This document shows, piece after piece, positions 1-64,000 of a stretch of DNA of 64,000 bases; positions within the stretch are counted from its first letter, which is position 1, and each line of letters begins with the position of its first letter. The position numbers and the translations under genes are program-made. The notes under the pieces were generated by a model that saw nothing but the letters and a program-made list of their open reading frames with translations, was not told the origin of the DNA and did no database searches. Source of the DNA: a virus; the IMG/VR virus record IMGVR_UViG_3300030099_004448, positions 106,595 through 170,594 of that record. One strand, written 5' to 3'.

Positions 1-68
1 AGTTAACCAAGACCGATATGGATGACAAACTACTGGCAAAGGTTGCAAAGGCAATCGAAGCCCGTTGA
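1..68 (+). CDS. C-terminal end of an unidentified protein (partial)
   Basis: An open frame enters from the left edge and ends at TGA 66-68. Only about 21 residues are visible, ending DKLLAKVAKAIEAR, an amphipathic Lys/Ala-rich helix. This is too little to name the product. The late promoter for the next gene begins three bases after the stop. Confidence 0.6.
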   Translation, partial: LTKTDMDDKLLAKVAKAIEAR

Positions 69-70
69 GT

Positions 71-78
71 TATAAATA
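71..78 (+). promoter_or_regulatory. T4-like late promoter (TATAAATA)
   Basis: The perfect T4-type late motif TATAAATA lies 36 bases upstream of the structural gene at 114. Its place directly behind the preceding stop fits a late promoter read by the phage sigma/clamp system. Confidence 0.7.
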
Positions 79-113
79 TTCTTATACATAACGAGAAACT
101 AGAGGGAATCAAC

Positions 114-605
114 ATGTCTCTATGGGGTAACAAAGATACTGTCTACTCGACAGGTAATGTCACTACAATTACAGCTGGTGGTGTAATCACTGGTTCTGGT
201 ACAACCTTCTCCGCTTCTGGATTGGTTGAGGCTGGAATGATGATTACTCTCGGATCTAAGGGTGGCGGCGTCATTAAGTCAGTTGATTCCGATACTCAAC
301 TGACCCTTCACAGTGCTGCTGGTTTAACCGCAGGTTCTGGACTTACTCAGGCTTTCAACATTAGTGAAGCTCCTAAGTCTACTGCACTGGACAGCAACCA
401 TAATGTTAACGAAGTTTATGGTTCAAACGCTGCTGAGGTTGGTGCAGCCGCAGGTACAATTTACGAACACTCTCACGCGGGTTGGGTTGGTATTACCACC
501 TATACCGATACACACGGAAACACCAGAACTAAGACTGAAGTCCTAGTTGCGATGAGTTCTATTGCTGGTGATGCAGCAGACGATTCTATCCTAGCAGATA
601 GCTGA
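114..605 (+). CDS. Putative virion structural protein, 163 aa
   Basis: The protein is acidic and Gly/Thr/Ala-rich with a beta-rich composition, no signal peptide and no membrane segment. The start follows AGAGGGAA, a good ribosome-binding site, and a late promoter lies upstream. Composition and late expression suggest a small virion protein such as a head or neck decoration protein. No catalytic motif is visible, so the role is inferred from composition and promoter type only. Confidence 0.6.
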   Translation: MSLWGNKDTVYSTGNVTTITAGGVITGSGTTFSASGLVEAGMMITLGSKGGGVIKSVDSDTQLTLHSAAGLTAGSGLTQAFNISEAPKSTALDSNHNVNEVYGSNAAEVGAAAGTIYEHSHAGWVGITTYTDTHGNTRTKTEVLVAMSSIAGDAADDSILADS

Positions 606-623
606 TAAATGATTTGATTTAAT

Positions 624-995
624 ATGCGATTTGATGAGTTGAACGAAGACAATTATGTAATGTTTGCCATTAAACATTATGAAAACCCTCATGCTGTCAC
701 ACAAGATGACTTCTATGAGGACTTGAAACGGTTTAAGTGGATAAAGAGATTACTCAAGAGGTATCAGACAACTGGTATCTTGAAGTCTCACCTTCTCATC
801 AACCATTTTATTATTTTGTATAATGTATTCGGGGAGGCTGCAACTCCACTTTTGTTCTTTAAAATTGATAGGGAGTTGTGGCCAGTTGTTAAGACGTTTG
901 TTGTATATCTTGGTAGATTACCAGAATATCCAAAATCTGCATTACATGATATTCCTTTAGATGATAACTGTTTACAAGACTTAGATAAAATATGA
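624..995 (+). CDS. Conserved-looking hypothetical protein, 123 aa
   Basis: A soluble, mostly helical protein, acidic at the N-terminus and basic in the middle (a KRFKWIKRLLKRYQ-type stretch at residues 35-48). It overlaps the next gene by four bases (ATGA), so the two are probably co-translated. It sits upstream of the primase in a run of small genes. I do not recognise a functional motif. Confidence 0.6.
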   Translation: MRFDELNEDNYVMFAIKHYENPHAVTQDDFYEDLKRFKWIKRLLKRYQTTGILKSHLLINHFIILYNVFGEAATPLLFFKIDRELWPVVKTFVVYLGRLPEYPKSALHDIPLDDNCLQDLDKI

Positions 996-1183
996 ACGAT
1001 CGTATTCTTGATAAGTATATCGATATAGTCAGGAACCTCCAAGAGGAGGCTCCTGTAAATAGTGTTGGTGGTGGAAATATTGCGGGAACTAGGGAAGCGG
1101 GAGACGATCCCCCAGTAAAAAGAAAGAAAAAGTATATCTATCAGAAAGGTTTGCGTAAATGGTGGACATCTCTAACTAAGTAA
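992..1183 (+). CDS. Small hypothetical protein, 63 aa
   Basis: Starts inside the stop of the preceding gene. It has three parts: an acidic helix, a flexible NSVGGGNIAG-type linker (residues 24-33), and a very basic tail containing KRKKKY. Such a layout resembles small capsid-core or DNA-associated phage proteins, but that is only a resemblance. Function unknown. Confidence 0.55.
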   Translation: MNDRILDKYIDIVRNLQEEAPVNSVGGGNIAGTREAGDDPPVKRKKKYIYQKGLRKWWTSLTK

Positions 1184-1185
1184 AA

Positions 1186-1614
1186 ATGGCATTCGGTCTT
1201 GGTAAATTAGCAGTTTTAGAATCAAAACTTGATATTTATGAAGATCTCTCTAAAGAGATGCTTGACAAATTAGAACGTGCAGTAGGAACTATTTCTGAGA
1301 ATAGCAATAAGATTGCTATTATCTTAGAACGTCATGAAACACGTCTAGACGAGGGAGACAAATCTAATCAACTCATCATCAGAATGATTGAGGAGATGAA
1401 AGAAAAACAGACTAAAGACAATGAAGTCTTGCACGAAAGAATTTCTACTGTACAAAAGAAGGTAGACTCTAACGCCAAGTTTGTAGTGGGTGCTGGTGCT
1501 GTTCTAGCGACTGTTGTGACAGTCCTACAAGTTCTACCACCTGTCCTAAAAGTATTGACACCACAACTGTCCACCAGTATGATAGGAGGAACGCACGTAG
1601 AACGCCTCGGATGA
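1186..1614 (+). CDS. Coiled-coil protein with C-terminal membrane segment, 142 aa
   Basis: Residues about 10-95 form long charged helices with heptad spacing. A hydrophobic segment follows at about 97-118 (FVVGAGAVLATVVTVLQVLP), then a short tail. The stop overlaps the primase start (ATGA). A membrane-tethered coiled coil could be a holin-type, scaffold or exclusion protein, and the sequence does not decide. No enzymatic motif is visible. Confidence 0.6.
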   Translation: MAFGLGKLAVLESKLDIYEDLSKEMLDKLERAVGTISENSNKIAIILERHETRLDEGDKSNQLIIRMIEEMKEKQTKDNEVLHERISTVQKKVDSNAKFVVGAGAVLATVVTVLQVLPPVLKVLTPQLSTSMIGGTHVERLG

Positions 1615-2606
1615 GTTTCATCGACAGCCGATACATCGGTCTGATTTCTGTAAAACTTCAAAAGTTCAGTCGGAAGAAAGAAGGTCTCTATACCTTCCGA
1701 TGCCCTTATTGTGGTGATTCCCAGAAACATAAGAACAAGACTCGCGGGTATATTTACAAGTATAAGAACGATCATAATTTCAAGTGTCACAACTGTGGCG
1801 TCTCTAGATCCCTTACAAACTTCCTAAAGGACCACGACCCTGCTCTGCATGATCAGTACGTCTTTGAGAGGTATAAGGAGGGTGCCACGGGTAAAGGATC
1901 GAATACTCCCACCCCTAAAAAACTGAGTATTCCTAAACCAGTTTTTAAGAAAAGGGACTTTGATCTTAAAAAAATCTCAGAACTAAATAAATCACATCCC
2001 GCAAGAGAATTTCTAGAAAATCGGAAGATTCCGCAACAATACCTCAGTGAACTTTACTTCACTGATAGGTTCAAAGAATGGACCAATACGCAGAAGAAAA
2101 CTTTTGATTCTCTAGAAAGAGACGAACCAAGAATTATTATTCCTTTAAAAAACAAGAATGGTATCTTCGGGTTTCAGGGTAGGTCCATTAGTCCTAAATC
2201 GAAACTTAGATATATCACTGTAATGTTGGATGATGATCATCCGAAACTTTTTGGACTTGATAGAATTGATGAAAAACAAACAATCTACATCACAGAAGGA
2301 CCATTCGACAGTTATTTCCTTACCAACGCTATTGCTATGTGTGGTAGCGATGTTGACGACCGCATTATATCTAATCGAGATCGGGTCTACGTTTTCGACA
2401 ACGAACCAAGAAACCGAGAGATCGTTGCTAAGATTGCGTCAACAATTGAAAGAGGACACAAGGTAGTCATTTGGCCAGATAAAGTTGATCAGAAGGACAT
2501 CAATGACATGTTCTTGACTGGACTTAATGTTCAGGACATGGTACAATCTAATGTCTATAGTGGTTTACACGCAAAAACAAAACTTATTAGTTGGAAGAAA
2601 ACATGA
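1611..2606 (+). CDS. DNA primase, T4 gp61-like
   Basis: The protein synthesises RNA primers for lagging-strand replication, working with the phage helicase. The N-terminal zinc ribbon shows CPYCGDS and a second CHNC pair (residues about 24-63). A TOPRIM-like core follows, with ITEGPFDS near residue 228, VYVFDNEP near 264 and KVVIWPDK near 288. Length (331 aa) fits gp61-type primases. It overlaps the previous gene and nrdA by ATGA, tying replication and nucleotide supply together. Confidence 0.9.
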   Translation: MSFIDSRYIGLISVKLQKFSRKKEGLYTFRCPYCGDSQKHKNKTRGYIYKYKNDHNFKCHNCGVSRSLTNFLKDHDPALHDQYVFERYKEGATGKGSNTPTPKKLSIPKPVFKKRDFDLKKISELNKSHPAREFLENRKIPQQYLSELYFTDRFKEWTNTQKKTFDSLERDEPRIIIPLKNKNGIFGFQGRSISPKSKLRYITVMLDDDHPKLFGLDRIDEKQTIYITEGPFDSYFLTNAIAMCGSDVDDRIISNRDRVYVFDNEPRNREIVAKIASTIERGHKVVIWPDKVDQKDINDMFLTGLNVQDMVQSNVYSGLHAKTKLISWKKT

Positions 2607-4912
2607 GTAACGGAACGAAAGTTGTAAAGAGAAACGGTGTAACCGAGAGTCTTGATCTTGATAAAATTCATAAGATGGTGGAGAGCGCTTGTGAGAATCT
2701 CGCAGGTGTTTCTGCATCTCAAGTGGAGATTCAATCAGGTATTCAGTTCTACGATGGAATCACTACAGGTGAAATTCAAGAAATCCTTGTACGTTCTGCC
2801 TCCGATCTGATTGATTTGGAATCCCCAAACTATCAGTTTGTTGCAGCGCGTCTACTTTTGTTTGGTCTTTACAAACAAGTCTTTGGTCCCGAGTGGAACC
2901 AAGGATTCCCCCACATCCTTGATCATGTCAATGGTGGTATTAAGAAGAAGATTTACGATAGGACATTAGCCAATGCGTACACTGCAGAAGAATGGGACAA
3001 GATTAATTCTTGGATTGATCATGGGCGCGATTTTCTATTCACTTATGCAGGTCTACGTCAAGTCTGTGATAAGTACCTTGTGCAAGACAGAAGTTGCGGC
3101 GAACTTTACGAAACGCCACAATATATGTACATGTTAATTTCTGCAACTATTTTTCAGAAATATCCCCTAGATATTAGACTGGACTATGTTCGTAGATACT
3201 ACAATGCCATCTCCAAACACAAAATCAACATTCCCACACCTATCATGGCGGGAGTGCGAACTGCACTTCGACAATTTGCTAGCTGTGTTCTTGTTGATGT
3301 TGATGACTCCCTCGATAGCATCTTTAGTTCTGATATGGCTATCGGCAGATATGTTGCACAAAGGGCGGGTATCGGTATCAACGCGGGCAGAATCCGTGGC
3401 ATCAACGCTAAAATCCGAGACGGAGAAGTACAACACACTGGCGTTGTTCCTTTTCTTAAAAAATTTGAATCAACTGTACGATGTTGCACACAAAATGGGA
3501 TTCGTGGTGGATCAGCGACAGTCCACTTCCCCATCTGGCACCAAGAAATCGAAGACATCATCGTTCTAAAGAATAACAAAGGAACGGAAGATAATCGTGT
3601 CAGAAAACTGGACTACTCAATCCAAATCTCAAAGATCTTCTACGAAAGATTCATCCAAGATGGAGACATCACCCTATTCAGTCCTCACGATGTCCCAGGT
3701 CTGTATGATGCTTTTGGCACTGACGAGTTTGATGATCTCTATACACGTTATGAATCTGATGGACGTATCCCGAAGAAGACTATCAAAGCTCAAGCACTCA
3801 TTCTGGACATCCTGAAAGAACGTGCAGAGACTGGTCGTTTGTATATCATGAACATCGATCACTGCAATTCTCACTCTTCATTCATCGATAAGGTGAATAT
3901 GTCCAACCTGTGTCAGGAGATCACTCTTCCCACAGATCCTATCGGACATATTGATGATGCATCTGGTGAGATTGCTCTTTGTGTTCTCTCCGCAGTGAAC
4001 GTTGGCAAACTTAAGAATCTCGATGAACTTGAAGAACTTTGTGATCTGTCTGTCCGTGGTCTAGAAGAACTGATTGATTATCAAGACTATCCTGTAGTTG
4101 CTGCAGAAATTGCAACAAAGGCACGTAGGTCTCTTGGTATTGGATTCATTGGACTTGCACACTTCCTTGCAAAGAACGGTCTTAAGTACGATTCTCAAGA
4201 AGCTTGGGATCGAGTTCATGAACTTACCGAAGCATTCCAATACTACCTCCTTAAGTCTTCCTGTAAAATTGCAGAACAAAAAGGTCCTTGCACCGACTTC
4301 AATCGAACGAAGTATTTTGATGGAAAACTTCCAATTGATACATACAAGAGTGATGTTGATGAGATCACTTCTAAGGAGCTGAACTATGATTGGGAGGGTC
4401 TTAGAGCATCTATCGCCACCCACGGACTACGGCACTCAACATTGTCCGCACAAATGCCATCGGAAAGTAGTTCCGTTGTGTCAAACGCAACAAATGGAAT
4501 CGAACCTCCTCGCGGATACCTGTCCATTAAGAAGAGTAAAAAGGGACCTCTTAAACAGATCGTTCCTCAGTATAATACCTACAAAGGCAATTATACTCTC
4601 CTCTGGGACATGCCTGATAATACTGGGTATATCAATGTTGTTGCTGTCATGCAAAAGTTCTTTGACCAAGCGATCAGTGGAAACTGGTCCTATAATCCAG
4701 GGAACTATCCCGACAATGAAGTACCCGTCTCAGTAATGGCACAAGACTTCCTAAAAACATATAAGTATGGGTGGAAGACTTCTTACTATCAGAACACTTA
4801 CGATAACAAAACAGATGAGATAAAAGAGGATACAAAAGAAGATCAACTTAAGGCTTTGGAACAGTTGATCATGGAAACTAGTGATGACGACTGCGAATCT
4901 TGCAAGATCTAA
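2603..4912 (+). CDS. nrdA: Ribonucleoside-diphosphate reductase alpha subunit (class I)
   Basis: Reduces ribonucleotides to deoxyribonucleotides for phage DNA synthesis. An N-terminal ATP-cone-like region is followed by the ten-stranded barrel, with SCVLVDVDDSLDSIF, NLCQE (active-site Cys) and PSESSSVVSNATNGIEPPRG. The extreme C-terminus DDCESCKI carries the CxxC re-reduction pair. The start is taken at ATG 2603, inside the primase stop. At 769 aa it is a complete class Ia-type subunit. nrdB follows 21 bases later. Confidence 0.95.
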   Translation: MSNGTKVVKRNGVTESLDLDKIHKMVESACENLAGVSASQVEIQSGIQFYDGITTGEIQEILVRSASDLIDLESPNYQFVAARLLLFGLYKQVFGPEWNQGFPHILDHVNGGIKKKIYDRTLANAYTAEEWDKINSWIDHGRDFLFTYAGLRQVCDKYLVQDRSCGELYETPQYMYMLISATIFQKYPLDIRLDYVRRYYNAISKHKINIPTPIMAGVRTALRQFASCVLVDVDDSLDSIFSSDMAIGRYVAQRAGIGINAGRIRGINAKIRDGEVQHTGVVPFLKKFESTVRCCTQNGIRGGSATVHFPIWHQEIEDIIVLKNNKGTEDNRVRKLDYSIQISKIFYERFIQDGDITLFSPHDVPGLYDAFGTDEFDDLYTRYESDGRIPKKTIKAQALILDILKERAETGRLYIMNIDHCNSHSSFIDKVNMSNLCQEITLPTDPIGHIDDASGEIALCVLSAVNVGKLKNLDELEELCDLSVRGLEELIDYQDYPVVAAEIATKARRSLGIGFIGLAHFLAKNGLKYDSQEAWDRVHELTEAFQYYLLKSSCKIAEQKGPCTDFNRTKYFDGKLPIDTYKSDVDEITSKELNYDWEGLRASIATHGLRHSTLSAQMPSESSSVVSNATNGIEPPRGYLSIKKSKKGPLKQIVPQYNTYKGNYTLLWDMPDNTGYINVVAVMQKFFDQAISGNWSYNPGNYPDNEVPVSVMAQDFLKTYKYGWKTSYYQNTYDNKTDEIKEDTKEDQLKALEQLIMETSDDDCESCKI

Positions 4913-4933
4913 ACACAACCCCCGAGGAATTAA

Positions 4934-6082
4934 ATGTCAGTTGAAGGTATGACCGTATTAAACACATCTACAGACGTAAACGCTAGAAAACAACCTATGT
5001 TTTTTGGAGCTCCTTTGGGGATCCAAAGATATGACCAATTCAAGTATCCAGTTTTTGACAAACTCACTCAACAACAACTCGGTTATTTCTGGAGACCCGA
5101 AGAAATTTCTCTCCAAAAAGATCGCGGTGACTATCAGACTCTTGCACCAGAACAGAAGCACATCTTCACTAGTAACCTTAAGTACCAGATCATGTTGGAT
5201 TCTGTACAAGGGCGCGGTCCTGGGATGGCTTTTATCCCTTACTGTTCACTCCCTGAACTAGAGGCGTGCATGACCGTGTGGGAGTTCATGGAGATGATCC
5301 ACTCTCGTTCATATACATACATCATCAAGAATGTATATGCCGATCCTGGCGAGGTCTTCGATCACATTCTGGATGATGACAAGATTGTTGCTCGTGCAGA
5401 GTCAGTAACTTCTGCATATAATGAGTTTGTTGAGGCAGCACACCTGTATGACACAGGTAATATGTGGAAAGGAGAGTTCAAAGACTCCCCTACTGCTGCG
5501 TGGGAATCAAAAGAATTGAAGAGGAAACTTTATCGTGCAGTCGCCAATGTCAATATTCTCGAAGGCATCAGGTTCTATGTTTCGTTCGCTTGCTCGTTTG
5601 CGTTTGGTGAACTCAAACTTATGGAAGGATCCGCTAAAATCATCTCTCTCATCGCCAGAGACGAAAATCAACATCTTGTCATTACTCAAAACATCCTCAA
5701 CAAATGGCGTGACGGGGATGACCCAGAAATGGAAGAGATTGCTAGGGAAGAAAAACCCGTAGTAGAAGAGATGTTCAGGAAAACTGTGGATGAAGAGAAA
5801 CGTTGGGCAGAATACCTGTTCAAAGATGGATCCATGATCGGACTGAATGATAAACTTCTAGCACAGTATGTTGAGTGGATTGCAAATCGTCGTATGAAGG
5901 CGATTGGTTTGAAACCCATTTATGATATTCCTGCTAAAAATAATCCTCTTCCTTGGACAGAACATTGGATCTCTTCAAAGGGTCTCCAAGTCGCTCCTCA
6001 AGAGACAGAAGTTGAGTCATACGTTGTCGGTGGCATCAAACAGGACGTTAAAAAAGATACCTTTGCTGGATTCCAACTCTGA
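4934..6082 (+). CDS. nrdB: Ribonucleoside-diphosphate reductase beta subunit
   Basis: Ferritin-fold subunit that carries the diiron/tyrosyl radical cofactor for NrdA. Ligand helices are visible: LEACMTVWEFMEMIHSRSY (E and ExxH) and ARDENQHL (E and ExxH). It follows nrdA closely with a GAGGAATTAA ribosome site. At 382 aa it is full length. A late promoter directly downstream starts the fibre genes. Confidence 0.95.
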   Translation: MSVEGMTVLNTSTDVNARKQPMFFGAPLGIQRYDQFKYPVFDKLTQQQLGYFWRPEEISLQKDRGDYQTLAPEQKHIFTSNLKYQIMLDSVQGRGPGMAFIPYCSLPELEACMTVWEFMEMIHSRSYTYIIKNVYADPGEVFDHILDDDKIVARAESVTSAYNEFVEAAHLYDTGNMWKGEFKDSPTAAWESKELKRKLYRAVANVNILEGIRFYVSFACSFAFGELKLMEGSAKIISLIARDENQHLVITQNILNKWRDGDDPEMEEIAREEKPVVEEMFRKTVDEEKRWAEYLFKDGSMIGLNDKLLAQYVEWIANRRMKAIGLKPIYDIPAKNNPLPWTEHWISSKGLQVAPQETEVESYVVGGIKQDVKKDTFAGFQL

Positions 6083-6093
6083 TTCTACGGGGA

Positions 6094-6100
6094 CTAAATA
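6094..6100 (+). promoter_or_regulatory. Late promoter (CTAAATA)
   Basis: CTAAATA lies 34 bases before the fibre gene at 6134. The motif overlaps the left arm of a perfect 7-bp inverted repeat, GGGACTA (6090-6096) and TAGTCCC (6116-6122). Confidence 0.65.
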
Positions 6101-6133
6101 CATTATAGTGTTGTATAGTCCCTGTAACCCAGA

Positions 6134-9100
6134 ATGGCGAAGCAGACAATTGATATCGGATCTCAGCCAAATGATGGAACAGGTGATTCCCTAAGAGATG
6201 GCGCTCAGAAGATCAATAGTAACTTTAATGAGATATATCAAAGTTTTGGTGATGGTTTTAATTTATCCCAATTAACCATTGGTACTGCTACTACCGCAGG
6301 GTTTGCACAAACTGCGGGAATTGCAACGAATGCACAAAATTTAAATGGGCAACCTGCTTCATTTTACTTAAATTATAATAATCTAAACAACCTACCAACA
6401 ATCCCAACCAATACTAATCAGTTAACCAACGGTGCTGGTTATATTACTAACACTGCTCTTGTAGGATATGCAACGGATGGAGATCTAGTAGGATTCCAAA
6501 CTGCTGGAAATTTAGTAGGGTTTATAACAAATATTCAAGCCGGTGCGGGAATTTCTGTATTTGAATCCCCTGCCGGCAATTTTATTGTCACATCAACTGG
6601 TGGTCTTGTAGAAATTGTTGGAGATACTACTCCACAACTTGGTGGTGATTTAGATCTCAATGCCAGAACTATTAACGGAACTGGTAATATTGATATCTCT
6701 GGTCAGATTGATATTACTGGTAACTTGGTAGTCGGTGGTGTTATCACGGGAGATCTAACAGGAACTGCCTCTACAGCTTCATTTGCAACAACTGCTTTTA
6801 ATATTTCTGGAGCTCCAGATCTTGTACTTGGAGTGGTAACGGCAACATCTTTCCATGGTTCTGCTTCTGGATTAACTAATATACCCTCTGCACAATTAAC
6901 TGGTGCTCTCCCTGCAATTTCTGGTGCTAACTTAACTGGTATTGCTACGGATGTTGGACTTGCAGGAGTTCAAGCAGAAGTTAATGCACTTGGAACTAAT
7001 CTGAACATTGTAGGATTCTACGATGCTGTTGCTGGTGTTGTAACTGGACTGACTCTTGTCGGACAAGCAAGAGGTATTTCCATTGGATCTACACTTGCAG
7101 TATCTGGTATTAGCACTGGTGATTATTATATCGTTTCAGTAGGTGGAACGGAAGTTGGTATTGCAACTTATTCTAGACCTGGTATTTCCAGTGTATATTC
7201 TGGTGATTGGATCGTTGGTATTGATACCAATGCATACTCAATCCTATCTTATTCTCAACAGGTTGTTGCACCAAGAGCAACTAGATCAGATTTCTCCGAT
7301 ACTTTAGAATCAAACTCTAGTGTAAACACCAGTGGTATTATTACTGCAGGATCTTTTGATGGATCTCTTGCTGCATCAAATCTTACTGGAGCTTTACCTG
7401 CAATTAGTGGTGCAAGTCTAACGAATCTTACTGGAGCATCTGCAGGAACTTTCGGTGATCCATATACAGTACCTACAGTAACAGTTGATTCTAATGGAAG
7501 AATCACTGGAATATCTACTGTAAGTATTTCTGGTGGAGCTCTTGGGGGAAACAGGTGGTCTAATCATCCATCAGGTATCAGTACATCTTCTTCTGTTGGT
7601 ATTGGAACTACGACCATTACATCAACTCTTACAGTAAAGGGTGATGGTATTGTTGATGGAGCATTCCAAATTGGACTAAATGCAGCTACAACTGCCACTC
7701 TCAATTTAACGAGTAATTCATCCTTAAGTTATGGTGGAAATAATCTAACTCTAAGAAATGATAGAACTAGTGGAAGAGTAGTTCTAATGGGTGATAATGG
7801 TGTAGAGATTCTAAATCATGATACTGATGCAAGAGCTGCATGGTTTAGAAGTGGAATTGCATATTTGTATAATGAAGGTAATCTTAAGTTACAAACAACC
7901 ACTGGTGGTATAGATGTTACTGGTGTAGTCACTGCAACCAAATTTGTTGGTGATGGATCTGGACTAATCGGGGTTACCGCTTCTGGTACAGGAATTGAAG
8001 TCAAAGATTCTGGAAGTGTTGTTGGAACTGCAGGAACTATTGACTTTGGTACAGGTGTTGATGTATCTCCAGCCTCTGCAGGAATTGTTACCATAACTGT
8101 TAATGCTGGTGCTGCGGATACTGCATCTATAGTTTCCACATCATCTACAATAACTGATACATTAACATTAAGAGATGACAACGACGACACCAGAAAAACT
8201 ACATTTACTCATGATAGAAACGTTTACTTTGATGATACTGGATTACTTACCAGTGATGGTTTGGTCATCAATAATCGTAAAGGTGAAATAGTATTTGTTA
8301 ATAGTGAGGGTGAAACTTTTTATGGAAATAATGGACCATCCCTTGCACTTAAAGAACAGAGTGTAGGCATCGGAACCACAAATCCACTGCAAGCTCTCGA
8401 CGTAAGAGGTAATGCACTAGTCAGTGGCATCCTTACCGCAACTGGTGGATTCTCTGGATCTATTGATTCTGCAAATAACTTGACTGGTGGTATTGCAACC
8501 GCAACTCAACTTAGTGTAAGTGGGGTAACCACAATCAGTCTGGGAAGAATCCAAGCAAATGCTGATGCAAATATCAGATTTGGTAATGGCGCACTATCTG
8601 GATCTGTAGTTAGAAATATTGCAATCGGTGACCAAGTTCTTCAGTCCATGACTGGTGGTTCTGGTAGAAACATTGGTGTGGGTGAGTTTGCACTTAAAAA
8701 TGTTTCTAGTGGTGCATACAACGTTGGACTTGGTATCAGAGCGGGTGAGAAAATAAACACTGGATCTTATAACGTAGTTCTCGGTGGATTCAATGGTGAT
8801 ACCACTGATTTGGGTATTATCAATTCATCAAATAATGTTGTAATTTCTGATGGACAGGGAGACATCAGATTCTACTCAAACGGAAGTAAGAACACTGGTA
8901 TTAATACTACCGTTCTCTCAAATGAAGATGTAACAGTTGGTGGTAGTTTGACTGCAACATCTTTCCATGGATCCGCTACTGGACTTACAAATATTCCTGC
9001 AGGACAACTAACTGGAGTATTACCTACCATCGACGGTAGTAACTTAATTAACGTTACTGCAAGTGGTACTGGTGTTAACGTTCTGAACAATCAGAACACT

Positions 9101-10240
9101 TTAGGTGTTGCTGGAACATTTGATTTTAGTTCTGGTATTAATGCAAACTTTGGTGTTGGAATCTCAACTATATCTGTTGATCCTCATTTAGGATTAACTC
9201 AGGTAAATGTATCTGGAGTTGGAACAATTGCAACTCTATCTTCCTCAAATTTAAGTGCAACTTCTCTTTCTGTTGGAGTCCTTGGTCTAACAATTAATAA
9301 TAGTAGTATTGGTAATAATGGTTCTGGAAATATAAACTGGGGAACTGGTAATTTCTATTTCAATGGAAGTAGTGGAGTTAGAGAAATTGGTTGGACTAAT
9401 GGAGATGGTAGACTTAGAGTTACTGATGAGTTTAACAGAATAAAAATCGTAGGTGGTAATGGTGGTACTGGTCAAGAACTTGCAGAATTCCAAGCCGGGG
9501 GTGTTGTAGAATTATTCTATGCAGGAACAAATCCTGGAGTAAGATTGAGAACGACCGAAAAAGGAATTTATTTCCCTGAAGAATTGGTATATGCTCCTGT
9601 TGGTATTGTAAGTGCATATGAGTTCGTCGGTTCTGCTGTGGGACTAACCAGTATTCCTGCAGCACAACTTACAGGATCACTACCTGCGATTGATGGTTCT
9701 AATCTGATTGGAGTTATTGCTTCTGGTACTGGTATTGAAATTAAGGATAGTGACTCTGTTGTTGGTTCTGCTGGAACCGTCAACTTTGGAGATGGATTGA
9801 CAGTATCACCAGTATCTGCTGGTGTTGTTACTGTCACTGCATCAGGTGGTTCGCTTCAAAGTAGAACCATCGTTTCAGCATCAACTACTTCAATCGCAGA
9901 TGATGCGGTTGGGTTTACTACTGCTGCAGGATTTAAAGCATATACCTTAATGAAGGTAGGTGTATCGACTGCAGCTTGGATTAGAATATATACTGATAGT
10001 ACATCTAGAGCTAATGACAGTTCTAGATCTGTTGGAGAAGATCCATCACCAGGAAGTGGAGTAATTGCAGAGGTGGTAACCACTGGAATTTCTACGCAAC
10101 AAATGATTACTCCTTTTGCTATGGGTGGAAATATGGACGATCCCGTTAGTAATGTTATTTACTTGGCAATCAAAAACCTTTCTGGTTCAACGCAAACAAT
10201 TACCGCAAACCTCACTATTCTTCAACTGGAGGCTCAATAA
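6134..10240 (+). CDS. Giant tail-fibre-like structural protein, 1368 aa
   Basis: The N-terminus IDIGSQPNDGTGD...KINSNFNEIY matches the start of the other giant fibre at 28071-31955, so it is probably a shared virion-attachment domain. The body is built from many degenerate repeats of the type ATSFHGSASGLTNIP and GIEVKDSGSVVGTAGTIDFG. The protein is almost free of Cys and charged clusters, as expected for elongated beta-structured fibres. The last 130 residues (from SLQSRTIVSAS) form a non-repetitive tip domain. No chaperone or peptidase domain is visible. Confidence 0.85.
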   Translation: MAKQTIDIGSQPNDGTGDSLRDGAQKINSNFNEIYQSFGDGFNLSQLTIGTATTAGFAQTAGIATNAQNLNGQPASFYLNYNNLNNLPTIPTNTNQLTNGAGYITNTALVGYATDGDLVGFQTAGNLVGFITNIQAGAGISVFESPAGNFIVTSTGGLVEIVGDTTPQLGGDLDLNARTINGTGNIDISGQIDITGNLVVGGVITGDLTGTASTASFATTAFNISGAPDLVLGVVTATSFHGSASGLTNIPSAQLTGALPAISGANLTGIATDVGLAGVQAEVNALGTNLNIVGFYDAVAGVVTGLTLVGQARGISIGSTLAVSGISTGDYYIVSVGGTEVGIATYSRPGISSVYSGDWIVGIDTNAYSILSYSQQVVAPRATRSDFSDTLESNSSVNTSGIITAGSFDGSLAASNLTGALPAISGASLTNLTGASAGTFGDPYTVPTVTVDSNGRITGISTVSISGGALGGNRWSNHPSGISTSSSVGIGTTTITSTLTVKGDGIVDGAFQIGLNAATTATLNLTSNSSLSYGGNNLTLRNDRTSGRVVLMGDNGVEILNHDTDARAAWFRSGIAYLYNEGNLKLQTTTGGIDVTGVVTATKFVGDGSGLIGVTASGTGIEVKDSGSVVGTAGTIDFGTGVDVSPASAGIVTITVNAGAADTASIVSTSSTITDTLTLRDDNDDTRKTTFTHDRNVYFDDTGLLTSDGLVINNRKGEIVFVNSEGETFYGNNGPSLALKEQSVGIGTTNPLQALDVRGNALVSGILTATGGFSGSIDSANNLTGGIATATQLSVSGVTTISLGRIQANADANIRFGNGALSGSVVRNIAIGDQVLQSMTGGSGRNIGVGEFALKNVSSGAYNVGLGIRAGEKINTGSYNVVLGGFNGDTTDLGIINSSNNVVISDGQGDIRFYSNGSKNTGINTTVLSNEDVTVGGSLTATSFHGSATGLTNIPAGQLTGVLPTIDGSNLINVTASGTGVNVLNNQNTLGVAGTFDFSSGINANFGVGISTISVDPHLGLTQVNVSGVGTIATLSSSNLSATSLSVGVLGLTINNSSIGNNGSGNINWGTGNFYFNGSSGVREIGWTNGDGRLRVTDEFNRIKIVGGNGGTGQELAEFQAGGVVELFYAGTNPGVRLRTTEKGIYFPEELVYAPVGIVSAYEFVGSAVGLTSIPAAQLTGSLPAIDGSNLIGVIASGTGIEIKDSDSVVGSAGTVNFGDGLTVSPVSAGVVTVTASGGSLQSRTIVSASTTSIADDAVGFTTAAGFKAYTLMKVGVSTAAWIRIYTDSTSRANDSSRSVGEDPSPGSGVIAEVVTTGISTQQMITPFAMGGNMDDPVSNVIYLAIKNLSGSTQTITANLTILQLEAQ

Positions 10241-10243
10241 AAA

Positions 10244-12205
10244 ATGGCTGTATCAATTAGCACAGTAGGCATCAATACTGCAGACGCAGGAACTTGGACT
10301 CGGGATGAAGCTATAGACCTGTTGGGAATTGGATTAAGTATTGCTCAACTTCATGGAGAACCATTAAGCGGCCTCGTAGTTGGAGTTTCCACATTTAATG
10401 GCGGAGGTCAAGTCTCTCAAGCAAGTGACATATATTATCAGGATGTAAGACCTATTTCTACAAGTGGAATAGGAACAGGTGCGTCATTTTATATTACTAG
10501 AGGTGATAGTGATTATATTGAGGGAATTGCTGTTAATCGACCTGGTTATGGATATACTGGAGGAGAGGTAGTAACTTTAAGTGCAGAAGATATTGGTGGA
10601 TCGATAAATGGTGCCAGTAATATGGAACTGACACTAGTTATTGATGCAACTATTAGTGGCGGATCTGGTTATGCTCTAACCTTTACGGGCGCAGCTGGTA
10701 CTTCTATTCAATCTAGAGGTTATGATAAAAATGGGTATCAGTCTATTGGAACTGATAGAACATATACCTTTACTGAAGGTGATACTATATCTTTCCATAA
10801 CGATACTTCTGATGAGTATAGTTCTTATGATTATATGGGTCTAGTCAGATATATCGACGATAGGCCTACACTCGCGCTTGTTAGTATTGGAAATACTGAA
10901 GTCGTCTGGTCTTATGGACAAACCAATCCCTCTGGTGTTACTAGTTCATGGACTCCAAGCGCTGGGGAAGCCGGAACTTATTTCTTTGCTAGACGATATT
11001 GTGAGAATGAAGATTATACTACAATTATTGTAGAACCTGCTGCTCCTGAAGCTATTACTTCTGTAAGTTATGGATCTACTACTGGTTGGTTCGATCAAAA
11101 TCCAGAAGCAGATACTAATTCTGCTGGTAGGGTACTTAAACTAGATGTAGACACTAGTAAAGAATTTGGAACAACTTATCATATGATCTACCATGTTAAT
11201 GGTAGTGCGTTATATACCAATGGATATACTGGTTGGATGCCTATCGATACTAAAACAAGATATCCTGCATATTATCAAGATGGAATGGCTTCTAAAGAAT
11301 ATTTGGGTGGCCATGGGTATGGGAAAAGATGGGCTGGATCATACTTATTAGACGGTAGTGATTATAGTGATATCATGAACAACCATGAAAGTATGCTGAA
11401 TAATGCTTATATGGATAGTAGTTCTTATGGAATGAGACATGTCAATTATCAAAAATTGTGTGACATTCCAACAAATTATACCGCTTATGAATTGAATTTA
11501 AAGATATACAAATCTGCAATCGATCCAAACTTTGTTGTTTTTATATGGAAGTCTCCAACGTTATCTTCCTCAGACATTAATGATAACCTTGGAGGTTGTT
11601 TCTTCTTCCACAACTTTACATCAAGTGTGATTGATTTGGATCATTATAATTTGGGAACTATTACTAGAGTAGATGCATATAGTTCAGGAAACTTCAGTAG
11701 TGATAGTGACGCTCCTTATTTACAGTTTTATACTCATCTTATAAATCTTGATCCTAATGCTGCTAAGAGAAGTGCTATGAGAGGTTATGCTGGAAATCAG
11801 GATTGGTGGACTTATGACCAGTATGAGGCAAGTACTCATGTTGAGGGTGCAGACATTTATTCTACAAGATTATATTACAGACCAGATTCAAGTGATGAAA
11901 GATATGCCGATCGCATGACTTCCAACAATGCCACTTATATTGCGAATGATATACCCTCTAGTGCATCTTCTAATAACGTAATTAAAGGACTACCTTTATG
12001 CAGTAGAATGTTACCTTGTCCTTATTATATACCAGATGATTTTGTATTAATCCAATTTGATTATAATGCAATATCTACTAATATTCAGAACGGTGACACA
12101 GTTACTATCAGTGGATCTGAGGTCTATGAAGTGATTACTGGTTCATATGATACTAATGACCAAAGTAGAACCAAGGGTATTCTATTCTGTGCGAGGGTAG
12201 TTTGA
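10244..12205 (+). CDS. Putative structural/tail-fibre protein, 653 aa
   Basis: Starts four bases after the giant fibre. The N-terminal part (about 1-280) is beta-rich, with a segment TYTFTEGDTISFHND...GTYFFARRYCEN that looks like a beta-sandwich. The C-terminal 370 residues are rich in Tyr, Asp, Asn and Trp and resemble a receptor- or glycan-binding tip. There is no signal peptide. The context (fibre upstream, small protein translationally coupled downstream) supports a virion protein. Its binding target is unknown. Confidence 0.7.
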   Translation: MAVSISTVGINTADAGTWTRDEAIDLLGIGLSIAQLHGEPLSGLVVGVSTFNGGGQVSQASDIYYQDVRPISTSGIGTGASFYITRGDSDYIEGIAVNRPGYGYTGGEVVTLSAEDIGGSINGASNMELTLVIDATISGGSGYALTFTGAAGTSIQSRGYDKNGYQSIGTDRTYTFTEGDTISFHNDTSDEYSSYDYMGLVRYIDDRPTLALVSIGNTEVVWSYGQTNPSGVTSSWTPSAGEAGTYFFARRYCENEDYTTIIVEPAAPEAITSVSYGSTTGWFDQNPEADTNSAGRVLKLDVDTSKEFGTTYHMIYHVNGSALYTNGYTGWMPIDTKTRYPAYYQDGMASKEYLGGHGYGKRWAGSYLLDGSDYSDIMNNHESMLNNAYMDSSSYGMRHVNYQKLCDIPTNYTAYELNLKIYKSAIDPNFVVFIWKSPTLSSSDINDNLGGCFFFHNFTSSVIDLDHYNLGTITRVDAYSSGNFSSDSDAPYLQFYTHLINLDPNAAKRSAMRGYAGNQDWWTYDQYEASTHVEGADIYSTRLYYRPDSSDERYADRMTSNNATYIANDIPSSASSNNVIKGLPLCSRMLPCPYYIPDDFVLIQFDYNAISTNIQNGDTVTISGSEVYEVITGSYDTNDQSRTKGILFCARVV

Positions 12206-12429
12206 TGGCTGATTATTCACTCAACAACTTAACAACCGCAGTGGATGGCACTCCAGATGCTGCGGAGTTTGGTTCATCAGTCGAATCTGCAACTTTTGAA
12301 ACAACCAATGGAACTATTTCCCCTGGTGAAATTATAAATTTAAAAATGGGTTCGATTGGATCTGCAGTTCCTGCTTATGAACCAGATAGACCACACAGAG
12401 GACAATTATACCCACGATTTGACCACTAA
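12205..12429 (+). CDS. Small structural-region protein, 74 aa
   Basis: The ATG overlaps the stop of the preceding fibre gene (TGATG), implying coupling. It is acidic and Ser/Thr-rich with a C-terminal DRPHRGQLYPRFDH segment. Its stop codon lies within the next late promoter. It may be a fibre accessory protein by position, and no family is recognised. Confidence 0.55.
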   Translation: MADYSLNNLTTAVDGTPDAAEFGSSVESATFETTNGTISPGEIINLKMGSIGSAVPAYEPDRPHRGQLYPRFDH

Positions 12430-12432
12430 ATA
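12426..12432 (+). promoter_or_regulatory. Late promoter (CTAAATA)
   Basis: CTAAATA overlaps the stop of the preceding gene and sits 20 bases before the ATG at 12452. Confidence 0.6.
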
Positions 12433-12451
12433 AAAGAAACTGATTTAAATT

Positions 12452-13015
12452 ATGGCTACTTCGATTAAAGTTTCCGAGACTATCGAGAAACTGCCAGCGA
12501 ATCCATTCGCTTTTGAAGTTCTAAATCTTGCATCAAAACAAAAAAGTAATGCAAAGAAGGCTCAAGTATTGAGAACATATGGTGATCCTTCTTTGCAGAC
12601 TGTACTGATTTGGAACTTTGATGAGAGTGTAATCTCTCTTCTTCCTGAAGGTGTTGCGCCTTACGCTAGTACTAAAGAACAAACTTCTTACTCTGGAACA
12701 TTGGGTGAGAAGATTGAAACTGCAGTAAACATGATGAATGAACTGGGTTCTCAATCATTGGGTTCCCAGGATCAAGGACAGACTTCTATTAGAAAAGAAT
12801 ACAAATATTTTTACAATTTTATCAAAGGTGGTAATGATGGACTTTCCTCTATGAAGAGGGAGACTATGTTTATCAACATCCTGGAAGGTCTTCATCCTCT
12901 AGAGGCAGAACTTCTTTTGCTTACAAAAGATCATAATCTACAGACCAAGTATAAAATCAGTAAGAAAAACGTATCGGATGCTTTCCCTGAGATCCAATGG
13001 GGTAACAGATCTTAG
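12452..13015 (+). CDS. Conserved-looking hypothetical protein, 187 aa
   Basis: Soluble, helical protein. The N-terminal half has PFAFEVLNLASKQKSNAKKAQVLRTYGD, and the C-terminal half has LEGLHPLEAELLLLTKDHNLQTKYKISKKNV. I recall similar proteins in T4-like cyanophages (a phage-specific domain of unknown function). It has its own late promoter, so it is probably a late or structural-accessory protein. No catalytic signature is visible. Confidence 0.65.
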   Translation: MATSIKVSETIEKLPANPFAFEVLNLASKQKSNAKKAQVLRTYGDPSLQTVLIWNFDESVISLLPEGVAPYASTKEQTSYSGTLGEKIETAVNMMNELGSQSLGSQDQGQTSIRKEYKYFYNFIKGGNDGLSSMKRETMFINILEGLHPLEAELLLLTKDHNLQTKYKISKKNVSDAFPEIQWGNRS

Positions 13016-13035
13016 ATTCGGATTCCACTACACGC

Positions 13036-13069
13036 TTGACAAAGTGGACTTCCTAGTATATTATAAATA
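13036..13069 (+). promoter_or_regulatory. Host-type promoter with an overlapping late motif
   Basis: TTGACA (13036-13041), 17 bases, TATTAT (13059-13064). The late motif TATAAATA (13062-13069) overlaps the -10 box. The gene at 13168 could therefore be read both early and late. About 100 bases of leader follow. Confidence 0.65.
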
Positions 13070-13167
13070 AGTGATCGAGACAAAGTGTTTCGATTTATTA
13101 CAGACTCATGTCGAGAGTCTTCTCATCTGCGGGTAAACACTCCGCAAGTAAACTACGAGGTATTAAA

Positions 13168-13542
13168 ATGTTGAAAACGACTATCGCTGCAGCAGCTGCT
13201 GCAATCGCCTTTGCACCCGCTGCAGCCCTAGCCGGTCCATACGTTAACGTCGAGACCAATGCTGGCTGGACTGGATCTGATTACAACGGAGCCGCGACTG
13301 ATTTCCACGTTGGCTACGAAGGCGCTATCGGAGATGGTGCATCTTACTACGTCCAAGGTGGCGCTACTCTTCTGAGCCCTGACGGTGGCGACAGTGACAC
13401 TGTTCCTTCTGGTAAGGCTGGTCTTGGTCTCGCCGTAACCGATTCCCTTGGAGCGTATGGTGAAGTTTCATTTGTCGGTTCAGGTGATGACGACATCGAC
13501 CGTGGATACGGCGGTAAGCTGGGTGTTAAGTACTCCTTCTGA
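13168..13542 (+). CDS. Exported small beta-barrel-like protein, 124 aa
   Basis: A clear Sec signal peptide (MLKTTIAAAAAAIAFAPAAALA, cut after ALA) precedes about 100 residues of alternating Gly/aromatic strands, ending with Phe in the KLGVKYSF style of outer-membrane barrels. The start at 13168 is preferred over an in-frame ATG at 13108 because the signal peptide begins there and GAGG lies just upstream. It may sit in the periplasm or outer membrane and alter the infected cell surface. This is inferred from composition. Confidence 0.65.
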   Translation: MLKTTIAAAAAAIAFAPAAALAGPYVNVETNAGWTGSDYNGAATDFHVGYEGAIGDGASYYVQGGATLLSPDGGDSDTVPSGKAGLGLAVTDSLGAYGEVSFVGSGDDDIDRGYGGKLGVKYSF

Positions 13543-13564
13543 TATTAAATCAGGATATCCTAAC

Positions 13565-13588
13565 GACCTCCCTACGGGGAGGTTTTTT
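13565..13588 (+). terminator. Rho-independent terminator
   Basis: ACCTCC-CTAC-GGGGAGGT followed by a run of seven T. It ends the transcript of the exported barrel gene. Confidence 0.85.
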
Positions 13589-13643
13589 TATGGTTAAATT
13601 TGGATTAACCATGTTAAAATAGTAAGGTCATTCGACAAAAACG

Positions 13644-13838
13644 ATGAAAAAGTATTTAAGAGCATTCTTAAATCCAGTAACGCAGATCAATATAATGATT
13701 CTGGGTTTTCTAATACTTGTTCAGGTTATACACACCAGAGCACATCATACTCTAGAGACTGATGTCCATGGGCATGTTCACAGAGCACTAAAAGCAAACC
13801 CAGAAATGGCACGATCTACCTGCTACGAACTTGACTAA
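13644..13838 (+). CDS. Small membrane protein, 64 aa
   Basis: One transmembrane helix at about residues 13-30 (TQINIMILGFLILVQVIHT), then a His-rich external part (HTRAHHTLETDVHGHVHR). The stop abuts the next ATG, so the genes are probably coupled. Function unknown; the His cluster might bind metal. Confidence 0.5.
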   Translation: MKKYLRAFLNPVTQINIMILGFLILVQVIHTRAHHTLETDVHGHVHRALKANPEMARSTCYELD

Positions 13839-14053
13839 TGAAGAAGAAAGTAAAAAAAATGATGGAATGGTTCTATGATGAATCATATAGAGGAGGACAA
13901 AACATTGCAGAATGCAAAAATCTTTATGATCTTGTAGAAAAACTGCAGTATCGTCTAGAAGATATGGAGAGTGAACACATGCAACTCATAGTTCGGATTG
14001 CCCATCTTGAAGGAAAGTTAGACAATCATGAACATGAGTTGCGATCTGAGTAG
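13838..14053 (+). CDS. Small coiled-coil protein, 71 aa
   Basis: A basic N-terminus (KKKVKKMMEWFY) is followed by a heptad-patterned helix (LYDLVEKLQYRLEDMESEHMQ...), typical of a dimeric coiled coil. Its start overlaps the stop of the membrane protein upstream. No known family recognised. Confidence 0.5.
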   Translation: MKKKVKKMMEWFYDESYRGGQNIAECKNLYDLVEKLQYRLEDMESEHMQLIVRIAHLEGKLDNHEHELRSE

Positions 14054-14066
14054 GATGATATATAAT
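14039..14066 (+). promoter_or_regulatory. Possible host-type promoter
   Basis: TTGCGA (14039-14044), 16 bases, perfect TATAAT (14061-14066), 24 bases before the ATG at 14090. Confidence 0.5.
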
Positions 14067-14089
14067 AGTATCAGACCCACCTCTTTATA

Positions 14090-14368
14090 ATGTCCGAGTT
14101 TCCAAAAGACTGGCGTTATGCCGATGACCGTATGCAGATGCGTGCTGCGGTCTTTCGTGCTTTAAGTCATCATCTAGAAGAACATTGCCGTTCTGTCTAT
14201 GAATTTTGCCATGACTGGGTAAGTCAAGGTAATAATCATACCAACAACATTGAACAACATTTTCAGAATTATTTGAAGGAGACCAAACGTGAAACTGTCT
14301 ACACCCTTGAAAAATGCCTTGACATCGATTTCGATTATTCTAAGTACTACGCTCCTGAGCGGGACTAG
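14090..14368 (+). CDS. Hypothetical protein, 92 aa
   Basis: Helical soluble protein rich in His, Glu and aromatics. Its last 80 bases overlap the start of the following gene in another frame, a long overlap that suggests compact coupling. No motif recognised. Confidence 0.5.
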   Translation: MSEFPKDWRYADDRMQMRAAVFRALSHHLEEHCRSVYEFCHDWVSQGNNHTNNIEQHFQNYLKETKRETVYTLEKCLDIDFDYSKYYAPERD

Positions 14369-14981
14369 TGTCTTAGCTAATGAAAAGATAAAAGGGTTCA
14401 AGACCTACGACTCGATGGGCTGTATGTTACTTCGCGAATGTACAGACGGTGTTTACGAAATCAAATCTAGCAGCGATTTGCGGCCTTACTATCCTGATAC
14501 TGATTTTAGTCGCATTAGTGTGGAGTTCGATAGAATCGTCAAGTCACTTAATAAGGTCGGAGTTGGTGTCTTTCTAGCCGACGAAAAGTGGTTCCCTGTC
14601 GGACACCGAGGTGTTTATCATACGGTTTCCAACAACTTCTTTCTTAATCGTGCTTTCATGCATCGACCTCATGTTCTTATGAGTGTAACTCGTCATGAAG
14701 GTTGGCATGCCGCACAAGATTGTATGGCGGGTTCTATCGAGAACTCTATGATTGCCATTATCAAACCAGAGGAAGAAGTTCCTATGATCTGGCAAGAGAT
14801 GGTCAAGCGTACATACCCTCCTCACGCACAACCCTGGGAGAAAGAAGCAACCTGGGCAGGTAAGACCGAAGGTATGACACAAGATGCACTGGAAGCATGT
14901 GCGACTGGTTCCATGTGGGAGGTTTACAAACCCACCCCCATGACGTTAGAATGGTTACGTGAAAACAACTTCGTCAACTGA
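14289..14981 (+). CDS. Exported HExxH metallopeptidase-like protein, 230 aa
   Basis: A Sec signal peptide (residues 1-30, ending GTSVLA) precedes a domain with RHEGWHAAQDCMAG. The HEGWH at 136-140 is a zinc-binding HExxH, and WEKEATWA at about 183-190 offers a Glu as third ligand (gluzincin-like). Cys pairs (C45/C51, C145) may form disulfides in the periplasm. A clear paralogue lies at 37978-38607, with the same CM..RECT.GV block and the HExWHAAQDCMAG core. It may act on envelope proteins or peptidoglycan-linked targets, which is inferred. Confidence 0.7.
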   Translation: MKLSTPLKNALTSISIILSTTLLSGTSVLANEKIKGFKTYDSMGCMLLRECTDGVYEIKSSSDLRPYYPDTDFSRISVEFDRIVKSLNKVGVGVFLADEKWFPVGHRGVYHTVSNNFFLNRAFMHRPHVLMSVTRHEGWHAAQDCMAGSIENSMIAIIKPEEEVPMIWQEMVKRTYPPHAQPWEKEATWAGKTEGMTQDALEACATGSMWEVYKPTPMTLEWLRENNFVN

Positions 14982-15277
14982 TGGTACGGACTCAAAAGGC
15001 TCTCGAAAAAAACGTCAAGACTCTGAACAAGAAGACTACGACTACTAAGAAACCTCGCAAGACCAAGAAAGAAGACTTCAAGTTTGTCTTTACTAAGTCT
15101 AAGGATGATGGACTCTTCCCTCATGCACCTACCTTTCCCTGGCGACTTGATGATCGTAAGGAAGGAAAAACCTGTTGGTTCCAATGCCAAGAACACGTAG
15201 AGAAATATTTGACTCGATATAAAATGACATCTAAAGAATATAAGTGTCAGTTGGCCAGTAAGTATGCAGATAATTGA
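14981..15277 (+). CDS. Basic hypothetical protein, 98 aa
   Basis: The N-terminal 35 residues are almost entirely Lys/Thr/Arg (KKTTTTKKPRKTKKE), followed by a small domain with Trp and two Cys. The composition suggests nucleic-acid binding. The stop of the HExxH gene overlaps its ATG. Function unknown. Confidence 0.5.
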   Translation: MVRTQKALEKNVKTLNKKTTTTKKPRKTKKEDFKFVFTKSKDDGLFPHAPTFPWRLDDRKEGKTCWFQCQEHVEKYLTRYKMTSKEYKCQLASKYADN

Positions 15278-15827
15278 TGACGTTTTACCTGAAGAAGATT
15301 ATGAAAGATTATGGACTTCCATGATCGGTGATGACTTTGCGTGGTACTTTGCTATCACCAAAGTCAGACATTATGTGGGTGAAGATACTACAAATGAATT
15401 ATCTAACGATCACCCACATAATTGTCAACTTTGTCATAGTTTTCATGCAGATGATACTATAACTAGTAAACACTGGCATTTAATTGAAGGTATTAGAGAT
15501 AAACTACAAGCGAGCGCATATTTGAGAGTAAAAGCAAATATGACTATGGCCACTCATGTGCCTTTAGAAACAAAAATGCATGTTGATTTTGGAGATGTAA
15601 CTGGATTTAAAACTGCAATCTATTACGTTAATTCAAATGATGGATATACTAAATTTGAAACAGGCGAAATAGTAGAATCTATAGGAAATAGATTAGTTAT
15701 ATTTGATGGGACAACTAAACACTGCGGAAGCACACATACCAATCAAAAATATAGAATCGTTATAAACTTTAATTATTTTTCTAATATCATACCAAACTTT
15801 CAATATCCAGAAATAGCTCCGTATTAG
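15264..15827 (+). CDS. 2-oxoglutarate/Fe(II) dioxygenase-like protein, 187 aa
   Basis: The double-stranded beta-helix signature is present: H106-x-D108 in KMHVDFGD, a distal H153 in TTKHCGS and R164 for 2-oxoglutarate in QKYRIVINF. Such small oxygenases hydroxylate proteins or nucleotides and are frequent in cyanophages. The substrate is not deducible. It overlaps the preceding basic protein by 14 bases. Confidence 0.75.
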   Translation: MQIIDDVLPEEDYERLWTSMIGDDFAWYFAITKVRHYVGEDTTNELSNDHPHNCQLCHSFHADDTITSKHWHLIEGIRDKLQASAYLRVKANMTMATHVPLETKMHVDFGDVTGFKTAIYYVNSNDGYTKFETGEIVESIGNRLVIFDGTTKHCGSTHTNQKYRIVINFNYFSNIIPNFQYPEIAPY

Positions 15828-15895
15828 TAATCCCAGATATAATAGGGATATATAACTACACACTTCTCTAAATACAGCTGCCTTGTTTCTATCAT

Positions 15896-16225
15896 ATGGG
15901 TGGTTCAAAACCAGCTAAGGTAGAAGATAAGGACCATGATGAAGATAAGAGTGAAGTTCTTGGTAATCTGGTGAAAGTTGTCGTACTTATATGGTCCGCA
16001 TCTCTTCTCACGTTTAGCTACGTCAGACTTCCAAACGGTCAGAAAATTCTTGATTTTGACCCTACCTTCATTGCATCAGTGTTTTCTGGCTCTCTGGCCG
16101 CTTTCGGACTTTCTCCTGCTAAGGCGGGTGGAAATGGAAACGGAAAGACTTCATCCAAGAAAAATGAAGACACTGCCCCTCCAGTTCAATCTGCTATCGA
16201 ACCAAAGGATAGACCAAAACAATAA
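15896..16225 (+). CDS. Membrane protein, 109 aa (holin-like topology possible)
   Basis: A charged N-terminus is followed by two hydrophobic segments (about 23-42, LGNLVKVVVLIWSASLLTFS, and 57-74, FIASVFSGSLAAFGLS), then a hydrophilic Lys/Pro-rich tail. Two helices with charged ends fit a class II holin topology, but no family match is claimed. PTOX follows 14 bases later, so a membrane role tied to thylakoids is also possible. Confidence 0.5.
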   Translation: MGGSKPAKVEDKDHDEDKSEVLGNLVKVVVLIWSASLLTFSYVRLPNGQKILDFDPTFIASVFSGSLAAFGLSPAKAGGNGNGKTSSKKNEDTAPPVQSAIEPKDRPKQ

Positions 16226-16239
16226 CCCAGGGGGTTATC

Positions 16240-16833
16240 ATGAAAAAAATCAACACTGCTGTTTTAAACGTCACTGTTGCGATCATAGACTATCTCTATA
16301 GAGGTAGACACTTTCAACGTTTTTGGGTGCTTGAGGAAATTGCTCGAGCACCCTATTTTGCGTTTTTGAGTGTCTTACATCTAAGAGAATCTCTAGGTTT
16401 GCGTGGTCAGTGGCATGTATATTTGATGAAAGAACATTTTGAACAATCAGTCAATGAAACCGAACATCTGGAATATATGGAAGGTAGGGGCGGTAATCGT
16501 TATTGGATCGATCGCTTTGTCGCCAGACACCTCGTTCTCCTCTACTATTGGATTAATGTGGCTTATTATTGGTTGGCTCCTCGCTGTGCATACCATCTGT
16601 CATACGAAATAGAAATTCATGCAGCCGAAACATACGCACATTATCTTGCATATGAAGATTATTATGACCAAGACATTTGGAGAATCATGAATGATGAGGT
16701 TCAACACTTCCAAGAACTTGCAGAAGCGATGAGAATTCTTGATCCTGATCGTTTAACTGTAAGGGAAAAAGATCATGAATCATTTCCGCCAGATGTAAGT
16801 GATTTAGTAGTAAAAGAGGAGGTTATGACATGA
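16240..16833 (+). CDS. Plastoquinol terminal oxidase (alternative oxidase family)
   Basis: Diiron oxidase that passes electrons from plastoquinol to oxygen, a safety valve for the photosynthetic chain. Diagnostic helices are visible: LEEIARAPYF (E32/E33), ExxH at 73-76 in NETEHLEYME, YEIEIHAAETYAHY (E123-E130) and ExxH at 153-156 in NDEVQHFQEL. Length 197 aa fits the compact cyanophage PTOX. Ribosome site CAGGGGG. It is membrane-associated without a signal peptide. Together with psbA and hli it would maintain redox balance during infection. Confidence 0.92.
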   Translation: MKKINTAVLNVTVAIIDYLYRGRHFQRFWVLEEIARAPYFAFLSVLHLRESLGLRGQWHVYLMKEHFEQSVNETEHLEYMEGRGGNRYWIDRFVARHLVLLYYWINVAYYWLAPRCAYHLSYEIEIHAAETYAHYLAYEDYYDQDIWRIMNDEVQHFQELAEAMRILDPDRLTVREKDHESFPPDVSDLVVKEEVMT

Positions 16834-16870
16834 CAACTAACGAAATTAAGAACTTTAAAGGGTATAGAAT

Positions 16871-17047
16871 ATGAGTCAATTCTGTTTCACTGATCTCAGT
16901 GATCAGCAACGTCGTCTCCTAATTGATGCAGTATGGATGCGTCAAAGACAATACATAGCGGGAGATAGAATGTTCCGAGAGTATGGAAAGATGCTCGATG
17001 ATCTCCGTGAGGGGTTTGAAGATTATGTTCCTGGGAAGTATAGATGA
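16871..17047 (+). CDS. Small hypothetical protein, 58 aa
   Basis: Reads MSQFCFTDLSDQQRR, then a helical charged body ending VPGKYR. Its stop overlaps the zwf start (ATGA), so it is probably co-translated with zwf. A 14-residue frame (16830-16874) that could bridge PTOX to this gene is too short to call. Confidence 0.55.
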   Translation: MSQFCFTDLSDQQRRLLIDAVWMRQRQYIAGDRMFREYGKMLDDLREGFEDYVPGKYR

Positions 17048-18393
17048 GTAGACTTGTTATATTCGGTGCGACAGGAGATCTTTGTCGCCGTAAATTGATT
17101 CCATCATTACATAAACTTTGGGAGAAAAAATTACTTCCAACTGATTTTGTAGTTACTGGGTGTGCAAGGAGAGAGCCAACTAGAGATCAATGGATTGCAT
17201 CTCTTGGTGGAGATTATCCCGAAGAATTTTTACATCTTCTAGACTATCAATCTGCAGATTTGTCTAGAGTAGATACTTTGAAGAATCTAAAACCAGCACC
17301 AGAAACAGTATCTAGTGTTATTGAAGATACTACTTATTTTCTGTCAGTGCCACCAGAGAGATATGCAGATGCAATACAAAATCTCAAAGAAGCGGGACTT
17401 GTAGATGATCAAGAAAGATCCAGAGTTATTATTGAAAAACCTTTTGGGACCGATTATAAATCTGCTGATAGTTTACAGTCTGTGGTGGGGAGATGTTTAC
17501 GCGAGAAACAAGTATATCGCATTGACCATTATCTTGGTAAAGATACTGTTAATAATATCCTTGCCACTAGGTTTAGCAATATACTTCTTGAACCACTTTG
17601 GAACAGGAATTACGTAGAGGAAGTTCAAATCTATGCAACCGAAACTATTGGTTGTGAAGGTAGATCTCAATACTACGAAACTGCAGGTGCAGTCAGAGAT
17701 ATGTTACAGAACCATATGCTTCAGGTTCTTGCATTGATTGCAATGGAAGCGCCATGTAAAATGGACGCTAAAGAGATTCGTAGAGAGAAGACAAAGGTTC
17801 TTGCTGCATCCAGATTGGGCACTAAACTAATCTGTGGTCAGTACAATGGATATAGAGATGAAGAGGGTGTAGATCCTGAATCAAGCACTCCAACCTTTGT
17901 TGCGGGTGATATTTACATTGATAACTGGAGATGGGAGGGTGTTCCATTTCACTTCATGACTGGTAAGAAAATGCCTTATCAGTGTGTTGAAGTAGTTGTT
18001 AAACTCAAGGCTCCACCACAACAATTATTTGAAGGTCATGAATACAATGACCGTATCGTAATGAGACTTCAACCACATCCACACTTCGATATCAGAATTG
18101 ATATGAAGGCGCCAGGATTTAAAAATGATGTAGAGACTGCAACTCTTACACATCGTTATCCTGATTGGTTGGGAGTTGACGGGTATGAAAAACTACTGTA
18201 TGATGCTATACAAGGAAACCAATCCAACTTCGTTCACTCCGAAGAAGTATTAGAATCCTGGAGAATCGTTGATGATCTTCTCTGCACTGGAGATAAGTGC
18301 CCTATCACGACTATTCCTTATTTGTATAATTATGGTTCTTGGGGCCCTCAACAAAAAACAGATTCAATTACTAATTGGGATTATCCCGCATGA
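17044..18393 (+). CDS. zwf: Glucose-6-phosphate 1-dehydrogenase
   Basis: First step of the oxidative pentose phosphate pathway, giving NADPH and 6-phosphogluconolactone. The Rossmann motif is GATGDLCRRKLIP (residues 8-20), with EKPFGTD near 135 and the active-site RIDHYLGK at 159-166. At 449 aa it is shorter than typical bacterial enzymes (about 500), as seen in phage versions. It lies in one coupled unit with gnd. Phage Zwf/Gnd are thought to redirect carbon from the Calvin cycle to nucleotide precursors. Confidence 0.95.
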   Translation: MSRLVIFGATGDLCRRKLIPSLHKLWEKKLLPTDFVVTGCARREPTRDQWIASLGGDYPEEFLHLLDYQSADLSRVDTLKNLKPAPETVSSVIEDTTYFLSVPPERYADAIQNLKEAGLVDDQERSRVIIEKPFGTDYKSADSLQSVVGRCLREKQVYRIDHYLGKDTVNNILATRFSNILLEPLWNRNYVEEVQIYATETIGCEGRSQYYETAGAVRDMLQNHMLQVLALIAMEAPCKMDAKEIRREKTKVLAASRLGTKLICGQYNGYRDEEGVDPESSTPTFVAGDIYIDNWRWEGVPFHFMTGKKMPYQCVEVVVKLKAPPQQLFEGHEYNDRIVMRLQPHPHFDIRIDMKAPGFKNDVETATLTHRYPDWLGVDGYEKLLYDAIQGNQSNFVHSEEVLESWRIVDDLLCTGDKCPITTIPYLYNYGSWGPQQKTDSITNWDYPA

Positions 18394-18629
18394 CACCCAC
18401 TATTGACCCGACAGATCCAAGGTACTTTCTACAAACCTCGGATAAACCATACGATAGACACCAATACGTTCTATCGTACAATGGAGAAAAAGAATTACTA
18501 TTTGAGGATTACGATCACTTGAGAGCTTACTGGTTTGAAACAGTTCGCAATTTCAGTGGGTGTACCGTACAAGTTTTAGATATCAAAAAGGACAAGAAAA
18601 AGTCGAAGTCGAAAGGAGGATTCAAATGA
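18390..18629 (+). CDS. Hypothetical protein between zwf and gnd, 79 aa
   Basis: The ATG lies in the zwf stop (ATGA) and the stop overlaps the gnd start (ATGA), so the three genes form a tight cassette. Sequence: acidic and aromatic N-terminal two thirds, then a basic KKDKKKSKSKGG tail. It lacks the paired Cys of CP12. A regulator or accessory of the pentose phosphate enzymes is conceivable from position only. Confidence 0.6.
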   Translation: MTPTIDPTDPRYFLQTSDKPYDRHQYVLSYNGEKELLFEDYDHLRAYWFETVRNFSGCTVQVLDIKKDKKKSKSKGGFK

Positions 18630-19681
18630 AAGTTGGAATGATTGGACTAGGACGGATGGGTGAAGGCATGTCTCGCCGTCTTATTGCAGCAGGACACGAA
18701 GTACATGGGTATCGTAACAATGTTAAAAAAGCTGAAGAACAATATGAGAAGGGTTATATCAGTGGATTTACCACTTCTCTGGAAAGCCTTGTTCAAGTAA
18801 TAAAAACAGGTGTTGGAACACTTACCCAGGAAGAATCAAAATCTCCTGGAGTCTATATGATGGTAGTACCAGCAGAGACCGTAGAGGATACACTTAATGA
18901 GCTATTACAGTTTTGTAACGAGGGAGATATTATTATTGATCATGGCAATAGTAATTTTAAGGACAGTCGGAGACGGGCAGAACGTCTTGCAAAACTGGGC
19001 ATCCAATATCTTGACTGTGGTACTAGTGGTGGTGTGTATGGTCTGGAGCGTGGATTCTGTCTCATGGTTGGTGGCGGAAAGTCTGCAGTCGATGTCTGCC
19101 GTCCACTCTTTGACGCACTCTCACCAGGCATCGGTGCCGCTCCTAGGACCAATGATTCAGACAACTTCACATGGTATCCTGAGGAGTATGGATGGATCTA
19201 CGCTGGTCCAGCTGGTGCAGGTCATTTTGTAAAGATGGTTCACAATGGAATCGAATACGGAATCATGCAAGCCTACGCCGAAGGCTTTAATATCCTGCAT
19301 GAGGCTAATGCTGGGTCAGTTTATGTTAAAGAGGGCGATGCTGAGGTTGCTCCGATGGAGAATCCGAAAGACTATTGCTACGACATTGACGTTGCTAAAG
19401 TGGCTGAGTGTTGGCGTCGTGGTAGTGTGGTTGGTTCTTGGTTACTTGACCTTACCGCTGATGTTCTTCGCAGCGATCGAGAGCTTAGCAAGTTCGATGG
19501 GGGAGTATCAGATAGTGGTGAGGGTCGTTGGACTGTTCACGCTGCTGTGGATCTTGGTGTACCCTCTCCTGTCATCAGCAGTGCGTTGTGGGCACGCTTT
19601 GAGTCGCGCCGTCTGGGTGCTTTCACTGCCAAGGTTCTAAACGGTATGCGCGCCATGTTCGGTGGCCACGATGTAAGATGA
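18626..19681 (+). CDS. gnd: 6-phosphogluconate dehydrogenase
   Basis: Makes ribulose-5-phosphate and NADPH. The cofactor site is GLGRMGEGMSRRL (residues 7-19), the substrate region DCGTSGGVYGLERGF, and the catalytic KMVHNGIEYG starts at K203. The start at 18626 is chosen over an upstream in-frame ATG because AGGAGG stands directly before it and the Rossmann strand begins at once. At 351 aa this is the short (GntZ/YqeC-like) form rather than the 470-residue enzyme. Confidence 0.93.
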   Translation: MKVGMIGLGRMGEGMSRRLIAAGHEVHGYRNNVKKAEEQYEKGYISGFTTSLESLVQVIKTGVGTLTQEESKSPGVYMMVVPAETVEDTLNELLQFCNEGDIIIDHGNSNFKDSRRRAERLAKLGIQYLDCGTSGGVYGLERGFCLMVGGGKSAVDVCRPLFDALSPGIGAAPRTNDSDNFTWYPEEYGWIYAGPAGAGHFVKMVHNGIEYGIMQAYAEGFNILHEANAGSVYVKEGDAEVAPMENPKDYCYDIDVAKVAECWRRGSVVGSWLLDLTADVLRSDRELSKFDGGVSDSGEGRWTVHAAVDLGVPSPVISSALWARFESRRLGAFTAKVLNGMRAMFGGHDVR

Positions 19682-19683
19682 GT

Positions 19684-19701
19684 ATTAAATAGGTATATAA
19701 T
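19684..19701 (+). promoter_or_regulatory. Possible promoter region (ATTAAATA and TATAAT)
   Basis: A late-like ATTAAATA (19684-19691) is followed by a perfect TATAAT (19696-19701) without a good -35. It precedes the small membrane protein at 19715 by 13 bases. Confidence 0.35.
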
Positions 19702-19714
19702 TGTCATACCTGCA

Positions 19715-19873
19715 ATGAATTTATTTCTACGTCCGTTGGAAGATCCAAACGGAGTCACCTGGTCAATCATCTGGTGTCTCGTTATTCTTCTATCGGGCGT
19801 TTCTTATTACATATACACCATTATAAAAATGGCATATGCGGAACTTGAAGAGGACGAGAATGATCACGGCTGA
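19715..19873 (+). CDS. Small membrane protein, 52 aa
   Basis: MNLFLRPLEDPNG is followed by one transmembrane helix (about 17-37, SIIWCLVILLSGVSYYIYTII) and an acidic tail ELEEDENDHG. It overlaps the next gene by 14 bases. The conserved-looking layout (N-out loop, single helix, acidic tail) is common in cyanophage micro-proteins of unknown role. Confidence 0.55.
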   Translation: MNLFLRPLEDPNGVTWSIIWCLVILLSGVSYYIYTIIKMAYAELEEDENDHG

Positions 19874-20411
19874 AGATAATTTTTTTACTGAAGAAGAACG
19901 TAAGTTCGTCTTGGATTATTGTAAGAATGCCAGATTTCGTTATGGAGTTGCAGATTCAAGTCAGTTTCTTCCTACAGGAATGGTTGCGGACATCTATAAG
20001 AATGAAAAAATATATAAACTTTTTAGTGACACAACTAAACAATATGCACCAGGTAGAGAAATATACTGGATGCATGTAAATTTATTTGTTCCAAAAGAAG
20101 TTCCATACTTTCATGTAGATTCCGAAGAAGAAGGAGATCTTACATTTTTATATTATCCCAATAGTGATTGGCATTTCAATGATCTGGGATCTACAGAATT
20201 TTTTGTGAATGATCAAGTTATTGGTGTTCCTCCAATTCCAAATCGATTAATTTATTTTGATTCTCAGTTGAGACATAGAGCAACTACATTTAGATCTGAT
20301 CATAGATTTAATGTTATTATCAAATATAAATCAATAGAAAACTTGAAAAAATCATATGAAAGTGGTGCTTCTCCCCATGAATGGGATATTTCTCCTTACA
20401 ATACTATATAA
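19860..20411 (+). CDS. 2-oxoglutarate/Fe(II) dioxygenase-like protein, 183 aa
   Basis: HxD at 85-87 in PYFHVDSEEEG, a distal H139 in QLRHRATTF and R149 in DHRFNVIIKY make a full facial triad with a 2-oxoglutarate Arg. The start at 19860 is preferred to 19836 because GAGGACGAG precedes it and the fold starts there. This is a second, divergent oxygenase in addition to 15264-15827. The substrate is unknown; prolyl-hydroxylase-like by motif spacing. Confidence 0.75.
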   Translation: MITAEDNFFTEEERKFVLDYCKNARFRYGVADSSQFLPTGMVADIYKNEKIYKLFSDTTKQYAPGREIYWMHVNLFVPKEVPYFHVDSEEEGDLTFLYYPNSDWHFNDLGSTEFFVNDQVIGVPPIPNRLIYFDSQLRHRATTFRSDHRFNVIIKYKSIENLKKSYESGASPHEWDISPYNTI

Positions 20412-20432
20412 CTGTAGATGCTATAAAAATCA

Positions 20433-20891
20433 ATGGGAGCGATGACACCCCCGAGTCGGAAGAGTTGCTACAACTTTCGAGTGATAGAGATCAACAGAGT
20501 AGTGGACGGGGACACGATTGATGTCACAATTGATCTAGGTTTCGACCTTTATAAAAAAGAGAGAGTTAGAGTCGCTGGTGTAGACACACCAGAAAAACGC
20601 ACAAGAGATCTAGAGGAGAAAGCCCTTGGAATCGACGCAACCAACTGGCTCAAAGAGAAACTGGAAGGCGCTCTGGCTGGTGACGATGATCTTGTTATCC
20701 GCACTGAACTTGTTGGCGGTGTCGGGAAGTATGGTCGTCTTCTGGGTTGGTTATACCTTGGGGACGCAGCACTGTCCCTTAACGAAGCAATGATTGACGA
20801 GGGATACGCCTGGGCGTATGATGGTGGAACTAAGCAAAAGAACTTTGAAGAACTTCGTGAAATCCGCAGGGCGCATGGCACACTTGTTTAA
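20433..20891 (+). CDS. Thermonuclease (staphylococcal nuclease family)
   Basis: SNase-fold phosphodiesterase. Signatures: RVVDGDTIDVTIDLGF (Ca-binding Asp), RVRVAGVDTPEK (catalytic Arg) and GKYGRLLGWLYL (second Arg/substrate loop), then LNEAMIDEGYAWAYDGG. No signal peptide is visible, so it is likely intracellular, perhaps for degrading host DNA or RNA. ATG 20442 is an alternative start. The C-terminus overlaps the next gene by 17 bases. Confidence 0.9.
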   Translation: MGAMTPPSRKSCYNFRVIEINRVVDGDTIDVTIDLGFDLYKKERVRVAGVDTPEKRTRDLEEKALGIDATNWLKEKLEGALAGDDDLVIRTELVGGVGKYGRLLGWLYLGDAALSLNEAMIDEGYAWAYDGGTKQKNFEELREIRRAHGTLV

Positions 20892-21165
20892 TTTCCTTCT
20901 TGCAGTTACACTATGGGTACAAGTCCCACAATGGAATGATGATTGGTCTCACTGTGCTGTTGATATTCCTGACAGCTCTTGCCATTGGTACATTGCGGAT
21001 GCCGATAATACTTTTGGTGAGGGTTTTGACTGGGAAACTGCCCCCTGGTATTCTGTAGAAGGTCTTCAAGATATTGCAGATCTTCATGATAAAACATTGC
21101 AAGATGGTGAGTTGTACACTATGGACGCTCTTCAAACGCTAAATAGGAGCGACTCGAATTCTTGA
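20875..21165 (+). CDS. Acidic small protein with hydrophobic N-terminus, 96 aa
   Basis: MAHLFNFLLAVTLWVQVPQW looks like a signal peptide or anchor. The rest is acidic and Trp-rich with two Cys (HCAVDIPDSSCHW). The start is placed at ATG 20875, inside the nuclease gene and after GCAGGG. The 3' end contains the next late promoter. Function unknown. Confidence 0.5.
   Translation: MAHLFNFLLAVTLWVQVPQWNDDWSHCAVDIPDSSCHWYIADADNTFGEGFDWETAPWYSVEGLQDIADLHDKTLQDGELYTMDALQTLNRSDSNS
21139..21145 (+). promoter_or_regulatory. Late promoter inside coding sequence (CTAAATA)
   Basis: CTAAATA within the 3' end of the preceding gene, 22 bases before the ATG at 21168. It probably drives the three-gene membrane protein unit 21168-22842. 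Confidence 0.5.
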
Positions 21166-21167
21166 CG

Positions 21168-21419
21168 ATGCAAAAACTTATTAACGTTATCGCACTCCTA
21201 TCAGGACTGACTTCATTGGCAGTCATCGGTGGGGGTGTTTATGTTGTCATGAACCAAGATGCGTGGAGAGAAGCAGCAAAAGAACGTCTAACAGAACTAG
21301 TTGCAGGAGCAATCACTGATGAATTGCCAGGTATGATGGACGGTTTGATGCCTTTAGAAACTGGTCCATCCGTACCTTTTGGTGAGGTAGGACCATCTTC
21401 GGGAGTAAGATTGCCATGA
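21168..21419 (+). CDS. Small membrane protein, 83 aa
   Basis: One N-terminal transmembrane helix (about 4-25, LINVIALLSGLTSLAVIGGGVYVV), then an amphipathic helix and a Pro/Gly-rich tail. ATG 21168 is chosen over TTG 21162. It overlaps the next gene by ATGA. Probably a virion- or envelope-associated protein, since it is read from a late promoter. No family recognised. Confidence 0.55.
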   Translation: MQKLINVIALLSGLTSLAVIGGGVYVVMNQDAWREAAKERLTELVAGAITDELPGMMDGLMPLETGPSVPFGEVGPSSGVRLP

Positions 21420-22063
21420 AATTATTCCAGAAAACCAAAGAGCAACCAGGCGACTATTATCCAGAACCCAAGAAAGAGGTAAGTACTATGAAACCGATGA
21501 AGTGGTTTGTTATTACTGTTGGTGGAGTTATTGGAGTTGCTCACATTGGTATTCTGGGACATTTACTAAAACCTCAACCAGAGGTTCAACAACCACCTGC
21601 ATTCAATATTCCTCATACTCCTTACTCATCTTATAGAATTAAGGCAGGTAAAGATGGATATACAATTGAATATCGTGCAAATGATCCTAAAGTTTTAGAA
21701 TCATCTAAAACTCACGCCTCCGATAAAGCGAAGAAAGGACTTTTTGGTGGCAGTACAGAAGTTCGTCGCGAGACTCGTTACGATCAATATACTATGGAAG
21801 GAATCCGTAATATGGGTTCAGGAGGTGCCGTACTGGACGGTGAGGGAAAGTCTGCGAAAGACGTAGAGTGCATAGTGGCGGACGCTGGAGCACGGTCACA
21901 AGGTGCAATGGCAGGTAGTGCTATCGCTGCTGGTGTTGCAGTTCCTGCCGTAATCGGCATTCCATACATTGGATGGTTGGCTGCAGGATGGGCAACTTTA
22001 TTGGGAACCAACATTGGATCTGAGGTAGGATCACAAGTAGGTGATGTGTTTAATGATTGCTAA
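21416..22063 (+). CDS. Membrane protein with glycine-zipper segment, 215 aa
   Basis: A transmembrane helix near residues 29-47 (WFVITVGGVIGVAHIGILG), then a soluble part, then an Ala/Gly-rich hydrophobic segment near 160-200 (GAMAGSAIAAGVAVPAVIG...LLGTNIGSEVGSQVG) like glycine-zipper membrane-inserting proteins. This layout fits a phage protein that enters or perforates membranes during infection or release. That is inference. Coupled to both neighbours. Confidence 0.6.
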   Translation: MKLFQKTKEQPGDYYPEPKKEVSTMKPMKWFVITVGGVIGVAHIGILGHLLKPQPEVQQPPAFNIPHTPYSSYRIKAGKDGYTIEYRANDPKVLESSKTHASDKAKKGLFGGSTEVRRETRYDQYTMEGIRNMGSGGAVLDGEGKSAKDVECIVADAGARSQGAMAGSAIAAGVAVPAVIGIPYIGWLAAGWATLLGTNIGSEVGSQVGDVFNDC

Positions 22064-22842
22064 TGGAAATTCGTGATATTGCTATTGATGATGTGAATAT
22101 ACCTGACATTCAGGTTTATCAACCACCTGGATGGACAACAAATCCTTCAGCAATATTCACTGCTCCGCCAGTAACGGTGGAGGTTGGTGTGCCTATTGTG
22201 AATATACCTGGGTGTGTAGAAGCACATGAACAGAATACTACCAGAGAAAGGAGTGGTATTATTGGTGAAGATGATCCAAAGGGCGTAAAGACTTTTTGTG
22301 ATGCAGGGGTGCCATCTTTTGGACCTATTGATTACAGTCCAGATGACTTGGAATATAACTATGAACCACCTGTTCCAAAAGTAGCGCCGACATCAAAACC
22401 AGAAGTACCAGCACCAGTAACACAAACCGAAACACCTCCACCACCAAAATGTCCTACTAGAGAACAGGAGTTATTAAACCCTGTAGGAAAGATCCTAGAA
22501 GGTAACAAAAAAATTACTGGTTATGAACAGGTCGGAAAACAGTGTTTGATGGTTACAGAGGACCTAAGTATTACTGATCAAATCGTACAAAATATTCCCA
22601 ACCCTGGAGTAGTAACTGCTACTGCGAGTATTGCTGTTGTCGCTACAACATCAGCACTATTAGCAAAACCGTTAGCCGATCTACTATTGAAAGTAGTCAA
22701 ACCAACCGTTAAGAAAGTTATTAAAAAAATTGCTGCTATTAGAGGTAAAAAAGTTAAGGTCGAGTCTGTAAGGGACCGCCGAGATGAGCAGCGCCAGAGG
22801 AGTGCTGCAATTCGGGCATTACGGTTGATGAAGAAGAAGTAG
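22063..22842 (+). CDS. Proline-rich membrane-associated protein, 259 aa
   Basis: The N-terminal 140 residues are Pro/Val/Glu-rich with little predicted structure. A hydrophobic Ala-rich segment at about 180-205 (GVVTATASIAVVATTSALLAKP) is followed by a strongly basic C-terminus (KKVIKKIAAIRGKKVK...RRDEQRQR). ATG at 22063 overlaps the previous stop. The 3' end overlaps the convergent minus-strand gene by 89 bases. A virion protein contacting DNA and membrane is plausible but not shown. Confidence 0.55.
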   Translation: MEIRDIAIDDVNIPDIQVYQPPGWTTNPSAIFTAPPVTVEVGVPIVNIPGCVEAHEQNTTRERSGIIGEDDPKGVKTFCDAGVPSFGPIDYSPDDLEYNYEPPVPKVAPTSKPEVPAPVTQTETPPPPKCPTREQELLNPVGKILEGNKKITGYEQVGKQCLMVTEDLSITDQIVQNIPNPGVVTATASIAVVATTSALLAKPLADLLLKVVKPTVKKVIKKIAAIRGKKVKVESVRDRRDEQRQRSAAIRALRLMKKK

Positions 22843-23671
22843 TGCGTCTAACTTTTGGGATACTGTGACGGTGCGGTGGAACAGTGTTTTTACCAACCAC
22901 TAATACATCAGCACAAATCTTTGCCATCTCTGTACCTGGTCTAAACATAATTCCACGCTGCATTAATTCGCCACAATTCTTGAGTCTGGCGATCTCAAAA
23001 TCAAGGCGCTTATTAGCAGTTAATTGTTGTTGTAATGCAATCTGAGTTGCTGCAGCTTCTTTACATTGATCCTGTAACTTTTTATCTGTCGGGGTACTCC
23101 AAGTCATTGAAAAACCAACAGAGAGATTATAATTATCTTTCTGTCCTGTTCTCATTGGACGATAAAATTGTACAGAACCAGGATTATCTAAAATACCATC
23201 TCCAATTGGATTCCCCTCATCATCGAAGGAGCCAGTATTATCACTCATATCATATACAGGATCGTCATAGTAACCTTCAAAAGGTTTTGCTGCCGATACG
23301 TTTCCTGTTACAAATGGGGTGAAATTGCGGGTAGGACCCTGACACTGGATTCCACCGCCGTACGTATTCGTAATATATGGGCCCTGCAACACCTGGACGG
23401 CTTGATTTGTAACGCTGCCAGAACTATTAGCAATAGGAGAAGCAGTAGCGGAGACGCCACCAACAGTTTCTGCCAAGGATTGAGATGGGAATAATCCACT
23501 AAGAATTATTGGGAGAAAATACTTGTAGTATCGGTTATACTTGTTACTTCCGTTTCTCTTTGAATAATTGTGTGGTTGCTCAGGCCGGGCCCTGAATAAG
23601 TTTCCGTGAACTGAAACGCTGCCCCTGGTGTCGTTTGTGTGAACGTTGGTTTGCTTGTTGCACCAGTCCAT
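22754..23671 (-). CDS. Exported protein with unclear start, up to 305 aa
   Basis: The frame contains a good signal-peptide-like stretch, YKYFLPIILSGLFPSQSLA, at residues about 49-67. No ATG, GTG or TTG lies between it and the distant ATG at 23671, which sits inside the upstream gene. The mature part is Gly/Ser/Thr-rich with VQVLQGPYITNTYGGG and a helical C-terminus with Cys (CKEAAATQIALQQQL). A TTG at the cleavage site would drop the signal. Possible explanations are a 166-base overlap, rare initiation, a frameshift, or a sequence error. Confidence 0.55.
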   Translation of the reverse strand: MDWCNKQTNVHTNDTRGSVSVHGNLFRARPEQPHNYSKRNGSNKYNRYYKYFLPIILSGLFPSQSLAETVGGVSATASPIANSSGSVTNQAVQVLQGPYITNTYGGGIQCQGPTRNFTPFVTGNVSAAKPFEGYYDDPVYDMSDNTGSFDDEGNPIGDGILDNPGSVQFYRPMRTGQKDNYNLSVGFSMTWSTPTDKKLQDQCKEAAATQIALQQQLTANKRLDFEIARLKNCGELMQRGIMFRPGTEMAKICADVLVVGKNTVPPHRHSIPKVRRTTSSSSTVMPELQHSSGAAHLGGPLQTRP

Positions 23672-23949
23672 GATGATGTCACTCCATTAATAGTTACATT
23701 AACTGAACCTGTCCCTGGGGAAAGGTTTCCACTTGCGGTTACTCCAGATCCAGTTGCTGAATATTGGTAACCAGTGTTATAATCCATCGAATTGATGGTT
23801 TCTGTGATTTTACTAGTCGTCTCCGTATGGCTGGTCATGGAGCCTTGTGTAAAATTCGGGACCACTGGAACCGAGTATGCGGGTTGAAGTAGTCCATGAA
23901 TCACCCCAAGAACCAATCCGAGACCGATTGCTTCTTGTAATCTAGTCAT
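23506..23949 (-). CDS. Exported Thr/Ser/Gly-rich protein, 147 aa
   Basis: The N-terminal hydrophobic stretch (AIGLGLVLGVIHGLLQPAYS) looks like a signal peptide or anchor. The rest is Thr/Ser-rich beta repeats, with TFTQTTPGAAFQFTETYSG resembling a block of the next gene (TITATQDTAGSAFSFSQSY), so the two are probably paralogues. The start overlaps the stop of 23949-24443 by one base. Its role, perhaps on the surface or a virion fibre, is unknown. Confidence 0.6.
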   Translation of the reverse strand: MTRLQEAIGLGLVLGVIHGLLQPAYSVPVVPNFTQGSMTSHTETTSKITETINSMDYNTGYQYSATGSGVTASGNLSPGTGSVNVTINGVTSSWTGATSKPTFTQTTPGAAFQFTETYSGPGLSNHTIIQRETEVTSITDTTSIFSQ

Positions 23950-24443
23950 CAGTCGATAACAGTAATTTCTGAAACGAACTGGCCAGTAGCAGAAGAACCT
24001 GCGCCGCCAGCGGTTACGGTAAGTGCTCCAGTAGTTAGAACAGTACCTGCAAGATCCCCAGCGGTTCCAGCAGTGTAAGAAGTGGTGCTAGAGAAATTAG
24101 GCACCGTACCTACAGTAGCTGCACTAGTTGGAACCGCATCGCCTTGAGTATAAGATTGACTAAAGGAGAATGCTGAACCAGCAGTATCTTGAGTAGCGGT
24201 AATCGTACCAGGACTATAGATACCAGAAGTGATAGTACCAGCAGATACAGCACCTGCTGTGCTACCGTCTGTAGTATCAATATTTGAACCTGAGATGCTA
24301 TAGGAAGAACCGATTCTTGTTGCAGTGGTTCTTGCTGCGTCAACAGTCAGTTGAACACTGGAAGCATGTTTCGTAACAAGTCCGCCGGCATTTGCTGCAC
24401 TTGCGGTCATCAGTAGCATAATAAGAGGAATAAATTTCTTCAT
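23949..24443 (-). CDS. Exported Thr/Ser/Gly-rich protein, 164 aa
   Basis: A clear signal peptide (MKKFIPLIMLLMTASAANA) is followed by a highly Thr/Ser/Gly/Ala-rich, beta-type mature protein without Cys. ATG 24443 is preferred because an ATG at 24464 would leave almost no leader after the promoter. It shares blocks with the following gene. Export and late expression suggest an envelope or virion-associated protein. Confidence 0.65.
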   Translation of the reverse strand: MKKFIPLIMLLMTASAANAGGLVTKHASSVQLTVDAARTTATRIGSSYSISGSNIDTTDGSTAGAVSAGTITSGIYSPGTITATQDTAGSAFSFSQSYTQGDAVPTSAATVGTVPNFSSTTSYTAGTAGDLAGTVLTTGALTVTAGGAGSSATGQFVSEITVID

Positions 24444-24470
24444 GTGAAAGGATATTATGCACATATGCCC

Positions 24471-24477
24471 TATTTAG
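24471..24477 (-). promoter_or_regulatory. Late promoter, minus strand (CTAAATA)
   Basis: On the minus strand CTAAATA stands within GTGCCCTAAATAGGGCAT, about 28 bases before the ATG at 24443. It is centred in a small palindrome (GCCCTAAATAGGGC). Confidence 0.65.
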
Positions 24478-24506
24478 GGCACTTAATATTGTCATAACAA
24501 TAACTA

Positions 24507-25709
24507 TTAACTTACAAAGTTAATTGTACCTAACATGCCGCCATGAATGGTGCATTGATATACAATTGAACTGGGTCCGTCAAATGGAACGGTTAATATT
24601 TGTGTACCAGTTGTAGATCCAGTGAGAAAATTTCCTCCAGGAGAATAATTTGAACCACCACTGGTGACTCTTAAAGCAAATGGGTGACTACCTCCAGTGG
24701 AGTTCTCCAAGATATAAGTAAATCCTCTATGGAAGTAAAGAGTTGGGTTATTTGTACTGTTCAGAACACCTGGTCCAGCAAAACGATATGCAGAAGCACC
24801 ACTTGATGTAATGTAATACTTGGTAGTAAATCCTCTGTCACTACCATCACCAGTTGTGGTGTTACCTTGGAATGATGTTGCGGTTACAATTCCACTAAAG
24901 TTTTGGTTAACTGATGTTAGATATCCAGCAGATGCATGATTACCCCAACCATATGCAGTATCCCAATTAGAAACGTTAGTGTTAGCAGCAAAACCAGAAA
25001 GATCGGGTGGAGTATAAGAGAAAACTCCGTTTGAATTATTATATGAGAGTGCTGCTGTTCCAGCGGATGCAGTAGAAACAGAAAGATCTGTTAGTGCGAT
25101 ACCTCCACCACCGCCACCACCAGAATAGTTAGTAATATTACTAGTGGAGATACCTGTAATGTTTGCACCATCACCAACAAATGATGTTGCAGTGCAAATA
25201 CCAGTAATGGAAACACCATCTCCAGTGGTTTCTAATTTCTTATTTCCATCATGGTAAAGATTTACACCACCATCATTAATAAAAGATGCAAGAGTTTCTC
25301 CACCATTCTCATCAAAGAAGAAATAACTACCAGTGTTCTTAAACTTAATGTCACCATTTGAGTTCTCAAAACGACAATCATTGGGGTCATGAACAATTTT
25401 AAAATCATCACCAGCACCAAATCTCAGTTCATCATCATCACCAAGATGAACATGACTTTGGAATGTAGAAACACCAGATACACTCAGTGTCGTTGCTGTT
25501 AGGTTTGCAGGAACACTAGCACTGATATTAGTTAGATTTGATCCATCACCAACAAATGCCGTTGCAGTTATAACGCCTGCGATACTAGTATTTGTTGTTA
25601 TTGCAACCTGTTGACCACCAATATTTAAGTCACCTGCACTTTCAATGGTCGGTGTCCCTGCAGCGCCAATTACATTTAATTGTTTTACACCAAAAGGTTT
25701 TTGCGTCAT
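24507..25709 (-). CDS. Fibre-type structural protein with C-terminal cupredoxin-like domain, 400 aa
   Basis: The first 300 residues carry cyanophage fibre repeats (GVITATAFVGDGSNLTNIS, NWDTAYGWGNHASAGYLTS). From about residue 300 a distinct domain appears: TLYFHRGFTYILENSTGG-SHPFAL and YQCTIHGGMLGTI. H342, C386, H389 and M392 match the type-1 copper ligand pattern with amicyanin-like C-x2-H-x2-M spacing. It has no signal peptide, so it acts on the virion. Copper binding is inferred from residues only. Confidence 0.8.
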   Translation of the reverse strand: MTQKPFGVKQLNVIGAAGTPTIESAGDLNIGGQQVAITTNTSIAGVITATAFVGDGSNLTNISASVPANLTATTLSVSGVSTFQSHVHLGDDDELRFGAGDDFKIVHDPNDCRFENSNGDIKFKNTGSYFFFDENGGETLASFINDGGVNLYHDGNKKLETTGDGVSITGICTATSFVGDGANITGISTSNITNYSGGGGGGGIALTDLSVSTASAGTAALSYNNSNGVFSYTPPDLSGFAANTNVSNWDTAYGWGNHASAGYLTSVNQNFSGIVTATSFQGNTTTGDGSDRGFTTKYYITSSGASAYRFAGPGVLNSTNNPTLYFHRGFTYILENSTGGSHPFALRVTSGGSNYSPGGNFLTGSTTGTQILTVPFDGPSSIVYQCTIHGGMLGTINFVS

Positions 25710-25727
25710 GACACCTACTTTTTTAAC

Positions 25728-25735
25728 TATTTATT
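25728..25735 (-). promoter_or_regulatory. Late promoter, minus strand (AATAAATA)
   Basis: On the minus strand AATAAATA overlaps the stop of the protease gene and lies about 20 bases before the ATG at 25709. Confidence 0.65.
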
Positions 25736-28058
25736 CTTGGACTCTGATTGTTATATCACCAGTGAATGTGATACCATCTCCACCACCATCAATCAATTTG
25801 GTTTCGTCGGGTTCTGATCCTGTTGGAGCATCCCAAATAACAGGTGCATCACTGCCTTGGAGGGTGTATGGATCCGTCCATAACGAACTCGTATAATCTG
25901 AACCACCCTCAACACCAGAATACACTGTAGATGTTCCTGCGGAATCTGTGCTTCCCGCAAGAGGTCCATTCAAAGCCGTCTTGAACCAGTGTTTCATATC
26001 TGCCCAGGTCCAATTTCTATTGTATTCAAGTTTAGTTGCCATGATACCAACAGCAATAGGAGTTGCTGAACTTGTGCCATTGAATAATCTATCTTCAGAC
26101 TCTTCAGATTGCACTCCATTAAGAGTGTAATAAGCATCATACCTGTTGTAACTAGTACCCGCGTTGTCATCTGCTGCGGATAGACTGTCATCACATTGAG
26201 CAAAAATATCAACACCGTTTCCCATGGTGCTATAAAAAGTTTTACATTGTCTATAATAAGTTGTAAATCCAACTTCACCAGAAGCATTTTTTTGCACTCC
26301 TACTTCATCCAATGCACCGACTCCAATTCCTTTGTAGAAAGCTACTCCATTATCATCATGTCGTTTACCAATTTGTCCTGGATATCCGATCCTATTATAG
26401 AAGGGTCTGTAAGAGATTCCAGACATACTAGAATATCCTGTTCTTTTTGCATCCTCAGGAGTTTGTCCAGCAGATGCTGAATAGTAGTTATTAAAATCTG
26501 GGTGATCACCTCTTACTACTTTTTGGTCTCTATTACCAGCAGCGTAACAGAAAATAACTCCAGATTCCACAAGTTCTCTGCCAGCTTGAAGAACAGAATT
26601 ATCATATTCATATTCGATTACTAACGTATTACTATAACCAATAAGAGGTCCTACCAAACTATTATAAAATACTCCGTTTGATCCATCTAATGGTGCTTGA
26701 CCAGTTCCTGCAGAATCTCTATGATTAATATATCCACTGGTGTGAGGAGTTCTTCTATGACTCCAACTATTACTGGAAATTGTAGGATCTTTATCACCCT
26801 TTAGTGGGTTAATTGGTTTGATCTGGTGGAATACTTTTTGTAAATCAAATCCAATTTCCCAAAACACTCCAAAATCGCCATATAAATTTAGGAACCACTT
26901 ATTTGCATTATATGCCCAACCATATTGTCTACCATATGCTTGTGAAGCGCATGGAGTTCCATGAAAACCATCATTGTCTTGATATGCAGTATTACTACCG
27001 TTAGCCCTTGCTCTTGTATAATTTGTAGTTACAAGAATAGAACCAAAGTCTTCGATTGAACCTGCAACAGCAGTTCCAGTGCCTATACCTTGAGTTACAA
27101 ACTTTGGCGATCTATAAGTTGTACTGTTGTTTCTCCACCAGTTTCTACCAGCTGTATCTGTAGGAACTGTAGTTCCATCCCATCTAGTTGTTAAACTGGA
27201 TGGATTTGCATTAAAGAAGTCTGGGTCCAAATAATATGGAGCATCTAAAACTAAATCCAGAAGATCACATGTACCGACTGTCGTAGAGATACCACTGTTA
27301 GATAATTTATTGCCACCAACATAATTTTGTGGAGTGTCTGAAGTAGTGAGTGTGCTAATACCCAAAGTATTTTGGAATTCAATATGACCAAACCACATAT
27401 CTTGGTCGCATACAATAACGTCTACATCTTTACCAGTTCCATATTGTGGTATCTGACTACCAAGTTGAGTGTATGATCCTGTTGTAGAAGCGACTCCATC
27501 TTGGTTTGCGCCATTAGACCACCAACCACTAACCCAAGGACTTTCTTTTTGAACATGTCTCAACAGTTGCGCTGACCCTCGGTTCTTTAAATTTGAACCA
27601 GGACTATTTGATAGATAACTATTTCGATTCGCATAACCCTGACACCAAACATTAGATGCATATCTATTTTCTTTAGTCAAACTTTCAATCAAATCATCAG
27701 GATTATCCATATAAGTTCCTGGATATGCAGCGGCATTTATAGTTACATTTGCAACACCAGGATGATTTCTTAACTGTTCAACTTCGTCATCATCTAGTAA
27801 ATAAATTCCTCTGACATCACTGTGATTACATGCACTTGGACAGTCCACACTCCTAGATGGAATATTATCCTCAAGGGTTCCATCTTGCATTAAGATTTCA
27901 TGAACATGTTTCCAGTCTTCTTTTGTATGACAATAAACACCATATTCTTTTTTTGCTCCCGATTCCGTTGGTTCTTTTGTGTAAGTTTCTTTTCTAGCTT
28001 CAAATGCAACTCTTCTTTGTTCCAACCAATCTTCGTAACCTGCTTCAGTAGAAATCAT
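25731..28058 (-). CDS. Subtilisin-like serine protease (S8 family), 775 aa
   Basis: All catalytic parts are visible: Asp region DVIVCDQDMWFGHIEF (D218/D220), His in GFHGTPCASQAYG (H366), oxyanion Asn in CYAAGN (N509) and Ser in FNGTSSATPIAVGIMA (S663). DDDEVEQLRNHPGVANV at about 90-106 looks like the I9 propeptide tail. There is no signal peptide. It sits between two fibre genes with a strong GAGGAGGG ribosome site, so it is likely virion-associated: a fibre maturation or surface-digesting enzyme. Target unknown. Confidence 0.85.
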   Translation of the reverse strand: MISTEAGYEDWLEQRRVAFEARKETYTKEPTESGAKKEYGVYCHTKEDWKHVHEILMQDGTLEDNIPSRSVDCPSACNHSDVRGIYLLDDDEVEQLRNHPGVANVTINAAAYPGTYMDNPDDLIESLTKENRYASNVWCQGYANRNSYLSNSPGSNLKNRGSAQLLRHVQKESPWVSGWWSNGANQDGVASTTGSYTQLGSQIPQYGTGKDVDVIVCDQDMWFGHIEFQNTLGISTLTTSDTPQNYVGGNKLSNSGISTTVGTCDLLDLVLDAPYYLDPDFFNANPSSLTTRWDGTTVPTDTAGRNWWRNNSTTYRSPKFVTQGIGTGTAVAGSIEDFGSILVTTNYTRARANGSNTAYQDNDGFHGTPCASQAYGRQYGWAYNANKWFLNLYGDFGVFWEIGFDLQKVFHQIKPINPLKGDKDPTISSNSWSHRRTPHTSGYINHRDSAGTGQAPLDGSNGVFYNSLVGPLIGYSNTLVIEYEYDNSVLQAGRELVESGVIFCYAAGNRDQKVVRGDHPDFNNYYSASAGQTPEDAKRTGYSSMSGISYRPFYNRIGYPGQIGKRHDDNGVAFYKGIGVGALDEVGVQKNASGEVGFTTYYRQCKTFYSTMGNGVDIFAQCDDSLSAADDNAGTSYNRYDAYYTLNGVQSEESEDRLFNGTSSATPIAVGIMATKLEYNRNWTWADMKHWFKTALNGPLAGSTDSAGTSTVYSGVEGGSDYTSSLWTDPYTLQGSDAPVIWDAPTGSEPDETKLIDGGGDGITFTGDITIRVQE

Positions 28059-28070
28059 TTCTTACCCTCC

Positions 28071-31000
28071 TCAAAGCATTTTGTTTGCACTGAATCTGTA
28101 AGTAGTAACTCCAGATATTCCAGTTAAAGGAACTAAGTTCACTTGAATTTGACCTGCAGCAACAGAAACTGATATATCTGCTATTCGATTTGGTTCATAC
28201 ATTACTCCATATTCCGATACATATGCGGTTGTTCCCACACCCATCACTAGTGCTTTTTGTGCCTGATAGTTATTACCATTGATGATGTGTATTGTGTATT
28301 CTGCTGTTACGAAATCATCAACGTAAACATCCATTTCATGAGGTGTTCCTGCAGAGGCTGTGAACGATGATGATGCAACTCCACTACCCTGATATACAGA
28401 GTTCTTGACTTGTAATACAGCATCGCCAACTGGATTTGTAGTTCCTAGACCGATTGATCCACCACCATCAACCAGGGAAACACCATTCGTAGCTGTGTTG
28501 AACAAAAGTCCTGCGTCGGGTATTGCCCAAGCACCATCACCCCTGAGGAATGTAGAACTGCTTGGAGTTCCACTAGATGCAAGTCTGTTTACACCAACTG
28601 TACCAGAAGCGAGGGCGCCAGCATTTAAGTTTGTGATAGAAGAACCATCACCACTTAGAGTACTTGCAGTTAGTCCAGTGCAATTAAGGTTTGTGGTTTG
28701 TAGGATATTGGAGAGTGGATTGAAATAAAGGACACCACTATCAACTTCAAGTTCTCTGTAACCACCACCAGACTGAGTATCTCTTAAGAATGGGATTAGT
28801 TTATTTTCATTATTGTCTGTAGATTCATAGATGTAAGAGAACGTTGTTGATCCAATACCAGCGCCGCCAGTCTGATCTGTCACCCAAGCATAATCAGAAC
28901 CATTCCAACTTAAGATCTGATTGGTAGTTGCAGTGCCAACATTAAGGTGAGTATCTACGTCATTATTTGTGAAGGAACCGCCTCCACCTTCACCAGCAGA
29001 GTATCCTATGATCTGAGATGTGGTGATACCAGTTATTTGTGAACCAATACCAATGAACTCTGTTGCGGAAAGAGTTCCAGTGACTGTCGCGCCAATACTA
29101 GTGGTTTCTAATTTCTTAGAACCATTCCACCAAAGTTCTACAGATCCACCCGAATTAAATACACCTAAATTGACATCGCTAGGATTTTTAATCTGAAGAG
29201 AACTACTCTTTATTATCAAAGAACCTGCGCCAGTTTCCTCAATGTAACTTGTAGATCCATCACTGTAAATTTCTAATTCTATACTGTCACCAAATCTTAA
29301 TCTATCATTATTCCCAAGAGATATGCTAGAACTGAATGATACATTACTAGTAAATGTAGAATCACCACTAACGTTTAGACGATTAAAGGAAGAAGATCCC
29401 GTGGTAGCAATACCAACTATACCAGTAATAAAACCAGCATCATTGATTAACTCACTTGTACTAGTAGCTGAGGTTGTAATATATCCAGCAGCCCCATGAT
29501 CTCCCCAACTGTAAGAAGTATCCCAATTAGAAATTTGTGTGGGTGTAATTGTTGATGCGGTTCCTGTATATGATGGAACTGTTACTGTTGCAATATCTCC
29601 AGTTACTGATGCAGTGATTCCAGTACCCACAAAGTTTAGAGTTTTTGCAGATCCTACTAGAGATCCCTCATCCCTAATACTGAGAGATACGTCAGTTGCT
29701 GCAACTCCTGTGAGTCCAGAACCGTCTCCAACAAAATTGGTTGCAGTAATAATACCAGTGATGTTTTGATTACCAGTCTGAGTTAAGTCAGCCGTAATTT
29801 CTACTTCATTAGTAAACGAATCGAGAATAAGGTTTCCTGATTGGGTAGTAATTCTATTTGTTTGATTACCTGCTATAATGAGATTGCCAGCATCAACTCT
29901 AGGTGCGCTTATGTCATTGAGTGCTAGATCTATGCCACCACTCATGGTGACAATTCCAGTGAATGTAGTTCCTCCCGTGGTTACAAATCCAACTGTTGCA
30001 TTATTGACATAACCTTCAGATGCAAGTCCTGCGACAATACCAGATGTTACAAAACCTGCATTGTTTGTTAGATCGCTGGTGTCTGATGGAATGGTAGGTT
30101 TATCTTGTAAATCAACATAACTACCAGAGAAAGTCTTGATACCAATTTGAGTATCAACATAGTTTGTAACGTATGCAGTGGTTGTGAATCCTCTACTTAA
30201 AACATAACCATCCGTCACAAAACCAACGATTGCATTGTTCACATACCCCGTGGTCGCCATGCCAACAATGGCATTATCAACATAACCTTCGGATGCGAGA
30301 CCTACGATAGAAGTTGTTGTGGCGTATCCTGTGAGGTTTGGTGGGGTATATTCAAATACACCTGTTACCTGATTATATGTAAGTCCTGCAGAACCTGGTG
30401 AGTTTTGAGTTACAGATAGATCGGAGTATCCTATACCTGCTCCACCAGATCCTCCGATATCTGCAGCAGCCTGCCAAGTGTCACCAGACCATTTGAGAAC
30501 ATGTCCAATTGTTGGTGATGGTGCGTTTACATCATTCAGATCACTGATCTGTGTGGGGATACCTGGTCTGCCAGATAGGTCACTATATGCACCAGAGAAA
30601 GTTCTGATACCGATTTGAGCATCGACATAAGTTATTGCAGCATAGTTGCCGATATTACTGATGTTTAATGTTGTAATTCCAGTAATTCCAGAACCATCAC
30701 CAATGAGTGATGTTGCGGTAAGAACGCCGAGATTGATTCCCTTAGTTGTACTATTACCAAGTCCTAGAACATCATCGATGGTTTGAGTTTCAGTATATGA
30801 TGTGAGATAACCAACCGTTGCGTGATTACCCCAGTTATATGATGCATTCCAATTATTAATATCAGCAGTTCCAATTCCTAGTGCGATTGGTGTTTCTCTT
30901 TCCCACTTACTAGTTGAAAAATTATATCTAAGAATATTACCGTCCCACCCAGAGTCGGGGAGATCATCTAAAGTATCACTGAGATCTGTAAGTTTACTGT

Positions 31001-31955
31001 TAATATCTAATAACTGAATCCATGCACCAGCATGTGAAAAATAACCATGTCCAGTTTCATGAACATGTGCAAACATGCCATGATATGTACTTGGACTTAC
31101 TGTGTTCAGTCCACTAAGAGTTGCCCAAACGTTAGAGTAATATAGTTTATCTGCAGTAAGAGATCCTACAGTTATGTCTCTACTGGTTGAACTTCCTAAA
31201 CTAACAACATCATCTAGTGTTTGTGTCTCTGTATATGATGTGAGATATCCTGCTGCACCGTGATCTCCCCAACCATATGCACTATTCCAGTTTGTAATAT
31301 CTGCGGTAGTAATTCCACTGTATGGATATGTTGGCCAAGATACTGATACTGTTGATATACCTTCACTGACAGGTGTTAGGTCCAGATTAGGACCAAAGTC
31401 TAGTTTTGTTACATCACCTATGGTTACATTATCATCGCGAACTTCGACGCCAGCTATACCTCCTCCGCCGCCAGTTCCACCTGCTCCGATGATACTTGAC
31501 GCAACAGAAATATTAACTCTACCTCTACCGTCTGGAGCACTAACCTCAATATTCTCTGCAAAATTTAATTCTTTTGCAATACCTCTTCTAGTTCCATCTT
31601 CATAAACATCAATACCTGCACTTGTTGCAGTGACATTTGTTAGTTGAGATCCATCTCCAAAGAATTGGAGAGCAGTTACAATTCCAGCAACCTCTAGATC
31701 TGTAACTTGGATTGACTGAACTGTTGAAACACCCGTATTTGTTAGTCCAGAAACCTCAATAGATGGTGTACCTGTAAGGTTTTGTGTAAGAGTAGAAATG
31801 CCCGCAGTACTTGCATAACTGATTACGTTTGCACCATCTCCGAGGGTGTTGTAGATCTCCGTAAAATTATCATTAACCTTGGACAGACCCGTTCTTAACG
31901 GATCTCCAGTTCCATCATTGGGAGCGTTTCCTATGTTAATAACACGTTTAGACAT
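28071..31955 (-). CDS. Giant tail-fibre-like structural protein, 1294 aa
   Basis: The N-terminus INIGNAPNDGTGDPLR...VNDNFTEIYNTLGDG is homologous to the fibre at 6134. The body repeats modules such as ITNWNSAYGWGDHGAAGYLTS, TATNFVGDGSGLTG and ETQTLDDVVSLG. A tip domain follows from about residue 1180 (SVYQGSGVASSSF). It is read from a late promoter. Shared modules with 6134-10240 and 24507-25709 show duplication and recombination among the fibre genes, a route to host-range change. Confidence 0.85.
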   Translation of the reverse strand: MSKRVINIGNAPNDGTGDPLRTGLSKVNDNFTEIYNTLGDGANVISYASTAGISTLTQNLTGTPSIEVSGLTNTGVSTVQSIQVTDLEVAGIVTALQFFGDGSQLTNVTATSAGIDVYEDGTRRGIAKELNFAENIEVSAPDGRGRVNISVASSIIGAGGTGGGGGIAGVEVRDDNVTIGDVTKLDFGPNLDLTPVSEGISTVSVSWPTYPYSGITTADITNWNSAYGWGDHGAAGYLTSYTETQTLDDVVSLGSSTSRDITVGSLTADKLYYSNVWATLSGLNTVSPSTYHGMFAHVHETGHGYFSHAGAWIQLLDINSKLTDLSDTLDDLPDSGWDGNILRYNFSTSKWERETPIALGIGTADINNWNASYNWGNHATVGYLTSYTETQTIDDVLGLGNSTTKGINLGVLTATSLIGDGSGITGITTLNISNIGNYAAITYVDAQIGIRTFSGAYSDLSGRPGIPTQISDLNDVNAPSPTIGHVLKWSGDTWQAAADIGGSGGAGIGYSDLSVTQNSPGSAGLTYNQVTGVFEYTPPNLTGYATTTSIVGLASEGYVDNAIVGMATTGYVNNAIVGFVTDGYVLSRGFTTTAYVTNYVDTQIGIKTFSGSYVDLQDKPTIPSDTSDLTNNAGFVTSGIVAGLASEGYVNNATVGFVTTGGTTFTGIVTMSGGIDLALNDISAPRVDAGNLIIAGNQTNRITTQSGNLILDSFTNEVEITADLTQTGNQNITGIITATNFVGDGSGLTGVAATDVSLSIRDEGSLVGSAKTLNFVGTGITASVTGDIATVTVPSYTGTASTITPTQISNWDTSYSWGDHGAAGYITTSATSTSELINDAGFITGIVGIATTGSSSFNRLNVSGDSTFTSNVSFSSSISLGNNDRLRFGDSIELEIYSDGSTSYIEETGAGSLIIKSSSLQIKNPSDVNLGVFNSGGSVELWWNGSKKLETTSIGATVTGTLSATEFIGIGSQITGITTSQIIGYSAGEGGGGSFTNNDVDTHLNVGTATTNQILSWNGSDYAWVTDQTGGAGIGSTTFSYIYESTDNNENKLIPFLRDTQSGGGYRELEVDSGVLYFNPLSNILQTTNLNCTGLTASTLSGDGSSITNLNAGALASGTVGVNRLASSGTPSSSTFLRGDGAWAIPDAGLLFNTATNGVSLVDGGGSIGLGTTNPVGDAVLQVKNSVYQGSGVASSSFTASAGTPHEMDVYVDDFVTAEYTIHIINGNNYQAQKALVMGVGTTAYVSEYGVMYEPNRIADISVSVAAGQIQVNLVPLTGISGVTTYRFSANKML

Positions 31956-31986
31956 TAAAACTCCGCCCTATGTCCCTATTTTATTA

Positions 31987-31994
31987 TATTTATC
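31987..31994 (-). promoter_or_regulatory. Late promoter, minus strand (GATAAATA)
   Basis: GATAAATA on the minus strand, 31 bases before the ATG of the giant fibre gene. It lies back to back with a plus-strand late promoter six bases away. Confidence 0.7.
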
Positions 31995-31999
31995 GTACA

Positions 32000-32007
32000 C
32001 ATAAATA
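32000..32007 (+). promoter_or_regulatory. Late promoter, plus strand (CATAAATA)
   Basis: CATAAATA, 15 bases before the ATG at 32023. With the minus-strand motif it makes a divergent late promoter pair. Confidence 0.6.
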
Positions 32008-32022
32008 AGAAAGTTCTCGATT

Positions 32023-32142
32023 ATGTTGATGAAAAAAATGATTGAAGATCTCATGGAAGTCTTCCAAGAATGGAGACAAGATAGAGCATTTAAAAAGAGA
32101 TTGAAAAAACAACAGAAACGTGATCCATTTATTTACAAATGA
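32023..32142 (+). CDS. Small basic protein, 39 aa
   Basis: MLMKKMIEDLMEVFQEW followed by a Lys/Arg-rich tail (FKKRLKKQQKRD). It overlaps the next gene through ATGATG. Ribosome site is weak. An amphipathic basic helix of unknown function. Confidence 0.45.
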   Translation: MLMKKMIEDLMEVFQEWRQDRAFKKRLKKQQKRDPFIYK

Positions 32143-33605
32143 TGACTAGATGGGGAATCTCCGCGAATAGTCACAACGCTGCATTAAGTGTATTCGTTGG
32201 AGATCGATTAGTCTTCGCTTCTTCAAGTGAAAGATACAGTAAACTTAAGAATGATGCTCATCTATGTAAAGCTTTAGTGGATGAGGCCATGTGGTGGGGG
32301 AAACCTCATGAGATTTATTGGTATGAAAATCCCAAACTGAAATCATATAGACAGTTTCTTGCGGGTCAAAAAGTACCTAAGGGGGAAAACAATATAAGAA
32401 AATATATTGAAAAGTATATTGGAGATATTCCGATCCGATATACAACTCACCACAAGAGTCATGCGGCCGCAGGTTACTATACAAGTGAATTTGATAATGC
32501 TGCAGTCGTTGTATTAGACGCAATAGGAGAGTTTGAAACTTTTACTATTTGGAAAGGTCGCGGTGATAAGTTAAGGAAAGTATATTCTCAATCATATCCT
32601 TCCAGTTTGGGTTTGTGGTATTCCGCAATGACTCAACGATGTGGATTAAAACCAAATGAGGAAGAATATATTCTCATGGGCATGTCTGCATTTGGTGATC
32701 CCGATAGACTTTATAGAGAAATATTGTCAGACTTCTTTGATCTGAATAAGAATCCCTATCGGGTGAAACATAATTTACATAAAGGTTGTTCAAACTGGAG
32801 AGAAGACCTTCATAGTCAAAAAGATATATTCGACATTGCTGCAGCGACACAGAAAGTTTATGAAAAAATACTGGAACGTGTTCTTATAAAAGCAAAATCA
32901 CTAGTGAAGAGTGAAAACTTAGTGTTTATGGGTGGGTGTGCATTAAATTGTGCTGCCAATCCTATTGCATATAAATCTTTCAAAAATGTTTGGATTATGC
33001 CTGCTCCTGGTGATGATGGTAATGCTATTGGTGCAGTTCTCGCACACCATAAAAAACACATTAAATGGCCAGGTCCATACCTAGGAAAAAATCTTGGACA
33101 CAATGTTAACAATGAGATGATTGTTGAAGATCTTCTTAGGAACAAATTGTGTGGTATTGCGAGAGGTCGTGCAGAGTTTGGTCCTAGGGCACTAGGAAAT
33201 CGCAGTCTCATTGCAGATCCTAGAGACAAAGACATCAAGGACCAAGTTAATGAGATCAAGAAGAGAGAAACATTCAGACCATTTGCTCCTGCAATTTTAG
33301 AAGAATTTGCGAGTGAATACTTTGACATGCCTTCAGAAAAAAGTCCTTACATGCAGTTGATTGCAAAATGTAGAAGACCAGATCTCTATCCCGCAATCGT
33401 TCATGTGGATGGTACTAGTAGAGTTCAAACTGTATCCAAAGAAGATAACCCCGAATTTAGAGAACTTCTGGAACTATGGTATGAAAAGACTGGTTGCCCG
33501 ATGCTTTTAAATACTTCGTTAAATATAAAAGGAGAACCCATTCTGAATAGTAAAGATCAAATTCAAGAGTGGGAAGAAAAATACAACGTTAAAATTTGGA
33601 CATGA
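32139..33605 (+). CDS. Carbamoyltransferase (NodU/CmcH/TobZ family), 488 aa
   Basis: Transfers a carbamoyl group from carbamoyl phosphate to an hydroxyl acceptor, often a sugar. Signatures: HHKSHAA near residue 105, VVLDAIGEFET, MGGCALNC, GRAEFGPRALGNRSL and LLNTSLNIKGEP. Length is slightly short for the family (about 570). ATG 32142 is an alternative start. Such genes recur in cyanophages. The acceptor might be a phage or host glycan, or a nucleoside, and the sequence does not tell. Confidence 0.9.
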   Translation: MMTRWGISANSHNAALSVFVGDRLVFASSSERYSKLKNDAHLCKALVDEAMWWGKPHEIYWYENPKLKSYRQFLAGQKVPKGENNIRKYIEKYIGDIPIRYTTHHKSHAAAGYYTSEFDNAAVVVLDAIGEFETFTIWKGRGDKLRKVYSQSYPSSLGLWYSAMTQRCGLKPNEEEYILMGMSAFGDPDRLYREILSDFFDLNKNPYRVKHNLHKGCSNWREDLHSQKDIFDIAAATQKVYEKILERVLIKAKSLVKSENLVFMGGCALNCAANPIAYKSFKNVWIMPAPGDDGNAIGAVLAHHKKHIKWPGPYLGKNLGHNVNNEMIVEDLLRNKLCGIARGRAEFGPRALGNRSLIADPRDKDIKDQVNEIKKRETFRPFAPAILEEFASEYFDMPSEKSPYMQLIAKCRRPDLYPAIVHVDGTSRVQTVSKEDNPEFRELLELWYEKTGCPMLLNTSLNIKGEPILNSKDQIQEWEEKYNVKIWT

Positions 33606-34390
33606 CAACATTAATTGCTTTCGGTGACAGTCATACTGCTGGTGCCGAAATTGAACAAAGATGGGGGCAAGGTAATATTAAAAAAGCTTACCCCGCTAAA
33701 ATTGCTAATCACTATGGAATGGACTATGAAAACTATGGTCAAGTCGGTGGTAGTAACTACTGGTTGATGAAAAAGTTTATGTCCAGAGTTCAGATAGGAC
33801 TCCGAAGAAACGAGAAGATGTTTATGGTCTTTGGTTTCTGTGAACCTGCAAGAAATTTTGTTAGTAGTGGTAGGGGAACTCTCCATGGAACTCCATACCT
33901 CTTAGGAAGATACCAAGAAGGTGTAGTAGAAGAACGTGAAAGAGTTAATGAAAAATTATTACGACTATACGAATACTGGTTGAGAGCACACACAGACGAA
34001 GAAGTTCATAGTATGTCTTTAGACATTATATGGCAGATTCAATGTATTTGCAAACAATACAATATTCCATATCTGTTTACCTCTGCTACTGATTTTTATT
34101 ACGGCGATTGGTCAAATATTGATCCAAGATATTACTATGGACATCATGCGACTAATAAAACAATCTATGAACCGAGTAGACCTGGTAATGTAATTGTTAG
34201 AGAACAATATAGTTATTGGGGTGTTGCTACAAATCATCCAGATTGGAAACATTTGAAAGATACTGATCGTTGGTCTATGCACTATCCAGAAGAATATCAT
34301 GAATACTGGGCAGGTCGCCTGATCAAGTTTATTGAGGATCAGAAGATTCTTGAAGGTAAAGTTGACAAAGCCCTACAAACATCACTATAA
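33602..34390 (+). CDS. SGNH/GDSL hydrolase-like protein, 262 aa
   Basis: The N-terminus LIAFGDSHTAGAE carries block I (GDSH) of SGNH hydrolases, with GGSNYWLMKKF further on as a possible Gly block. A C-terminal HPDWKHL...SMHYPEEYHEYWA segment offers Asp/His candidates. The start overlaps the carbamoyltransferase stop (ATGA), suggesting the two act on the same, possibly glycan, substrate. Esterase or acyl-transfer function is inferred. Confidence 0.65.
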   Translation: MTTLIAFGDSHTAGAEIEQRWGQGNIKKAYPAKIANHYGMDYENYGQVGGSNYWLMKKFMSRVQIGLRRNEKMFMVFGFCEPARNFVSSGRGTLHGTPYLLGRYQEGVVEERERVNEKLLRLYEYWLRAHTDEEVHSMSLDIIWQIQCICKQYNIPYLFTSATDFYYGDWSNIDPRYYYGHHATNKTIYEPSRPGNVIVREQYSYWGVATNHPDWKHLKDTDRWSMHYPEEYHEYWAGRLIKFIEDQKILEGKVDKALQTSL

Positions 34391-34410
34391 TGACTCTGTG
34401 GAGTTTCAGA

Positions 34411-34418
34411 AATAAATA
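34411..34418 (+). promoter_or_regulatory. Late promoter (AATAAATA)
   Basis: AATAAATA, 21 bases before the ATG at 34440. The leader contains a 7-bp inverted repeat TATAGCT/AGCTATA. Confidence 0.6.
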
Positions 34419-34439
34419 TAGCTAAACTTAAAAAGCTAT

Positions 34440-34883
34440 ATGGTTGATTATGAAAACCCTTGGATGTATGAGGGTCGTGCGTTTTTGTCGGAAGATATTG
34501 GAGATAACTACGGGTTCGTTTATAGAATTACAAACTCTCTTAATGGTAGAGAGTATATCGGAAGAAAATATTTTGTCCAGAAGCGAAAACCAAAAGGTGG
34601 TAAACGTAAAGTTACCTCAGAGTCTGACTGGAAGAAGTACTATGGGTCTTGCCCAGAACTGAAAGAGGATATAAAGAAGTACGGGAAACAGAACTTTTCT
34701 CGCCAGATTCTGAGTATACATACTACACTAGGAAAGGTGAACTACGAGGAAACCCGTCAGTTGTTCGTTCAAGGTGTCTTGACCGAATCGCTTGACAACG
34801 GCGTCCCAAGGTTCTACAATTCTAATGTTCTCGGCCGTTACTACAGGAAGGACTACTTTCATGGAACAAGATCTGATGAATGA
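34440..34883 (+). CDS. GIY-YIG-type endonuclease, 147 aa
   Basis: YGFVYRITNSLNGREYIGRKYF (residues about 23-44) matches the GIY...YIG core, in the Seg-like form GFVYRI...EYIGRK. A basic loop (KRKPKGGKRK) and YYGSCPELKEDIKKYG follow, as in T4 segment endonucleases. It is probably a freestanding homing or intron-less endonuclease, with its own late promoter. The C-terminus overlaps the next small gene. Confidence 0.75.
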   Translation: MVDYENPWMYEGRAFLSEDIGDNYGFVYRITNSLNGREYIGRKYFVQKRKPKGGKRKVTSESDWKKYYGSCPELKEDIKKYGKQNFSRQILSIHTTLGKVNYEETRQLFVQGVLTESLDNGVPRFYNSNVLGRYYRKDYFHGTRSDE

Positions 34884-35004
34884 GACCCAGCTTCTCAAGG
34901 ACAGTATCATTGATCGCATCCATGACCTAGTGGCTATGGGTGACTATCTGAACGCTTGTGCTGTTTATGAAGAATTCAAAGAATCGTTTGAGGAACTTAT
35001 CTGA
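34861..35004 (+). CDS. Small acidic helical protein, 47 aa
   Basis: Starts at ATG 34861 inside the nuclease gene after ACAGGAAGGA. It reads MEQDLMNETQLLKDS and ends EEFKESFEELI, one or two amphipathic helices. No function visible. Confidence 0.45.
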   Translation: MEQDLMNETQLLKDSIIDRIHDLVAMGDYLNACAVYEEFKESFEELI

Positions 35005-35005
35005 C

Positions 35006-35605
35006 ATGTTAATGAACACCATTTTTGTTGGTGGAACTGGACTTCTTTCAGCTTTCATCATTACTAATACTAATACTACTCCTCCAGCTGAATTTGACCC
35101 ATCATCAGCAGTAGAAATCCCTGTAGTAGAATTCAAAGTACCAGAATGGAAGTGCCCTGATTGTACACCAGAAGAACAGTATGTCCTCTCAGAACTCCAA
35201 GAACACACCCGAATCACAGATCGTAATGCTCTTGCTACGATTATGGGAAACATTAAACAGGAAAGCAAGTTTATTTCCAACATATGCGAGGGAGGGGCTC
35301 GAGTTTCTTACAGGGATTGCCTTAGCGGTGGTTATGGTCTTATTCAGTGGACCTCAATAGGACGCTATAATAACCTCGGTAAGTTCTGTAATAACTATGG
35401 GTGTGATCCTAGCACCTTGGAAGGCCAAACTCGTTACATGATTAACGAAAGTGTCTTCCAACGCTATCTGCCTGAGTTTGAAGGTAGTGGTAAAACGGTA
35501 GATCAGTATATGGTTCCCGCATATTACTGGTTGGGTTGGGGTATTGAAGGAAGTAGGAGAAATTACTCATATAACTATACTAAGAGGTTGGTACTCGAAA
35601 CATGA
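35006..35605 (+). CDS. Membrane-anchored phage tail lysozyme-like protein, 199 aa
   Basis: An N-terminal hydrophobic segment (MLMNTIFVGGTGLLSAFIITN) is a signal anchor. The domain from about residue 55 (ALATIMGNIKQESKF...GLIQWTSIGRYNNL...YMINESVF) resembles the phage tail lysozyme family, with the Glu of KQES as probable catalytic acid. It likely cleaves peptidoglycan, as endolysin or entry enzyme. ATG 35006 is chosen over an upstream in-frame GTG. Confidence 0.8.
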   Translation: MLMNTIFVGGTGLLSAFIITNTNTTPPAEFDPSSAVEIPVVEFKVPEWKCPDCTPEEQYVLSELQEHTRITDRNALATIMGNIKQESKFISNICEGGARVSYRDCLSGGYGLIQWTSIGRYNNLGKFCNNYGCDPSTLEGQTRYMINESVFQRYLPEFEGSGKTVDQYMVPAYYWLGWGIEGSRRNYSYNYTKRLVLET

Positions 35606-36024
35606 TTTTGCGCGCCATTAAAGAACTCCTTTCTTCAAAAAAATTTGAAGAAGAGAAAGTTGAATGTTCAGTTGATGAGGAAACAGTTCCTTGCGACACA
35701 CTAGAAGATGTATTTTTCAGTCCAGAAGCACAGGGTAGTTGGACGGGTGTTCCTGCACCCGCATACCTTGAAGACGATCCATGGTTTGGTTCTGCGCCTA
35801 CTCTTACAGAGAAACAAGAGGAGTTCAAGGCAGAATCAGAGGCATTCAAAGCAGAGGCTTTGAAATATTATGGTGAACAGACCAATGAACCAGAAAACAT
35901 CCATGAAGTGATGTATCAGATGTCTACAAGTAGTGGTGAAACCACTGTTCAACGAGATCCTATCGGTGGTTCTGAGACATTTCAGGAAGGTCCAGGTGGT
36001 TGGCAATCAGGTGTTGGTCGTTGA
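35602..36024 (+). CDS. Acidic hypothetical protein, 140 aa
   Basis: Overlaps the lysozyme-like gene by ATGA. It is strongly acidic with a long Glu/Lys/Ala helix in the middle (LTEKQEEFKAESEAFKAEALKYYG) and a Gly-rich end. It may be a partner of the upstream enzyme. The early promoter for tRNA-Arg begins four bases before its end. Confidence 0.55.
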   Translation: MILRAIKELLSSKKFEEEKVECSVDEETVPCDTLEDVFFSPEAQGSWTGVPAPAYLEDDPWFGSAPTLTEKQEEFKAESEAFKAEALKYYGEQTNEPENIHEVMYQMSTSSGETTVQRDPIGGSETFQEGPGGWQSGVGR

Positions 36025-36049
36025 CAGACCCCATCCCTGGTGGTATACT
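36021..36049 (+). promoter_or_regulatory. Consensus host-type promoter upstream of tRNA-Arg
   Basis: TTGACA (36021-36026), 17 bases, TATACT (36044-36049). It sits over the stop of the preceding gene and drives the first tRNA group. Confidence 0.8.
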
Positions 36050-36086
36050 TAAAAAGTTGAGACACAACTCAACTGCGGTGACCCCC

Positions 36087-36123
36087 TTGGTAGTTCAGGG
36101 TTAGCGGCGATAGGAACTACCAA
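36087..36123 (+). other. 10-bp hairpin in the tRNA-Arg leader
   Basis: TTGGTAGTTC (36087-36096) pairs perfectly with GAACTACCAA (36114-36123), loop 17 nt, ending two bases before the tRNA. A second small hairpin, GTTGAG/CTCAAC, lies just upstream. It could be a processing signal or a small RNA. No T-run follows, so it is not a terminator. Confidence 0.5.
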
Positions 36124-36125
36124 TT

Positions 36126-36199
36126 GGTTCAGTAGCTCAGCTGGATAGAGCAACTGCCTTCTAAGCAGTCGGTCGTAGGTTCGAGTCCTACCTGAATCG
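36126..36199 (+). tRNA. tRNA-Arg (UCU)
   Basis: 74 nt. The acceptor GGTTCAG/CTGAATC pairs fully, the anticodon stem is ACTGC/GCAGT with loop CTTCTAA (anticodon TCT), and the T-arm is GTAGGTTCGAGTCCTAC. CCA is not encoded. It supports AGA codons, which are frequent in the phage genes here. Confidence 0.95.
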
Positions 36200-36215
36200 T
36201 GTCCTTTTATTTCTT

Positions 36216-36410
36216 ATGGACAATTACACCTTTGGTGGGAGACCTGTAACGGGGGTTCATCTTCTATTACTTATAAGTGAGATGGAAGGTACTTACCAAC
36301 ATCTTAAGTATATGGGATTTGAAGATGACATGAACACCATTGATGAAATGAAGAAGAGGTATTATAAACTCTACTTCAAAACAAAGAAAGAAGAAAACAA
36401 TCCCCTGTAG
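36216..36410 (+). CDS. Small hypothetical protein between tRNAs, 64 aa
   Basis: MDNYTFGGRPVTGVHLLLLISEMEG, then a charged helix ending KTKKEENNPL. The final codons and the TAG stop lie inside the acceptor and D-stem of tRNA-Asn, so mRNA and tRNA share ten bases. RNase processing of the tRNA would remove the stop. Function unknown. Confidence 0.45.
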   Translation: MDNYTFGGRPVTGVHLLLLISEMEGTYQHLKYMGFEDDMNTIDEMKKRYYKLYFKTKKEENNPL

Positions 36411-36474
36411 CTCAATCAGGCAGAGCACGGAGCTGTTAACTCTGGGGTTACTGGTTCGATTCCAGTCGGGGGAG
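36401..36474 (+). tRNA. tRNA-Asn (GUU)
   Basis: 74 nt. Acceptor TCCCCTG/CGGGGGA (one T-G pair), anticodon stem CGGAG/CTCTG with loop CTGTTAA (anticodon GTT), T-arm ACTGGTTCGATTCCAGT. It overlaps the stop of the small gene upstream by ten bases. Confidence 0.93.
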
Positions 36475-36497
36475 TAAGGGACTGGAATGCATCCTGG

Positions 36498-36589
36498 CTC
36501 ACATCTCCGAGAGAAAAAAGAATCGGAAACCAACCCATGTGAGAGAGAGGTGGGATCCCTCTTGAGCCTCCCCCGCTGACGAGTGGGGG
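36498..36589 (+). ncRNA. Structured non-tRNA segment between tRNA-Asn and tRNA-Leu
   Basis: Three consecutive helices can be read. CTCACAT (36498-36504) pairs with ATGTGAG (36537-36543) and encloses CCGA/TCGG. AGAGG/CCTCT spans 36546-36562. CCCCCGCT/AGTGGGGG spans 36570-36589 with a GACG loop. No reading frame or T-run accompanies them. It may be a small RNA, a tRNA-like relic or a processing spacer. Confidence 0.4.
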
Positions 36590-36599
36590 ATATTCCCAA

Positions 36600-36681
36600 G
36601 TCGATGTGGCGGAATTGGTATACGCGCTGGGTTTAGGTTCCAGTGAGGCAACTCATGAAGGTTCAAGTCCTTTCATCGACA
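36600..36681 (+). tRNA. tRNA-Leu (UAG)
   Basis: 82 nt class II tRNA. Acceptor GTCGATG/CATCGAC, anticodon loop TTTAGGT (anticodon TAG), variable arm GAGGCAACTC, T-arm GAAGGTTCAAGTCCTTTC. A late promoter starts on the base after its 3' end. Confidence 0.93.
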
Positions 36682-36688
36682 CTAAATA
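36682..36688 (+). promoter_or_regulatory. Late promoter (CTAAATA)
   Basis: CTAAATA directly after tRNA-Leu and 22 bases before the HNH gene at 36711. Confidence 0.65.
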
Positions 36689-36710
36689 GAAGAAACTGGG
36701 CAAACCTCCT

Positions 36711-37181
36711 ATGCAGATAGTAGAACCCCATTCGACCATATTGGTGTTAAACAGTTCATACGAACCATTACACTTCACCAATTGGAAACGAGCGATCATT
36801 CTACTATTCAAGGACAAAGCTAAGTTAATCTCAAAAAGAGTCATCAGACTCGTTAATTACGTGAGACTACCTTTCATACGTCTGGGGGAGATGTTTCCCT
36901 CCCGACATTTGATTTACAAACGTGATAATTATGAATGCCAATATTGTGGATCTAAGAAAGATCTCACTATTGACCATGTGACACCAAGGTCCAAGGGTGG
37001 CGATGATACATGGACAAACCTTGTAACAGCATGTTCATCCTGTAATGTAAAGAAAGGTAGTAAAACTCTCAAAGAAGCTGGATTGGTTCTAAAGTCTACG
37101 CCAAGAGCACCAATCAGCAAAGTCATGTTAGACTTAGAAAAGACTACAATCTCAGAGTGGAAAGAGTACAACTGGGGTTGA
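36711..37181 (+). CDS. HNH endonuclease, 156 aa
   Basis: The C-terminal half shows CQYCGSKKDLTIDHVTPRSKGGDDTWTNLVTACSSCN with two CxxC zinc pairs and the D-H...N/H catalytic core. The N-terminal half (LNSSYEPLHFTNWKRAIILLFKDKA) is the usual lead-in of cyanobacterial and phage members of this group. It is probably a homing-type or DNA-processing nuclease among tRNA genes, a common site for such elements. The next early promoter overlaps its stop. Confidence 0.9.
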   Translation: MQIVEPHSTILVLNSSYEPLHFTNWKRAIILLFKDKAKLISKRVIRLVNYVRLPFIRLGEMFPSRHLIYKRDNYECQYCGSKKDLTIDHVTPRSKGGDDTWTNLVTACSSCNVKKGSKTLKEAGLVLKSTPRAPISKVMLDLEKTTISEWKEYNWG

Positions 37182-37206
37182 CACTAATATAGTCTCACGT
37201 TATAAT
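37178..37206 (+). promoter_or_regulatory. Perfect consensus host-type promoter for tRNA-Gly/Val
   Basis: TTGACA (37178-37183), 17 bases, TATAAT (37201-37206), eight bases before tRNA-Gly. Confidence 0.88.
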
Positions 37207-37214
37207 AATCACAT

Positions 37215-37286
37215 GCGGAATTAGTTCAGTGGTAGAACGTCAGCCTTCCAAGCTGAATGTCAGGGGTTCAAATCCCCTATTCCGCT
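37215..37286 (+). tRNA. tRNA-Gly (UCC)
   Basis: 72 nt. Acceptor GCGGAAT/ATTCCGC, anticodon stem CAGC/GCTG with loop CTTCCAA (anticodon TCC), T-arm AGGGGTTCAAATCCCCT. Three bases separate it from tRNA-Val. Confidence 0.94.
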
Positions 37287-37289
37287 CCA

Positions 37290-37361
37290 GGGAGATTAAC
37301 TCAGCGGTAGAGTGTCTCGTTTACACCGAGGTTGTCACTGGTTCGATCCCAGTATCTCCCA
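37290..37361 (+). tRNA. tRNA-Val (UAC)
   Basis: 72 nt. Acceptor GGGAGAT/ATCTCCC, anticodon stem CTCG/CGAG with loop TTTACAC (anticodon TAC), T-arm ACTGGTTCGATCCCAGT. Co-transcribed with tRNA-Gly. Confidence 0.94.
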
Positions 37362-37375
37362 TACAGGTACAAAAA

Positions 37376-37624
37376 ATGTTAAGAGTAAGATGCAAAGAAT
37401 GTAATACAGAATTGACAAGTAGTAGTAAAGTTCAGTTCTGTGGATGTCCTAATCAAATGAGAGTTGTGGATGACAAGGTTGGTGCAGTTGATTTGAATCA
37501 AGTAGTGATGTTAGACTCCTACAAGAAAGATCAAAGTAAAAATGTTCTTTCTCAAAGTGATCTTGCATATCAAGAAGCAAGACGTTCACGAAAGGTTCGC
37601 AAGTTAGATTTTGAAGTTCGATGA
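37376..37624 (+). CDS. Small zinc-ribbon-like protein, 82 aa
   Basis: MLRVRCKECNTELTSSSKVQFCGCP has two Cys pairs (CxxC and CxC) suited to one zinc. A basic helical tail follows. The start at 37376 is chosen because longer in-frame versions run through the tRNAs. It may bind nucleic acid. It overlaps the next gene by ATGA. Confidence 0.6.
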   Translation: MLRVRCKECNTELTSSSKVQFCGCPNQMRVVDDKVGAVDLNQVVMLDSYKKDQSKNVLSQSDLAYQEARRSRKVRKLDFEVR

Positions 37625-37851
37625 GAAAAATCCTTAAGATATGGAAGTATTCACTAGGAAGTTTCTCTGATGAAAAAACAGAACCCTATGATAACTACGT
37701 GGCTGGCATACGTACTATTATATTCATTTCTTATATGGTTACTAATTGTTTTATTGTCAGCGGAGTAATCCGCCATTGGAATGAAAACCCTCCTAATCCA
37801 CCTGATAGCGTTCTGGAATGTAGTTGTAATGAACTGTATCCAACCCCCTAA
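37621..37851 (+). CDS. Small membrane protein, 76 aa
   Basis: One transmembrane helix (about 30-48, TIIFISYMVTNCFIVSGVI) with a basic N-terminus, then a Pro/Cys-rich tail (PPNPPDSVLECSCNE). Coupled to the zinc-ribbon gene. Function unknown. Confidence 0.5.
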   Translation: MRKILKIWKYSLGSFSDEKTEPYDNYVAGIRTIIFISYMVTNCFIVSGVIRHWNENPPNPPDSVLECSCNELYPTP

Positions 37852-37981
37852 CTGGAAACATTGTTATCGTGTTGACCAGTGGTTATTACCCGAAGTAGTT
37901 CAGGGATATAAACTCTGGACTGGGCAAGAAAAGATCTATCAAAATGAAAAAGAGTTCTTAGAAACTCAATCTCTTAAATGA
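37781..37981 (+). CDS. Small protein with hydrophobic N-terminus, 66 aa
   Basis: MKTLLIHLIAFWNVVVMNCI is signal-peptide-like, followed by a soluble Trp- and Tyr-rich part with two Cys. It overlaps the previous gene by 71 bases in another frame. ATG 37829 would give a shorter form with less overlap. The stop overlaps the next ATG. Its place next to an exported HExxH protein suggests an exported partner. Confidence 0.45.
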   Translation: MKTLLIHLIAFWNVVVMNCIQPPNWKHCYRVDQWLLPEVVQGYKLWTGQEKIYQNEKEFLETQSLK

Positions 37982-38607
37982 AAAATTTACTATTGCTACT
38001 TGCACTATTAATTCCTTCTGCATCTGCTGAAGAAAGTGTATTTTACACATATGAAGCAATGCAGTGTATGAAATTCCGTGAGTGTACTGAAGGTGTTAGG
38101 AGACTTTCTTCCGAAGACTATGAGGGAGAAGCAAAGATTATCATCAGTAATCTTGATAAGATGGGAGTGGAAGTATATAATGCCATTCCACAATATTTTG
38201 TAGATGAATATCGTGCTGTATATTATTCGGATAAGAATACTATTTTTATAAACGAACGATATACTCAAAAACCTGAAAAATTTTTGTCAATTCTACGTCA
38301 TGAGTCATGGCACGCTGCACAAGATTGTATGGCAGGTGGTATGCATAACTCAGACATTTTAAGTATTCTGAGTCACGAAGTAATTCCTGATGAAATTGTT
38401 GAAGAAACTTTTTCTCGTTATGGTTTAAACGATCCCGAAGTCATTCGTATTGAACGTGAAGCAGTCTGGGCAATGTACAAACCCAATATGACGGTCAAAG
38501 CACTGCAAGCTTGTAATTCTGATACACCAATGTGGGAAACATATTTTCCACCAAAGAGAACTTGGAGATGGTTGTATTGGAATGGTCACCTAGAACACTT
38601 GTATTAA
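37978..38607 (+). CDS. Exported HExxH metallopeptidase-like protein, paralogue, 209 aa
   Basis: A signal peptide (MKNLLLLLALLIPSASA) precedes RHESWHAAQDCMAGG with HESWH at 108-112 and IEREAVWAMYKP at 158-169 giving a Glu third-ligand candidate. C30/C36 and C117 match the Cys of the copy at 14289-14981. The two proteins are clearly homologous but divergent. Targets, likely periplasmic, are unknown. It follows the coupled small exported protein. Confidence 0.7.
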   Translation: MKNLLLLLALLIPSASAEESVFYTYEAMQCMKFRECTEGVRRLSSEDYEGEAKIIISNLDKMGVEVYNAIPQYFVDEYRAVYYSDKNTIFINERYTQKPEKFLSILRHESWHAAQDCMAGGMHNSDILSILSHEVIPDEIVEETFSRYGLNDPEVIRIEREAVWAMYKPNMTVKALQACNSDTPMWETYFPPKRTWRWLYWNGHLEHLY

Positions 38608-38654
38608 AATTATTTTATATTTTTTTAATGTATGTTAAGGAATGGTCACATTTG

Positions 38655-38684
38655 TTGACAGTCTGAGTACGTTAATTACAATAT
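38655..38684 (+). promoter_or_regulatory. Host-type promoter for the micro-protein run
   Basis: TTGACA (38655-38660), 18 bases, CAATAT (38679-38684). A late-like ATTAAATA follows at about 38695. It drives the genes from 38711. Confidence 0.55.
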
Positions 38685-38710
38685 AGCTTGTACGATTAAA
38701 TACCTATCAA

Positions 38711-38893
38711 ATGGACAAATACACCTACGAGAATTGGGTGAGAGTAAAGGCAACATTTGAAGAATCTGGTAACACAGACAATTTGTTTTATCAAAGAGCC
38801 TGTGCAATTGTAGGCGGTGCTCCAGATCCGCTAGATAAAATGCTGGGAAAACCAATACAGAATGACACACAGGATGACGGAACTGAGACCTGA
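38711..38893 (+). CDS. Small hypothetical protein, 60 aa
   Basis: MDKYTYENWVRVKATFEESGN, a soluble helical protein with an acidic end (DDGTET). First gene of a run of overlapping micro-genes. It overlaps the next start by 20 bases. No motif recognised. Confidence 0.5.
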   Translation: MDKYTYENWVRVKATFEESGNTDNLFYQRACAIVGGAPDPLDKMLGKPIQNDTQDDGTET

Positions 38894-39077
38894 ACATTTA
38901 GTTACACATAGTGAGTGTCAACGGATGATTGATGATGCTATCCGAAGACACAATCGAAATGCTGGAATTATCAGTATGTTTGTGGGTTTCTTTATTCTCG
39001 GACTTTTTAGTGAGGGTTTATTGAGATTAATTGGCGTCATTCCTCCACTACTACCATGGTTACAAATCAAATTGTAG
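38874..39077 (+). CDS. Small membrane protein, 67 aa
   Basis: ATG 38874 follows ACACAGG. ATG 38862 is an alternative. A soluble head, HLVTHSECQRMIDDAIRRHN, is followed by a transmembrane helix (about 33-55, IISMFVGFFILGLFSEGLLRLIG) and a short hydrophobic tail. Overlaps the next gene by 22 bases. Confidence 0.5.
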   Translation: MTELRPEHLVTHSECQRMIDDAIRRHNRNAGIISMFVGFFILGLFSEGLLRLIGVIPPLLPWLQIKL

Positions 39078-39229
39078 AAATGAATCAGGAAGAAAGAAGA
39101 GAATTTTACAAAGATTTGCGAGAGAGGATTCATCAACTCAGAATGGGTCATTTATTTGAAGAACCATGCCCACTATACGAACCCGAATGGGATTCCGATA
39201 CTCGCATGACTTATGATGATCATGAATAA
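39056..39229 (+). CDS. Small acidic protein, 57 aa
   Basis: MVTNQIVEMNQEERREFY, then HLFEEPCPLYEPEWDSDTR and an acidic end. Soluble, with one Cys. Part of the overlapping micro-gene series. Function unknown. Confidence 0.45.
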   Translation: MVTNQIVEMNQEERREFYKDLRERIHQLRMGHLFEEPCPLYEPEWDSDTRMTYDDHE

Positions 39230-39251
39230 TCTTTAGAAACGGAGATATGCA

Positions 39252-39338
39252 ATGAAATACACTATGAGTGTTTTTCTTGTAGTATATACACTAATAACCC
39301 TTCTAGTAGTCTATGGACTACACAGTGCGTACAGATGA
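39252..39338 (+). CDS. Membrane micro-protein, 28 aa
   Basis: Almost entirely one transmembrane helix (SVFLVVYTLITLLVVYGLHS). A GGAGAT site precedes it and its stop overlaps the next ATG (ATGA), which supports translation. It resembles in size the single-helix subunits of photosystem complexes, but no match is claimed. Confidence 0.45.
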   Translation: MKYTMSVFLVVYTLITLLVVYGLHSAYR

Positions 39339-39547
39339 AACAGTCTATCATTCTTATTGCGTGTTTTACACCTCTCGCAATCATCTACATAGTAATGAAG
39401 ATAGCTGTTTGGATGTCCGCTGTTAACCAGGAGAAGAAGTATGTTGCCCAAGAACCCTTCAGAAAACGAGGACCCTATTTGGACAACGCATATGCTGACG
39501 TTGACGAAGAGGAAGAGGAGTATGGAGATCGCACAGACTATCGATAG
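39335..39547 (+). CDS. Small membrane protein, 70 aa
   Basis: An N-terminal transmembrane helix (about 4-26, SIILIACFTPLAIIYIVMKIAVW), then a basic segment and an acidic tail (DVDEEEEEYGDR). Coupled at both ends. Function unknown. Confidence 0.5.
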   Translation: MKQSIILIACFTPLAIIYIVMKIAVWMSAVNQEKKYVAQEPFRKRGPYLDNAYADVDEEEEEYGDRTDYR

Positions 39548-39668
39548 TGCTCTAAAAGAGTATTACTCCGAGAAAGGAATGACTGTACCACAATGGAAAC
39601 AAAGAAAAGATCCATTATGGTGGAGAGAATATTTAATTAGACTAGGAATTGACCCTAAAAATCCATGA
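39522..39668 (+). CDS. Small hypothetical protein, 48 aa
   Basis: ATG 39522 follows GAAGAGGAG, a good ribosome site. MEIAQTIDSALKEYYSEKG, then WKQRKDPLWWREYLIRLGI. A soluble protein whose stop overlaps the next ATG. An upstream in-frame start at 39441 is less likely. Confidence 0.45.
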   Translation: MEIAQTIDSALKEYYSEKGMTVPQWKQRKDPLWWREYLIRLGIDPKNP

Positions 39669-39799
39669 TACTTGCACAATTTTTACTTTTTTCTTGCGTC
39701 CCATTTGTGATCGTAACTTTATTCTTTGGAACCAAGGGTGGGTACTATGATACAGATCTGTATGATGGTGATGGAACTGCTCACAAGGTGTTGAGGTGA
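39665..39799 (+). CDS. Membrane micro-protein, 44 aa
   Basis: MILAQFLLFSCVPFVIVTLFF is one transmembrane helix, followed by a Gly/Tyr/Asp-rich outer segment. It starts in the stop of the previous gene (ATGA). It resembles small thylakoid proteins in layout only. Confidence 0.45.
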   Translation: MILAQFLLFSCVPFVIVTLFFGTKGGYYDTDLYDGDGTAHKVLR

Positions 39800-39850
39800 C
39801 TCGGGATAGCAACCCCGTAAAAAGTTCTGTTTACCCTAACGGACAAACAG

Positions 39851-40000
39851 ATGGCAAACTCACCCACCGACAAGAGCAAAGACTTTATTAAGTCTGGTAT
39901 GACACTTATAACTCAACTTGATAGTGACAAATATCTAAAACGATACAAAGAAAAAGATGATGCATCAAGCCGGGCAATTAGCCGCGTGGACTCTGAATAA
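39851..40000 (+). CDS. Small soluble protein, 49 aa
   Basis: MANSPTDKSKDFIKSGMTLITQ, then a charged helix. It overlaps the following membrane gene by 44 bases in another frame. The 50 bases upstream hold only a weak hairpin. Function unknown. Confidence 0.45.
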   Translation: MANSPTDKSKDFIKSGMTLITQLDSDKYLKRYKEKDDASSRAISRVDSE

Positions 40001-40121
40001 TCCTTGGACACTAGGCATCTTATCTTGGTGCCTAGTGTTTGTGCCCATCTTAGGAATGTGGGCAATCCATAAGTACGGATGGGAACACTGGGAACCATTT
40101 GACAAAATGTTCAAGAAGTAG
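39957..40121 (+). CDS. Small membrane protein, 54 aa
   Basis: MMHQAGQLAAWTLNNPW, a transmembrane helix (about 18-37, TLGILSWCLVFVPILGMWAI), then a KYGWEHWEPFDKMFKK tail. Its 3' end contains the promoter of tRNA-Pro. No family recognised. Confidence 0.5.
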   Translation: MMHQAGQLAAWTLNNPWTLGILSWCLVFVPILGMWAIHKYGWEHWEPFDKMFKK

Positions 40122-40127
40122 TATACT
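40099..40127 (+). promoter_or_regulatory. Consensus host-type promoter for tRNA-Pro
   Basis: TTGACA (40099-40104), 17 bases, TATACT (40122-40127), ten bases before the tRNA and inside the 3' end of the preceding gene. Confidence 0.8.
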
Positions 40128-40137
40128 TAATTCACTA

Positions 40138-40211
40138 CGGGATGTAGCTCAGTTTGGTAGAGCACTCGCTTTGGGAGCGAGTGGCCGTAGGTTCAAATCC
40201 TATCATCCCGA
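40138..40211 (+). tRNA. tRNA-Pro (UGG)
   Basis: 74 nt. Acceptor CGGGATG/CATCCCG, anticodon stem CTCGC/GCGAG with loop TTTGGGA (anticodon TGG), T-arm GTAGGTTCAAATCCTAT with one imperfect pair. Own promoter upstream. Confidence 0.92.
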
Positions 40212-40214
40212 TTT

Positions 40215-40994
40215 ATGAAAGTTCAATTCTATACCAAATATGGTAATAAGGATATCATTCCAGAACCCATACCTGCTTCTAAAGTAGTTCCAAAGTGGTT
40301 TTCGGATATAAAAATTGAAAAAATAAAATCACCGATTATATCAGACCCAGAAAATATAAGAGATCTTGAAAGAAATAGAGGTAAGGTCACTATAAAAAAG
40401 TGTCCTGGGGTTCAGGAGATATTAAAGACTGGATATGTTATAAGATCTTGGGTAGATTTTGTTTTTAGAGAAGAAGATGGTTCTCTATATGTAAACTGGA
40501 TTGATGATCATAGTGATCACCAGAATGAATATTCCCTGCATGGTATGAATCAAATAGAGGGCATTCCAAATGCTCCTCTTTATGGAGGGTTTCATAAAAT
40601 TATTTCTCCTTGGACTATAAAAACAGAACCAGGAGTTTCCATAATGATAATGGATGCTTTTTGGCAAAACAAATCTAATTTTACATCCGTACAGGGTATA
40701 GTTCATACGGATGTATCTCCTTTGCAATTGCATTGGATGTTTGAGTGGAATTATAAGATCGAGACTGGAATGTCTACTGATATTGATGTGGATAACCAAC
40801 TTGTTAAATATGGTGACCCCCTATTTTTGGTTATTCCCTTCAAAAGACAATCGTTTGAGATAGAATGTAATTACGTCAGTGAAGAAGAATGGACTAGACT
40901 GAATGGTGTAGAACTAACTATGTTGGATGACAAGTTGGCATCTAAGTGCCCTTACGTAAAATTTAGACAGACTATTGGCAATCTTTTCCGATGA
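40215..40994 (+). CDS. Hypothetical protein linked to radical-SAM genes, 259 aa
   Basis: Starts VQFYTKYGNKDIIPEPIPASKVVPKWF and continues as a beta-rich globular protein with many Trp and His (HSDHQNEYSLHG, APLYGGFHKIISPW, LQLHWMFEWNYKI). No signal peptide. It overlaps the radical-SAM gene by ATGA, so it is likely a functional partner. The barrel-like pattern with conserved-looking His could be a cupin-type fold, but no metal triad is proven. Confidence 0.6.
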   Translation: MKVQFYTKYGNKDIIPEPIPASKVVPKWFSDIKIEKIKSPIISDPENIRDLERNRGKVTIKKCPGVQEILKTGYVIRSWVDFVFREEDGSLYVNWIDDHSDHQNEYSLHGMNQIEGIPNAPLYGGFHKIISPWTIKTEPGVSIMIMDAFWQNKSNFTSVQGIVHTDVSPLQLHWMFEWNYKIETGMSTDIDVDNQLVKYGDPLFLVIPFKRQSFEIECNYVSEEEWTRLNGVELTMLDDKLASKCPYVKFRQTIGNLFR

Positions 40995-42295
40995 CAGAAT
41001 TTAATAAAGTATTTTGCATGGCTCCTTGGGTTCACATGAACGTGAACTGCAATGGTGATGTATATCCATGTTGTATGTTGCCTATTCTTGAAACAGAAGA
41101 GAATGAAGATACTGATAAGATGCTTGACTATGATGGATTTGATAAAGATAATCCGTTGGAGTATGTTGCTGGAGAATGTGACGGAGCTCCCAGAGAGTTC
41201 AAAACAGGATCTCTAATCAATCAGTCCATGAAGGAAGCATGGAACAGTGAAGAGATGAAAGAACTGCGTAGAAATATGATTGCAGGGAAGAGATCTAGTT
41301 TCTGTACCACTTGTTACAAGGAAGAATCTGTTGGAGCCTTCTCTCATCGTCAAGCGATGAATAATAGTTATGGTCATCACTATAAGTATGTTGATGAAAC
41401 TAAAGAAGATGGTACGTTTGATCGATTTAATCTAGTTTATTGGGATTTTAGACTCAGTAACGTTTGTAATTTCAAGTGTCGTATGTGTGGACCTGGATGT
41501 AGTTCTGCATGGGAAAAAGAAATGCGGAAAGAGTTTGATATTAAAGACCCTTTCCCTAAGATTGATATGGACATGGTTCGAGATAACATCGAACCTTTGT
41601 ATGACATTGTGGAAGAATGTTATTTTGCTGGTGGTGAACCCATGATTATGGATCATCACTATGAAATCCTACAAGAATTAATCAAGAGAGGTAGAACTGA
41701 TGTAAGAATCAGATATAATACAAACTTCAGTACCCTCACATATAAAGGTATCAATGTTCTTGATCTCTGGGAACAGTTTGATGATGTTCAGATTATGATC
41801 AGTATTGATGGTATTGGTGAAAGAGGTGAACTTGTCCGTAAAGGATTTAATTGGCAAAGATTCTTGGATAATTCTAAAAAATTTAGAGAGAGATTTCCAG
41901 ATAAAAAGATTACCATCAATTATGTTATTCAAGCATTGACTGCATTTCATGCCATAGATGCACAGAATGAACTTTACTTGCGTGGTATTATTAATGAATT
42001 GGATGATTTCTATTGTTGTCTATTGCACAACCCAGACTTTCTTTCTGTCTGTATCTTAGATTCAAAAACTAGAAAAGAACTCGGACAAAAAATTAAAGAA
42101 CATATTAAAGAAACTCTTGTTCCTGCCAATGCAAAGGATTCTATTAACGGATATATAAGTGTATTAAAGCTTCTTGCTAGTGAAAAAAGATCTGATCTTA
42201 TTCCTAACTTTAAAGCATATATGAATGCTTTGGATGCTTTGCGTGGTGAAGACACTTTAAAAACATTCCCAGAATTAAAGAGAGTTCTACAATGA
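40991..42295 (+). CDS. Radical SAM enzyme with N-terminal SPASM-type domain, 434 aa
   Basis: The N-terminal 120 residues look like a SPASM domain: C9 APW, NGDVYPCCM (C27/C28), GSLINQSMKEAWNSEEM and CTTC (C105/C108). The radical-SAM site CNFKCRMC follows at C159, C163 and C166, then GGEPMI and later barrel strands. The usual order (radical SAM first) is reversed. Such enzymes modify peptides or proteins. A second copy lies at 42453-43733. Substrate unknown. Confidence 0.85.
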   Translation: MTEFNKVFCMAPWVHMNVNCNGDVYPCCMLPILETEENEDTDKMLDYDGFDKDNPLEYVAGECDGAPREFKTGSLINQSMKEAWNSEEMKELRRNMIAGKRSSFCTTCYKEESVGAFSHRQAMNNSYGHHYKYVDETKEDGTFDRFNLVYWDFRLSNVCNFKCRMCGPGCSSAWEKEMRKEFDIKDPFPKIDMDMVRDNIEPLYDIVEECYFAGGEPMIMDHHYEILQELIKRGRTDVRIRYNTNFSTLTYKGINVLDLWEQFDDVQIMISIDGIGERGELVRKGFNWQRFLDNSKKFRERFPDKKITINYVIQALTAFHAIDAQNELYLRGIINELDDFYCCLLHNPDFLSVCILDSKTRKELGQKIKEHIKETLVPANAKDSINGYISVLKLLASEKRSDLIPNFKAYMNALDALRGEDTLKTFPELKRVLQ

Positions 42296-42456
42296 TTGAC
42301 GAACATGGTTGGACACAAAAAGATCCTATTTCAGACGAGGAATGTATCCTAATTTGTTTGAGAAACGCTCCCTGTGGAACTGATAGAAAACAAGTAGATC
42401 GTTTGATCAAAAATTTCCATGAACTTGTGCCTATTTTAAAGGATATTAAAAAATGA
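42292..42456 (+). CDS. Small Cys-containing protein between two radical-SAM genes, 54 aa
   Basis: MIDEHGWTQKDPISDEE followed by CILICLRNAPCG and a basic helix ending ILKDIKK. It overlaps both neighbours by ATGA, so all three are co-translated. It could be a substrate, a recognition partner or an unrelated protein. The three clustered Cys make it the natural candidate for modification. This is inference. Confidence 0.6.
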   Translation: MIDEHGWTQKDPISDEECILICLRNAPCGTDRKQVDRLIKNFHELVPILKDIKK

Positions 42457-43733
42457 TTGATACAAGTAGAGTAAAATTTGATGATGATGTATTCTGCGTT
42501 GCTCCTTGGTTGAATCTTGATATTCGCCAGGATGGTGAGGTAAAACCTTGTTGCGTTTCTGAATATACTATGGGAGATATCAAGGAAAAATCTCTCTTTG
42601 ATGTATGGAATGATGAACCAATACAAAAATTAAGAGAAGCTTTTCTAAGTGGAACAAGACCAAAGTCCTGCGAAGTATGTTGGGTCAATGAAGCATCCAA
42701 TAAAAGTTCTCTACGACAAGATCTCAATGGATTTTTGAATCCAAAAGATCCTGATTGGTGTAAACCTGAGTATAAAGATCATATTATTAATGATACAAAT
42801 GACGATTTTACCGTTAAAAAGCCAGGTTTTATTCACTGGGATGTGAAACTCACCAGTAAATGTAATTTTAAATGTAGGATGTGTAGCGAAACATCATCTT
42901 CTACATTTGAATTAGAACAAAACGGATTTATTTCTGGTCGATGGGATGCAGAAGAAAAAACTTTTGAAGAAGTTCAACAATATATCCCAATGGTTAAACA
43001 TCTCTATTTCTCTGGGGGAGAACCACTTATTATTGACGCTCATTATAAGATTCTAGATGAAGTAATTAAACTTGGTAGAGAGAAAGAAGTGACCCTTGCT
43101 TACAATAGTAACTTCAGTACTCTGGTTTATAAGAAGAAACACATCTTTGAATATTGGGAGAAGTTTAAGGATGTAGAAATTCATATCAGTATTGATGGAA
43201 CTGAAAAGAGAGGGGAACTTATTCGTAAGGGATTTAACTGGGAGAAGTTCTTATCCAATGCAGAAGAATTTATTGAGAAGTTTTCAGACAAAAATCATCG
43301 ATTATATTTTGATACCACAGTTCAAGCCTTGAACGTCTTTAACGTTGTCGATCTGCACCAAGAACTGTTCAATCGGGGACTCATGAAAGATATTGACTAT
43401 TTCTTCTTGAACTTCCTACAGGGTCCTAGACAGATGTCTGTGTGGGTTCTAGATAGACAAACAAAGAAACGTGCTCAAGCTAAGATCCGAGATCATATTG
43501 ATAACTTCCTCAAACCCAATAAATCAAAACGATCAGTAGATTTCTATGAGAGTTTGATTACATATATTGATTTGTATCAAGAACAAAAACTTATTCCATC
43601 TTTTCTTGACACCATGAGGCACTTTGATAAAATTAGAAATGAATCTACTATGAAAACTTTTCCAGAATTTCAACGTATCTGGGATGTAATTAAAGTACGA
43701 AAAGTACCCAAACATCTTAAGGATAAGGTATAA
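42453..43733 (+). CDS. Radical SAM enzyme with N-terminal SPASM-type domain, paralogue, 426 aa
   Basis: Same layout as 40991-42295: FCVAPWLNLDIRQDGEVKPCC (C15, C33, C34), LFDVWNDEPIQKLRE, CEVC (C73/C76), then CNFKCRMC (C137, C141, C144), LYFSGGEPLI and IHISIDGTEKRGELIRKGFNW, which is near-identical in the first copy. The two copies may form a heterodimer or act in sequence. Confidence 0.85.
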   Translation: MIDTSRVKFDDDVFCVAPWLNLDIRQDGEVKPCCVSEYTMGDIKEKSLFDVWNDEPIQKLREAFLSGTRPKSCEVCWVNEASNKSSLRQDLNGFLNPKDPDWCKPEYKDHIINDTNDDFTVKKPGFIHWDVKLTSKCNFKCRMCSETSSSTFELEQNGFISGRWDAEEKTFEEVQQYIPMVKHLYFSGGEPLIIDAHYKILDEVIKLGREKEVTLAYNSNFSTLVYKKKHIFEYWEKFKDVEIHISIDGTEKRGELIRKGFNWEKFLSNAEEFIEKFSDKNHRLYFDTTVQALNVFNVVDLHQELFNRGLMKDIDYFFLNFLQGPRQMSVWVLDRQTKKRAQAKIRDHIDNFLKPNKSKRSVDFYESLITYIDLYQEQKLIPSFLDTMRHFDKIRNESTMKTFPEFQRIWDVIKVRKVPKHLKDKV

Positions 43734-43738
43734 TAAAT

Positions 43739-43927
43739 ATGAAGAACACTAACGACATTGAATTTTTCACAGTCGAATACTGGCAAAAAAACTGGGATAG
43801 TCTTATGGAAAGAGTAGAAAACGGAGAAACCATTGGAGTTGAAAATGAGGAAGGGGAACGGGCTGTAATGGTGCCTGCAGACGATGAACTGATTAAAATA
43901 TACACGGAACATAACGAAGCATCCTGA
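43739..43927 (+). CDS. Phd/YefM-type antitoxin-like protein, 62 aa
   Basis: FFTVEYWQKNWDSLMERVENGETIGVENEEGERAVMVPADD resembles the Phd/YefM antitoxin core (helix, then beta hairpin with a regulatory patch). No toxin gene adjoins it: tRNA follows on one side, radical-SAM genes on the other. It may neutralise a host toxin or act only as a DNA-binding regulator. Assignment is by pattern, moderate certainty. Confidence 0.55.
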   Translation: MKNTNDIEFFTVEYWQKNWDSLMERVENGETIGVENEEGERAVMVPADDELIKIYTEHNEAS

Positions 43928-43932
43928 CTTCT

Positions 43933-44005
43933 GGGGGATTAGCAATCTGGTGAATGCACCGAACTCATAATTCGGCTAAGGTGGGTTCGATCCCCTCATC
44001 CCCCA
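43933..44005 (+). tRNA. tRNA with CAU anticodon (Met or lysidine-type Ile)
   Basis: 73 nt. Acceptor GGGGGAT/ATCCCCC, anticodon stem CCGAA/TTCGG with loop CTCATAA (anticodon CAT), T-arm GTGGGTTCGATCCCCTC with an imperfect stem. It lacks the C1-A72 mismatch of initiators. Sequence alone does not decide between elongator Met and AUA-reading Ile. Confidence 0.88.
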
Positions 44006-44034
44006 TTGACAGATCCCTGTCAATCCCTTACAAT
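44005..44034 (+). promoter_or_regulatory. Host-type promoter with palindrome over the -35
   Basis: TTGACA (44006-44011), 17 bases, TACAAT (44029-44034). The -35 is part of a perfect 8-bp inverted repeat ATTGACAG-atcc-CTGTCAAT (44005-44024), which could be an operator. Drives the genes at 44058 and 44273. Confidence 0.7.
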
Positions 44035-44057
44035 ACTGAGGTAAACACACAAGACCA

Positions 44058-44276
44058 ATGGCACTCACTACTAAGTTCAAGAAAGACATTCAAATGTTGA
44101 AGTCTGCTGCGAACGGAGATTGTTATCTCGATGTAAAGAATCCGAAACTTTACAAGAAAGTTCGTCGCTTCTATGAACAGAACGGAGTAGTCTTCTCGGG
44201 TGATGCGCTTGATGACTACGAAATGCTTATGGAGAACCTGTATGCAGATCTGTCTTCTGAAGGAGTACTCGCGTGA
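44058..44276 (+). CDS. Small hypothetical protein, 72 aa
   Basis: Basic N-terminus (TTKFKKDIQMLKSAANGD), then an acidic helical end. Overlaps the next gene's GTG start (GTGA). Read from an early promoter next to a tRNA. No family recognised. Confidence 0.5.
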   Translation: MALTTKFKKDIQMLKSAANGDCYLDVKNPKLYKKVRRFYEQNGVVFSGDALDDYEMLMENLYADLSSEGVLA

Positions 44277-44506
44277 AGATCATCCTTGAGCGTTTTCCCT
44301 ATCGTTATGTTGAATGTGGAACCTTAGATAACGGGTTCCCCGACTACCGTATTCAAAAAGCGGATAGTTGGACCAAACGTTATAGTGACATGTATCTTCT
44401 TGACAATCAGATGCAACTTCTGACTGCGATGGAAGACTTTGAGTACACCAAATGGCTTGATCCAGAAGGTGTACCTTGTTATCAAAAAGACTCGGTAAGT
44501 CGTTAA
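44273..44506 (+). CDS. Small hypothetical protein with GTG start, 77 aa
   Basis: GTG 44273 overlaps the preceding stop (GTGA). The sequence KIILERFPYRYVECGTLDNGFPDYRIQ continues into an aromatic, acidic domain. Soluble and likely translationally coupled. Function unknown. Confidence 0.5.
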   Translation: MKIILERFPYRYVECGTLDNGFPDYRIQKADSWTKRYSDMYLLDNQMQLLTAMEDFEYTKWLDPEGVPCYQKDSVSR

Positions 44507-44517
44507 TCTAGCCCTGG

Positions 44518-44672
44518 TCGGTGAAGGATCCCCTTCAATCCCGAAGTTTCCTAGTTCTTAAAACTAGGTGGTGGAGTCAATCCCCTTTTGCCCGTGATGG
44601 AGACACGATAACAACCCTGGTGCGGATGGGATTATCTCCCGCTCTGTTTCTTGTTTCAGGTAAAAAAACAAG
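44518..44672 (+). ncRNA. Hairpin-rich non-coding stretch
   Basis: The 250 bases between the genes at 44506 and 44758 lack a credible reading frame but hold strong hairpins. TCGG-t-GAAGG-atcc-CCTTC-aatc-CCGA spans 44518-44544. The perfect 7-bp CCTAGTT/AACTAGG spans 44550-44568. CTTGTTT/AAACAAG spans 44650-44672. A terminator follows. The middle hairpin and a GGTGGTGGAGTCAATCCCC segment recall a decayed tRNA, but no cloverleaf closes. Confidence 0.4.
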
Positions 44673-44697
44673 TGGCGTGCATGAAAAGACCTCCCGA

Positions 44698-44724
44698 GAC
44701 CCTTGACATCAAGGGTCTTTTTTT
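44698..44724 (+). terminator. Rho-independent terminator overlapping the next promoter
   Basis: GACCCTT-gacatc-AAGGGTC followed by seven T (44718-44724). The loop contains part of the -35 box of the following promoter. Confidence 0.88.
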
Positions 44725-44731
44725 GTATCAT
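44703..44731 (+). promoter_or_regulatory. Host-type promoter of the glycan operon
   Basis: TTGACA (44703-44708), 17 bases, TATCAT (44726-44731), 27 bases before the ATG at 44758. The -35 box lies inside the terminator hairpin. Confidence 0.65.
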
Positions 44732-44757
44732 ATATAAGTATAGTCTAAACACAAGTC

Positions 44758-45858
44758 ATGTCTGAAACTAGAAAAACTGCACTGGTTCTCGGTGCAGGTG
44801 GATTTATTGGAAGTCACATGGTGAAGAGACTCAAGTCCGAAGGATATTGGGTCCGTGGTGTAGATCTTAAGTACCCAGAATTTTCTGCAACTGCTGCAGA
44901 TGAATTTGTTCAGGGTGATCTGCGTGATGTAGAATTCGTTCGTCGGGTCATTCAGTTCAAGGGTGAGCAAGGAAATTTCTATAATTCAGTACCTTACCGT
45001 TACATCCGTCCTTTCGACGAGATCTATCAGTTCGCTGCTGATATGGGTGGTGCAGGTTTCGTTTTCACTGGAGAGAATGATGCAGACATCATGCACAACT
45101 CCGTATCTATCAACCTGAATGTCCTTGAGGAAGTTCGTAAACTCAATGAGACTTTTGATGGAGAACCTGCTAATCATGAGTGTGTGCGTCCTGCACTAGA
45201 TCAACCTACTAAGATCTTCTATTCTGGTTCTGCTTGCATGTATCCAGAACACAACCAACTTGACCCTAATAATCCCGATTGCCGTGAAGAATCCGCATAT
45301 CCAGCAAACCCTGATTCGGAATATGGATGGGAGAAACTCTTTAGTGAGAGACTCTACTTCGCATATCATCGCAACCATGGTATCCCTGTTAGGGTTACTC
45401 GTTATCATAACATTTTTGGACCCGAAGGGACCTGGGAGGGTGGAAGAGAGAAAGCTCCAGCTGCAATCTGCCGTAAAGTCGCCTATCTTCCTGAGGAAGG
45501 TGGAGCAATCGAGGTGTGGGGAGACGGCTTACAGACTCGTTCCTTCCTGTTCATTGATGAATGCATTGAAGCGTCTCGACGGTTGATGGACTCCGACTTC
45601 ATTGGACCTGTAAACATTGGTTCTGAAGAGATGGTAACCATCAATGAACTTGTAGAAACTGCTGCTCGAGTCTCTGGGAAGGAAGTAAGAAAGATTCACA
45701 AACTGGATGCTCCTCTGGGTGTTCGTGGACGCAACTCTAACAACGATGTTGTCCGCAGAGAACTTGGGTGGGATTATTCGCAAACTCTTGAGGAAGGTAT
45801 TCGTAAAACCTACAACTGGATCTCTGAACAAATTATTAACAACCAAAATGAAAATTGA
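44758..45858 (+). CDS. GDP-mannose 3,5-epimerase-like enzyme, 366 aa
   Basis: Extended short-chain dehydrogenase. The NAD site is GAGGFIGSH (residues 12-20). Diagnostic blocks of plant-type GME are all present: AADMGGAGF, SGSACMYPE, YGWEK (Tyr/Lys), GPEGTWEGGREKAPAA, WGDGLQTRSFLFIDEC and NIGSEEMV. GME converts GDP-D-mannose to GDP-L-galactose (and L-gulose). It is the first gene of the glycan operon and would feed a GDP-L-sugar to the GT10/GT11 enzymes downstream. The exact product cannot be read from sequence. Confidence 0.88.
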   Translation: MSETRKTALVLGAGGFIGSHMVKRLKSEGYWVRGVDLKYPEFSATAADEFVQGDLRDVEFVRRVIQFKGEQGNFYNSVPYRYIRPFDEIYQFAADMGGAGFVFTGENDADIMHNSVSINLNVLEEVRKLNETFDGEPANHECVRPALDQPTKIFYSGSACMYPEHNQLDPNNPDCREESAYPANPDSEYGWEKLFSERLYFAYHRNHGIPVRVTRYHNIFGPEGTWEGGREKAPAAICRKVAYLPEEGGAIEVWGDGLQTRSFLFIDECIEASRRLMDSDFIGPVNIGSEEMVTINELVETAARVSGKEVRKIHKLDAPLGVRGRNSNNDVVRRELGWDYSQTLEEGIRKTYNWISEQIINNQNEN

Positions 45859-46417
45859 CATCGTTCGTGACGAAGTAAAGTCATTAGATATTGATCATCT
45901 CAAAGCTCTGTCACTCAATCCTAATGATTGGCAGGCAGCAGGTGTCAGTGAGTATCGACTCTATGCATATCTGTCTACTTTCTTTAATAAGACTACCATT
46001 CTAGACATTGGTACTAGAACTGGTGGTTCTGCCCTTTCACTTTCATACAATCCACAGAACACTGTACGCAGTTATGATCTTGTGGAACAGGGTGCAAGTA
46101 CTATCAAAAAAGATAATCTTTCATTCTTCATTGGTAATTTCATGGAGGATGAAGATATCGACTGGGATAATGTTTCTATTGTCATGATCGATGTTGATCC
46201 TCACGATGGTGCTCAGGAACGAGTCATGATGGACTGGTTGCGAGATAAAGGTTGGAAGGGTATCATGCTTCATGATGATATCGGTCCTGGTTGGCCTGAT
46301 ATCCAACTCATGTGGGATGAAATTCCCGAACCTAAAATTGATGTTACTGAGATCGCTCACATGAGTGGTACTGGTCTTGTCAATTTTGGTGAAGCACACG
46401 AAGTCTCTGTTGTATGA
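45848..46417 (+). CDS. SAM-dependent methyltransferase-like protein, 189 aa
   Basis: ILDIGTRTGGSALSL (motif I), acidic end of strand 2 (SYDLVEQ) and IVMIDVDPHDGAQE (motif II/III) indicate a class I fold. Similar proteins act on sugars or small molecules in surface polysaccharide loci. The start is at 45848, overlapping the epimerase end by 11 bases. A longer in-frame version reading into the epimerase gene is a frame artefact. Confidence 0.7.
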   Translation: MKIDIVRDEVKSLDIDHLKALSLNPNDWQAAGVSEYRLYAYLSTFFNKTTILDIGTRTGGSALSLSYNPQNTVRSYDLVEQGASTIKKDNLSFFIGNFMEDEDIDWDNVSIVMIDVDPHDGAQERVMMDWLRDKGWKGIMLHDDIGPGWPDIQLMWDEIPEPKIDVTEIAHMSGTGLVNFGEAHEVSVV

Positions 46418-47268
46418 TGAAAATTCTTGTTCTTGGTTCTAGTGGTCAGGTTGGTGCATACCTGGTTGAGTATCTTCGTGAGAAAGGTCACGAAGTAATT
46501 GAGTTTGATAAAAACAAAGATCCTCATTGGCAGGATCTTACGGTGAATAATAATGCATATCTTATGGAGTGCATGATCAAGGCAGACTTTGTGTTCTTCC
46601 TTGCATTTGACGTTGGTGGATCTAGGTATCTGAAGAAGTATCAACACACTTATCGATTCCTCCATAACAATACAAAGATGATGGCAAACGTCTTTGAACA
46701 ACTTGAAGCCAATAAGAAACCATTTGTCTTTGCATCATCTCAGATGAGCAATATGTCTTACTCACCTTATGGTGTTGCTAAGAAGATGGGAGAACTATAC
46801 ACCAAAGCCCTTGGTGGTAAGATCGTTCACTTCTGGAATGTCTATGGTATTGAAAAAGACATGGACAAGGCACACGTCATCACTGACTTCATTAAGAAGG
46901 GATTTGAAACGGGTGATATCTCTATGTTGACAGATGGAACTGAACAACGTGAGTTCCTCTATGCAGAAGATTGTTGTGAAGCCTTAGAGTCTGTCATGGA
47001 AAACTATGATAAACTCGATTCGGAAGATAATCTACACATCACTTCTTTTGAAGCAACTAGTATTCTTGATATTGGTCGCATCATCCAAGGATTGTTTGCA
47101 GAGGTTGGTCGTAGTGTAACTGTTACACCTGCAGAATCTAAAGACGAGGTTCAGAAAGATAAGAGAAATGAGGCAGACAGGTTCATTACTAAGTATTGGA
47201 ATCCCAAAACCACAATTCAAGATGGTATTCGTAACGTATTTAATGACATGAAAGGAGAGTTCCTATGA
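46414..47268 (+). CDS. NAD-dependent sugar epimerase/dehydratase, 284 aa
   Basis: Rossmann start MKILVLGSSGQVGAYL, catalytic YGVAKK (Tyr-x3-Lys) and a late REFLYAEDCCEAL block identify an extended SDR acting on a nucleotide sugar. It has a WNVYG loop as in GDP-fucose and related synthases. Overlaps both neighbours by ATGA. Exact substrate not determined. Confidence 0.8.
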   Translation: MMKILVLGSSGQVGAYLVEYLREKGHEVIEFDKNKDPHWQDLTVNNNAYLMECMIKADFVFFLAFDVGGSRYLKKYQHTYRFLHNNTKMMANVFEQLEANKKPFVFASSQMSNMSYSPYGVAKKMGELYTKALGGKIVHFWNVYGIEKDMDKAHVITDFIKKGFETGDISMLTDGTEQREFLYAEDCCEALESVMENYDKLDSEDNLHITSFEATSILDIGRIIQGLFAEVGRSVTVTPAESKDEVQKDKRNEADRFITKYWNPKTTIQDGIRNVFNDMKGEFL

Positions 47269-47477
47269 AACTACTTACACTTGAAGATTATCAGAAGGCA
47301 GGTGAGACTTTTTGGCCAAAGTATTGGTATGTTGCCAAAGAACTTGGTGAAGATGCCAAGGCAGAGGACATTTTGAAGTGCATGGAAGCTGTTGGTACAG
47401 TTGCACTGAGATTCAAGATGGAAGAGAAAGAAGGTCCGTTCGGTTTTAACAAAACAGAAAAAAATAATGAAGATTAA
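47265..47477 (+). CDS. Small hypothetical protein in glycan operon, 70 aa
   Basis: KLLTLEDYQKAGETFWPKYWYVAKELGE, then an acidic helix. Soluble, coupled at its start by ATGA and overlapping the next gene by 11 bases. No motif recognised. Possibly an accessory to the SDR or GT10 next door. Confidence 0.5.
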   Translation: MKLLTLEDYQKAGETFWPKYWYVAKELGEDAKAEDILKCMEAVGTVALRFKMEEKEGPFGFNKTEKNNED

Positions 47478-48258
47478 TTTGATTTGCAACGACTCATTGT
47501 TGCCCTCTACATCAGACAAAAACACTGCTAAGAATACTGAATGGGTCTATGATGGATCGGGTGCGGTGAGTTTGTATGTCAATCAGAAATCTTTAGATAT
47601 ATTGCAAGATGTCTCTAGCACGCCTAAGTATATTTGGCTATTAGAGTCAAAACAAATTATCCAGGGGATCTATGATTGGATTCTTACAAACTATGACTTT
47701 GTTGCTTCCAGAGTGGACGGTATTTTTAGTTGCGATAAAGAACTCTGCGAAAAATATCCGAAGTTCTTTTACGCACTGAGTAACGCTGCACCATGGATTG
47801 AAGAACGTCAGATCTATGAGAAGACTAAACTAGTCTCCATGATTTCTTCAAACAAAGCAATGGTTCCTGGTCATCGCAAGAGACTGGAATTCGTCCAAAA
47901 ATTTAGAGATCAAGTTGATCTTTATGGTAGGGGATTTAATGACCTTCCCCGTAAGGAAGAGGGTATTCGAGATTACATGTTCTCTGTGGCAGTAGAGAAC
48001 GCCGTCTATGATACATACTTTACGGAGAAACTTACAGACTGTTTCGCCACAGGAACGATTCCTGTCTTCTACGGTTGTAGAGGAGTCACAGAATATTTCA
48101 ACGAAGATGGAATTATATTCCTAGATGATGACTTTGACATTTCCACACTGACTGAAGATCTTTATCATTCCAAATTGGATGCGGTTAAAGATAACTTTGA
48201 ACGTGCCAACAACCTGCCAGTGGCAGAAGATTATCTATATGAAACTTATTGGAAATGA
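47467..48258 (+). CDS. GT10 fucosyltransferase-like glycosyltransferase, 263 aa
   Basis: The C-terminal core YMFSVAVENAVYDTYFTEKL followed by FATGTIPVFYGC is the classic alpha-1,3-fucosyltransferase (GT10) donor motif. It is shorter than bacterial FucTs (about 350-450), with a reduced N-terminal acceptor domain. The donor could be GDP-fucose or GDP-L-galactose from the epimerase at 44758. Confidence 0.82.
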   Translation: MKINLICNDSLLPSTSDKNTAKNTEWVYDGSGAVSLYVNQKSLDILQDVSSTPKYIWLLESKQIIQGIYDWILTNYDFVASRVDGIFSCDKELCEKYPKFFYALSNAAPWIEERQIYEKTKLVSMISSNKAMVPGHRKRLEFVQKFRDQVDLYGRGFNDLPRKEEGIRDYMFSVAVENAVYDTYFTEKLTDCFATGTIPVFYGCRGVTEYFNEDGIIFLDDDFDISTLTEDLYHSKLDAVKDNFERANNLPVAEDYLYETYWK

Positions 48259-48920
48259 GTAGTCGATTTAGTTATTTTGGAGAGAATGACATCACACTCA
48301 CTGGTGTCATTCACGTCGGTGCCCACAGGGGTGAAGAGGTCAATGAATATGAAGACCTTGGCGCTAAACAAGTCATTTGGGTTGAAGCGAACCCTGATGT
48401 ATTTGAAGAGATGCGTGTTGCATTGACTAATGCTGAATCTACTATTGAATCTCATGCATTTCAATACGCTGCAAGTACAGAGGATCATGCTACTGTAAAG
48501 TTCAACAGATATTATGGACCCGATGCTGGTTATCTTAGGGGTAACAAGGGATGTTCATCTCTTCTGAAAGCAGAGGGTAGATTTGAAGCCTGGTATAAAG
48601 ATACAATCGAAGTAGAAACCATTACTATTGATACTCTTTTAGAAGAGAATGACTTCAAAGTAGAAGACTTCCAACTCCTAAACATGGATGTTCAGGGTGC
48701 TGAGTTAATGGTTTTGAGGGGTTCTGAAAAAGTCCTAGATAATGTGAAGTGGGTTACCACTGAAGCAACCTGGGAAGATCCTGATTACATTGACAACGTA
48801 ATGTATGATGAGTTAAAATCTTTCTTGGAATCTAAAGGATTTGTTGAGACACAAATTATTCCCCATGCAGAGAACTGGGGTGATGTTCTTTTTGTAAAGG
48901 AGACCCATGAACAGAGTTAA
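48255..48920 (+). CDS. FkbM-family methyltransferase, 221 aa
   Basis: VIHVGAHRGEEVNEYEDLGAKQVIWVEANP is the FkbM motif I region, with a central FQLLNMDVQGAELMVLRGSE block and TTEATWEDP. O-methylates sugars or peptides. ATG 48255 is used (overlap ATGA), not the upstream TTG. Suggests a methylated sugar in the final glycan. Confidence 0.85.
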   Translation: MSSRFSYFGENDITLTGVIHVGAHRGEEVNEYEDLGAKQVIWVEANPDVFEEMRVALTNAESTIESHAFQYAASTEDHATVKFNRYYGPDAGYLRGNKGCSSLLKAEGRFEAWYKDTIEVETITIDTLLEENDFKVEDFQLLNMDVQGAELMVLRGSEKVLDNVKWVTTEATWEDPDYIDNVMYDELKSFLESKGFVETQIIPHAENWGDVLFVKETHEQS

Positions 48921-49665
48921 GGATTTTCAAGAGTTAGAAACAAGAATCGTGACATGGATTAAAGATTATGTCACTAAGAACAAACTGAATAGTCTTGTAG
49001 TCGGGGTATCTGGAGGCATTGATTCTGCAGTAGTCTCGACTCTTTGTGCTAGAACTGGTCTGCCGACCTATGTTCTCTCGATGCCACTGAACTCAAGTTC
49101 TGCAAACGATGACCTTTCGGATTCATACTCTAATTTCCTTGAGGACAATTATGAGAATGTAACTAAAATTCGAGTGGATCTAGGTAAAGTTTATCAGTCA
49201 TTCATGGACAGTCTTGACTTCTGGTGTGGTGATGGTGAATATACGACGAGTGGTCTAGCAAATGCGAATACTAAATCTCGTATGCGTATGGTAACTTTGT
49301 ATCAAGTTGCAGGAACCACTGGTGGAATTGTTGTGGGAACAGGAAATAAGGTTGAAGATTATGGAGTTGGGTTCTATACTAAGTACGGTGACGGTGGTGT
49401 AGACATTGCACCTATCGCAGATCTATACAAGACTGAAGTATGGGAACTTGGTAAACACCTTGGTGTTGATCAACGTATCATTGATGCTCCTCCTACTGAT
49501 GGTCTTTGGGATGACAGTCGAACTGATGAAGATCAGATTGGTGCATCCTATGAAGATCTAGAATATGCCATGGAACATGGAACTGGTCCTGCAGTCCGAA
49601 TCCTCCATGACTATCATACAAAAAACAAGCACAAAATGAATCCTATCCCGACTTTTGAACTATGA
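48907..49665 (+). CDS. nadE: NAD+ synthetase (ammonia-dependent type)
   Basis: N-type ATP pyrophosphatase with VGVSGGIDSA (residues 32-41) and GTGNKVEDYGVGFYTKYGDGGVDIAPIADLYKTEVWEL, the NadE signature. At 252 aa it lacks a glutaminase domain. It would raise NAD supply for Zwf, Gnd and the SDR enzymes, or make an amidated product. Its place inside the glycan operon is unusual. Overlaps both neighbours. Confidence 0.85.
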   Translation: MNRVKDFQELETRIVTWIKDYVTKNKLNSLVVGVSGGIDSAVVSTLCARTGLPTYVLSMPLNSSSANDDLSDSYSNFLEDNYENVTKIRVDLGKVYQSFMDSLDFWCGDGEYTTSGLANANTKSRMRMVTLYQVAGTTGGIVVGTGNKVEDYGVGFYTKYGDGGVDIAPIADLYKTEVWELGKHLGVDQRIIDAPPTDGLWDDSRTDEDQIGASYEDLEYAMEHGTGPAVRILHDYHTKNKHKMNPIPTFEL

Positions 49666-50807
49666 AAATTGGTCTTATTGGTGCAGGAAGACTCGGTATC
49701 TGTCTTGCTCTCTTGATCGAGAGGGCTGGGTATAATGTTTTGGTATCTGATATTCGTCCTGATTACGTTGACGCCTTAAATAGGAAGGAGATCGTAACGG
49801 AGGAACCTGATGTCCAGTGGCTCCTTAAACAAACGGAAAGATTCGAGGCGACTTGGGAAAACCAACGTGTCATCGACGAGTGCGACTTTATTATTTGTCT
49901 TGTTGCAACTCCTTCTCTTAATGATGGTTCTTATGATATAAGTTCTGTTTGGAATGTTGTTGAAGACTTCAAAAAGTCTGAATCAAAACTAAACGGAAAA
50001 ACTCTGGTGGTTGGATGTACAACTAACCCAGGAGATTGTGAGAAATTTAGTGAAGAGCTTTCATACTTTGGAGTGAATGTCGTTTACAATCCTGAATTTA
50101 TTGCACAGGGTACTATTGTTAGTGATTTGCAAAATGCAGATATGGTTCTCATCGGTGGTGCTGATGATGAGACCTATGAGTTCATGCAAGAAATTTATAG
50201 TCGCATCCAAGCAAGTCCGCCTCGGTGGGGACGAATGTCTACAACTGCTGCAGAACTTGTAAAGATCGCAGTAAATTGTTTTCTGACTATGAAAATTAGT
50301 TATGCCAACATGGTTGGTGAAGTCATGATTCAAGCAGGTCTTGCGGATGAAATCGAGGGAGTCATGCAAGCCATCGGAGACGACTCTAGAATCGGAAATA
50401 AATATCTTAAGTTCGGGTATGGATTTGGTGGTCCATGTCTTCCAAGAGACAATCGTGCCTTTGCATCATTTGCATCTAAGGTTGGTGTCAAGTATAATCT
50501 TGGTGAGACTACTGATAACTTCAATGACGAACATGCGAAGTTCCTCTGTAATTACTATTTGAGCAAGAACAAAGATAGTAAACCCTTCTACTTCCGATAT
50601 GTTTCATATAAGGAAGGAACGGACATCCTTACGGAAAGTCAACAGTATCGCCTCTGCGAGGATCTTTTGTATCAAGGATACACTTGTTATGTTGACGACA
50701 ACGAAAGTATTATCACCCAACTAAAACAAAATTCCAAATTAGATGTCACTAGACTTAAGTTTGGAAAACCACCAGAAGATGTACAAGTTATTGAGATTGA
50801 CCTATGA
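49662..50807 (+). CDS. UDP-glucose/GDP-mannose dehydrogenase family protein, 381 aa
   Basis: N-terminal Rossmann GLIGAGRLGICLALLIERAGY, NPEFIAQGTIVSDL and the thioester active site GFGGPCLPRD with C259, Lys/Asn in VKIAVNCFLTMKISYANM. Oxidises a nucleotide sugar to the uronic acid. The C-terminal lobe is somewhat short and divergent, so the substrate (UDP-Glc, UDP-hexosamine or GDP-Man) is open. Gives a charged sugar for the glycan. Confidence 0.85.
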   Translation: MKIGLIGAGRLGICLALLIERAGYNVLVSDIRPDYVDALNRKEIVTEEPDVQWLLKQTERFEATWENQRVIDECDFIICLVATPSLNDGSYDISSVWNVVEDFKKSESKLNGKTLVVGCTTNPGDCEKFSEELSYFGVNVVYNPEFIAQGTIVSDLQNADMVLIGGADDETYEFMQEIYSRIQASPPRWGRMSTTAAELVKIAVNCFLTMKISYANMVGEVMIQAGLADEIEGVMQAIGDDSRIGNKYLKFGYGFGGPCLPRDNRAFASFASKVGVKYNLGETTDNFNDEHAKFLCNYYLSKNKDSKPFYFRYVSYKEGTDILTESQQYRLCEDLLYQGYTCYVDDNESIITQLKQNSKLDVTRLKFGKPPEDVQVIEIDL

Positions 50808-51664
50808 TCGGGTACAACAGACTCGGAAGTAACGGACGTTTGGGAAACCAAATGTTTCAATATGCATCATTAAGAGGCATTGCAGATAAAAATGGATATG
50901 ATTGGTGTATTCCTCCTGAGGAATATGATCATAAGGATAACTATGGTTTGTTTGAAACTTTCAAACTAATTAGTGTTGCGCCAAAGAATATTGGATTTGT
51001 TCAGGGTGATTATGTGCAAGAAAATGATCATTGTTTTTTAGAAGACTTTTTCAATGTTCTTCCAGACAACGTTAGTTTAGATGGATACTTTCAAACAGAA
51101 AAATACTTCTCGCACATTAGAGAAGAAATACTCGCGGATTACACATTCAGGGACGATTTCTTCCTTCCTTGTAAACAGTATGTTGATAGTCTGGATGTGC
51201 CTCCTATCTTCCTGCATATTCGTCAGTCTGATAACATCGGAAGAGAAGAATACCACCCCATTCTTCCCCTTACATATTATGAAGAAGCTCTGAAAGAGTT
51301 TCCTGAAGATACCCCTTGTTTTGTTCTTACAGACGATATTGAGTGGTGTAAGAAACAACCGTTCTTTGATAATGATAGATTCATGTTCAATGAGAACAAT
51401 GATCGGTATCAATACCAGACTATTGATGGTCTTGGACGTATGCAGAATACTCTTCTGCCCCAGGTTGATCTCTGTCTTATGAGTCTTTGTTCTGGTGCTA
51501 TCATTGCAAACTCATCATTCTCTTGGTGGGGAGCATGGTTGCAGGATGATGCGGGTAAGGTTGTTGCACCTAATCCTAAGAAGTGGTTTGGTACTGCCAT
51601 GACGCATCTAGATACCTCAGACATCGTGCCTCATCGTTGGATTATTAAAGAGTGGAGTAAGTAA
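50804..51664 (+). CDS. GT11 glycosyltransferase (alpha-1,2-fucosyltransferase-like), 286 aa
   Basis: NGRLGNQMFQYA (residues 10-21), FLHIRQSDNIG (H138-x-R, with Asp) and ANSSFSWWGAWL are the three GT11 blocks. First of three GT11 paralogues in the operon. Uses a GDP-L-sugar. Coupled by ATGA upstream and TAATG downstream. Confidence 0.88.
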   Translation: MIGYNRLGSNGRLGNQMFQYASLRGIADKNGYDWCIPPEEYDHKDNYGLFETFKLISVAPKNIGFVQGDYVQENDHCFLEDFFNVLPDNVSLDGYFQTEKYFSHIREEILADYTFRDDFFLPCKQYVDSLDVPPIFLHIRQSDNIGREEYHPILPLTYYEEALKEFPEDTPCFVLTDDIEWCKKQPFFDNDRFMFNENNDRYQYQTIDGLGRMQNTLLPQVDLCLMSLCSGAIIANSSFSWWGAWLQDDAGKVVAPNPKKWFGTAMTHLDTSDIVPHRWIIKEWSK

Positions 51665-52560
51665 TGGCTGTAACATTTAAAGGACTTGGTAACGAGGGTC
51701 GCCTTGGTAACCAAATGTTTCAATATGCCTTTGTCCGAGGTGTGGCTGCAAACCGTGGATTTGATTGGATGATCCCTGGCCCAAATGCAGATAGACTTGA
51801 TAACTATGGTTTGTTCGATGCATTTGAACTAACCAACTGCGATCTAAATAGGAACACTGGAGAACCCTTCTACAAAACAGTAGAATATAGGGATATGCAC
51901 TTCAATGAAGAAATCTATGACCGTTGCGAGGACAATACCAATTTCTCTGGTAATTTCCAAACGGAGAGATATTTTGAGACAATCGCGGCGTCTATCCGTG
52001 AGGATTTCACTTTTAAAAAGGCGTATCTGGAACCGTGCCAAGATTTTATTGATAGTCTTGGTGGACGTGATGAGTGTATCTTTTTGCACGTTCGTAGAGG
52101 TAATCCGAATCTTACTGGACGTAGAGGGGAAAAGTGGTCTTATCAGATGGTGCAAGAATACCACCCTCTCTGTAAAGCTGAATATTATGTACGGGCCCTC
52201 CAAGAGTTCCCCGAAGACAAAACAGTCATCGTCGTCTCAGACGTAATCGACTGGTGTAAGAAACAACCCTATCTTCAGGGAGATCGATTCCAATTCTCAG
52301 ACTCATCTTATGAGGTCTTTGGTGATGGTGCATCCGTTCCTTATGTTGACCTCTGTTTAATGAGTCTTTGTGGTGGTGCTATCATCGCCAACTCTTCTCT
52401 ATCATGGTGGGGTGCATGGTTGCAAGGTGATACAGGAAAGGTAGTTGTACCCGATCCCTGGTTTGGACCTGCATATGACCACTACAACATGAAGGATATG
52501 ATTCCAGATCGATGGGTCAAACTCCACAACGATCCATCCCCAGTTACTCCAGAACAATGA
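51664..52560 (+). CDS. GT11 glycosyltransferase, 298 aa
   Basis: EGRLGNQMFQYA, FLHVRRGNPNL and ANSSLSWWGAWL. The usual Asp of HxRRxD is Asn here (RRGN), a difference from the other two copies that could alter activity or specificity. About one third of residues are shared by eye with its neighbours. Part of the coupled operon. Confidence 0.86.
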   Translation: MAVTFKGLGNEGRLGNQMFQYAFVRGVAANRGFDWMIPGPNADRLDNYGLFDAFELTNCDLNRNTGEPFYKTVEYRDMHFNEEIYDRCEDNTNFSGNFQTERYFETIAASIREDFTFKKAYLEPCQDFIDSLGGRDECIFLHVRRGNPNLTGRRGEKWSYQMVQEYHPLCKAEYYVRALQEFPEDKTVIVVSDVIDWCKKQPYLQGDRFQFSDSSYEVFGDGASVPYVDLCLMSLCGGAIIANSSLSWWGAWLQGDTGKVVVPDPWFGPAYDHYNMKDMIPDRWVKLHNDPSPVTPEQ

Positions 52561-53372
52561 AAGATTTAACATTCCTATTACCATGTCGCATTGAGTCTGA
52601 AGATCGACTCAAAAATGTAATTACATCTACGACATATCTCCTCAAGAACTTTCCAGAAGCAAAAGTAATTCTGAAAGAAGTTGATACCAGGTCACACTTC
52701 AAGTTTCGTGCCCTACCTATCATCAAAAAGTATGTAAATACGGATCAACTCACTCACATCTTTGAGGAGAGTAATGAGAAGTTCTTTCATAAGACTCGTA
52801 TCTTGAATGATCTTTTGGTTGCTTCTGATACTTCTATCGTTTATAATCATGACGTGGATGTAGTTCTTCCCAAAGAAAGTTATGAACTCGCATACGCTGC
52901 AATTAAAAAGGGTCAATCTGATGCAGTATATCCTTTTGGTTGCGGAGTCTATCAATGGGCTGTAAACTATTCCGAATCAATTTTCAGTCAGTTCTTGGAT
53001 TCTGATTTTGATTTCAGTACACTTGATGAAGGTAAATTTAGAGTTGCTTCATCTATTGGTTGGGGTCAAATGATCAAAAGAGATACTGAGATTGAAGTTG
53101 GTATGTGGAATGAAAACTTCATCTCATGGGGTGCGGAGGATTGTGAGTTCTACTTCCGTCTGAATAGTTTTGGTCGAAAGGTGGGTAGAGTTCTTGGTGA
53201 CATCTATCACTTTGAACACGGTAGAACATTCAACTCGCACTACCATAATCCCAAGTTCATGGATAACCACAATCTATGGCAAGATATTAGAACGTGGGAT
53301 GCCGATAAACTTATTGAGTATTATCAAAAACAAGATTACAACGCAAAGAGGTTAGAAGAACTGTCATGCTAG
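52557..53372 (+). CDS. Glycosyltransferase with GT7-like C-terminus, 271 aa
   Basis: GT-A fold: LTFLLPCRIESEDRL, NHDVDVVLP (DxD) and WNENFISWGAEDCEFYFRL, the (W/G)WGxEDxEF block of galactosyltransferase-type (GT7) and related GT2 enzymes. Start at 52557 inside the previous stop. It probably adds a hexose or HexNAc to the growing glycan. Confidence 0.8.
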   Translation: MKDLTFLLPCRIESEDRLKNVITSTTYLLKNFPEAKVILKEVDTRSHFKFRALPIIKKYVNTDQLTHIFEESNEKFFHKTRILNDLLVASDTSIVYNHDVDVVLPKESYELAYAAIKKGQSDAVYPFGCGVYQWAVNYSESIFSQFLDSDFDFSTLDEGKFRVASSIGWGQMIKRDTEIEVGMWNENFISWGAEDCEFYFRLNSFGRKVGRVLGDIYHFEHGRTFNSHYHNPKFMDNHNLWQDIRTWDADKLIEYYQKQDYNAKRLEELSC

Positions 53373-54220
53373 CAATTAATGAGCTCGGGAACATGGGTCG
53401 TCTAGGAAACCAGATGTTCCAATATGCAGCAACGCGAGGACTTGCAGCTGCAAAGGGGTATGAATGGTGTATTCCACCTTTTACGACTCCCAGGATTGAT
53501 AACTACAGTCTTGCTAATTGTTTTACCATGGAGAGTGTTACTCCTAGTAATCAATACATCCTTGATCGTGGACATGCTCCAGTAGTTATGGAAAAACAGT
53601 TCCACTTCGATGAGGAACTGATGCAATTGTGTCCCAATGATGTTTCTTTGTATGGATTTTTCCAGACTGAGAAGTATTTTGCACACATTCGAGATGAAAT
53701 TCGTAGGGACTTTACTTTCCATGAAGATCTGACGGTTCCCATCCAAGGATTCCTTAACGATCTGAAAGATCCTATCTTCTTGCATGTACGTCGTGGTGAT
53801 CCCAACCTTGTCGATGCTCGTGGATTTAAGTGGTCTTACACTCAGTGTTCTTCTATGCACCCGCCACAAGGCGTTGAGTACTACGAAGAGGCGTTGAAAC
53901 AATTCCCAGACGATCAAGAGGTTGTCGTCGTCTCAGACTCGCCTGAGTGGGTTATGGAACAGGAACTATTCAAACCTGATCGTTTCTTTGTTTCTACACC
54001 CGAAGAGAAGTATCCTGATGGATCTTATACTCCTTATATTGACCTCTGTTTGATGGCGAATTGTAAGGGTGCTATCATTGCAAACTCTACTCTTTCTTGG
54101 TGGGGTGCATGGTTGCAGAATGGTGCTGGTAAAGTCATTGCACCTAAGAACTGGTTCGGTCCAGATTACGCTGATAAAGATACTAAAGATTTGTACTGTG
54201 AGGGTTGGGAAGTTATTTGA
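53366..54220 (+). CDS. GT11 glycosyltransferase, 284 aa
   Basis: MGRLGNQMFQYA, FLHVRRGDPNL (intact Asp) and ANSTLSWWGAWL. Third GT11 copy, closest by eye to 51664-52560. Separated from the other two by the GT7-like gene, with short overlaps on both sides. Confidence 0.87.
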   Translation: MLAINELGNMGRLGNQMFQYAATRGLAAAKGYEWCIPPFTTPRIDNYSLANCFTMESVTPSNQYILDRGHAPVVMEKQFHFDEELMQLCPNDVSLYGFFQTEKYFAHIRDEIRRDFTFHEDLTVPIQGFLNDLKDPIFLHVRRGDPNLVDARGFKWSYTQCSSMHPPQGVEYYEEALKQFPDDQEVVVVSDSPEWVMEQELFKPDRFFVSTPEEKYPDGSYTPYIDLCLMANCKGAIIANSTLSWWGAWLQNGAGKVIAPKNWFGPDYADKDTKDLYCEGWEVI

Positions 54221-55011
54221 TGGATAAGAATAAGTCTGTATCTAAACTGAAAGGTATGGGACCCATCTATTACATCAACTTAGATGGGCAACCAGAACGC
54301 AAACAGTACATGGAAGACATGTTTGCACATTGGGAAATTGAAAACTACGAACGTATTTCTGCATATGATGGTAGAGAGGATGATCTAAGCGACATCCTCC
54401 ACGGTCGTTATCCAGAAAATATGAGTTCTGGTGAGATTGGGTGTGTAACCTCTCACCTTAAACTCCTTAAACATTTTCTAGAGACATCTGATGCACCATA
54501 CTGTGTGGTGATGGAAGATGATGTTGATATTAATGTTGCTAAGTATTGGACTTTCACTTGGAATCAACTTTATGCAAGATTCCCCTATGATTATGATGTT
54601 GTTCAGTTGGCAGTCATCTGCCCTGGTACACTTCACGTCAATCTACACAGGAGATTTGTAAACGATTTCTCCACGGCGTGTTATGTCATTACACGTCACC
54701 ATGCGGAAAAGGTGGTTCGCCTCCATTGTCGGGGGGAAAAGTATAAACTAGACTATAAAATCAAGCCACGTGCTGTTGCAGACGATTTGATCTATAACTC
54801 TGGTAATACGTTCGCCTTGCCTATATTTCTCTATAAGATTGAGTTGGGGTCCTCAATTCATCCTGAACATATTGAGATTTTCCATCGAGGATCACATGAC
54901 GGTTTACGAGAACTCTGGGAAAGACAAGGATCGACACTAGAAATTGATAGATTGATGGAGTGGGATCCGTATTTGGGACGAACGTCAGAAGGTCCTCAAA
55001 AAAATACTTGA
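54220..55011 (+). CDS. GT25 glycosyltransferase (LPS type), 263 aa
   Basis: PIYYINLDGQPERKQYM, SSGEIGCVTSHLKLLKHF and VVMEDDVDI (DxD) are the three blocks of GT25 lipooligosaccharide transferases. ATG 54220 overlaps the previous stop; an in-frame TTG upstream is less likely. Last gene of the glycan operon. The hli promoter overlaps its stop. Confidence 0.87.
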   Translation: MDKNKSVSKLKGMGPIYYINLDGQPERKQYMEDMFAHWEIENYERISAYDGREDDLSDILHGRYPENMSSGEIGCVTSHLKLLKHFLETSDAPYCVVMEDDVDINVAKYWTFTWNQLYARFPYDYDVVQLAVICPGTLHVNLHRRFVNDFSTACYVITRHHAEKVVRLHCRGEKYKLDYKIKPRAVADDLIYNSGNTFALPIFLYKIELGSSIHPEHIEIFHRGSHDGLRELWERQGSTLEIDRLMEWDPYLGRTSEGPQKNT

Positions 55012-55036
55012 CAAAGTTGTTACATTACTATATACT
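55008..55036 (+). promoter_or_regulatory. Consensus host-type promoter for hli
   Basis: TTGACA (55008-55013), 17 bases, TATACT (55031-55036), 23 bases before the hli ATG. Confidence 0.85.
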
Positions 55037-55059
55037 ATGTAAAGTTTCGCAACAAACTA

Positions 55060-55290
55060 ATGACTCGCTCAGGAACAATCACAACTGAAGACGGCGGAAG
55101 AACAAATATGTTCGCTACCGAACCTCGTATGTATGTCGATCAAACTGCAGCAGAACGCTATGGTTATGAAACCTATGCGGAACGTGCAGAAAAACTGAAT
55201 GGTCGCACCGCGATGCTCGGTTTTATTGCCGCAGTAGTTTCTTATGCTACTACTGGTAGTTTGTTCTTCTTTGGTGCATTTGGTATCTGA
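55060..55290 (+). CDS. hli: High-light-inducible protein, 76 aa
   Basis: A soluble N-terminal part is followed by the chlorophyll-binding helix AERAEKLNGRTAMLGFIAAVVSYATTG (E, N and R ligands). The single-helix thylakoid protein protects photosystem II and helps chlorophyll recycling. Strong early promoter. The stop overlaps the next ATG. Confidence 0.92.
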   Translation: MTRSGTITTEDGGRTNMFATEPRMYVDQTAAERYGYETYAERAEKLNGRTAMLGFIAAVVSYATTGSLFFFGAFGI

Positions 55291-55511
55291 TGGAAAACTC
55301 CCTTCTTGAAATTCTTACTTATTATGTAATTGGTGGTGCCCTTTTGATTGGTGCCCCAGGAGTATTCTTCTTTGTAGTCTTCATGTCTGCCCTCCAAAAT
55401 ACGAAGGGTCGCATGGTGGGTTACAAAGACCATAAAACATATGGTGATTCTTCTGTCTACGAAAACACACAAAGTGACAACACTAACTTTTATCTTGTAC
55501 TAGATAGTTGA
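55290..55511 (+). CDS. Small membrane protein after hli, 73 aa
   Basis: One long transmembrane helix (about 8-36, ILTYYVIGGALLIGAPGVFFFVVFMS), then a polar C-terminus. Coupled to hli (TGATGG). Likely thylakoid or cytoplasmic membrane; function unknown. Confidence 0.55.
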   Translation: MENSLLEILTYYVIGGALLIGAPGVFFFVVFMSALQNTKGRMVGYKDHKTYGDSSVYENTQSDNTNFYLVLDS

Positions 55512-55525
55512 AAAGATTTGATACC

Positions 55526-55675
55526 ATGACCAACGAGAACGCACTGTGGGAAGACATGCGAAGACTCAATGCCCTATACGAAGAACTCTGCTGGGGGCAC
55601 GATGATGAACTTATTTTTACTCACGAAAACGGTAGAGTCGTAATCTTTAACCAATCCTTGGAGAAAAAACAATGA
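55526..55675 (+). CDS. Small acidic protein, 49 aa
   Basis: TNENALWEDMRRLNALYEELCWG, then ELIFTHENGRVVIFNQ. Soluble helix plus hairpin. Overlaps the second hli by ATGA. Seen between two hli genes, so perhaps co-regulated with them. Confidence 0.5.
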   Translation: MTNENALWEDMRRLNALYEELCWGHDDELIFTHENGRVVIFNQSLEKKQ

Positions 55676-55779
55676 CTGAAAGAGCAGAACGTATTAACGG
55701 TTGGGCCGCAATGATCGGTGTAATCGCAGCAATTGGATCCTATGCAGCAACAGGTCAAATCATTCCAGGTATCTGGTGA
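55672..55779 (+). CDS. hli: Minimal high-light-inducible protein, 35 aa
   Basis: TERAERINGWAAMIGVIAAIGSYAATGQ is just the chlorophyll-binding helix, with the E, N and W/A pattern. Much shorter than the first hli but typical of minimal phage Hli proteins. Its ATG lies in the previous stop and its stop in the next ATG. Confidence 0.85.
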   Translation: MTERAERINGWAAMIGVIAAIGSYAATGQIIPGIW

Positions 55780-55844
55780 TGGGATTTTTAGTAGCAGCAG
55801 TGCTGATGCTAATTCCTATTGCAGCAGTAGCAATTAAGTCATGA
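55779..55844 (+). CDS. Membrane micro-protein, 21 aa
   Basis: MGFLVAAVLMLIPIAAVAIKS is one hydrophobic helix. The ATG overlaps the Hli stop and its stop overlaps the next ATG. This argues for real, coupled translation. In size it resembles the smallest photosystem or cytochrome b6f subunits, without a specific match. Confidence 0.45.
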   Translation: MGFLVAAVLMLIPIAAVAIKS

Positions 55845-55978
55845 GTATTGAATGGAGTCAGACGGTAATTTTTTTCTTGACGCCTCTTTTCTTTATGCTT
55901 CTCTTTGTAGAGACTGATGACGACGATGGAGACGGTCCAGACAGTGGACTGATGTCACCCATCTTAGAGGGTATCTAA
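55841..55978 (+). CDS. Small membrane protein with acidic tail, 45 aa
   Basis: SIEWSQTVIFFLTPLFFMLLFV is a transmembrane helix, followed by ETDDDDGDGPDSG. The TAA stop is part of the late promoter CTAAATA. The layout (helix plus Asp-rich tail) is common next to cyanophage photosynthesis genes. Function unknown. Confidence 0.55.
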   Translation: MSIEWSQTVIFFLTPLFFMLLFVETDDDDGDGPDSGLMSPILEGI

Positions 55979-55981
55979 ATA
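55975..55981 (+). promoter_or_regulatory. Late promoter (CTAAATA) for the glgP unit
   Basis: CTAAATA overlaps the preceding stop, 38 bases before glgP. A terminator hairpin starts two bases downstream. By T4 spacing, initiation would fall within the first hairpin arm. Confidence 0.65.
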
Positions 55982-55982
55982 C

Positions 55983-56007
55983 GAGGAGGGAAACCTCCTC
56001 ATTTTTT
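55983..56007 (+). terminator. Rho-independent terminator between hli unit and glgP
   Basis: GAGGAGG-gaaa-CCTCCTC followed by ATTTTTTAT. It should stop early transcripts from the hli promoter before glgP. Confidence 0.85.
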
Positions 56008-56018
56008 ATGGGATTATT

Positions 56019-58409
56019 ATGTTAACCAACACAATTACGGATGGAGTAAAGGAACGTCTTCTGTACACACTAGGAAAGCGTCCCGAATCTGCCTCTGCAC
56101 ACGATGTCTACATGGCACTTTGTTATGCCGTTAGAGATCGAATGATTGATAATCATTTAGTTGAAAAGCCATATAAGAAGGAAGTTGCATATTTGTCTGC
56201 AGAGTTCCTTATTGGACCGCAGTTGAGTAACAACTTACTCAATTTGGATATTCGCAAAGAAGCTGCTGCAGCAGTTGGTCAGTTTGGATATGATTTGGAT
56301 GAGATTTTAGAATTGTCTGAAGAACCTGGACTTGGAAATGGTGGTCTAGGTAGACTTGCTGCATGTTACATGGAATCCATGGCAACTCTAAAAGTTCCTG
56401 CCACTGGATATGGTATTAGATATAAGTACGGTATTTTCAAACAAACAATCCGTGACAATCAACAGGTAGAAGTCACCGATAATTGGTTGCATGGAGATTG
56501 GCCATGGGAAGTTTGTTATCCAGATGAATCTGTCATGATCGGATTCGGGGGAAAGGTAGAACACTATGAGTTTGATGATAATGACCATAGAGTTCGTTGG
56601 GCACCTCAACAACATGTGGTTGCAGTTCCTTATGATGTTTTGCAAGCAGGATATAAAGTAGATAGTTGTGCAAAGATTAGACTCTGGAGAGCAGACGCTA
56701 TTGATGTGTTTGACTTCAAAGCATTCAACCAGGGAGACTATCTGGGATCCGTAGAGAACAGTGTAACCACGGAGACTATCTCAAAAGTTCTTTATCCAAA
56801 TGATGGAACCACTCAAGGAAAAGAACTGAGATTAAAACAGCAGTTCTTCTTTGTGAGTGCTTCTCTTCAGGACATGATCAGAAGTCTCAAAGAACGTGAT
56901 CTACCTCTCGAAGAGTTCTACAACTATTATCAAGTTCAGTTAAATGATACTCATCCATCAGTTGCGGTTGCAGAACTAATGAGACTTCTTATGGATGATC
57001 ACCACATGGAGTGGGATCTTGCATGGGATATTACAAGTAAGTCGATTGCATATACCAATCACACACTACTTCCAGAGGCACTGGAGAAGTGGAGTGTAAG
57101 TCTGTTTGAAAAACTCCTACCCAGACACTTGGAGATCATTTATGAAATCAATTCCAGATTCCTCCAGATCGTCAGAATGCACTACCCAGGAGACGAAGAA
57201 ATCCTCAGAAAACTGTCCATCATTGATGAGACGGGTGGTAGATTTGTCCGCATGGCCAATCTTGCAACAGTCGGATCTCACCATATCAATGGTGTTGCTT
57301 CACTTCACTCAGATCTGATCACTAAGAACCTCATGCCTGAGTTCTATGACCTTTGGCCTCACAAGTTCACCAATGTAACCAATGGTGTGACTCCTCGTCG
57401 CTGGTTGGCAGACTCTAACCCTGCACTTGCTGAGGTTCTTACAAATTGCGTTGGTGATGAATGGGTTACTGATATGACTCGTCTCAGTGATCTAGAGAAG
57501 TTTGCTGATGATCCTATTGTTCTTGAAAAGATTGGTGCGACAAAACTCATTGGTAAACATAAACTGGCACAATATATACAGAAGACACTTGGCATCTCAG
57601 TTGATCCGTCAAGTATGTTTGATGTACAAGTAAAGAGGATTCATGAATACAAACGACAGCATCTCCTTGCTCTATGGATTGTGTCTCGGTATTTGTATAT
57701 CAAAAATCATAAAGACGATTATGTTGTTCCACGTACAGTAATCTTTGGTGGTAAAGCCGCACCTGGTTACTATATGGCGAAAGAGATTATTCGTTTCATT
57801 TGTAATCTTGCGGAGACTGTCAACTCAGATCCTGATATGGATGGAAAGTTGCGTGTGGTATTCCTACCTAACTATAGTGTGAAGTTGGGTGAGAAAGTCT
57901 ATCCCGCTGCGGATCTCTCTGAACAGATCTCAACCGCAGGTAAGGAAGCATCTGGTACTGGTAATATGAAGTTCCAGATGAATGGTGCTCTGACTATTGG
58001 TACACTCGATGGTGCAAATGTAGAGATTCGTGACTTGGTAGGTGAAGAGAACTTCTTCCTCTTTGGTAATACTGAAGAAGAGATCGGTGATCTATGGAAG
58101 AATGGTTATGATCCTAAAGAACACATGAGTTCTGGATTGTTTGAGTCGATTGAATTAATCAAGTCTGGTCACTTCTCGAATGGTGATAAGAATGCATTTG
58201 TTTCTATCATTGATAATCTGCTGCAGAGTGATCCATTCTGTGTCTGTGCAGACTTTGCAGATTATTGCCGTGCCCAGAACGTTGTAGATAACACCTGGGG
58301 TAATAGAGAGGAATGGAATCGTAGATCTCTGATGAACATTGCTAGATCTGGATTCTTCTCATCCGATAGATCTATTCAAGATTACTGTGACAACATCTGG
58401 AAAATATGA
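56019..58409 (+). CDS. glgP: Glycogen/alpha-glucan phosphorylase, 796 aa
   Basis: Releases glucose-1-phosphate from glycogen using phosphate and PLP (GT35). Motifs: EEPGLGNGGLGRLAACYMESMAT, YQVQLNDTHPSVAVAEL, TNGVTPRRW, VKRIHEYKRQ and the PLP site EASGTGNMKFQMNGA with Lys651. Full length. It would feed host phosphoglucomutase and then phage Zwf and Gnd. It starts a late unit with the glycosyltransferase downstream (ATGA overlap). Base and codon use look like the rest of the phage, so it is not a very recent import. Confidence 0.95.
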   Translation: MLTNTITDGVKERLLYTLGKRPESASAHDVYMALCYAVRDRMIDNHLVEKPYKKEVAYLSAEFLIGPQLSNNLLNLDIRKEAAAAVGQFGYDLDEILELSEEPGLGNGGLGRLAACYMESMATLKVPATGYGIRYKYGIFKQTIRDNQQVEVTDNWLHGDWPWEVCYPDESVMIGFGGKVEHYEFDDNDHRVRWAPQQHVVAVPYDVLQAGYKVDSCAKIRLWRADAIDVFDFKAFNQGDYLGSVENSVTTETISKVLYPNDGTTQGKELRLKQQFFFVSASLQDMIRSLKERDLPLEEFYNYYQVQLNDTHPSVAVAELMRLLMDDHHMEWDLAWDITSKSIAYTNHTLLPEALEKWSVSLFEKLLPRHLEIIYEINSRFLQIVRMHYPGDEEILRKLSIIDETGGRFVRMANLATVGSHHINGVASLHSDLITKNLMPEFYDLWPHKFTNVTNGVTPRRWLADSNPALAEVLTNCVGDEWVTDMTRLSDLEKFADDPIVLEKIGATKLIGKHKLAQYIQKTLGISVDPSSMFDVQVKRIHEYKRQHLLALWIVSRYLYIKNHKDDYVVPRTVIFGGKAAPGYYMAKEIIRFICNLAETVNSDPDMDGKLRVVFLPNYSVKLGEKVYPAADLSEQISTAGKEASGTGNMKFQMNGALTIGTLDGANVEIRDLVGEENFFLFGNTEEEIGDLWKNGYDPKEHMSSGLFESIELIKSGHFSNGDKNAFVSIIDNLLQSDPFCVCADFADYCRAQNVVDNTWGNREEWNRRSLMNIARSGFFSSDRSIQDYCDNIWKI

Positions 58410-59092
58410 ACATTTGGGTTGGGTATGACACCCGTGAACACTGGGCATTCAAGGTCTGTGATTACAGCATCCGCAAATACAGACCTGATGCAATCGTAAA
58501 ACCGATTGAACAACGAAACACAAGACTTCTTGGTCTCTACGATAGACCTATAGATGAGAATGCCTCTACTGAGTTTTCTCTAACTAGATTTCTAACGCCT
58601 GCACTATCAAACTTTAAGGGATGGTCACTTTACTGTGATTGTGACTTTCTCTTTTTGAATGATGTTAAAAAGTTATTTGATCTTGCTGATCCTAAGTACG
58701 CTGCAATGGTGGTCAAACATGACTATAAACCAAAGAGTAATACAAAGATGGATGGTCAAATTCAGTTTCCATATCCTAGAAAGAACTGGAGTTCTTTGAT
58801 CTTATTCAATAACGAACATCCATCCCATAAGTTTTTGGATGTCAATGGTATGACTCCTGCAGAGCTGCACCAGTTTGACTGGATTGCAGACAAAGATCTG
58901 GGTGAATTGCCTAAACGGTGGAATTGGTTGGTTGGTTATTGCACCGATGAAGACCTATGGTCTGATATTCCAGCTGCATTACATTACACAGATGGTGGAC
59001 CATGGTTTGAAGAGACTAAAGACTGTGATTACTCTGGTTTGTGGAATCAATATTATGAGGAGTGTCTAGATGCAAATAAAATATATCGTTGA
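58406..59092 (+). CDS. Glycosyltransferase with DxD motif, 228 aa
   Basis: IWVGYDTREHWAFKVCDYSIRK, TEFSLTRFLTP and LYCDCDFLFLNDV (DxD for Mn/nucleotide sugar), then NWSSLILFNN and LPKRWNWLVGY. GT8-like GT-A enzyme. Coupled to glgP by ATGA and overlapping the first gene of the six-gene array by 23 bases. The acceptor could be glycan, fibre or lipid; unknown. Confidence 0.75.
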   Translation: MNIWVGYDTREHWAFKVCDYSIRKYRPDAIVKPIEQRNTRLLGLYDRPIDENASTEFSLTRFLTPALSNFKGWSLYCDCDFLFLNDVKKLFDLADPKYAAMVVKHDYKPKSNTKMDGQIQFPYPRKNWSSLILFNNEHPSHKFLDVNGMTPAELHQFDWIADKDLGELPKRWNWLVGYCTDEDLWSDIPAALHYTDGGPWFEETKDCDYSGLWNQYYEECLDANKIYR

Positions 59093-59888
59093 CGAGACTG
59101 GTATAAATTTTGAACATCCTCCAAATAGAGTCATGAGATTCAATCCTGTAATTTTGGATTCCATGTCTGAAAAAATGGTTAGAAGTAGTTATAAATCTAA
59201 CTTGAAAAATATAGATATATTTTTTAATTCTGGAGCTAAAGAAAAACTTAGAACTATAACTAAACTTCCATATCAATATTTGGACTACAAGAAATATGGA
59301 TGTTTCATGTATCCATACATTGCAACAGATTTAAATATTATTGATGGGAAGGGGTATAGTAAAACCAATCCAGAGAGATGGAATCTTCAGACTGGATCAG
59401 GTAGACTTTTTATTCAGAGTAGATACTTCCCAGAAAGTAAATATCCACTTGCTCACTTTTCCTTACAATATGGAACAGGTGGAGGTGAAGTTATTGAAGA
59501 ATATGTTGAATACGTTAAGCAAACTTCTTGGTGGAAAGACAAAGATGTATCCGATATGGTAGCATTTGTAAACTTACATCCATATCCAGAACCAAAATGG
59601 AATACAAGTAAGATTGAAGTTTCTCTCAATGAACAGGAACACAGGTGGAATGAAAAAAATGTTTGGTTCATTAAACTTGTAGATTTTGTGCCTCGGAAAG
59701 ATGCGGAGAAACACATGGAACCCAGGTTAAAACCTGATTATTTCTTGAATAAGATCACTCAAAACAATCTAAATAAGAGACTGCATAAAATATACGAAGA
59801 ATTTGAAGGAGAAAATATAGATCTTTTGGACAAATTAATTTTAGATAATCTAGACTACGTGGAATCAATTTATGACTGGAGACTTTAA
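59070..59888 (+). CDS. Tandem family protein, copy 1, 272 aa
   Basis: First of six homologous neighbours. Shared blocks: IKYIVDETG at the N-terminus, TKLPYQYLDYKKYGCFMYP, GSGRLFIQSRYFPESKYPLAHFS, LQYGTGGGEVIEEY, WWKDKDVSD, then PRLKPDYF. It carries an insert near 180-205 lacking in most copies. No signal peptide or membrane segment. I do not recognise the family. Confidence 0.7.
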   Translation: MQIKYIVDETGINFEHPPNRVMRFNPVILDSMSEKMVRSSYKSNLKNIDIFFNSGAKEKLRTITKLPYQYLDYKKYGCFMYPYIATDLNIIDGKGYSKTNPERWNLQTGSGRLFIQSRYFPESKYPLAHFSLQYGTGGGEVIEEYVEYVKQTSWWKDKDVSDMVAFVNLHPYPEPKWNTSKIEVSLNEQEHRWNEKNVWFIKLVDFVPRKDAEKHMEPRLKPDYFLNKITQNNLNKRLHKIYEEFEGENIDLLDKLILDNLDYVESIYDWRL

Positions 59889-60636
59889 AATATTATGTTT
59901 TGATGATACAACTGGGATGTCTATAGATATTCCTACCATCGTGGACTACAAGTATGAAGTCAAACCACCAACAGATCAAATGGTTCAAGACGCCTTTAAA
60001 GTCTTCACTTCAGATGTAGATGAGTTTTTTAAGGATAATGTTTCTTTATTAGAAGAAGAGTATATCTTCAGTGAAAAATATACCTTTCCTTACGATGTAT
60101 TTACAAAACTGCCATATCTTTATTATGACTTGTGTGTTAAAAAACTACCCTTCAAGTATCCTGCATATGTTTATCCCGACAGGAAAAAGAAGAGGAAAAT
60201 GCTCTCGGGTTTGGGTAGAACTCTTATAACTTCTACTTTTGCTGATGATATTCCTTTGGATATCACTACACATTCTGAACAGTTTGGCACTGGTGGGGAG
60301 GAAATAATCAGAAAATTAATTAATGATATTTCTAATAATAGATATTGGATGGGTCATGTAAAATATCCTATTGCAGTTATCTTACTTTCAAAGTATGAAA
60401 AAGATTTGTATGTAATTAAGGATTTGAGTTTTACTGATGAAAACTATATGAACTCCTATAGAAATTTTAGACCAGAACCATTCATAGAAAGATCTATGGA
60501 TATGGAACTGTGGAATAGAATTAAACACATATTGAAATCGGGTAAATACTACTTGAATTCTCGTAAATACTACACCGAGATTCTCAATGACATTGTTTTT
60601 AAGAATTTAGATTATGTTAAAGATAAAGTACTTTGA
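59872..60636 (+). CDS. Tandem family protein, copy 2, 254 aa
   Basis: ILCFDDTTGMSID, FTKLPYLYYDLCVKKLPFKYP, GLGRTLITSTFADDIPLDITTHSEQFGTGGEEIIRK, RYWMGHVKYP and RPEPFIERS. It has Phe-Ala-Asp-Asp where others have YFP. Overlaps copy 1 by 17 bases and copy 3 by 23. Soluble, mixed alpha/beta, Lys- and Tyr-rich. Function unknown. Confidence 0.7.
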   Translation: MTGDFKILCFDDTTGMSIDIPTIVDYKYEVKPPTDQMVQDAFKVFTSDVDEFFKDNVSLLEEEYIFSEKYTFPYDVFTKLPYLYYDLCVKKLPFKYPAYVYPDRKKKRKMLSGLGRTLITSTFADDIPLDITTHSEQFGTGGEEIIRKLINDISNNRYWMGHVKYPIAVILLSKYEKDLYVIKDLSFTDENYMNSYRNFRPEPFIERSMDMELWNRIKHILKSGKYYLNSRKYYTEILNDIVFKNLDYVKDKVL

Positions 60637-61336
60637 TGATAGTAGTGGGAAAGAATTAAAATCTACCAGACTTAAACCTCTAATGATTGCGGACTTTGAG
60701 TATGAATCTCAAGTTAAAATATCTGAAGAGTTTCATAGTTGTGCCATAGATGACATTAACTATCATGTAAATAGAGTACTTAATGGTAATCCTAAACCTA
60801 GGATCTTCACTAAATTACCTTACCTTTATAGAGACTTCAAAGAAGATGGAATGATGCGCTTTCCTTTTTTTGAATTCTGTGATCATCCAGATATAAATGT
60901 GCGATATGGTGTGGGATATGGTAGAGCATTAGTTGCACAGAAGTATTTTCCAGATATCAAAATAGATCACATAAAGTCATCTAAAGAGTTTGGTATAGGA
61001 TCGGTTGAGATTGCAGAAAAAGCAATTAGTTTGATTAGAAATAATGTGTACTGGAAAGATAAGTCAGTTCCAGAAACTGTGATTGTAATGTTGGATAAAC
61101 ATAATTGGTTTTATTATCTTAAGGAGATAGGGTTTGCTTCTGACGAATATCTAGAGAGAAGAAAGAATTGGAGACCTCAAGAATTTGTAGAATCAACAAT
61201 CAATGATGAGTTGTGGAAATTACAGGAACAGATAATAAAAGAGGATCCTGACAATTGTTTTGATGAGGTTGTAAGAGGTGTGTTAAATAACCTTGATGGA
61301 CTTCAATCCAGTAATATCAAGTATTATACAAAATGA
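60614..61336 (+). CDS. Tandem family protein, copy 3, 240 aa
   Basis: IKYFDDSSGKELK, FTKLPYLYRDFKEDGMMRFPFF, GYGRALVAQKYFPDIKIDHIKS, KEFGIGSVEIAEK, VYWKDKSVPETV and WRPQEFVEST. The copy closest to a consensus, hence useful as a query. ATG 60614 lies in the end of copy 2; stop overlaps copy 4 (ATGA). Confidence 0.7.
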   Translation: MLKIKYFDDSSGKELKSTRLKPLMIADFEYESQVKISEEFHSCAIDDINYHVNRVLNGNPKPRIFTKLPYLYRDFKEDGMMRFPFFEFCDHPDINVRYGVGYGRALVAQKYFPDIKIDHIKSSKEFGIGSVEIAEKAISLIRNNVYWKDKSVPETVIVMLDKHNWFYYLKEIGFASDEYLERRKNWRPQEFVESTINDELWKLQEQIIKEDPDNCFDEVVRGVLNNLDGLQSSNIKYYTK

Positions 61337-62187
61337 AATACGATGTAACTTACTTTAATGCTGACGATGGTCAGTTGATTGAATTTGACGATGGTCTCTT
61401 TAACTTAAACCTTGTAAAGTTTAAGTATTATAAGAATGAAAAAATTTCATCAGATAGACTTGCAACTGCATTTGATCTTTTCAAATATGATGTTAATAGG
61501 TATGTAAATGGTGGCACTGGATATAGTATGCGTGATTTTGACAACGGTAATATAGCCTTTGATACTTTCACCATACTTCCTTTTCTATATCTAACTGCAG
61601 AAAAAGGAGAACCGTTTCAATATCCCATCATGGAATCTCCGTATCAGGAGAAGTGGTTGACTTCTAATGACTATGGACTCAAACATACGCCAATGTTGTC
61701 TGGAAATGGTAGGAGTTTAATTTTAGGTAAATATTTTCCAGAACAAACCATTGATATCGTTAGTAGTGATATATCGGAAGGTATTGGTGGCGATGACGAT
61801 ATGGAAGAATTTTTGGATAACTTATTTGCAAATTCATATTGGAATGGTAAAGATATATCTGATTATAAAATCATAGTTAACCTATGTTCTGTAGGCGAAA
61901 ATAGTTTATTTGGTGGATTGAATGAGTTTTACGATGACTATACTTATAGAATGTTATACACTCTAAAGACAGTGGAGTTGGTTGATCATGAATACATGGA
62001 AGACTATAAACATTACAGACCTGAAAGGTTTATAGAAAAAACTTCTAGACTAACTAACTGGAAGATCCTTAAAAATATTATTGATGAATCTACATTAGAA
62101 ACTGATGAAGACTATTGGGAGTTATTAGATAATATAGTTAATGGTTATAAAAAATATTTTGAGAGTGTTTATACTTGGAAGATATGA
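61333..62187 (+). CDS. Tandem family protein, copy 4, 284 aa
   Basis: VTYFNADDGQLIE, FTILPFLYLTAEKGEPFQYP, GNGRSLILGKYFPEQTIDIVS, SEGIGGDDDMEEF, SYWNGKDISDYKI and YRPERFIEKTS. Longest copy, with an acidic insert (about 195-215). The last motif (Asp/Glu-rich D-x-Y-E-L-L) is shared with copies 5 and 6. Confidence 0.7.
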   Translation: MKYDVTYFNADDGQLIEFDDGLFNLNLVKFKYYKNEKISSDRLATAFDLFKYDVNRYVNGGTGYSMRDFDNGNIAFDTFTILPFLYLTAEKGEPFQYPIMESPYQEKWLTSNDYGLKHTPMLSGNGRSLILGKYFPEQTIDIVSSDISEGIGGDDDMEEFLDNLFANSYWNGKDISDYKIIVNLCSVGENSLFGGLNEFYDDYTYRMLYTLKTVELVDHEYMEDYKHYRPERFIEKTSRLTNWKILKNIIDESTLETDEDYWELLDNIVNGYKKYFESVYTWKI

Positions 62188-62912
62188 AACCTATATTATA
62201 TTTTAATGATAAGACTGGTGAGTCGTTAAATCTTGGCGATCAGTTAAAGGTAGTTGGATACAAGTATGAACACAATACTATATCTGAAAGACTATTTCAA
62301 GAATCTCTTTTCATTTTTAAGAGAGATATCACACGCTTTAAGTCTGCTCCGTTCAATCCCGCCTGGAACAAACCACATGATGATGCTTTCATAGAATTTG
62401 GAGAGGGATATTGGTTAATAACAAAGTTGATTCATCTGTATGATGCCCTCATAAAGGAAGGTAGATTTAAACAACCATTTGTTATTAATCCTAATAAGGA
62501 AAGACTTCTTTCATGTGGGCATGGTAGAACGTTGATTGGGTATAGATATTTTCCATACCTTGTTCATGATTACACTACTCATAGTAAAGAATATGGTATT
62601 GGTGGTGAAGAGTTAGTAAGAAAATATTTAAGTCTTGCTGCAAGTGCGGGTGATCTTGATAAGGAATATGTTGTGTCAATACTTCCCTTTCAGGATGTAT
62701 GGCAAATTAGGAGTGTCAACTTTGTAAGTAAAGAATACTTGTCTGAAAGATTGAAGAAACCGACAACTAGACAACTAGATCCTTTTCTAGAAAAGGTTTG
62801 TACTTTAGATGACTGGTTCGAGATAAAATCAAAGATAAAACTTGCTAAGTTAGAAACCGATGAAGATTATCTACAACTTTTGGATGATATTGTATTATGC
62901 AGAGAGAGATGA
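62184..62912 (+). CDS. Tandem family protein, copy 5, 242 aa
   Basis: ILYFNDKTGESLN, ITKLIHLYDALIKEGRFKQPF, GHGRTLIGYRYFPYLVHDYTTHSKEYGIGGEELVRKY, then KPTTRQLDPFLEKV. ATG 62184 overlaps the stop of copy 4 (ATGA); an in-frame TTG nine bases upstream is less likely. Best preserved central motif among the six. Confidence 0.7.
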   Translation: MKPILYFNDKTGESLNLGDQLKVVGYKYEHNTISERLFQESLFIFKRDITRFKSAPFNPAWNKPHDDAFIEFGEGYWLITKLIHLYDALIKEGRFKQPFVINPNKERLLSCGHGRTLIGYRYFPYLVHDYTTHSKEYGIGGEELVRKYLSLAASAGDLDKEYVVSILPFQDVWQIRSVNFVSKEYLSERLKKPTTRQLDPFLEKVCTLDDWFEIKSKIKLAKLETDEDYLQLLDDIVLCRER

Positions 62913-63568
62913 ATATTCTATACAATGATGCAATAACTTTTGAACCTTTGGATCCATTTGTAAAAATTTCCAAATTTAAGTATTACGATAAAACTCAAGT
63001 AACTGATGATGATAAACATGAATCATTTGAACAATTCATTCAAGATGTCCACGATGTAAAAAGTGGAAAATATGATAGTGATAGCTTAGAGTATCCACGA
63101 TCTCACTTCACTGCCTTGCCTTTTCTTTATAGAGATATAAAAAAAAATGATGTGAAATATCCAACTTTTTATACACCAGATCCCACTTCTCCCATGAAAC
63201 TAACTGGTGTGTGTAGAAAACTTGTTCTATCTCATTTCTTTCCTTATACTCTTTTGGATAGAGTTCACTATTCTGTTCAGAAGGGTGGTAATCTATATGA
63301 ATTGATAGAAAATATATCCACAAACATCTATTGGTCTACTGAAAATGTGAATTCCGCTTGTGTTCTAGCCTGTAAAGGAACAATGTATCCTGCACACACA
63401 TATGTCATGGGGGTTGAATTCAATGAACCTAATCCACATCCTCTGGGTCCTTGGAGTGGTAGAGTTTACGAAGAAGAAGACATGTGGTATGATATGAAAC
63501 GTCTGATTGTAAAGTCAGACTGTGACTATGAAAAGCTGCTCCAAAAATTAGTTTTGGATTACGCTTGA
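62909..63568 (+). CDS. Tandem family protein, copy 6 (divergent), 219 aa
   Basis: ILYNDAITFEPLD, FTALPFLYRDIKKNDVKYP, then GVCRKLVLSHFFPYTLLDRVHYS in place of G-x-GR...YFP. The following GxGGEE block is decayed to KGGNLYE. Shortest copy. ATG 62909 is chosen because it overlaps the stop of copy 5 (ATGA) and aligns with the other N-termini; 62897 is an alternative. Divergence suggests changed or lost activity. Confidence 0.65.
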   Translation: MNILYNDAITFEPLDPFVKISKFKYYDKTQVTDDDKHESFEQFIQDVHDVKSGKYDSDSLEYPRSHFTALPFLYRDIKKNDVKYPTFYTPDPTSPMKLTGVCRKLVLSHFFPYTLLDRVHYSVQKGGNLYELIENISTNIYWSTENVNSACVLACKGTMYPAHTYVMGVEFNEPNPHPLGPWSGRVYEEEDMWYDMKRLIVKSDCDYEKLLQKLVLDYA

Positions 63569-63598
63569 CATGATACGGATTTCCGTATAGTATAAATA
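63565..63598 (+). promoter_or_regulatory. psbA promoter region: TTGACA, palindrome and late motif
   Basis: TTGACA (63565-63570), 17 bases, TAGTAT (63588-63593), and the late motif TATAAATA (63591-63598). Between the boxes sits the inverted repeat ATACGG-attt-CCGTAT (63573-63588). psbA may thus be read early and late, with a possible operator. Confidence 0.6.
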
Positions 63599-63757
63599 GA
63601 TCAACGACGTGGGATGTAAAGTTCCGTTAAGTTGTACAACTCTCCGTAAACCGAGACCTCTAGGGAGTATAAACACGTCTCTCATACCTCTGCTAAGGGT
63701 GCAGAGGAATAGTAACTCCACCATTTCCCTGATGGTCTTACTTTTTTGTTCAAAACA
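63599..63757 (+). other. psbA 5' leader with hairpin
   Basis: About 160 bases without a gene. It holds the perfect 7-bp hairpin CCTCTGC-taagggt-GCAGAGG (63689-63709) and a T-rich stretch before the ATG. Long structured psbA leaders are typical of cyanobacteria and their phages, so it probably affects mRNA stability or translation. Confidence 0.5.
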
Positions 63758-64000
63758 ATGGCTTCAACACTTTCAAGACAACAATCACAATCCTCGTGGG
63801 AAAATTTCTGCGAGTGGGTAACATCCACCAATAACCGTCTCTATGTCGGTTGGTTCGGCGTTCTGATGATTCCAACTCTGTTGGCAGCAACTATCTGCTT
63901 CATCGTCGCCTTCATCGCTGCTCCCCCTGTGGACATCGATGGCATCCGTGAACCCGTCGCTGGTTCACTCATGTATGGTAACAACATCATCTCTGGTGCG
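63758..64000 (+). CDS. psbA: Photosystem II D1 protein (5' part)
   Basis: The 81 visible residues start [21 protein letters not shown] and continue through [20 protein letters not shown] (first transmembrane helix) to [20 protein letters not shown]. Exact D1 features; the frame is open to the window edge. Supplies fast-turnover D1 to keep photosynthesis running during infection. Whether the gene has an intron further on cannot be seen. Confidence 0.97.

Follow-up and report, generated by a model that had tools for sequence, protein, structure and literature searches.

Six overlapping genes in tandem encode a protein family that is likely to be a distant, phage-restricted branch of the ParB/sulfiredoxin (ParB/Srx) fold, a statement that concerns the fold alone. 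Though undescribed as a family, it is probably not a new fold. The genes lie in the 64,000-nt stretch that we analyzed (the window), taken from a 238.9-kb marine cyanophage record, where they directly follow a glycosyltransferase gene and the glycogen phosphorylase gene glgP (Table 1).

A tandem array of six paralogs

The six genes are real, as originally predicted: the ORFs occupy 59070–63568, all on the plus strand, and each overlaps its neighbor by 4–23 nt. The overlaps continue upstream, with 23 nt shared between the glycosyltransferase gene and copy 1 and 4 nt between glgP and the glycosyltransferase gene. Protein lengths measured 223–284 aa, rather than the 219–284 aa given earlier. A profile search found exactly these six family members in the whole 238.9-kb record.

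Table 1. Features of the array and its upstream genes, in window positions
Feature	Position	Strand	Remarks
glgP, glycogen/carbohydrate phosphorylase (PF00343)	56019..58409	+	E 0, 1039 bits; heads the co-directional run
Glycosyltransferase (phrog_28018; weak GT8 match)	58406..59092	+	directly upstream of copy 1
Family copy 1, 272 aa	59070..59888	+	GxxR is GSGR; lacks near-invariant D118; large insert between last two strands
Family copy 2, 254 aa	59872..60636	+	GxxR is GLGR
Family copy 3, 240 aa	60614..61336	+	GxxR is GYGR (G101–R104); AlphaFold2 model with pLDDT 88.8, pTM 0.85
Copy 3, proposed Box I-like element	60803..60865	+	modelled helix 62–78 plus loop to invariant P84; from conservation and ParB register; bases converted from residues by hand
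Copy 3, proposed Box II/P motif GxxR (G101-Y-G-R104)	60914..60925	+	start of modelled helix 102–111
Family copy 4, 284 aa	61333..62187	+	GxxR is GNGR
Family copy 5, 245 aa from TTG at 62175	62175..62912	+	GxxR is GHGR; ATG at 62184 is a possible alternative start
Family copy 6, 223 aa	62897..63568	+	GxxR kept as GVCR; GxGGEE and RPExFE absent; fastest-evolving copy

Paralogy of the copies goes beyond chance: all 15 BLASTP pairs were significantly similar (E values between 1.7e-21 and 6.4e-5 for a search space of 60,000 letters), at identities of just 20–30% and with large inserts that differ between copies. The order of sequence blocks originally described for all six holds for copies 1–5 but breaks down in copy 6, which has neither the GxGGEE nor the RPExFE block. 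The central motif is indeed absent from copy 6, but it need not have been lost there, as had been proposed. Because a GxG(G/S) block is also absent from other relatives (L022, L223, L014:18790 and others, in the family alignment and tree), gain in the clade of copies 1–5 is equally possible.

Searches of Pfam, NCBIfam and PHROGs, with single members and with all members, gave chance-level matches and no convincing one. A PF02195 search of the phage record returned zero matches, and a profile search of PDB sequences with the family found nothing. The view that the proteins belong to no known family therefore stands as far as curated families go, but not at the level of fold, where the invariant residues, the modelled element order, the Foldseek ranking and the profiles all point to ParB/sulfiredoxin.

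Relatives in other phages

In the searches made, relatives were seen solely in other phage contigs. Copy number differs among related phages (five, six or seven; single elsewhere). A sister contig, L008 (IMGVR_UViG_3300020439_001565), has seven copies in the same order of glgP, glycosyltransferase and array. Contigs L009 and L010 each have five copies around the glycosyltransferase, one of them inverted, adjoining psbA and psbD genes. Five dispersed copies were found in phage S-SCSM2R (PQ898602.1): gene 40 adjoins a radical-SAM/SPASM gene, genes 262 and 263 directly follow the same glycosyltransferase as in the window, and genes 268 and 270 are each next to a 2OG-Fe(II) oxygenase. L011 and L012 have one copy each, that of L011 coming after a radical-SAM gene. 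L022 and L223, which look T4-like and in which cyanophage genes were not visible in the stretches read, have a single copy each, which immediately follows the glycosyltransferase gene and overlaps it in a similar way. A host origin was considered and set aside: 399 bacterial genomes from the order of a Synechococcus genome yielded no relative, nor did a scan of genome contigs, both negatives carrying limited weight since the sets were without a positive control.

Copies 1–5 pair one-to-one with L008 orthologs (87–91% identity, dN/dS 0.10–0.16) and are under purifying selection; copy 6 is only 54% identical to its ortholog, with dN/dS of 0.29. The additional L008 copy groups with the copy-3 pair (tree support 96/94), and deep branches of the tree are weakly supported. 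Only copy 6 and this extra copy-3-like duplicate look fast or recent. These values do not bear out the earlier description of the array as diversifying. Given the conserved one-to-one orthologs and the extra L008 copy, we consider the array old and mostly conserved, with occasional copy gain.

Invariant residues and predicted structure

A 2025 survey of the ParB-CTPase fold assigns nucleotide binding to Box I (a helix and loop) and to the P motif, GxxR, reports that changing the GxxR arginine abolishes nucleotide binding, and notes that Box III is often missing from orphan ParB proteins (PMC12704722). Among the positions that we examined, only P84, G101 and R104 (copy-3 numbering) are invariant in all 27 family members; the family alignments are small (21–27 sequences), and two of the conservation statements rest on alignments of proteins 20–30% identical. 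The same three residues were already invariant in the alignment made before any structure was computed. Because they fall on the positions expected for the Box I proline and the GxxR motif, their invariance supports a ParB fold.

The AlphaFold2 model of copy 3 was confident (Table 1); its elements follow the expected order, and the key residues occupy positions that a ParB fold would require. P84 follows helix 62–78 and precedes strand 85–88, as in Box I, and R104 starts a helix after a strand or turn, as in the P motif (Box II). No ENxxR-like block corresponding to Box III was found in the family alignments. The order around the invariant residues (helix, loop, proline, strand, turn, GxxR, helix, strand) resembles that of the ParB N-domain. 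The GxG(G/S)xE loop of copies 1–5 lies between strand 117–122 and helix 131–142 of the copy-3 model. A confident model of the related L009 core (pLDDT 86.7, pTM 0.80) has the anticipated order b-a-a-b-b-a-b-a-b-b, with P86 just ahead of a strand and G97xxR100 starting the next helix.

Profile and structure comparisons

ParB/Srx sequences were gathered from cyanobacterial genomes by means of PF02195, and 19 non-canonical ones formed a profile. Four family alignments scored 22.5, 25.9, 27.3 and 23.5 against it in hhalign, the score shifting with the alignment. Decoys made by shuffling columns or blocks had a mean of ∼10–11; none of 300 reached the 27.3 of the 26-sequence alignment, and one of 500 reached the 23.5 of the 27-sequence alignment. 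The hhalign probability was only 8–29% and the alignments span 31–42 columns, within which P84 and the GxxR of the family line up with the Box I proline and the GxxR of ParB. For five families from these phages that are unrelated to it, ten comparisons covering either direction gave no score above 16.2; on the same ParB profile, a cyanophage family annotated as ParB-like reached 23.9.

Other profile comparisons of the family were weaker. Canonical ParB gave ∼14, sulfiredoxin ∼10 (no profile similarity) and the annotated cyanophage ParB-like family 12 (no direct match); we rejected the latter two as direct parents on these scores. Kinship with the neighboring glycosyltransferases or 2OG oxygenases was likewise rejected, at hhalign scores of 9–16. 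Traits of canonical ParB of ParABS systems (HTH and dimerization domains, a ParA-binding motif, a parA neighbor) were not seen, in that no member had a Pfam match, the profile match to canonical ParB was weak and no parA occurred among the annotated neighbors inspected.

In Foldseek searches of viral models with copy 3, ∼7 of the first 50 matches were named ParB, ParB/sulfiredoxin or chromosome partitioning, none with E below 0.001. Full-length copy 3 had no ParB among its top 50 matches in the PDB; CcmS, pyruvate kinase and HGPRT, matched there at probabilities of at most 0.10, were dismissed as noise. The L009 core, searched against 350,542 PDB chains, placed the pNOB8-like ParB N-domain 5k5d at ranks 1, 2 and 3 (E 0.42–2.2, probability 0.23–0.44), all three being chains of one entry; a separate pNOB8-like entry, 5k5a, ranked 34. 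We picked this core once the viral-model results were known, on account of a short beta hairpin that seemed closest to ParB; the choice favors the ParB hypothesis. All Foldseek E values were at least 0.3, and no single search was significant alone.

The adjacent glycosyltransferase and transcription

The glycosyltransferase carries an invariant D-x-D (D78 and D80, numbered on the first row of the alignment). At six loci (the window, L008, L009, S-SCSM2R, L022 and L223) its gene immediately precedes that of a family member, in agreement with the original prediction of an amplified module, made of a real, unnamed paralogous family and physically tied to this enzyme. The adjacency is asymmetric: it is frequent for the family, whereas the glycosyltransferase usually has other neighbors. 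No family member stands beside it in Pelagibacter phage Mosig, Caulobacter phage CcrColossus, Stenotrophomonas phage DLP6 or ctDrO704, and none adjoins it at nearly all of 80 further glycosyltransferase loci. Because in other phages the gene downstream of the enzyme is mostly a different one, juxtaposition falls short of proving that the two are partners. The neighborhood has a metabolic or tailoring character, comprising glgP, glycosyltransferases, UDP-glucose dehydrogenase, KdsA/KdsB and 2OG oxygenases.

Transcription of the array from a late promoter, which had also been suggested, found no support. No late-type TATAAATA box was found upstream of glgP; the sole such box in 54.9–64 kb is at 63591, past the array and ahead of psbA, and its three matches in the window, against 4.4 expected, show no excess over chance.

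Proposed function and alternatives

Our best explanation, which we favor with some reserve, is that these are orphan ParB-fold nucleotide-binding proteins acting with the adjacent glycosyltransferase or other tailoring enzymes. Given the fold, the presence of R104 in every copy and the tailoring-enzyme neighbors, the proteins would most likely bind a nucleotide and couple this binding to a glycosyltransferase or an enzyme of similar kind. Our data show the paralogy, the invariant residues, the adjacency and the purifying selection, and support the fold short of proof; we infer that a nucleotide is bound, what the loop does and that the glycosyltransferase is a partner, along the following lines. 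Each gene would encode a single-module orphan member of the ParB/sulfiredoxin (ParB-CTPase) fold, diverged beyond the reach of Pfam, with a putative base site in the helix and loop ending at P84 and a putative phosphate site in G101-x-x-R104, where the next helix begins. The GxG(G/S)xE loop of copies 1–5, roughly at the place of ParB Box III, may, as a guess, aid phosphate or metal binding; copy 6, without this loop, may bind without catalysis. Within a phage tailoring pathway, the copies would work alongside the GT-A-type glycosyltransferase encoded next to them; at other loci the candidate partners are 2OG-Fe(II) oxygenases or a radical-SAM enzyme. The role of the copies could be that of a nucleotide-gated partner or of a small phosphotransferase like SerK or SbnI. 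A speculative and rather doubtful extension is that amplification of a phage-specific ParB-fold family produced a set of specialized nucleotide-dependent proteins, acting as kinases or as NTP-gated partners, which join one glycosyltransferase in the tailoring of glycans or virion proteins.

A possible, though not a probable, alternative takes the ParB-derived fold as a mere scaffold for non-catalytic binders, directed at host targets or serving as glycosyltransferase acceptors, and amplified like other phage accessory proteins. The differing large inserts, the 20–30% identity and the fast evolution of copy 6 fit such binders, as does the commonness of ParB-fold domains on mobile elements (PMC12704722); however, the putative phosphate-binding R104 is kept in 27 of 27 members, including copy 6, which is not expected if the pocket is unused. 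We think it unlikely that the fold is an undescribed one, in which P84 and GxxR are kept for structure or another ligand and the likeness to ParB is convergence within a ∼40-residue beta-beta-helix. No structure or family search gave an E value below 0.001 and the profile alignment is short, but motif, profile, viral models and solved structures matched with the core converge on the ParB fold, the profile route landing on the same residues at a score that decoys rarely reach. Anti-defense or host-takeover factors unrelated to sugars are improbable: small phage proteins encoded in tandem often serve in counter-defense or takeover, and the family was phage-restricted in the searches made, but its neighborhood is consistently metabolic or tailoring and copies 1–5 are under purifying selection.

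If the ParB-fold assignment is true, a family without database matches that accounts for six genes in a 239-kb cyanophage gains a likely fold and one testable residue, and the ParB fold extends to marine-phage tandem arrays and to sugar or tailoring enzymes. Many orphan ParB-fold proteins were recently shown to bind CTP, ATP or GTP. Whether R104 binds a nucleotide, with an effect on the neighboring glycosyltransferase, becomes a workable question. If the tailoring role is also true, the ParB fold would have a new function, and phages a new tailoring pathway made up of several proteins.

Comparison with known systems

The orphan (non-parAB) ParB-CTPase members, in PF02195 and its relatives, share with the family a Box I-like helix and loop ending in proline, a GxxR at a helix start, the modelled element order, a location in phages and a missing Box III, which is absent in many orphans (PMC12704722). 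The family differs from them in falling below every family threshold, in its extra N-terminal hairpin and long helix and its C-terminal hairpin and helices, in its tandem paralogs, and in having no recognized DNA-binding or dimerization domain. The best-ranked solved structure for the family core is the pNOB8-like ParB N-domain (PDB 5k5d, 5k5a), with a best E of 0.42 and 11–16% identity; the better superpositions align over a short stretch.

SerK and SbnI, ParB-fold serine kinases, offer a possible model of phosphotransfer by analogy (PMC12704722 and general knowledge). No sequence match between them and the family was found, and no active-site acidic residue is assigned in the family. Sulfiredoxin has the same superfamily fold as ParB, but its profile score with the family is ∼10 and the family is without the catalytic Cys in the GxxR motif. 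The cyanophage proteins annotated as ParB-like CTPase or chromosome segregation protein (S-SCSM2R gene 34, S-SCSM1, S-SKS1 and ACG-2014i) scored only 12 in direct profile comparison with the family; they carry a GxHR motif and, like the family, score in the twenties on the ParB profile (23.9). S-SCSM2R gene 34, like some family members, adjoins a 2OG-Fe(II) oxygenase.

Surroundings of the array

The partner glycosyltransferase, encoded directly upstream of the array, was very common in viral contigs; our survey of its neighborhoods covered 80 loci (L142–L221). One other uncharacterised family supplied the next gene after it in 42 of 70 loci. The long sugar cluster holds sugar and transferase genes (two epimerases, UDP-glucose dehydrogenase, GT10, GT11, GT2-like and GT25), together with an FkbM methyltransferase and NAD synthase. 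The hairpin ahead of glgP has the stem GAGGAGG...CCTCCTC, followed by ATTTTTT. The late-promoter-like box TATAAATA occurs only once in the 54.9–64 kb region, between the array and psbA, and its three occurrences in the whole window are at chance level.

Features of the window and of compared contigs
Feature	Position	Remark
Long sugar cluster	44758–55011	
Terminator-like hairpin	55983–56000	∼20 nt ahead of glgP start
TATAAATA box, late-promoter-like	63591–63598	between array and psbA
PhotoRC-II cis-regulatory RNA	63627–63720	upstream of psbA; Rfam RF01717, 73.3 bits
Radical-SAM/SPASM gene	L013:7423–7998	family member directly downstream
Radical-SAM/SPASM gene	L011:7030–7770	family member directly downstream

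Relatives in other records

The radical-SAM/SPASM gene starts later in the annotation of phage S-SCSM2R than in the L011 reading frame. The start of psbA on NHGE01000071.1 (L027) shares 92% identity with psbA of this phage. That contig is filed under Euryarchaeota MAG TMED129 and is probably a cyanophage contig binned into it.
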